A stretch of 21,303 bases of DNA from a virus. This document shows positions 1 to 21,303 of the stretch, piece after piece. Numbering within the stretch: the first letter of the stretch is position 1; each line of letters opens with the position of its first letter. The notes below the pieces were generated by a model, which ran no database searches, was not told where the DNA came from, and saw nothing but the letters and a program-made list of their open reading frames with translations. Location: IMG/VR virus record IMGVR_UViG_3300033153_007883, positions 1 to 21,303 of that record, one strand, 5' to 3'. The position numbers were made by a program, and so were the translations under genes.

Positions 1-98
1 ATTATTTACATTATTTACATTATTGATAGTTGTTGAATGTTTGTTACTTGTTTGTTGCTTGCTTGTTGTTCGTTTGTTATTGCGCTTGTTGCTTGTCT
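1..98. repeat. Short repeats in replication gene, possible iterons beside an AT-rich tract
   Basis: Inside the replication-like gene, TTGTTGCTTG occurs at 52-61 and 86-95, with several near copies of (G)CTTGTT(T/G)GTT between 41 and 98. Next to it is an AT-rich stretch (1-36) containing the tandem 9-mer ATTATTTAC. In lambda, origin iterons and an AT-rich unwinding element lie inside gene O, which is the model for this call. The same pattern could simply be the coding of a low-complexity N/K/T/Q linker. Confidence 0.3.
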
Positions 99-402
99 GA
101 TATTTATCCCAGTTATTTACCGTAACTACGGTGCATTTCGATGTACCGGCGCTTGTTACTTCACCTGTTGATTTTAGTTTTTTAAAAGCTGTTCGAATTT
201 GTTGAATTGATAGACCGGTTTGACTGTGCAGAGCGTCTAAACTGGTAGTAAATTGACCAGCCACTAATTCGATCCCTCTGTATTTTATTGGTTTATGGCT
301 TGCTCTTAATAGGCAATGCATATAAAGACGAAACACATTAGGTTCGTCGTACCACTCCCATTCAAGAAGTTTTCTATGAAGCGCAATATATCCTTCAGCC
401 AT
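1..402 (-). CDS. Phage replication-initiation-like protein, N-terminal part
   Basis: The reading frame starts at ATG 402 and is open for 134 codons to the left edge, so the gene is truncated by the window. The first 100 or so residues (start MAEGYIALHRKLLEWEWYDE) look like the N-terminal winged-helix domain of phage replication proteins of the O/DnaD-like type, with a W-Y-(D/E) motif and a helix-turn-helix-like stretch (SLDALHSQTGLSIQQIRTAF). After about residue 100 the protein becomes a low-complexity N/K/T/Q/S linker, as is common between the DNA-binding and helicase-loader parts of such proteins. Its start overlaps the end of the upstream GIY-YIG gene by 8 bp, indicating one transcript. 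The family is inferred from fold-like sequence features and position, and the C-terminal half that would identify it is not visible. Confidence 0.6.
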   Translation of the reverse strand, partial: MAEGYIALHRKLLEWEWYDEPNVFRLYMHCLLRASHKPIKYRGIELVAGQFTTSLDALHSQTGLSIQQIRTAFKKLKSTGEVTSAGTSKCTVVTVNNWDKYQTSNKRNNKRTTSKQQTSNKHSTTINNVNNVNN

Positions 403-907
403 TTTTAAGTCCTGCGCTCACCAGCTTGAGTCTGCTTTTTTGTACTCGCTTCCAAGCTTCTTCCTTTTCGTTTATAGCCTTAATAATCGACTCATTATCA
501 AGATAATAAATCGCTGAAGCAATCGTGGCTGGTTGTACGTTTATGCCCTGACTAGATAATCGAGACGAAAGATCCAGGATAGTAACTTCATCTGCAATTA
601 ATCTGGCGTCACTCATTATGTGAGTTTCAGATATTGCGTTTATTATTTCAGAAATAGCAGAGTCAACATCAACCCTGAAAAACTCTCTATTCTCATTTTC
701 ACGGCAATAACCCAAATGTTCGTGAACAACTGTTTCAACGTCCTTATAGTGTTCTGTCAATATCTCAAACTCAAGCACAAAATGCGATGGAACTCCGGTT
801 TGATTTATTTCTTTAGCTCTTTTTCTGCCACCATGAACTGAATACCCTATTTTTACCAGATCCGGCATAGATGGGTTTGATAAAACATATATATAACCTT
901 TACGCAT
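395..907 (-). CDS. GIY-YIG superfamily protein, T5orf172/MUG113-like
   Basis: A 170-residue protein. The N-terminal 80 residues carry the GYIYVLSNPSMPDLVKIGYS pattern of the T5orf172/MUG113 branch of the GIY-YIG nuclease superfamily. The Y-I-Y start, K-I-G-Y-S, a conserved R (RKRAKEIN) and E in the FEI-E-H-E-H-L region match the family. The remaining half is helical and unassigned. Members are small phage nucleases or DNA-binding proteins, often mobile. A Shine-Dalgarno AGAGGG lies 7 bp before ATG 907. It follows an intergenic region holding an antisense promoter and overlaps the downstream replication-like gene by 8 bp. A possible own promoter on the minus strand is TTGGTA (1002-997), 17 bp, TAAAGT (979-974), but it is weak. 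Whether it is an active endonuclease cannot be told from the sequence. Confidence 0.75.
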   Translation of the reverse strand: MRKGYIYVLSNPSMPDLVKIGYSVHGGRKRAKEINQTGVPSHFVLEFEILTEHYKDVETVVHEHLGYCRENENREFFRVDVDSAISEIINAISETHIMSDARLIADEVTILDLSSRLSSQGINVQPATIASAIYYLDNESIIKAINEKEEAWKRVQKSRLKLVSAGLKNG

Positions 908-944
908 AATAAAACCCTCTGTTGTTTAAAGAGGTTCAGCGGCG

Positions 945-972
945 TTGATAAAATGAAGTAGTTATGTATAAT
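945..972 (+). promoter_or_regulatory. Sigma70 promoter of an OOP-like antisense RNA
   Basis: TTGATA (945-950), 16-bp spacer, TATAAT (967-972), reading opposite to the cro and replication genes. An interrupted inverted repeat (934-943 with 986-995, nine of ten positions complementary, core AGCGGC/GCCGCT) brackets the promoter and could be a protein-binding site or an RNA stem. Expected start is near 979. Confidence 0.6.
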
Positions 973-978
973 CACTTT

Positions 979-1085
979 ATTGGGAGCCGCTAAACTTACC
1001 AATACCGCAAATACTAACCCAAGCTGCTGAGATATGCTAATTAGTCTTTGCAAATACCTACCCTTAAAAAGGTGGGTATTTTTTT
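979..1085 (+). ncRNA. Candidate antisense small RNA, OOP-like in position
   Basis: A transcript from the promoter at 945-972 would run about 107 nt to the intrinsic terminator at 1052-1085. It contains no convincing ORF. TTGGG (980-984) can pair with CCCAA (1018-1022). It is antisense to the untranslated stretch between the small zinc-knuckle gene and the GIY-YIG gene and ends 3 bp before the stop codon of the former. Lambda OOP RNA has this arrangement: promoter just upstream of the replication module, transcription back toward cro, intrinsic terminator at the cII end. Sequence similarity to OOP is not claimed. Confidence 0.5.
1052..1085 (+). terminator. Intrinsic terminator, plus strand
   Basis: AAATACCTACC (1052-1062) pairs with GGTGGGTATTT (1071-1081), an 11-bp stem with one T-G wobble and an 8-nt loop, followed by an unbroken T run through 1085. 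On the minus strand the 3' side gives only TTTGC, so it acts mainly on plus-strand transcripts. Confidence 0.8.
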
Positions 1086-1087
1086 GC

Positions 1088-1264
1088 TTATTTTTTTATA
1101 AAATCTTTACCATCCCAAATATGGGTTTCATCTACCTTCACTTTTCCACACCGATCACAAACTATCTTAATATTAAAAGATGTTACTATTTTTGCGTGTA
1201 TGGAAGGAAAAAAACTGGTTTGTGAGCTGAGCTTATGAAATCCTAATTTACATAGGATATTCAT
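1088..1264 (-). CDS. 58-residue zinc-knuckle protein
   Basis: ATG 1264 overlaps the TGA of the cro-like gene (ATGA), and the frame runs 58 codons to TAA at 1088. The protein has an N-terminal C-K-L-G-F-H-K motif (C5, H10) and a C-D-R-C-G-K pair (C36, C39) with H48 nearby, suggesting one zinc site. The CKxxGHKW...CxRCG layout is seen in tiny phage proteins such as the DUF1660 type, but the tryptophan is missing here, so this is only a resemblance. It occupies the place of cII in lambda, between cro and the replication genes. Function is unknown. Support comes from the tight overlap, the paired cysteine motifs, and the plus-strand terminator stopping just before its end. Confidence 0.65.
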   Translation of the reverse strand: MNILCKLGFHKLSSQTSFFPSIHAKIVTSFNIKIVCDRCGKVKVDETHIWDGKDFIKK

Positions 1265-1509
1265 TTTTTATTCCACCCTTCAGATTGAGGATGCGGAATA
1301 AAACCACAAAGCTCTTCAATAGTAACCTCATTTTTAGTTAGTGCCTGGATTTGCTTGGCATAATCTGTTTCCCCATTAAATTCAGTACAAGGCATTTGGT
1401 TGTAGTCGTACCAACGATTCATAGCTTGGTAGCTAATACCCAACTCATTAGCTAATTCTACTTTACCAAATTCCTTATATGCTTTATCTAAGCCAGATCT
1501 TACGCTCAT
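1261..1509 (-). CDS. Cro/YdaS-like helix-turn-helix regulator
   Basis: An 82-residue DNA-binding protein. Residues about 16-36 form a helix-turn-helix (VELANELGISYQAMNRWYDY), followed by a region ending in TIEELCGFIPHP, which matches the end of Cro and YdaS-type proteins where a short helix precedes a tail. It is the first gene leftward from the control region and should bind the AACTATAG sites at 1537-1575. Shine-Dalgarno GGAG lies 9 bp before ATG. The minus -10 TATAGT (1543-1538) lies in an operator-like repeat, with a poor -35. No CI-type repressor lies between the divergent promoters, so this is either Cro with CI outside the window, or the only regulator. Confidence 0.75.
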   Translation of the reverse strand: MSVRSGLDKAYKEFGKVELANELGISYQAMNRWYDYNQMPCTEFNGETDYAKQIQALTKNEVTIEELCGFIPHPQSEGWNKK

Positions 1510-1536
1510 ATCTAATTCTCCAAATTGGTTTACGTG

Positions 1537-1575
1537 AACTATAGCTTGAAAACTTGCAAAAGGGAAACTATAGTT
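1537..1575. promoter_or_regulatory. Twin operator-like sites between divergent operons
   Basis: AACTATAG is present at 1537-1544 and again at 1566-1573, 29 bp apart. The second copy is the perfect palindrome AACTATAGTT (1566-1575). They cover the -10 of the rightward promoter and the likely -10 of the leftward one, as expected for Cro/repressor operators. TTGCAA (1554-1559), itself a palindrome, lies between them. Confidence 0.55.
1546..1574 (+). promoter_or_regulatory. Rightward early promoter (pL-like)
   Basis: TTGAAA (1546-1551), a 17-bp spacer and TATAGT (1569-1574). The -10 lies inside the palindrome 1566-1575. It would drive the plus-strand early operon after a structured leader of about 140 nt. 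Confidence 0.75.
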
Positions 1576-1579
1576 ATAT

Positions 1580-1718
1580 TATCTTAATCGAAGTTGGTGG
1601 TGCGCCAGTCGAAAGACAAAACAGAAAGGTCTGTTGGCTCACAGATGGAGTCGAGAAGCCAACCGGTATGGGGTAGCCGTTCCATTAACCCCACACATTT
1701 AACCAGGAGGTGCAAGTA
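1580..1718 (+). promoter_or_regulatory. Hairpin-rich leader RNA of the early operon
   Basis: Several stems can form: GTC-GAAA-GAC at 1608-1617 with a GNRA loop; AACAGA/TCTGTT (1620-1625 with 1630-1635, AAGG loop); GTTGGCT/AGCCAAC (1633-1639 with 1657-1663), which shares 3 nt with the previous stem; and TGGGGT/ACCCCA (1669-1674 with 1688-1693). GGA at 1647-1649 would sit in the third stem's loop, and the final Shine-Dalgarno AGGAGG (1705-1710) supplies another. A 24-codon ORF (ATG 1645, stop 1717-1719 overlapping the next ATG) exists but looks compositionally random. By position this could be an antitermination RNA like HK022 put, or a translational control region. Both are inference. Confidence 0.45.
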
Positions 1719-1904
1719 ATGACGGACAACAACACATATATAAACGATCAACTTCAACGATTGTTAAACCTAAACTCACCAGATGCAATGCAAATAAAAA
1801 TTACTGGTGATATTGCTGAATCCAAAGTTTTAAATTTATCGTTTAATAATATTGAACACATCGAAAACTTTCTCGGTTTACTGAAAGAGGCGATCAAGCG
1901 ATGA
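1719..1904 (+). CDS. Small early phage protein, unknown
   Basis: A 61-residue protein that I do not recognise. ATG 1719 is chosen because AGGAGG (1705-1710) sits 8 bp upstream; the in-frame GTG at 1710 overlaps that Shine-Dalgarno and is rejected. The sequence is acidic to neutral and probably helical, with a C-terminal LLKEAIKR. It is the first gene of the early operon, where lambdoid phages carry antitermination or host-takeover functions, but nothing in the sequence points to one. It overlaps the next gene by ATGA. Confidence 0.65.
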   Translation: MTDNNTYINDQLQRLLNLNSPDAMQIKITGDIAESKVLNLSFNNIEHIENFLGLLKEAIKR

Positions 1905-2272
1905 ACCAACAATTTAAAGTTCTAGCTATTATTGCGAGCCACGAAAGAGAAGTATTGCAATCCGATACATTGCAAAAAGCTTGTGAAGAATCATTGGAGC
2001 GAAACAAAAAAACATGCGGAACTGTTTATATTGTTGAATACCCAGATGGCATAAGATTAACGGTTAACGATCAAAAGCTTTATCTTGAAGCGCAGGATAA
2101 CTGTAAGCACTTAAGACAAGGCGGCCAAAGAGTTGAAGGCGGTTTTGAGTGTAGGTGCTTAGCGTGTGGCTTCACTTGGTTCAAACCAGACAAACCATCA
2201 ACCAAAGAAGATCTAGCAAACCAAAGAAGTTTTGAGCATAGCCAGGCACTCGAAGGAAGTTATAAGTTATGA
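1901..2272 (+). CDS. Early phage protein with C-terminal zinc-ribbon-like motif
   Basis: A 123-residue protein, not recognised as a named family. The C-terminal half holds C-K-H near residue 70 and C-R-C-L-A-C-G-F-T-W near residue 85, a cluster that could bind one zinc ion. The N-terminal part is mixed helix and strand without a membrane segment. It is translationally coupled to both neighbours by 4-nt overlaps (1901-1904 and 2269-2272). Its position in the first early cassette suggests an accessory or host-interaction role, which is inference only. Confidence 0.7.
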   Translation: MNQQFKVLAIIASHEREVLQSDTLQKACEESLERNKKTCGTVYIVEYPDGIRLTVNDQKLYLEAQDNCKHLRQGGQRVEGGFECRCLACGFTWFKPDKPSTKEDLANQRSFEHSQALEGSYKL

Positions 2273-2544
2273 CCATTAAAACAGTCAAAGCTTTTGCAAA
2301 AAAACACGGCTGGAAGCTTCTCGACTACCAACCAATTATTGAAATGCTTAGCTTTACAAAAATGATTGATGGCCACCAAGCAAGGATAAATGTTTATATT
2401 ACAAAGATGACGGTGGCTACTTGTATTAAGCACCCGAAAAAAGGCAAGACTCAATTATTTAGGAAAAAGGTTGATTATAAGCTTATGAATGAAATTTTTA
2501 AGAATCCCCGTATCCACACTCAGAAAGGGTATAGAACAAAATGA
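2269..2544 (+). CDS. Small early phage protein, basic, unknown
   Basis: A 91-residue, lysine-rich protein with the conserved-looking segments RINVYITKMTVATCIKHPKK and FKNPRIHTQKGY. This HPKKGKTQL and NPRxHTxKGY style recurs in small uncharacterised phage proteins as I recall, but I can attach no function. No membrane segment or metal site is obvious. ATGA-type overlaps join it to the genes on either side, so it belongs to one translationally coupled string from 1719 to 2753. Confidence 0.65.
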   Translation: MTIKTVKAFAKKHGWKLLDYQPIIEMLSFTKMIDGHQARINVYITKMTVATCIKHPKKGKTQLFRKKVDYKLMNEIFKNPRIHTQKGYRTK

Positions 2545-2753
2545 AGGATTCAATTTATACGTATGTGGTAAACCATAAATTAAAAACGCCCACAATCAAC
2601 GCCAGCACAAAAGTTAATGGCGGTAAATTGATGGCGGTTATGTTTGATGATGCTTTCGTTAAGCTGGAAGACTTTGAGAATTTTTTAACTAAACTTAGAA
2701 ATGAAACTACTTGCGATCAAACTAAATATGCGATTGATGATTTTTTAAACTGA
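2541..2753 (+). CDS. Small early phage protein, unknown
   Basis: A 70-residue acidic protein not recognised. It begins by 4-nt overlap with the previous gene. The second half (FVKLEDFENFLTKLRNE) is likely helical. Neither a cysteine cluster nor a membrane span is present. Its reality rests on coupling and on the lack of a competing frame; function is unknown. Confidence 0.55.
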   Translation: MKDSIYTYVVNHKLKTPTINASTKVNGGKLMAVMFDDAFVKLEDFENFLTKLRNETTCDQTKYAIDDFLN

Positions 2754-2760
2754 GCAACCC

Positions 2761-3033
2761 ATGAAAATATTGCAATTAACTCTTAAAAAGAAATGGTTCG
2801 ATCTCATTAAGTCTGGACAAAAGAAAGAAGAGTACAGGGAGATCAAGCCTTACTGGAATGTACGGCTTAATAAAAGTTATTGCGCAATTCGTTTTAGAAA
2901 CGGCTACCAGAAAAATGCACCTGTGATGGTTGTTGAGCTTAAAGAGATATTAACCGGCTTGGGTATCGTTGAATGGGGTGCACCTAAAAACGAACCAGTT
3001 TATATATTGAGGCTTGGGGAGGTATTAGCATGA
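2761..3033 (+). CDS. ASCH-domain protein
   Basis: A 90-residue single-domain ASCH (PUA-like beta-barrel) protein. The start MKILQLTLKKKWFDLIKSGQ followed by K-K-E-E-Y-R-E-I-K-P-Y-W is the typical phage ASCH signature (KxEEYREIKPYW), and the F-R-N-G-Y and VVELKEI strands follow. ASCH domains are proposed to bind RNA or modified nucleosides, and some members act on nucleotides or amidohydrolyse modified bases; no specific substrate is visible. It starts 7 bp after the previous stop and overlaps the next gene by 4 nt. In phage early regions such proteins are common next to recombination genes. Confidence 0.8.
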   Translation: MKILQLTLKKKWFDLIKSGQKKEEYREIKPYWNVRLNKSYCAIRFRNGYQKNAPVMVVELKEILTGLGIVEWGAPKNEPVYILRLGEVLA

Positions 3034-3230
3034 CCGCAAAAATATACAACCTAGAAGATGAAAAAATAAAACGCAGATCCCAAGAACTTTTCAACGGTTA
3101 TCTTGATGGTAGTGTGGAAACAATACTGTTTATGCGTGTCGAAAACGTAGAACAGCTACCAATGCCGGACGAGGCTTTAAAGCAGATACTTGAAAGTCTT
3201 GGTATCGAATTAAGCACTAAGGACGAGTAA
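3030..3230 (+). CDS. Small early phage protein, unknown
   Basis: A 66-residue acidic protein that I do not recognise. It overlaps the ASCH gene by ATGA and ends directly before the GTG of the membrane peptide. The C-terminal EALKQILESLGIEL helix is the only regular element seen. Function is unknown. Confidence 0.55.
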   Translation: MTAKIYNLEDEKIKRRSQELFNGYLDGSVETILFMRVENVEQLPMPDEALKQILESLGIELSTKDE

Positions 3231-3299
3231 GTGGATTTACGATCAATATTTATTTTGGCTGTTGTGCTGTGGGGGTTGTTTCTATGGGCGTTCTTATAA
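3231..3299 (+). CDS. 22-residue single-span membrane peptide
   Basis: GTG 3231 starts immediately after the preceding stop codon, with AAGGA (3219-3223) 7 bp upstream. The peptide starts MDLRSIFI and has about 18 consecutive hydrophobic residues rich in L, V, W and F, ending WAFL before TAA 3297-3299. It would be one transmembrane helix with a tiny charged N-terminus. Small early membrane peptides of phages may inhibit division or modulate membranes (lambda Kil and Ren regions are the positional analogues), but function here is unknown. It is the last gene before an internal promoter. The good ribosome site and precise abutment argue that it is real. Confidence 0.55.
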   Translation: MDLRSIFILAVVLWGLFLWAFL

Positions 3300-3304
3300 A
3301 GACG

Positions 3305-3333
3305 TTGAAATAAGTAATAAGTAGCTATATAAT
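3305..3333 (+). promoter_or_regulatory. Strong internal sigma70 promoter before erf
   Basis: TTGAAA (3305-3310), exactly 17 bp, consensus TATAAT (3328-3333), in an AT-rich non-coding gap of about 70 bp. It should start a transcript near 3340 covering the recombination genes. The leader ends in TAACCAGGAGGT (3353-3364), identical over 12 nt to the ribosome site of the first early gene (1700-1711). Confidence 0.8.
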
Positions 3334-3370
3334 ATATTTAAGAGATGAATAATAACCAGGAGGTATCCTA

Positions 3371-4222
3371 ATGAACGAAAAAACTAAACCAGCAGCAGCA
3401 ATCGAGTCAGAAAACACATTGCAGGATAGCGCTATGCAAGACATACATATCCGAGATGTTAACCCAGCCAACCAAATAAGGCAGACACCAACAGAAATTA
3501 CCCCTATGGTAATGATGCAAATGGCAATCGCAGAAGGTAGCGACGTTGCAACCATGGAGCGCCTTTGGGCTTTAAACGAAAAGGTTGAAGCTGCAAATGC
3601 TAAGAAATCTTATGATTTTGCAATGGCTAAATTTAAAGCCGATCCGCCTGAAATATACAAAGACAAAACAGTTACTTACGAAACCGACAAGGGTATAACC
3701 ACTTACGATCACGCTACACTCGGTAACTCAAATGAACAAATTGTATTAAAACTTGCGCCGCATGGATTGAGTCACAAGTGGGAAATAAGCCAACCAGAAG
3801 GCGATCAGATTTTTGTTAAGTGTGTAATTACGCACGAAGGCGGTCACAGTGAAAGCGTGCAGTTAAATAGTAGTCGCGACGCTTCTGGCGGTAAAAATAA
3901 TATTCAATCTTTAGCTTCAACCGTCGCTTATTTGGAGCGCTACACGTTACTTGCTGCGACCGGCATGGCCGCTATGGATATGGATGATGACGGACGCGGC
4001 GCCGGAGAACCACCGGTTCTGCCAATCAGCGAAGCTCAAGCTAATAAAATTTATTCAATGCTCGATGAAAATAAACTGGATAAAGAAATATTCTTGGGTT
4101 GGATAGGCAGGTTAATCCCAGGAATACAAACTGTTGAAGCAATTCCAGTTACGTTCTTTGATCGTGCAATCAAGAAAATTGAAACCACCATTAAAGCAAA
4201 AAACAAAAATGAACAGGGATGA
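3371..4222 (+). CDS. erf: ERF-family single-strand annealing recombinase
   Basis: A 283-residue ERF superfamily protein, the P22-type recombinase that anneals complementary single strands during phage recombination and genome circularisation. The ERF core lies at about 60-210: a helical start (ALNEKVEAANAKKSYDFAMA), the TYDHATLGN motif, GLSHKWEISQ, and the end motif IQSLASTVAYLERYTLLAAT-G before an acidic MDMDDDG stretch. The C-terminal tail is lysine-rich. The start ATG has AGGAGG 7 bp upstream and a strong promoter at 3305. It is paired with a YqaJ-type exonuclease two genes downstream, the usual exonuclease plus annealase set. It overlaps the next small gene by 14 bp. Confidence 0.93.
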   Translation: MNEKTKPAAAIESENTLQDSAMQDIHIRDVNPANQIRQTPTEITPMVMMQMAIAEGSDVATMERLWALNEKVEAANAKKSYDFAMAKFKADPPEIYKDKTVTYETDKGITTYDHATLGNSNEQIVLKLAPHGLSHKWEISQPEGDQIFVKCVITHEGGHSESVQLNSSRDASGGKNNIQSLASTVAYLERYTLLAATGMAAMDMDDDGRGAGEPPVLPISEAQANKIYSMLDENKLDKEIFLGWIGRLIPGIQTVEAIPVTFFDRAIKKIETTIKAKNKNEQG

Positions 4223-4412
4223 TCCTGAGGGCGCCCATTGTTTTTTTAGTGGCCAATTTTACAAGATTGGTAAGTACAATCGCGTCTTCGTTCACAGAAA
4301 TGGTGAGTGGGTTTTTACTACTGGCATGACCTTAGAAAGATTAAGCCATGAAATCCACCAACAAGCTGTTGCAGAGGATATTGGACGAACAATTAAGAGG
4401 CATACACTTTGA
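4209..4412 (+). CDS. Small phage protein between erf and exonuclease
   Basis: A 67-residue protein from ATG 4209; a longer frame open from 4134 lies wholly inside erf and is not preferred. It contains GQFYKIGKYNRVFVHRNGEW, a beta-strand-like run, then a helix. Not recognised. It overlaps erf at its start by 14 bp and the exonuclease start by 4 bp, so translation is coupled. Its position between annealase and exonuclease suggests a recombination accessory role, which is inference. Confidence 0.6.
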   Translation: MNRDDPEGAHCFFSGQFYKIGKYNRVFVHRNGEWVFTTGMTLERLSHEIHQQAVAEDIGRTIKRHTL

Positions 4413-5026
4413 TTATTCACGAATTTAAGCAATATTCAGAAGAATACTGGAGAGCTAAGAACGGTAAGCCGTCAAGTAGCAAATTTAGTTGCTTAGTTAC
4501 TGGCACCGGCAAGCCTTCAACCAGCCTCCCGAAATACGCATTGCAGCTCGCAACAGAAATGTACTTAGGCAAGCCCATAGATGATGGGTTTGGCGGCAAT
4601 AAATACATGGATAGAGGTACAGAGCTTGAGCCGTTATCAAGATCAGAGTACGAGATGTTACGCCAAGTTAAAGTGCAAGAGGTTGGTCTTGTTACTGATG
4701 ATCTTATGAGGTACTGCACCTCAACTGACGGACTCATAGGTGATGACGGTGTAGCTGAATTCAAGAATTTAATTTCAACAACCTTTATGGAGGCGCTAAT
4801 TTATTATAAGAAAAACAAAAAAACAGAACCTAAATATATTCCACAACTTATGGGTGAGCTGTTTATCACTGAAAGAAAATGGGTTGATTTGGTTTTATAT
4901 AATCCGGCTTTCTCTGAGCCAATCATTCATCGGCATTACCCGAACAAAGAATACTTTGCTGTTTTAGAAAAACAGTTAATGCTATGCATTGCAGAACGTA
5001 ACAACATATTGAAGCTAGTAAGATGA
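4409..5026 (+). CDS. YqaJ/lambda-exonuclease-family recombination nuclease
   Basis: A 205-residue PD-(D/E)XK nuclease of the YqaJ/lambda Exo type. It resects double-stranded ends to give the single strands used by the ERF annealase. Catalytic residues visible are E near 72-74 (RGTELEP), D107 (STDGLIGDD), E117 and K119 (VAEFKN), with Q146 (PQLMGEL). The D-to-E and D-to-K spacings of 10 and 12 equal those of lambda exonuclease (D119, E129, K131). The start is TTG 4409 with AGAGG 8 bp upstream. The C-terminal region ERKWVDLVLYNP is typical of the family. It overlaps the following HNH-AP2 gene by ATGA. Confidence 0.88.
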   Translation: MIIHEFKQYSEEYWRAKNGKPSSSKFSCLVTGTGKPSTSLPKYALQLATEMYLGKPIDDGFGGNKYMDRGTELEPLSRSEYEMLRQVKVQEVGLVTDDLMRYCTSTDGLIGDDGVAEFKNLISTTFMEALIYYKKNKKTEPKYIPQLMGELFITERKWVDLVLYNPAFSEPIIHRHYPNKEYFAVLEKQLMLCIAERNNILKLVR

Positions 5027-5523
5027 TTTCCGCAGACGAAGCAAAAGAAGTATTAAAGTATAATCCCGAGACAGGGTTTTTATACTGGCGTGCCGACCGA
5101 GGTGAAAATATAAAAGCCGGAGATATGGCTGGCAGACTTAATAAGGCGCTTAGATATATCATAATTTATATCAATAGTAAGCCTTATTATGCACATCGCC
5201 TTGCTTGGTTGATGCATTACGGAAAATGGCCTGCCGAACAGATAGATCATATCAACCACTCTAGGAGTGACAACCGAATTAAAAATTTAAGAGAGGCTTC
5301 CAACCAAGAAAACAATAAAAACTCACCGATTAGATCCACAAATAAATCTGGTGTTACTGGAGTTAGCTGGAAGAAAGAAAAGTCTAAATGGGAAGCGTAT
5401 ATAACAGATAACGGCAGAAAAATTCATCTCGGATATTTTGATGTTTTAGATAAAGCAAAAACAGCGAGAAAAGCGGCAGAAAGAAACCTTAATTTCCACC
5501 CTAATCATGGAGAAAAGAACTAA
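5023..5523 (+). CDS. HNH homing-type endonuclease with AP2 domain (copy 1)
   Basis: A 166-residue mobile endonuclease. An N-terminal strand region (YNPETGFLYWR) leads to the HNH core at about 62-95 (AHRLAWLMHYGKWP, QIDHINHSRSDN, RIKNLREAS), then an AP2 DNA-binding domain at about 110-155 (SGVTGVSWKKEKSKWEAYI, HLGYFD) and the FHPNHG tail. Such free-standing genes cut and copy themselves into homologous phage sites. It is inserted between exonuclease and coiled-coil genes with 4-nt and 1-nt overlaps, so the operon is undisturbed. A paralogue sharing the same domain order and FHPNHG end lies at 16792-17280. Confidence 0.92.
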   Translation: MISADEAKEVLKYNPETGFLYWRADRGENIKAGDMAGRLNKALRYIIIYINSKPYYAHRLAWLMHYGKWPAEQIDHINHSRSDNRIKNLREASNQENNKNSPIRSTNKSGVTGVSWKKEKSKWEAYITDNGRKIHLGYFDVLDKAKTARKAAERNLNFHPNHGEKN

Positions 5524-6599
5524 TGACAAAACAAAAAGAATTAAAACCTACGGATGAAAATTTTCTTCCGGTAAAATATAGCCTTACACAAAAGCAGTTA
5601 GCCCAGCTTTCTGATGATTACGATCCAAAATTAATACCTGAAGCAAAAATTAAAGGTGATAGCGGGTATCAGCTCGTACACAGCAAGGTAATGGATATTA
5701 CAAAAGTTCGTACTAATATAGAAAAAATTCGGAAAGAATTAAAAGCTGAAAGCTTGGCTTGGGGCAAACTGGTTGACGGCGAAGCTAAGCGGTTAACCGC
5801 AATAGTTGTGGAACTTGAAAAACCTTGGAAAGACCTCAAAACAGATCTTGATGAAAAAGAAGCCAGGGAAGCTGAAGAAGCTCGCATTAAAGAAGTTGAG
5901 CGTATTCGAGAAATTGAAATTAAAGTTTCAGTGATTCAGCTTGCAACATCTAACTTGGTTGGCGCAGGCGTAGCGGCATTAAAAGAAGTATTAGAATTAT
6001 TGTCCAATACTATTATCGACGACTCTTACGGTGAATACGCAGAGGCTGCGCAACACCATAAAGATGCTGGGATCGCTAAGCTCAATGCTGCAATTGCTGA
6101 ACGTGAAATATTTGAAAAACAGCGGGCAGAACTTAAGGTCAACCAAGATGCTTTGGCAGCAGCTCAAAAAGAAATCGACAAAAAGGCGGAAAAAGCCCAA
6201 AAGGAAATCGATGAAAAAGCAGCTGAGCTAGAAAAAATTAGGCTCGCCAATGAAGTCGAGGCTCAACGTTTAAAAGATGAGACTGATAAGCTAGTCGCAG
6301 ATGAAAAACAACGCAAGGAAAATCTAGCGCAAACTGAACTTGAAGAAAAACAGCGCAAGGAAAAAGAACGGCTTGATGCTGAAACTAAGATAGAGCGTGA
6401 TGCTGAGCTTTATAAGCGCCTACCTGAAGACGTAAAGCTTCGTAGTTATGCCGACGCGCTGCTTGCACTAAAAGAGCCAGCAATTAATGATGCAGAATTA
6501 AAGGGCGTGCTTCAAAAAGCATTGCTTGCCGTAGGTCATATTGCTGGAGACATTTACCTCGAAACACAAGGAGAGTCAGATGTTAGTGCTAACACGTAA
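5523..6599 (+). CDS. Coiled-coil protein of the recombination operon
   Basis: A 358-residue protein. Residues 1-130 contain a globular part with helices ([19 protein letters not shown]) and a charged helix. About 100-300 is almost continuous coiled coil rich in K, E, A and R ([20 protein letters not shown]). A short C-terminal domain ([12 protein letters not shown]) follows. Long coiled-coil proteins of this kind, some called DUF1351 or TolA-like by composition, often sit beside exonuclease and annealase genes in phages. A structural or recombination-accessory role is possible, but I do not assign the family. The start overlaps the HNH stop by 1 nt. Its last 20 bp overlap csrA. Confidence 0.75.
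6566..6573 (+). promoter_or_regulatory. CsrA-type binding motif over the csrA ribosome site
   Basis: ACAAGGAG contains ACAAGGA (6566-6572), matching the core of the CsrA consensus RUACARGGAUGU, and it forms the Shine-Dalgarno site of csrA (AAGGAG 6568-6573, 6 bp before ATG 6580). Binding here would block the gene's own translation, a known CsrA mechanism. The match could also be a plain Shine-Dalgarno. Confidence 0.45.
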
Positions 6600-6762
6600 A
6601 GTTGGTGAATCAATACTGATTGGTGATGATATTATTGTCACCGTCCTAGGTGTTGATGGCGGGCAAACCAGATTCGGCATTACAGCACCAAAAAATATTG
6701 CTGTTGATCGTGAAGAGATTCGCGCAAAGAAAAATGCTGGCCCGATAGGTGGCAATATTTAA
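6580..6762 (+). CDS. csrA: Phage-encoded CsrA/RsmA translational regulator
   Basis: A 60-residue CsrA homologue, co-linear with E. coli CsrA over the first 47 residues without gaps (about 29 identities by eye). The beta1 RNA-binding strand ([10 protein letters not shown], with L4 and R6) and beta5 motif with R44 (AVDREEI) are intact. [20 protein letters not shown] supplies the central strands and APK the turn. The C-terminal tail differs from host proteins. CsrA dimers bind GGA motifs in mRNA leaders and repress or stabilise them. ATG 6580 is chosen because homology begins there and AAGGAG lies 6 bp upstream; the frame is open further upstream inside the coiled-coil gene. It overlaps the next gene by 1 nt, so it is transcribed with the recombination genes. 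Confidence 0.95.
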
Positions 6763-7178
6763 TGAGAGCGTTTTTTAGAGTCCTGCCTAACGGATCATTA
6801 ATACCGCACGATGACGATACAAAAAAATATATCGATCGCCGTGAAGTTGGGCAGGTTATTTCCGCTGAAATTAAGATGGCGAGAAATTATGAAAACCATA
6901 AGCGCTTCTTTGCCTTTATAACTCAGACTTTTGGAATGCAAGATCACTTTACAGAACTTGAAGCATACCGGTATTGGCTAACTATGAAGTGTGGTTTTTT
7001 TGACACCATAATTGCACCGAACGGAACCACAATGTTTAAACCAAAATCAATTTCTTTTGAATCAATGGAGGAAGATGAGTTTGGCGAATTATTTAGTGCA
7101 GCTATTGATGTTTTTTTAGATAGTTTTGGTAATGGATTAACCGAGCAAGATGTGCTTCAAGCTATCTCTTTTTCTTAA
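6762..7178 (+). CDS. DUF1367-like phage protein
   Basis: A 138-residue protein. The pattern of an early R-NY-NHKRFFAFI segment, a central E-A-YRYWLTMKCGFFDTI segment, and KPKSISFESMEEDEF fits DUF1367, a family of uncharacterised proteins in lambdoid early (nin-like) regions. Function is unknown; association with recombination and nuclease genes is positional. ATG overlaps the csrA stop by 1 nt (TAATG). The assignment is from remembered motif pattern and is moderate. Confidence 0.65.
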   Translation: MRAFFRVLPNGSLIPHDDDTKKYIDRREVGQVISAEIKMARNYENHKRFFAFITQTFGMQDHFTELEAYRYWLTMKCGFFDTIIAPNGTTMFKPKSISFESMEEDEFGELFSAAIDVFLDSFGNGLTEQDVLQAISFS

Positions 7179-7192
7179 ATGAAGGCGGCGGC

Positions 7193-7380
7193 ATGAAATA
7201 GATAAGAAAATAATAGCAATAGCAATAGCTGCGACCAACGCTGAAATGCCTCCGTGGGTTGATGAGTGCAAATCATGCAAGGGTGAAGGTATTGGGGTTG
7301 ACAACCTAAAACCAACTATGAATTTCTACCAAACAAAACTACATCGTCGCAAGAAAGGCGGGAAGGTTAGTTTTAAATAA
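7193..7380 (+). pseudogene. Possible frameshifted small zinc-motif gene
   Basis: From 7246 a 44-residue ORF (start MPPWVDECKSCKGEGIGVDN) runs to TAA 7378-7380. It has a CxxCxGxG motif and a basic tail (KLHRRKKGGKVSFK). The frame is open back to 7184 and reads IDKKIIAIAIAATNAE, but has no usable start. ATG 7193, with AAGG 7 bp upstream, is out of frame by one base and hits TAG after two codons. Adding one A to its AAA run would give an uninterrupted protein of about 62 residues. So it is either a one-base frameshift, a sequencing error, or a shorter gene starting at 7246. Its stop overlaps the next ATG by 1 nt. Confidence 0.45.
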
Positions 7381-7424
7381 TGGCTAAACAAGATAAATAC
7401 ACAAAAGGAAATCATTATGACTAA
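7380..7424 (+). pseudogene. Displaced 5' end of the YbcO-like gene
   Basis: ATG 7380 (TAATG overlap with the previous stop) begins a 14-codon frame MAKQDKYTKGNHYD. Its first seven codons resemble the start of the YbcO-like gene at 7904 (MSKQDKYTHSS). The exact 18-nt repeat lies in both. This looks like the original start of that gene, cut off when the 7417-7911 gene was inserted. Confidence 0.5.
7385..7402 (+). repeat. 18-bp direct repeat, left copy
   Basis: TAAACAAGATAAATACAC, repeated exactly at 7909-7926, 524 bp away. The segment between holds one complete gene with its ribosome site. Confidence 0.9.
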
Positions 7425-7911
7425 AGAAAAAAGCAACCGCGAAACTCAAAAAGAAAAGATCGCTAGGCTCATCAAAGAACTAAAGGCTGAAAGAAAAGAA
7501 TATAAGCATGTTAGACCAGTTCTTGATAAAAAAATTATTGGAATTGCTTCCCTTAAGCTAGAAAAGCTAGCCCTAGAAAATGAAAATGGTCTGCTTTTTA
7601 AGTTGCGCGACGATTTAGAGGCTGGGATAGATAGTTATGAAGCAAAAGAGCTTATTATGAAAGATAAAATTGATGCTTTATTAAAAACTAAAAGTGACGC
7701 GATGCGTGAGAACATTTTTCACGAAAAAACCTTGGAGAAACTGGACTCATGTATAGAGTTTAGTTTATCGGTTTTACCTGACAATCAGTTTAGCGACAAT
7801 AAGACACAGATAATAAGAACCTTAGATGAGCTGCTAAAAATAATTCATTTAAGATTTGAGTTGGACACAAAAGAAATAATGGAATATTTAAAGGTGAAGG
7901 ACGTTGAGTAA
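7417..7911 (+). CDS. Helical protein inserted between 18-bp repeats
   Basis: A 164-residue charged, largely helical protein. The start (TKEKSNRETQKEKIARLIKE) is likely coiled coil. The C-terminal half holds FSLSVLPDNQFSDNKTQIIR and a last amphipathic helix. No known domain is recognised. AAGGAAA lies 7 bp upstream of ATG. It lies between two exact 18-bp repeats and separates the YbcO-like gene from its apparent original start, so it is a recent acquisition, possibly a cargo (moron) gene with its own function such as host or phage interference. It overlaps the following TTG start by 8 nt. Confidence 0.7.
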   Translation: MTKEKSNRETQKEKIARLIKELKAERKEYKHVRPVLDKKIIGIASLKLEKLALENENGLLFKLRDDLEAGIDSYEAKELIMKDKIDALLKTKSDAMRENIFHEKTLEKLDSCIEFSLSVLPDNQFSDNKTQIIRTLDELLKIIHLRFELDTKEIMEYLKVKDVE

Positions 7912-8206
7912 ACAAGATAAATACACTCACAGCTCCAGAGGCAAACCTTGCCAAGTTCGCATTCCTGGTGTCTGCAAACCAGCACCTGAAAACGAGACAA
8001 CGGTACCGGCACATATTAACGGCTGGGGCATGGGCGGAAAGCACAGTAATATCCACATTGCTTATTGCTGTGACGCATGCCATGAATGGCTTGATGGTGG
8101 TTATGTTCAAACCGACACAGATCGAGCAACACGGGATCGGCTTCACTTGGAAGCGGTTATTAGAACGCAAATTATAATGATTGAAGATGGGGTTTTAGTG
8201 TTATGA
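7904..8206 (+). CDS. YbcO-like (DUF1364) putative nuclease
   Basis: A 100-residue protein matching the YbcO/DUF1364 pattern: RGKPCQVRIPGVCKPAPENE, then ETTVPAHINGWGMGGKHSNI, then CCDACHEWLDGG. The cysteines of CQVRIPGVC and CDACH with H of AHI form an HNH-like metal-binding core. The family is thought to be a small DNA nuclease carried in lambdoid early regions. The start used is TTG 7904, with AAGG only about 3 bp upstream and AAGGTG slightly further. The ancestral start was probably the ATG now at 7380. The C-terminal HLEAVIRTQIIMIEDG is also typical. Confidence 0.85.
   Translation: MSKQDKYTHSSRGKPCQVRIPGVCKPAPENETTVPAHINGWGMGGKHSNIHIAYCCDACHEWLDGGYVQTDTDRATRDRLHLEAVIRTQIIMIEDGVLVL
7909..7926 (+). 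repeat. 18-bp direct repeat, right copy
   Basis: Exact copy of 7385-7402. It spans the stop codon of the inserted gene and the start of the YbcO-like gene. Confidence 0.9.
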
Positions 8207-8216
8207 GGTTAAAACA

Positions 8217-8555
8217 ATGACAATAACACCTGAAAAATTAAAGCAGAGATTACATAAACCTGAAATATTTGTTGGCGATACTACGCTAGCAATTAGCGAA
8301 TTAAGCCGTATACATTTAAAAGACTCTAAATATAGTCAAGGTTTAGCGGTTGGTAAAGATATCGACATAGATCATAATTGCTATAAAAGCATCGCTGGAA
8401 ATGAAAAGTCGGAATTTAAGCTTTATCATGAAGGCGTCGAAATTTGTAGAATTAATCCTGACGGCTCGTATTTCATTTTAAAGGGGTTACGTATTGAATT
8501 TTATTTAAGAGCTCTCGGTGATGCATTAGCTGCGCTGACCAGCAAACATCCATAA
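8217..8555 (+). CDS. Phage protein, unknown
   Basis: A 112-residue protein with ATG 8217 and TGAGG 8 bp upstream. Not recognised. The C-terminal half has beta-like segments (EFKLYHEGVEICRINPDGSY) ending in a helix (LRALGDALAALTSK). No catalytic motif is visible. It lies between two nuclease genes in the early operon. Confidence 0.65.
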   Translation: MTITPEKLKQRLHKPEIFVGDTTLAISELSRIHLKDSKYSQGLAVGKDIDIDHNCYKSIAGNEKSEFKLYHEGVEICRINPDGSYFILKGLRIEFYLRALGDALAALTSKHP

Positions 8556-8573
8556 AAGAGCTGGTATCTGCTT

Positions 8574-8930
8574 GTGAAACACCAAGAAGACTATGAGCAA
8601 ACACTGGTGTTCCAGTGGGCTGCCTATTATCCGGTTTTACGCTGGCTCTACGCTGTCCCGAATGGTGGCAAACGAAGTCCAAAGGAAGCTGCCAGATTAA
8701 AGGCTCAGGGCGTCAAATCCGGTGTATCTGATATGTGCCTACCCATGGTTACGGAAGAGTACCCTGGTCTTTATATCGAGTTAAAACGCAGAAAACAGGA
8801 CGGCCCAAGCAAAGTATCAGCTAATCAGGCGTTGTTTCATAAAGCTATGAAGAAGCAAGGCTATAAATGTGTCGTGTGTTACGGTGCAGACGATGCGATC
8901 CAAGCTATTAAAAAATATGCTAATATTTAG
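8574..8930 (+). CDS. VRR-NUC domain nuclease
   Basis: A 118-residue stand-alone VRR-NUC protein (PD-(D/E)XK superfamily). Family motifs are in order: a helix with Q (QTLVFQWA), the NGGKRS turn, G-V-S-D-M (catalytic D near residue 53), LYIELKRRK (E and K near 69-71), and SANQ with the following FHKAMKKQGY helix. Phage members are structure-specific nucleases, proposed resolvases of recombination intermediates, in keeping with the ERF and exonuclease genes upstream. The start is GTG 8574 with no strong Shine-Dalgarno. It is the last gene before the intrinsic terminator. Confidence 0.9.
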   Translation: MKHQEDYEQTLVFQWAAYYPVLRWLYAVPNGGKRSPKEAARLKAQGVKSGVSDMCLPMVTEEYPGLYIELKRRKQDGPSKVSANQALFHKAMKKQGYKCVVCYGADDAIQAIKKYANI

Positions 8931-8974
8931 ATTAACTTCTCCCCCATAAGCAGGGGTTTAGTTGTACTTACTCT

Positions 8975-9004
8975 GCCAAGATACCCTTTTCTTGGCTTTT
9001 TTTT
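8975..9004 (+). terminator. Intrinsic terminator of the early operon
   Basis: A perfect 7-bp stem GCCAAGA (8975-8981) with TCTTGGC (8990-8996), an 8-nt loop and eight T residues (8997-9004). A weaker CCCC/GGGG stem precedes it near 8942-8956. The next gene's Shine-Dalgarno follows the T run directly. Confidence 0.92.
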
Positions 9005-9014
9005 GGAGAATGAC

Positions 9015-9428
9015 TTGAAAACTAGAAAAGATAGGCTTCGTTTTGAATCCAAATACAAGGTAAATGAAAAAACTGGCTGCTGGGAATGGACGGCCGGAAA
9101 ATTCAGTCATGGCTACGGTTTTTTTGTGGACGAAGGAAAAACAAGGGGTGCCCATAGGGTGTCATACGAGCTATATGTATCTCACATTCCAAAAGGTTTG
9201 ATCGTTTGCCATAAGTGTGACAACCGGAAATGCGTAAATCCTTCGCATCTTTTTCTTGGTACTTATCAAGATAACGCCACAGATATGATAGAAAAAGGCC
9301 GCGCAAGCTGGCAAAAAGACGGATATTGGGAAAAACGCCGCGAAAAATTGAAAAAAGAACAAAAACAGCTAGAATGTGATTACTTACTAACAAAAAATGA
9401 TGAATTATGGAACGCTTTATTCACATAA
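9015..9428 (+). CDS. HNH_3-type homing endonuclease
   Basis: A 137-residue HNH endonuclease. After a basic N-terminus come the strand [16 protein letters not shown] and the HNH core: AHRVSYELY, then [19 protein letters not shown], and the tail helix [13 protein letters not shown]. It is the standard stand-alone phage HNH_3 gene. TTG 9015 is chosen because GGAG (9005-9008) lies 6 bp upstream; a frame from TTG 9003 would put the start inside the terminator T run. It sits just beyond a strong terminator, so expression needs read-through or antitermination. It overlaps the next small ORF by 22 bp. Confidence 0.88.
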
Positions 9429-9601
9429 CACCAGAAGTAGCAATGGCCATCCAAAAGGGTGAGCGTGATTACGCCCACCTTTTATGCGATATGGAAATTG
9501 AGCAGGCGCCTAAAGTCATTACTATTCCCGTCAATAAATTTAACGAGAACAAAAAACAGGCTTATGATTACCTTGAGCGCGAGCTGCGCAATGCGTGCTA
9601 A
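9407..9601 (+). CDS. Small phage protein at the end of the plus block
   Basis: A 64-residue protein, not recognised, probably helical at the C-terminus ([16 protein letters not shown]). It begins 22 bp inside the HNH gene in another frame and its TAA (9599-9601) overlaps the TAG of the convergent holin gene. It may be older than the HNH insertion. Function is unknown. Confidence 0.5.
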
Positions 9602-10095
9602 CCAGTCTTAGTTTTATCTTTAGATCCAGACGAGCTGCCAAACCAAAATTGTAAAATATTTGCCACGCCAGCCGTCAGAACGCCAATTAATGTTGATACT
9701 AATACCGTCTGCGAGTGGTCAACAACAAATTTCCCAGTGATTAAAGCGTAAACCAACACAAAGTAACCGCCGATAAATACGCCGGACAATATGATTTGTG
9801 GCCGCTTATCAACGCTGAATAACTTCCTGGCATCTTTCCGGTCTTCAACGACTAACTGTTTTTCTTCCAACCCAATACGTTTCATTTCAGTCTTAAATTC
9901 AGCATCGAGCTCTTTTATTTTGAATAGTAAATCGGGATTTGCGTTATTTACCATTTCCTCAATCACGTCTTCGCCAGCTTCTTCATCGCCAGTTAATTTA
10001 CCGCTCAGGAATTTTGCTGCCATTCCGCCGAACGGCCCACCCAACGCGGTACCCAGTACCGGTGCAATTGATGCAACTATATCTTTCCAGCCCAT
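9598..10095 (-). CDS. Three-TM holin
   Basis: A 165-residue holin of the 3-TM type (as in the Holin_3TM/GTA holin family). Hydrophobic segments lie at about 6-30 (SIAPVLGTALGGPFGGMAAK), 100-120 (ILSGVFIGGYFVLVYALITG) and 129-152 (VLVSTLIGVLTAGVANILQF), with a charged helical linker between the first and second and a short polar tail. It forms the membrane lesions that release endolysin at lysis. It is the last gene of the leftward late transcript, downstream of the endolysin and two membrane-anchored coiled-coil genes. Its stop overlaps that of the convergent plus-strand gene, and no terminator is visible in the junction. Confidence 0.85.
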   Translation of the reverse strand: MGWKDIVASIAPVLGTALGGPFGGMAAKFLSGKLTGDEEAGEDVIEEMVNNANPDLLFKIKELDAEFKTEMKRIGLEEKQLVVEDRKDARKLFSVDKRPQIILSGVFIGGYFVLVYALITGKFVVDHSQTVLVSTLIGVLTAGVANILQFWFGSSSGSKDKTKTG

Positions 10096-10096
10096 G

Positions 10097-10372
10097 TTAT
10101 CTCTCCCTTATATTCTTTATTTGTGTTTTCTTATTAATAATGATGGCTTTTATCATGGCCGTTTGCTGCTTATCGTGAACATATAAAAGTTTAATTTCTA
10201 GCTCGGATATCTCTCTATTTATTTGCCGGACAACCATAATCTCCTGATCTTGCTTATATTCTGTTTTTTGAACCCACTGTAAGTTTCCGGCAAAAATAGC
10301 AGTAGTGAAGAACAAAAGTATGCCTGCCCATATTGACTTTACGTTGCTAAAAAATTTAGCGAGCTTTTCCAT
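10097..10372 (-). CDS. Lysis-cassette membrane protein, single TM plus coiled coil
   Basis: A 91-residue protein with one N-terminal transmembrane segment at about 14-31 (SIWAGILLFFTTAIFAGNL) and a helical, charged remainder. This inner-membrane anchor plus periplasmic coiled coil is the layout of an i-spanin (Rz-like), fitting its place between endolysin and holin. No outer-membrane lipoprotein (Rz1-like) with a lipobox was found nested in its frames, so spanin identity is tentative. It directly follows the 99-residue gene (1-nt overlap). Confidence 0.6.
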   Translation of the reverse strand: MEKLAKFFSNVKSIWAGILLFFTTAIFAGNLQWVQKTEYKQDQEIMVVRQINREISELEIKLLYVHDKQQTAMIKAIIINKKTQIKNIRER

Positions 10373-10671
10373 TATTTTTTACCTTTCACCATAAGAATAT
10401 ACACCTCATCGATTCTCGAATGAACTTTATCAACCTTTTCTAAAATTTTATCTTGTTGATTTTTGAGATCTTCCTGGCACTTATGCATATCTGCATAAAC
10501 AATATTGAATCTGCGGTTAATTTCTGAGACTGGTACATGAGATTCAGCTAGTTCATCCCACTTTTTCATTTGCCTTTTCCCAAAAAGCCCCACTAAACCC
10601 AACAACCCAACTATAATCCAAACACCTAAATCAATGATTCCAGACGCTAAATATTCTATAATATCTTTCAT
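10372..10671 (-). CDS. Lysis-cassette membrane protein with coiled coil
   Basis: A 99-residue protein from ATG 10671, which follows the endolysin stop by 1 bp; a longer frame to 10755 lies inside the endolysin gene and is not preferred. A transmembrane helix lies at about 10-31 (GIIDLGVWIIVGLLGLVGLF), then basic residues (GKRQMKKW) and a coiled coil to the end. Topology and position fit a lysis accessory such as an i-spanin or antiholin-like protein. No sequence signature decides between these. Confidence 0.6.
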   Translation of the reverse strand: MKDIIEYLASGIIDLGVWIIVGLLGLVGLFGKRQMKKWDELAESHVPVSEINRRFNIVYADMHKCQEDLKNQQDKILEKVDKVHSRIDEVYILMVKGKK

Positions 10672-10672
10672 T

Positions 10673-11104
10673 TTAGAGTAGCTCAATATGGGCCATATCC
10701 CAACCATAGGGAATGCCGTTCTTGTATTTCGGTATTTTACGTTGCCAGAATCCACCCCATTTAACGCTCACTTTTAATATGCTGGCCGCCTGCAAATGTG
10801 CTGCCGCTACCATAGCCAAATGATGTGATTTCCAGCTTGCAGCGCCATTCACAAAAGCATAAAAATCCAACGCTTTAGAAAAGCCGTCGTCTGCTGGTTG
10901 GTGATTGCTTAGGTCGATATAGCCATCAGCTTTAGAAAAGCCGTCGAGGTATAACCCGTTTTGTGTTTCTGCTGTTCTTGAGCCACCGTGTTCTGGAATA
11001 CCGAAATCGATAACAGATATTTCTAACGCTAGATCGTTGACCGCAATTAAATCTGAATCAACGCCTTCGCGTCTTTCTAATGATCTTTGGCTTAGAATAA
11101 ACAT
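10673..11104 (-). CDS. M15-family peptidase endolysin with an altered active-site loop
   Basis: A 143-residue peptidoglycan peptidase of the M15 (VanY/L-Ala-D-Glu peptidase) type. Visible landmarks are the start FILSQRSLERREGV, the GGSRTAETQNG motif, H68 in SNHQ, D80 in ALDFYAF, and D136/H139 in WDMAHIEL, which give the zinc ligands and catalytic acid. The family usually reads SxHxxGxAxD, with H and D seven residues apart; here the gap is twelve, because DGFSKA is repeated (residues 54-59 and 73-78) and inserts DGFSK between them. The underlying DNA is an 18-bp direct repeat. It cuts the cell wall during lysis after holin action. Whether the expanded loop is still active is unknown. Confidence 0.85.
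   Translation of the reverse strand: MFILSQRSLERREGVDSDLIAVNDLALEISVIDFGIPEHGGSRTAETQNGLYLDGFSKADGYIDLSNHQPADDGFSKALDFYAFVNGAASWKSHHLAMVAAAHLQAASILKVSVKWGGFWQRKIPKYKNGIPYGWDMAHIELL
10872..10946. repeat. Internal 18-bp direct repeat in the endolysin gene
   Basis: GCTTTAGAAAAGCCGTCG occurs at 10872-10889 and 10929-10946, 57 bp apart, in the same reading frame (DGFSKA on the minus strand). Confidence 0.9.
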
Positions 11105-11107
11105 GGT

Positions 11108-11392
11108 TTAACTGTAGTAGCTAATATTTACTACAGCAGACGCGGTGACTTCAATGAACTGTAGTTTATTGAGGTTGCCAGAATAAACAAACGGCTCATT
11201 GACCGGCAGGTACATTCCAATACCAGCCGTGGGGGCAGTGCCGTCATCACGCCATGTGACAGCCTGAGTAGCGCAATTAATAACTGCAAGCCGTGCGCCA
11301 GCGGGAACAGTCAGCCCTTTGGCTGAGCTGAGTCCAGTTAATTGTTCAAACCCCATAGGGGTACGTTTTTCAAATTGTCCTATGCCAATCAT
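11108..11392 (-). CDS. Small phage structural-module protein, unknown
   Basis: A 94-residue beta-rich protein (GLTVPAGARLAVINCATQAV, MYLPVNEPFVYSGNLNKLQF). Similar short proteins lie between tail and lysis genes in many tailed phages and may be virion components, but no name applies. It starts 30 bp after the previous stop, with a GAGG Shine-Dalgarno, and is 3 bp from the endolysin start. Confidence 0.65.
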   Translation of the reverse strand: MIGIGQFEKRTPMGFEQLTGLSSAKGLTVPAGARLAVINCATQAVTWRDDGTAPTAGIGMYLPVNEPFVYSGNLNKLQFIEVTASAVVNISYYS

Positions 11393-11422
11393 AATAAGTG
11401 CCTCACTGTCTCACGACGTTAG

Positions 11423-11641
11423 TTATTCAATATAAGTTGTATCAGATACTTCCAATTTTTGCTCGCTTTTTTCCATATCTAAAATTTCTTTTGCAAACTC
11501 AATTTTTCCGCGTAGTGTGGCGGTGTCCGCAGCATTAAGATCATTATCGTTCTCAATGCGCAGTTCTTCCAGTCTTTTTTCGCAATGTTCTTTTACTGCA
11601 ATCCACTCAATGCTTGCTCTGTCTTTTATTTTTTTAGTCAT
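11423..11641 (-). CDS. Small helical phage protein
   Basis: A 72-residue charged, helical protein with the pattern W-VKEHCEKRLEELRIEND-D-ADTATLRGKIEFAKEIL. Such short C-E-(R/K)-L-LR-N-TA-LRG proteins recur beside large virion genes in podovirus-like genomes as I recall; function is unknown. Its ATG overlaps the stop of the polyvalent gene by 1 nt. Confidence 0.65.
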   Translation of the reverse strand: MTKKIKDRASIEWIAVKEHCEKRLEELRIENDNDLNAADTATLRGKIEFAKEILDMEKSEQKLEVSDTTYIE

Positions 11642-14600
11642 TACTGGGCCTCAATTGCATCATCGTACTTCATAGAAAAACTCATCATCTTCTGACGAAT
11701 TTCGTTTTTCACCGTCAACGCTTTAAAAGAAAGACTATAGACCTGATAGTTTTCTTCCCTGTACTCAGACCATTTATCAGTGCCTTTGTGTATTTTTAGT
11801 TGAGCTTTTACTGCAGCCACCTGCTTAAGCGCTTCATAATACCGCTCTGAATCAAAACGCGATCCAGGCTGTCCAACCATAGACCGGATAAAGGGAATAT
11901 CTCTTGTTTCTATTTCTTCATCAGTTGCAAGCTTAACCCCTAAACTAGTTACTCTTGTTGCAAACATGCCAGCGCCGCCAGTGAGCCATCTAGTATAATG
12001 TTTAACAGTTTCCGGCGACCAGTCCCACCAACCTGGATGCGTTTCATCTCCTCCCGTTAATTCATTTAAACTAATAAATGTATCTTTAAATAATTCATTG
12101 GTTGAGCCAAAAAACTTTTGTGAGCTTGGGCGATCATATTGATCGAATATATACTCCGGCCTTACATTTCCACCCATGAAATTAATATTGCGCGCATCTT
12201 GCTCGTATGGTTTCACAATGGTTGGCGTTAACGAATCAAGTAAATCTGCCCCTTGAATTGGGTTGTAGCCATTTAATACCGCAGTTAGCATATTCATCGC
12301 CGTTTTAGATGATGTTGCCCGAGGATTAAACATCGCGTCGTGTGTTGCTAACCCAGTATAGTGAAATACGTTATAACCATAAGGCATTCGATATTTAAAG
12401 TATTTCCCGCCACCGCCTATACCAACTTCATAATCCCCATCAGGATGCATGAAAATAATATTAGTTTGTTTTTCGTAGTCGCTGACTTTTTCCCAGTACG
12501 GTATTCCATCATCATCATCGCCTGCACCGCTATTGTACAGCGCATTAAGGAATCCAAAGGTAGCTATGCCAGCAACAATCCGGCGCGTTCCTTTGTGCTT
12601 AGATATCGAGCTTATTATGCGAGCAGAACCTTGTATCGTTACGCTTGAGAATAACCATAAACTATTAAATACTGGTGCCCACTCACCTTTTCTATTGAAG
12701 TTAACCGTAAGGTTTTTAGCAACAGATCCGGCTTTCGCTATTGCCTCCGCTTTTGGCGCACCGTTAGCCATAAGTTCTTCTTTAATTACTTTATAGGCGG
12801 CCAATCTAACTCCGTTCTCAACCGCCAAGTTAGCATCAAGCGTTAAGTCGCGAACAACGATAACCCCTCTTTTTGTTGCGCCCCATACCCCACGCTTTCG
12901 TTTAAGTTTGTTATGTAAGTGCCTGACCTTTGTATCAATATCCTCCAGCCCAAAGAAACCTATTGCGCCACCTTCTTTTTGCATTTCATCCCACAAGTCT
13001 CTCATCTCTGATTGACCTTTAGTGTCAAACACGCCCTGCCAAATACCACGCATAGCTGACGGCACTTCTTTTATTGCTTTGTACATTAATTTTGCTGAAT
13101 GCTCACCAGCAAGATGAATCCCTGCCGTTTGAATGTCGCGCTGGAAGTTGCCAAGAACAAATTCTGGATACAATCCAGTGTAAACCATAGCTAGGTATCG
13201 ATTGACTTGGCCGAACCCCCTTATGATTGCATTGAGCTGAGTAGTATTTGCTTTTAGAAGCTGCTCCATTACTATTCGATCTTCAATCTTAATAAGGATC
13301 TCTTCGCCTTCCACCATCACGCCAAACACGTCAGGCCGATGCTTGTAGTTTCTATCTAACTTATAAACGGTTTTTTTTTTTTTTTTCCTTCCTTCGGCTT
13401 TTGCCTTAATGCGCTCCTCAATCGTAATACCCATTACCTTTTTGTAGTCAATATTATTGACCATCTCTGGAGGTGCAATTTCATAACCTTCAAATGGTGT
13501 ACCGTATAAATCCTCAAACTGTTTATATGTTCTTTGTCCTATACTCCAAAATTCTGGATCAGGGTTAGCACGCACTAATTCAACTAATGCTTGGCCGACT
13601 TTTGCTTTTCCTGTGCGAACAATCGCTGTTTCTGATTGAGCGAAGCTGTGCGCCGTTGGGCTTTCTGGTAAATTACCTTCACCTCGACCCATAGGGTGTT
13701 TGAATTGCGATCCAGTTATATTATAACCAACGCCAGTGCCCATTCTATAATCTTCACCGTCCTTACCTTTTAACGGTACATAATAGTCCCAGCGTTCCCG
13801 TAGCTCATCAACAACATCCTGTTTCATGTGGCCTTCTTTGACAAGCAAATCCAATGTTTGATTGTTCGCTTCGTAAACAATTTTAGCCGCAGCCTCTAAA
13901 TCTGTTTTTTTGCTTTCCATTTCAAGCAAGATTTCATTAGCTTGCTGCGTTGTCATACCAGAGCCGCCATCCTGCATCTCATCATTAATGCCGGCGATGT
14001 ACTCGTTTCGTTCTTGCGCATGCTTAGCTATTAGATAGAGATCAACTTCTTCAATGGTTAAATCTTTTTTGTCCAGTATTTTTATAAATGGCTTCTGATA
14101 TTTCTTGTCAAACTCTTTTAACCCATAAGATATTTTACTGCTTGAGCGCTCCTCTGCGAGGTAAACGTCTGCCTTAAGTTCAATTTTTCCACCCTTAGCG
14201 ATAATTGTTTCCTGCATTTTTTTAACGCGGTTGAACGAGTCCTGAGCCAGCCTAACAAATAAATCTTTTCTACCTTCTTCGGGCATACCTAGTGATTGTC
14301 CAACAGGTGAATTGGCTGCATCATCAGCTGCACGGCTAAACACAACATTGGGATCATTAACGTCATGCGCTGGCTGAGATTTAGAGAAAAACACATTTCC
14401 CCGTGACCCAAGATCTTCGCCCGCTTCAACCTGGCTATAGATGCTTACGCCTTCCCGAATAAAAGAATCCAATAAACGAAGCCCTTCTAATTTTTGGAAA
14501 TATGTATTCAGGTTATCCGCAGCATCGACACTATCTGACACAACAATTACTGCCGCCGCGTTTGTTTGATCGAGCGCTTTAAGTATTCTCGGAACCTGCT

Positions 14601-16791
14601 TGGTTGCACGCAGGCTTATCATCTCTTCTTGTGACATTGTTAATATGCCAATTACGGCATGTTTATTATCCAAAAGAAGGACGCCATTTTTCGTGGCTTC
14701 GTTTCTTATAAATTCTTTTGCTGATGAGCTATCGCTAATTTGATATGCGCGCTCCATTTTACGCTTGCGGATCATTCTTTCAGTCACCGGCACCGTTCTT
14801 TTTCTAGGCATTGGCTTAACTTCTATCGATCCAAGCTCTTCGCCACTCCTATCGAGGGCGTGCGCTCGTTTTCCTTTACCAAGAATAACGTGGCCTTTTA
14901 CGCTAACACCGGATCCATCAAGTGCATCGTACAATCTTTTTGTGATTTGTATATCTGCAGAAGATGGTGTTGAGATGCCGGTAGGGTGATTATGTGCAAA
15001 CCAAACGCTTGCCGCTTTATCGGTCGCGCCAATTGCTGCACCAAGTTCCACTGGACTTACGTTAGCACCATCTTTTACACCTTTAGTGTGACGAATAACG
15101 TGAAGCACTTTATTGTTCTTATCAAGAACAAGGGCCATCATGGTTTCTTGGGCGTGTTTACGGATAGGTGCGAGCACGTGCGCAGCTTCTTCGGCGCTAC
15201 TTACGGTATCAAGCCCGGTGTTGAGCGTTCCAACTTCAACTTGCTTGTATTTAATATTAAAGTTATCTGTTGTTTGAGTTCTTACTGTTTCAGCCGGCAC
15301 ACCTTTTGGTGATAAAAGATCTAATTGCTTCGCAAACAACGGCTGCCCTTCCATTGCTGCGGTATCAGGGGCAATATAATCTGCACGATAAGATACTTCT
15401 GTCTGTTGGTAAACTTGGGGTCGAATCTCTTTACGTAAATTTGCTTCACTTAACCGGATCAATGCATTTACTTCTTTATGGCTAATCGTATCCAGCATTA
15501 ACCCGAGCTTATTAAGCAACTTGATAATTGCGTCATAGATTTTAGTGAGTAAATTAGATTCTGTTTTGGTTTCTGCAGCATGAGCCAGCATCTCGTCAGC
15601 TATTTTCCGCACGTCGTTTTGCTTAACCAGTTCAGGGTATGCTTTAGCAACCCAGTCATATTGCGCTTTAAGCTCACCAGAACGTGCCTCATACACGCGA
15701 TCAAGCAGCTTATCAAATGATCCGTCCTCATTTAAAAGCTGGCGTAAGCCGTAGTGTCCAACAACCTCATGGCGAATTACGGCCATTGCATCGTTAATGT
15801 CGGTGATGTTTTCAGCGATCAGCACAATCTCATTGGTGCCAGAATAGAAGCCGCCTCTAATAATCCCGTTTTCTGTAACTGAATTAATACCAAACGCTTC
15901 TTCTTGAGTGCTGCGAATATGGAAAGTGATCGCTCTTGTACCTTGATTGTTAGTTTGAATATTTTTAACCAGTTTAGTTAGTGATTCTACCGATACACTT
16001 TTCTTTGGTTTTTTCGAGATAGGATCGTCACGTTGAACAAAGTCACCTGTCTCAAGTAGTTTTCCATCCATGCCGATATTAGCTGGACGTTTACTGTAAA
16101 AATCTTTACGCGCATCAGCACTTTTTTTCGCTATATCCTCAGCGGTTGATTTTGGTTTTTGAGCTACCACTTTAGTTGGTTCGCGATACATGCTTTCACT
16201 TACTTCAAAGTTTTTGTTTTTTCCTTTGTTTTCAACAAAACCAAATCTTTTGTAAAACTTAACAAGCCTTTGTTTTGATGTTGTGCCCTCAATTAAGTCT
16301 GGGGTTAATTCAATACGTTTGCCTTTAGAATTTGAATAGTCAACAATCTCTTGCATTACGATTGTTCCAACACCTTTCTTTCTTTCTGCCTCAGAAACAT
16401 TAACCATGTTTAAAATTACAGAATCTTTTCTTTCTGAAATACTAATTTTCTCTAGTTTGTATTTAGATTTTAATCGTGACTCTAATTGCTTACCTGCTTT
16501 TTCGGCTAAAACTTCTTCTGTTTTTTCTGCGGGGATTGGTTTAGGTTTTGGAATAGGGGTTAAATCAGGCTGTTGGCCAGCTTCTTTTAATACAGTAGGA
16601 AATGTTTCGTTAAACAATTGGAGATATTCTTTACGTTCTTGTTCAACCGAAGCAAGCACATCATCAATTGCTAATCTCGCCGCTTCGTCCTGACTCATTG
16701 AATCTTTATATGAATCAAAGGATTCCAGCACCGACTCTACATCTGCATCATCAAGATTAGCCGTTATTTCTATGCAATTTTTTAAACTCAT
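11641..16791 (-). CDS. Giant polyvalent (probably ejected) protein: GNAT, zincin-like, RadC/JAB, LPD-like
   Basis: A 1716-residue multidomain protein. Residues about 105-205 form a GNAT-like acetyltransferase region (SEAERKKGVGTIVMQEIV, LVKFYKRFGF). At about 340-350, RHEVVGHYGLR followed by ADEMLAHAAE near 398 looks like the zincin-type domain of polyvalent proteins; the motif is HExxGH rather than classic HExxH. At about 513-650 is a RadC-type JAB/MPN domain with E582 (SPVEL), H600 and H602 (AHNHPTG) and D613 (TPSSAD), the complete JAMM set. The C-terminal 700 residues are long helical regions resembling large polyvalent-protein-associated (LPD38-type) segments. Such proteins are thought to be packaged and injected to modify host or defence proteins. 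There is no clear Shine-Dalgarno; ATG directly follows the HNH stop (TAGATG). Confidence 0.85.
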   Translation of the reverse strand: MSLKNCIEITANLDDADVESVLESFDSYKDSMSQDEAARLAIDDVLASVEQERKEYLQLFNETFPTVLKEAGQQPDLTPIPKPKPIPAEKTEEVLAEKAGKQLESRLKSKYKLEKISISERKDSVILNMVNVSEAERKKGVGTIVMQEIVDYSNSKGKRIELTPDLIEGTTSKQRLVKFYKRFGFVENKGKNKNFEVSESMYREPTKVVAQKPKSTAEDIAKKSADARKDFYSKRPANIGMDGKLLETGDFVQRDDPISKKPKKSVSVESLTKLVKNIQTNNQGTRAITFHIRSTQEEAFGINSVTENGIIRGGFYSGTNEIVLIAENITDINDAMAVIRHEVVGHYGLRQLLNEDGSFDKLLDRVYEARSGELKAQYDWVAKAYPELVKQNDVRKIADEMLAHAAETKTESNLLTKIYDAIIKLLNKLGLMLDTISHKEVNALIRLSEANLRKEIRPQVYQQTEVSYRADYIAPDTAAMEGQPLFAKQLDLLSPKGVPAETVRTQTTDNFNIKYKQVEVGTLNTGLDTVSSAEEAAHVLAPIRKHAQETMMALVLDKNNKVLHVIRHTKGVKDGANVSPVELGAAIGATDKAASVWFAHNHPTGISTPSSADIQITKRLYDALDGSGVSVKGHVILGKGKRAHALDRSGEELGSIEVKPMPRKRTVPVTERMIRKRKMERAYQISDSSSAKEFIRNEATKNGVLLLDNKHAVIGILTMSQEEMISLRATKQVPRILKALDQTNAAAVIVVSDSVDAADNLNTYFQKLEGLRLLDSFIREGVSIYSQVEAGEDLGSRGNVFFSKSQPAHDVNDPNVVFSRAADDAANSPVGQSLGMPEEGRKDLFVRLAQDSFNRVKKMQETIIAKGGKIELKADVYLAEERSSSKISYGLKEFDKKYQKPFIKILDKKDLTIEEVDLYLIAKHAQERNEYIAGINDEMQDGGSGMTTQQANEILLEMESKKTDLEAAAKIVYEANNQTLDLLVKEGHMKQDVVDELRERWDYYVPLKGKDGEDYRMGTGVGYNITGSQFKHPMGRGEGNLPESPTAHSFAQSETAIVRTGKAKVGQALVELVRANPDPEFWSIGQRTYKQFEDLYGTPFEGYEIAPPEMVNNIDYKKVMGITIEERIKAKAEGRKKKKKTVYKLDRNYKHRPDVFGVMVEGEEILIKIEDRIVMEQLLKANTTQLNAIIRGFGQVNRYLAMVYTGLYPEFVLGNFQRDIQTAGIHLAGEHSAKLMYKAIKEVPSAMRGIWQGVFDTKGQSEMRDLWDEMQKEGGAIGFFGLEDIDTKVRHLHNKLKRKRGVWGATKRGVIVVRDLTLDANLAVENGVRLAAYKVIKEELMANGAPKAEAIAKAGSVAKNLTVNFNRKGEWAPVFNSLWLFSSVTIQGSARIISSISKHKGTRRIVAGIATFGFLNALYNSGAGDDDDGIPYWEKVSDYEKQTNIIFMHPDGDYEVGIGGGGKYFKYRMPYGYNVFHYTGLATHDAMFNPRATSSKTAMNMLTAVLNGYNPIQGADLLDSLTPTIVKPYEQDARNINFMGGNVRPEYIFDQYDRPSSQKFFGSTNELFKDTFISLNELTGGDETHPGWWDWSPETVKHYTRWLTGGAGMFATRVTSLGVKLATDEEIETRDIPFIRSMVGQPGSRFDSERYYEALKQVAAVKAQLKIHKGTDKWSEYREENYQVYSLSFKALTVKNEIRQKMMSFSMKYDDAIEAQ
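13371..13386 (-). other. A16 homopolymer, possible slippage site
   Basis: Sixteen consecutive T on the plus strand, read as A16 in the coding strand of the polyvalent gene (lysine run near residue 1136). After insertion or loss of one A, stop codons appear within three to four codons: TAA after N-R-L, or TAG after P-F-I-S. Slippage would release a product of about 1140 residues lacking the C-terminal third. Confidence 0.6.
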
Positions 16792-17280
16792 CTAAATTCT
16801 GCCGTGATTTGGGTGGAAGCTGTGTTTATTTTCTGCTGATTTACGAGAGCAAGCAGCTTCAAACTTATCATTAAATCGACCAAGATGCTTTTGTTTTCCA
16901 TTAATCCAAATGTTAGATTCCCATTTTTTTCTTTTTTTATTCCAGCAAACGCCCATTACCCCAGACGTATTGTTTTTGCTTATAGTTCTGTTTTTTTGAT
17001 TTTCTTGGTGAGTTGCTTCGCGCAAATTAACCCACCTATTGTCGTCACGGACGTGATTTTTATGATCTATCTGTTCTTTTGGCCAGTCGCCTGTCATGTA
17101 AAAGAAAGCTAAACGGTGAGCTTTATAGTCTTTATTGTTAACGCTAATTTGAATATAGCCGTCACTCTTGTAGCACGGAACGTCGCCCGCCTTTACGCCG
17201 CCGGTTCTATTAACCAGCCACGTAAAAATGCCGGTACCTGGATTATAATGTAGCAGCTCTTTTAATTCTTCTTGGTTCAC
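16792..17280 (-). CDS. HNH homing-type endonuclease with AP2 domain (copy 2)
   Basis: A 162-residue paralogue of the 5023-5523 gene. The same order is visible: YNPGTGIFTWL strand region, HNH core (AHRLAFFYMTGDWP, EQIDHKNHVRDDN, WVNLREAT), AP2 domain (TSGVMGVCWNKKRKKWESNI, HLGRFND) and FHPNHG end. GTG 17280 overlaps the upstream stop by 1 nt, and its TAG abuts the ATG of the polyvalent gene. As a mobile gene it has inserted in the late operon without breaking neighbours, but it now sits where the polyvalent gene's ribosome site would be expected. Confidence 0.92.
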   Translation of the reverse strand: MNQEELKELLHYNPGTGIFTWLVNRTGGVKAGDVPCYKSDGYIQISVNNKDYKAHRLAFFYMTGDWPKEQIDHKNHVRDDNRWVNLREATHQENQKNRTISKNNTSGVMGVCWNKKRKKWESNIWINGKQKHLGRFNDKFEAACSRKSAENKHSFHPNHGRI

Positions 17281-17552
17281 TATATTAAGCTCTTAGTTAT
17301 CATAGCCATAATCATAGCACTAATTTCTTCGTCTTCAGCCAAAATCCTTCTACGGCGAGTTTCAAGCAACGCATCTTCTCGCTGGCGAACATAACCTGGA
17401 TCATATCGACCGCCACCGCCAGTGCTAGGGATCTCTGGCTTTGGTTCCACAACAGGCGGTATAACAATCTCACCCGTAACAGCGCCCAAACCAAGTGCTA
17501 TTTGCTTGCTGCCTGCAAAACCTAAACCGCTGCCAGGAAGTAAATTAAACAT
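17280..17552 (-). CDS. Small phage structural-module protein
   Basis: A 90-residue protein. The start MFNLLPGSGLGFAGSKQIAL is of a type I recall in small proteins of podovirus-like tail modules; it is followed by a proline-rich, glycine-rich middle and a charged helix (DALLETRRRRILAEDEEISA). Function is unknown, possibly a virion part. Its ATG overlaps the stop of the appendage gene by 1 nt. Confidence 0.65.
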   Translation of the reverse strand: MFNLLPGSGLGFAGSKQIALGLGAVTGEIVIPPVVEPKPEIPSTGGGGRYDPGYVRQREDALLETRRRRILAEDEEISAMIMAMITKSLI

Positions 17553-18844
17553 TAAACTGTATTCTCAAGTTCTACAGCTAAAGTCCCAGCTGCTAAATCA
17601 GTAATATCGGCGCCTGTTGAATCAGTGAGTTTCTTGCGTAATATCTCAGAGCCACCGGAAACCTCACCTACGCCATAAACAATAAGGTACCAACTTGACG
17701 CGATTTTCTTGAGTTCTTTAAGATTTTTAATAATTCCAACCAGAAGCGCGCCATCAACGTGATTCCATACCTCAGTAGGCGTTGTCTTGTCGTTTACCGT
17801 GCATCCTGCACCTGAGTTATCAACAGGTGTTGTTGTGCCTTTTATATTTACTGTCCCTGCTGTGCAAGTTGAATCTATTGTTAATTCTCCGCCTGGCGAA
17901 TCGAAGTTGATTAAATTAGAGTTTGTCATATTGGTGATCTTTAATAACCCAAGATAATGATGTATATGAATATTTCCTGTTGACCCATTTATATCTAATA
18001 TAACGCCTGCTCCAGAGCTTGCACAATTTAATATATGTATTTTTCTAGTGTTATCCCCCCTTATTTGAATAATCCCCTCATCTAAAATACAGTTTTTAAT
18101 AGCTGATTCTGCTGTAGTACAACCTATTCCTGTAACACCATTAAGATGACAGTCTTGAATATAAAGCGCACCACTTAGATCATCCACAAGCTCTAAATCT
18201 TTAAATTCTGTATCGCCTGTAGTTGCTCCCGATACAGAAGTTAGTTTTGTCTGTAAAGAGTTAATCCCTATTAGGGTGTAAGTATTTACATTATCTGTTG
18301 CGCCTAAAGTCACGTCATCAACGACATATATGGTTTTAAATCCTTTAGCAACAGCTTGTGTTTGTACGTCTGCTAAGTTCTTTAATGGATTAGCTTCGTT
18401 TCCATCTGTGTTTGAATCGGTGATGCTTGTTTTACCGCTTACCGCATCCCAATAAATACCGCTGTTAAAAGTCGAAAACACTAATATAGATTGGTCAATA
18501 AACCCTGTTGTATTATTGGTATTGACAGAAACTTGGTTTTTAACCTCAGCATCACGGATATTAGTATTACCATTGATGATGTTCACAGAATAAAGTCCAT
18601 CCTCAAATTGTATGCGGTAAAAGTTCAAGTCTAAGTCAGTAATGGACGGGGTTGATGCGGTCGCGGCTATTCGTGTAAACAGGAATGGATAGGGAATGGC
18701 TTCGGCCGAATCAGCAAAGTCTCTTAATAACCCCCAATAATCGTCCACAGTTAAATTGTACTTAGTGCCAGAATCTAACGATAGGTCAGCTTTAGGTACA
18801 GTAATCACCCACGGGGAAACACTCCAATTTATGCTAATCGTCAA
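17552..18844 (-). CDS. Tail-appendage-like beta-helix protein
   Basis: A 430-residue protein, using TTG 18844 because GGAGG lies 8 bp upstream and homologues I recall start with an INW-type strand; an open frame with TTG/ATG at 18862/18859 continues through that ribosome site. N-terminal features are ISINW, VITVPKADLSLDSGTKYNL and YRIQFEDGLYSVNIINGNTN, a pattern of phage tail or head-decoration proteins. The middle is a series of short strands with N/D/G turns (ALYIQDCHLNGVTGIGCTT, IHILNCASSGAGVILDING), suggesting a parallel beta-helix. The C-terminus carries a small alpha/beta segment. It is probably a virion surface protein; the exact role is not known. Confidence 0.7.
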   Translation of the reverse strand: MTISINWSVSPWVITVPKADLSLDSGTKYNLTVDDYWGLLRDFADSAEAIPYPFLFTRIAATASTPSITDLDLNFYRIQFEDGLYSVNIINGNTNIRDAEVKNQVSVNTNNTTGFIDQSILVFSTFNSGIYWDAVSGKTSITDSNTDGNEANPLKNLADVQTQAVAKGFKTIYVVDDVTLGATDNVNTYTLIGINSLQTKLTSVSGATTGDTEFKDLELVDDLSGALYIQDCHLNGVTGIGCTTAESAIKNCILDEGIIQIRGDNTRKIHILNCASSGAGVILDINGSTGNIHIHHYLGLLKITNMTNSNLINFDSPGGELTIDSTCTAGTVNIKGTTTPVDNSGAGCTVNDKTTPTEVWNHVDGALLVGIIKNLKELKKIASSWYLIVYGVGEVSGGSEILRKKLTDSTGADITDLAAGTLAVELENTV

Positions 18845-19046
18845 CGGTACTTCCTCCATCAAAGTTTTTAATTAACATTGTTGTATATCTTTGCTCAAGC
18901 TGATTGAGTTTTACATTCATTGTATTTATTAATTTCTCTAAATCATCTATTTTTTTCGTAACCTCAATGCGCGTTGATTCTGCTTTATCAATCGCAGCGC
19001 GGGCATTTCTCGTGGCTATTTCAGACCATGCTTTTTCTTCACTCAT
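18834..19046 (-). CDS. Small coiled-coil phage protein
   Basis: A 70-residue, almost fully helical protein (AAIDKAESTRIEVTKKIDDL, INTMNVKLNQLEQRYTTML) with heptad spacing. It sits between two virion-like genes with overlaps of 1 and 11 nt and could be a small structural or assembly protein. Function is unknown. Confidence 0.65.
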   Translation of the reverse strand: MSEEKAWSEIATRNARAAIDKAESTRIEVTKKIDDLEKLINTMNVKLNQLEQRYTTMLIKNFDGGSTVDD

Positions 19047-20920
19047 TAGTCGTCACTCGTCATAACAGAAACTGCATCAAAACCGGCTGATGTTGAGATT
19101 GTGCCATTTAATGAGCCTTGTTTAAAATAAGGGGCGGAAGTGCTTTTACGTGTATAGCCTGTTACGGGTTGCGCCGTACCATAAACTCTTGAAACGCTTA
19201 ATTCTCCATTAACGTCTGTTACTCCATCCAAAGCAACAAAAGTACAGGTAATTGTGCCTGTAGCTGGCGTCGTTGGTGAATTTGCCACCTCATAAGTGTA
19301 TTCGTTTGCAGTCGTGACCGTAATGGACGCGATAATATTATAATCTTGCTGATCTGCATCACGGATTAAAATTTTATCACCTGTTGCCATTCCATGAGCG
19401 GTATGAGCTACGGTTGCTGTAGTGGTTGCTCTTGTGATTGTAACCACATCCTCAAAAGGAAAATCTCCTGTCCCATCCGAAGCTTTTAATACCACAATAG
19501 CGGATTGAATAGGTGTGCCATCTGCTTCTTTTGTTGTCACTTTAACTGATACAGATCCAGCTACAACCGTCATCGTGCCACTGTTAGTGTTGCTGTATTC
19601 TCCCGCAGCTGTATTCGTACCTTCTGTGGCATTAATAGTGACATCTGCATTTGTGCCTGAGTTAATACCATGCCAAATAGTGCCGCTTGAATAATCACCG
19701 AAGAAGATAAAATCTTCCAAGGTTAAATCATAATCCCCCGTATAAGGGAAGTTCAGCATATATTGTGTAGTGGGGGTTCCTGACGTTATGAAATTAATTT
19801 TTTTACCATTATGCGTTAATGTGCCGCCGGACGGCGTTTGCGGGAATTTATACCCGTAATTATTTGCATTCCCAGTGGGATCAATAATAAAGATATTAAG
19901 CATTTCAGCGCCGTTATTTGTTGCGCCACTATCAACTTCGTTACAATTAGTAAATGTTGCGGAGATAACCGACGTTTTTCCGTTATCGTCAAATAAAACG
20001 CCTGCCTCAGCCCCTTTAAAAGAGGAACCGTAAAATTTTACGCTGTTGCTGGCATTGCCACCTAGATTGGTGGATAAATCTATATTGTATTTTTCGCCAA
20101 GCGCATCCATATTTAAGCCTGATACGCCTTGCCTTGCATCTCCCGTACCCACTACAGAGCCCAGAGTTATGTCGGTTATTCCTGTTGAGCTGCCTAACGA
20201 TAAACCGTAAGCTGAGGTTGATACAGGTAAATCAGCCCATCTGAAAGTGGAACCTTCATCAGAGAACGTGCAGGCATCCGTGCCGTTATCATTAAATTGA
20301 AGCCTACCTTTACCGATAAAAACACCATTTTGCTTATCAATTAATCCAGAAGCGTCTGCATCAATTAAATCAAATACTTCCTGAAAGCCACTGCCTGCGG
20401 TTGTTGTTGTCCCTGTAATGGTAATCGTTGGATCGCCATAGTACATGGCATCAATATGCGCGTTATCATCTAAATTTTTTGCAAGCATTTTAAAGCCGAC
20501 ACCAAGGTCAACAATATCTGTCAGAGTCGCCGCTGTTCCATTATTTGCATCTGGCGTATTTCCACAGTAAGCAACGAAGAAAACCCAACCCCCAGCATAA
20601 GTATCTGAACCACCTACATACCAATAAGACTCATTGCCTGAACTATCCCTAACTGCAATTTGCATACCGCCCAATGCTTTAGTATCAACATCACCCGCGT
20701 TAGAAATGCGAAGCCAAACACCTATATGCTTGGTGGACATATCCGCTGGCGGCGTATCAGTAATATTAAAATTATATAAAGTCTCTATATCAACATCATA
20801 GCCTACATAACCAGCGCCAGACCTTTGCCCCTCTGTGTAAGCTGTAGTTGTTGCTTCATCAAAAACATCAGTATCATGTTCCGATAAAAGCGTCATACCA
20901 TTTGTAACGGTTAATGCCAT
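19046..20920 (-). CDS. Large beta-rich tail/appendage-like protein
   Basis: A 624-residue protein rich in G, T, S, N and D. Residues about 1-170 form a jelly-roll-like beta domain (HIGVWLRISNAGDVDTKALG). About 170-440 looks like a beta-helix or repeat of short strands (ITDITLGSVVGTGDARQGVS). A C-terminal Ig-like segment, roughly 455 onward, contains TATVAHTAHGMATGDKILIR and the A-D-Q-QDYN motif common in phage tail and fibre proteins. It has no signal peptide or enzyme motif. Overlaps with neighbours (10 bp upstream, 1 bp downstream) put it in the late operon. It is likely a virion protein; which part of the tail cannot be told. Confidence 0.7.
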   Translation of the reverse strand: MALTVTNGMTLLSEHDTDVFDEATTTAYTEGQRSGAGYVGYDVDIETLYNFNITDTPPADMSTKHIGVWLRISNAGDVDTKALGGMQIAVRDSSGNESYWYVGGSDTYAGGWVFFVAYCGNTPDANNGTAATLTDIVDLGVGFKMLAKNLDDNAHIDAMYYGDPTITITGTTTTAGSGFQEVFDLIDADASGLIDKQNGVFIGKGRLQFNDNGTDACTFSDEGSTFRWADLPVSTSAYGLSLGSSTGITDITLGSVVGTGDARQGVSGLNMDALGEKYNIDLSTNLGGNASNSVKFYGSSFKGAEAGVLFDDNGKTSVISATFTNCNEVDSGATNNGAEMLNIFIIDPTGNANNYGYKFPQTPSGGTLTHNGKKINFITSGTPTTQYMLNFPYTGDYDLTLEDFIFFGDYSSGTIWHGINSGTNADVTINATEGTNTAAGEYSNTNSGTMTVVAGSVSVKVTTKEADGTPIQSAIVVLKASDGTGDFPFEDVVTITRATTTATVAHTAHGMATGDKILIRDADQQDYNIIASITVTTANEYTYEVANSPTTPATGTITCTFVALDGVTDVNGELSVSRVYGTAQPVTGYTRKSTSAPYFKQGSLNGTISTSAGFDAVSVMTSDD

Positions 20921-21303
20921 TGCTTAAACCTATGTGCCAATACAATTCCTGCCGCTGTTTCAGCGTGTACAGGTAATCTTGAAGGGATACTAATTTTGTT
21001 TGCAAAGTAATCTAAATTACTATAATCAGAACCGAAAATATAAGTGGCGTTCTCAGGATGTTTGAATTTATATAGCGATTCCCCGCCCTGCTCAATCACT
21101 ACAACGTGGCCACCGGCGAACTGAATTGCTCTATGAATATTATTAAACGCTTTAAACTCAACTTCGGCATCGTTTATTTGAATATCTTCACCTGTAACGC
21201 AATATAATTTATGTATTCCAAAAGCTTTGCATGTTAAACCCCATCGAGACAAAAGCTTTTTTTTGCCGTGCGGAGTATCAAGCCCCTTTGGCGTGTCCCA
21301 ATG
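20911..21303 (-). CDS. SPOUT/TrmH-like methyltransferase-related protein, partial
   Basis: The frame is open across the right edge; a TTG at 21252 exists but has no Shine-Dalgarno, so the true start is probably outside the window (visible upstream residues include HWDTPKG and GKKKLLSR). Three stretches fall in the order of SPOUT (SpoU/TrmH) motifs: SRWGLTCKAFGIHKLYCV (motif 1, AFGI), ATYIFGSDYSNL (motif 2, GSE-like), and ISIPSRLPVHAETAAGIVL (motif 3, with HAE in place of the usual SLN). SPOUT enzymes methylate RNA ribose or base with SAM in a trefoil knot. It lies at the head of the visible late genes. A structural protein resemblance is not excluded, and catalytic activity is uncertain. Confidence 0.5.
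   Translation of the reverse strand, partial: HWDTPKGLDTPHGKKKLLSRWGLTCKAFGIHKLYCVTGEDIQINDAEVEFKAFNNIHRAIQFAGGHVVVIEQGGESLYKFKHPENATYIFGSDYSNLDYFANKISIPSRLPVHAETAAGIVLAHRFKQWH

Follow-up and report, generated by a model that had tools for sequence, protein, structure and literature searches.

The window, meaning the whole stretch of DNA analyzed here, is the entire 21,303-base virus record IMGVR_UViG_3300033153_007883, which is probably a phage genome fragment. On its minus strand lies an intact open reading frame for a 1716-aa candidate polyvalent protein, a class defined by Iyer et al. in 2017, who described GNATs, HEXXXH zincins, RadC, and LPD38 in such proteins (PMC5512222). The features are listed by window coordinates, with residues numbered in the protein.

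11641..16791 (-): whole candidate polyvalent protein gene, 1716 aa plus stop, reading frame intact
16567..16791 (-): conserved N-terminal ~75 aa, common to relatives L012, L026, and L027 (phmmer 1.5e-26 to 2e-16)
16174..16518 (-): GNAT acetyltransferase domain, residues 92-206, exchangeable cargo
15430..15966 (-): zincin-like metallopeptidase domain, residues 276-454
15754..15771 (-): HEVVGH, an HExxxH motif (H341, E342, H346)
15592..15594 (-): E400, probable third zinc ligand
14839..15240 (-): JAB1, a RadC-type JAMM domain, residues 518-651 (E549, H600, H602, D613)
14395..14790 (-): JAB2, a degenerate JAB-like domain, residues 668-799, metal ligands lost
11644..14349 (-): C-terminal helical module, residues 815-1716, putative virion and ejection role
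11887..12495 (-): LPD38 (PF18857), residues 1433-1635, inside the C-terminal module

Pfam matches LPD38, RadC, and GNAT on the protein and nothing else. A sequence-only reading had named the frame at 11641-16791 and its acetyltransferase, zincin-like, and JAMM domains, all of which are borne out here, while missing the second, degenerate JAB and the C-terminal LPD38 module. Its phrase of three modifying activities is too strong, since the zincin may process its own polyprotein and the activity of RadC-type JABs is only proposed. A polyvalent protein combines at least 2 domains of disparate activity, and GNAT, zincin, RadC-type JAB, and LPD38 are present in this one. We considered whether the frame might be a truncated or frameshifted longer gene and rejected that, because the 3 relatives begin at the same place and have the first ~75 aa in common with it, which shows the start codon to be correct and the protein to be full length. 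The N-terminal part perhaps has to do with assembly or packaging.

On the flanks, the only PHROG matches are to a downstream endolysin and an upstream HNH endonuclease, and no head genes were identified in the 21-kb window. The sister contig G001, which holds L012, has its polyvalent gene downstream of head and tail-fiber genes and just before lysis genes. Polyvalent proteins are also expected to be encoded on invasive elements, close to genes for virions or transfer, and this is what we find, with a virus contig here and head, tail-fiber, and lysis genes on the sister contig. The tail module proposed earlier finds partial support in the syntenic relative, with head and tail-fiber genes upstream; the flanks in the window are mostly without a PHROG match.

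The upstream HNH endonuclease gene (phrog_99; 16792-17280, minus strand) exactly fills the interval from a 90-aa gene (17280-17552) to the polyvalent gene; in L012, L026, and L027 nothing separates the 90-aa gene from the start of the polyvalent gene. By this comparison it is a probable mobile-gene insertion that left both neighbors intact; an insertion inside the polyvalent reading frame is rejected because it lies between 2 complete genes. Plus-strand genes at 5023-5523 and 9003-9428 are also HNH endonucleases by eye, the first resembling the gene at 16792-17280, which suggests repeated HNH-gene invasion of this phage.

The enzyme domains

Acetyltransf_1 of Pfam matches residues 123-185 at 21.7 bits, against a cut-off of 20.7. 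The acetyl-CoA loop reads R137-K-K-G140-V-G142, and an R/Q-x-x-G-x-G/A loop is found in nearly all of the 16 distinct GNAT relatives listed, so the earlier recognition of a GNAT loop stands. The combination of GNAT with a RadC-type domain, also pointed out then, is real, and it is uncommon in our sample because none of the 100 5'-complete relatives has GNAT and JAB1 together. Judged from these sequences, GNAT, zincin, and RadC in one protein appear to be an unusual combination.

The zincin region has no Pfam match over residues 276-454. What had been read as HExxGH is indeed there as HEVVGH, with HExxxH spacing, that is, one residue more than the classical HExxH, and most homologous segments have the HExxxH form. 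The ligands in the window protein are H341, E342, H346, and E400, and among distinct homologous segments the H-E pair is kept in 68/69 and 69/69, the second H in 67/67, and the downstream E corresponding to E400 in 67/69. An HExxH or HExxxH motif followed by a glutamate on the next helix identifies zincin-like metallopeptidases, and this domain has both; the HExxxH variant has been described for polyvalent proteins (Iyer et al. 2017, PMC5512222). We modeled residues 225-830 with AlphaFold2 from 13 sequences, excluding from the folding input the MAFFT alignments A3, A5, and A8 of mixed fragments, in which some domains were misplaced. The model has a pLDDT of 67.6 overall and about 75-90 in the domains. 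Its zincin part aligns with lethal-factor metallopeptidases (VIA, Z ~8), a score not far above background and within the range that the fold-comparison tool calls common, so the zincin call rests mainly on the conserved residues.

JAB1 is matched by Pfam RadC with E = 2e-22, and E549, H600, H602, and D613 are invariant in 11 aligned JAB1 domains. The JAMM ligands are complete, as claimed earlier, but the glutamate is E549 and not E582 as then named, which lies in a variable region and is not conserved in the 11 domains. The closest fold is that of RadC from Chlorobium tepidum (2qlc), which shares the ligands and superimposes on the JAB1 model with Z = 14.5 and an rmsd of 2.6 over 122 residues. 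JAB1 has the E, H-x-H, and D ligands together with the RadC fold that mark a RadC-type JAB/JAMM domain. The curated whole-protein cut-offs for RadC are missed (NF000642, 77.8 of 180 bits; TIGR00608, 71.3 of 133.85 bits); the 1716-aa protein has the JAB domain but is not a RadC protein, and standalone RadC, unlike it, has neither a degenerate JAB nor a virion module. An activity on nucleic acids or nucleotides has been proposed for RadC-type JABs (Iyer et al., PMC5512222).

Directly after JAB1 comes JAB2, in which the metal ligands are absent in 7/7 aligned members; the H-x-H and D of JAMM enzymes are missing from it. We regard a JAB origin of this domain as probable. In the AlphaFold2 model its elements run in the same order as in JAB1 (helix, 2 strands, helix, strand, helix, 2 strands) at a pLDDT of about 80-90, the profiles of the 2 domains align in register, and in 2 relatives JAB2 has VHGG at the position of HNHP in JAB1. 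That it is instead an unrelated alpha/beta domain without a JAB fold seems unlikely against these points, even though the profile match is weak (probability 22-50%, P about 2e-4 to 1e-3), Pfam RadC scores JAB2 alone at E = 0.055 with unrelated families scoring similarly beside it, and the likeness of fold is one of element order within an AlphaFold2 model. Searching the PDB by sequence with JAB2 turned up nothing meaningful.

The terminal module and its exchanged cargo

LPD38 is matched at 122.7 bits, against a gathering cut-off of 27, and it is only part of a mostly helical module of ~870 aa (model pLDDT 79, pTM 0.76) that, taken as residues 815-1716, makes up more than half of the protein. 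Module relatives were taken from the best 80 of 554 viral-contig stretches and from 75 loci in bacterial or other genomes, most of them from Pseudomonadota. The module sits at the very end of the polypeptide, with a median of 1 residue from module end to C-terminus (10-90% range 0-15.5; 136 non-redundant 3'-complete proteins), whereas total length among 5'-complete relatives reaches 4671 aa with a median of about 2690. The module model matches numerous predicted phage proteins whose names refer to large polyvalent domains. A PDB search with the module returned 89 matches, 0 of them at E <= 0.001, which does not by itself prove a new fold; because the module has no solved structural relative, calling it an ejection module rests on LPD38 homologs in virions. 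Pseudoalteromonas phage vB_Pun_Y3 has a giant protein with a zincin and a related capsid protein; the module was not found in the 3 vB_Pun_Y3 proteins tested.

The closest relatives keep the 2 ends of the protein and exchange what lies between. L012, L026, and L027 have modules 56-60% identical over the aligned part and retain both the zincin and the N-terminal ~75 aa. Where the window protein has its GNAT, L012 carries a Tas1/RelA-like domain (phmmer 2.6e-4), followed by zincin, JAB1, and JAB2; L027 has a Tas1/RelA-like segment (by eye), then zincin, JAB1, JAB2, and ART; and L026 has zincin, ART, and GNAT, without a JAB. The more distant L003 and L008 lack a JAB and have the zincin and the module, to which L003 adds a GNAT.

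According to section 33 of Iyer et al., RadC is found only in polyvalent proteins of conjugative elements and LPD38 only in those of phages (PMC5512222), although the RadC section of the same paper mentions prophages too. This split is not strict. At least 13 distinct proteins have both RadC and LPD38 (the window protein, L012, L027, L030, L056, L058, L121, L131, L134, L135, L152, L167, and L168), and in 7 of the 13 JAB1 is followed by JAB2; a degenerate JAB accompanies the RadC-type JAMM as it moves. In 2 scans of viral contigs, the L167 and L152 JAB pairs had no hits. JAB1-JAB2 and an HExxxH zincin also share one reading frame of a conjugative plasmid of Pseudomonas sp. KHPS1 (NZ_CP100552), with the zincin after the JAB pair rather than before it and a HELGH-motif region in place of the LPD38 module. 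The set of domains therefore moves between phages and conjugative elements, and the tandem of an active and a degenerate JAB appears, from these sequences, to recur in phages and in one conjugative plasmid. We found no earlier description in the literature consulted of such a JAMM pair in a phage setting; the JAB1-JAB2 tandem, the combination of RadC with LPD38, and the extent of the terminal module are new. On the plasmid, the polyvalent reading frame (L181:6800-12229) reaches upstream of the annotated CDS 7826-12232, and the JAB1-JAB2 part lies largely outside the annotated gene.

Three groups of known proteins give the nearest comparison. The phage LPD38 proteins of Iyer et al. are likewise big multi-enzyme polypeptides with an HEXXXH-type MPTase, a RimI-clade GNAT, and a late-gene position; the window protein adds a RadC-type JAB and a degenerate second JAB, and its conserved C-terminal unit is ~870 aa against their 189-aa LPD38. 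The Bcep22 gp75 group and the DarB-like gp69 of Burkholderia podovirus JC1 also have LPD38 at the C-terminus, and BcepMigl gp69 of that group can be aligned with the entire module (28% identity, E = 1e-69, over 827 residues). JC1 gp69 differs in being 4515 aa long with a lytic transglycosylase, methylase/helicase, and LPD3, and its domain table has no GNAT or RadC. The 2810-aa open frame of Stx podoviruses (Traversvirus) has LPD38, a 30% identical module, and the same late position, but its cargo is LPD5, LPD1, and MuF_C.

Proposed delivery and its alternatives

The window protein belongs with the phage polyvalent proteins of Iyer et al. 2017 because of its C-terminal module, the virion protein of JC1, and the exchange of cargo, and on the sequence comparisons it is probably packaged and ejected. 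Its likely role, as we see it, is that of several enzymes delivered in one package. The C-terminal module, LPD38 included, would hold the protein in the virion and take part in ejection, the first ~75 aa would be a second constant part, and the exchangeable enzyme domains would ride between the two. After entry the HExxxH zincin might cut its own polypeptide, or host proteins, freeing the domains; a freed GNAT might acetylate a host protein, and JAB1, with catalytically dead JAB2, might hydrolyze a substrate that is nucleic acid, nucleotide, or protein. All that follows packaging is our inference, as is any benefit to the phage. Injection, zincin processing, and counter-defense are all proposals of Iyer et al. 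(PMC5512222). Self-processing is not assured, because N4 vRNAP has an MPTase yet is packaged uncleaved (PMC5512222).

The sequence-only reading had the protein carried in the virion and ejected from it. This is well supported by homology, through the LPD38 module and the LPD38 protein gp69 of the podovirus JC1, which was detected in CsCl-purified virions by mass spectrometry with 51 unique peptides (PMC9144972); these published proteomics on a relative support a virion location here by homology. The counter-defense role is the published proposal for the polyvalent class (PMC5512222). The same JC1 data, and the late-gene neighborhood of the relatives, speak against a protein that is made late and acts unpackaged in the infected or lysogenic cell, for example in superinfection exclusion or host take-over. 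Such a role would fit the suggestion that polyvalent proteins, once captured, may act against incoming elements (Iyer et al., PMC5512222), and packaging of the window protein itself is argued from homologs, but we hold it to be very unlikely. It is somewhat less improbable, though still unlikely, that we are dealing mainly with a structural internal virion (ejectosome) protein whose enzymes serve assembly or transit, the zincin for instance cutting virion proteins, rather than counter-defense. No part of the protein is larger or more constant than the helical module, the zincin outnumbers every other accompanying domain that was scored, and in the sister phage a tape-measure gene was not recognized among the genes tested, all of which would suit an ejectosome component. 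A purely structural role does not explain the fast exchange for unrelated effector-type domains (ART, Tas1/RelA-like, GNAT, methyltransferase).

As for the JAB pair, it might be a deconjugase of the ubiquitin-like tags of anti-phage systems (Bil or type II CBASS), with JAB2 as inactive partner as in MPN+/MPN- pairs. JAB1 has 4 of 4 ligands, the tandem with a degenerate JAB recurs, and BRCC36, AMSH, and a bacterial Ubl-deubiquitinase complex are among the other fold matches of JAB1. These score Z 6.7-8.9 against 14.5 for RadC, and RadC-type JABs have been argued to lack the groove for the ubiquitin tail (Iyer et al., PMC5512222). A search of a defense library gave no significant match, with one weak JAB hit outside the JAMM, and altogether a deconjugase strikes us as improbable. 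We give similarly little credence to a broader proposal, in which JAB1-JAB2 would be a mobile catalytic and pseudo-catalytic JAMM pair of injected phage and plasmid proteins, a unit acting on entry, for example by removing such tags, and the LPD38 module a general delivery part with exchangeable payload. Many Pseudomonadota phages and prophages share the module and swap enzyme cargo, and if it is the delivery part, it offers a handle on how phages inject large proteins and on which early effectors they bring.

Some further observations concern the late region. The endolysin slot holds a phrog_465 type in the window (10673-11104, minus strand), and the gene in that slot in L012 (11789-12220) is unrelated and lysozyme-like by eye. 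Proteins at 17552-18862, 19046-20920, and 20911-21303, all on the minus strand, are late-region proteins without a PHROG match; the C-terminus of the first is similar to that of its syntenic counterpart in L012 (4035-5336). On G001 a second giant gene lies upstream (L023:12583-18912), a 2110-aa open frame with methyltransferase-type PHROG matches. It matches phrog_10691 at positions 2359-2475 and the window protein matches at 3062-3835; the L023 protein resembles the inner part of single longer proteins, and the window ends before the corresponding region. To judge from these alignments, the giant genes of the sister phage are possibly one polyvalent protein split in 2.
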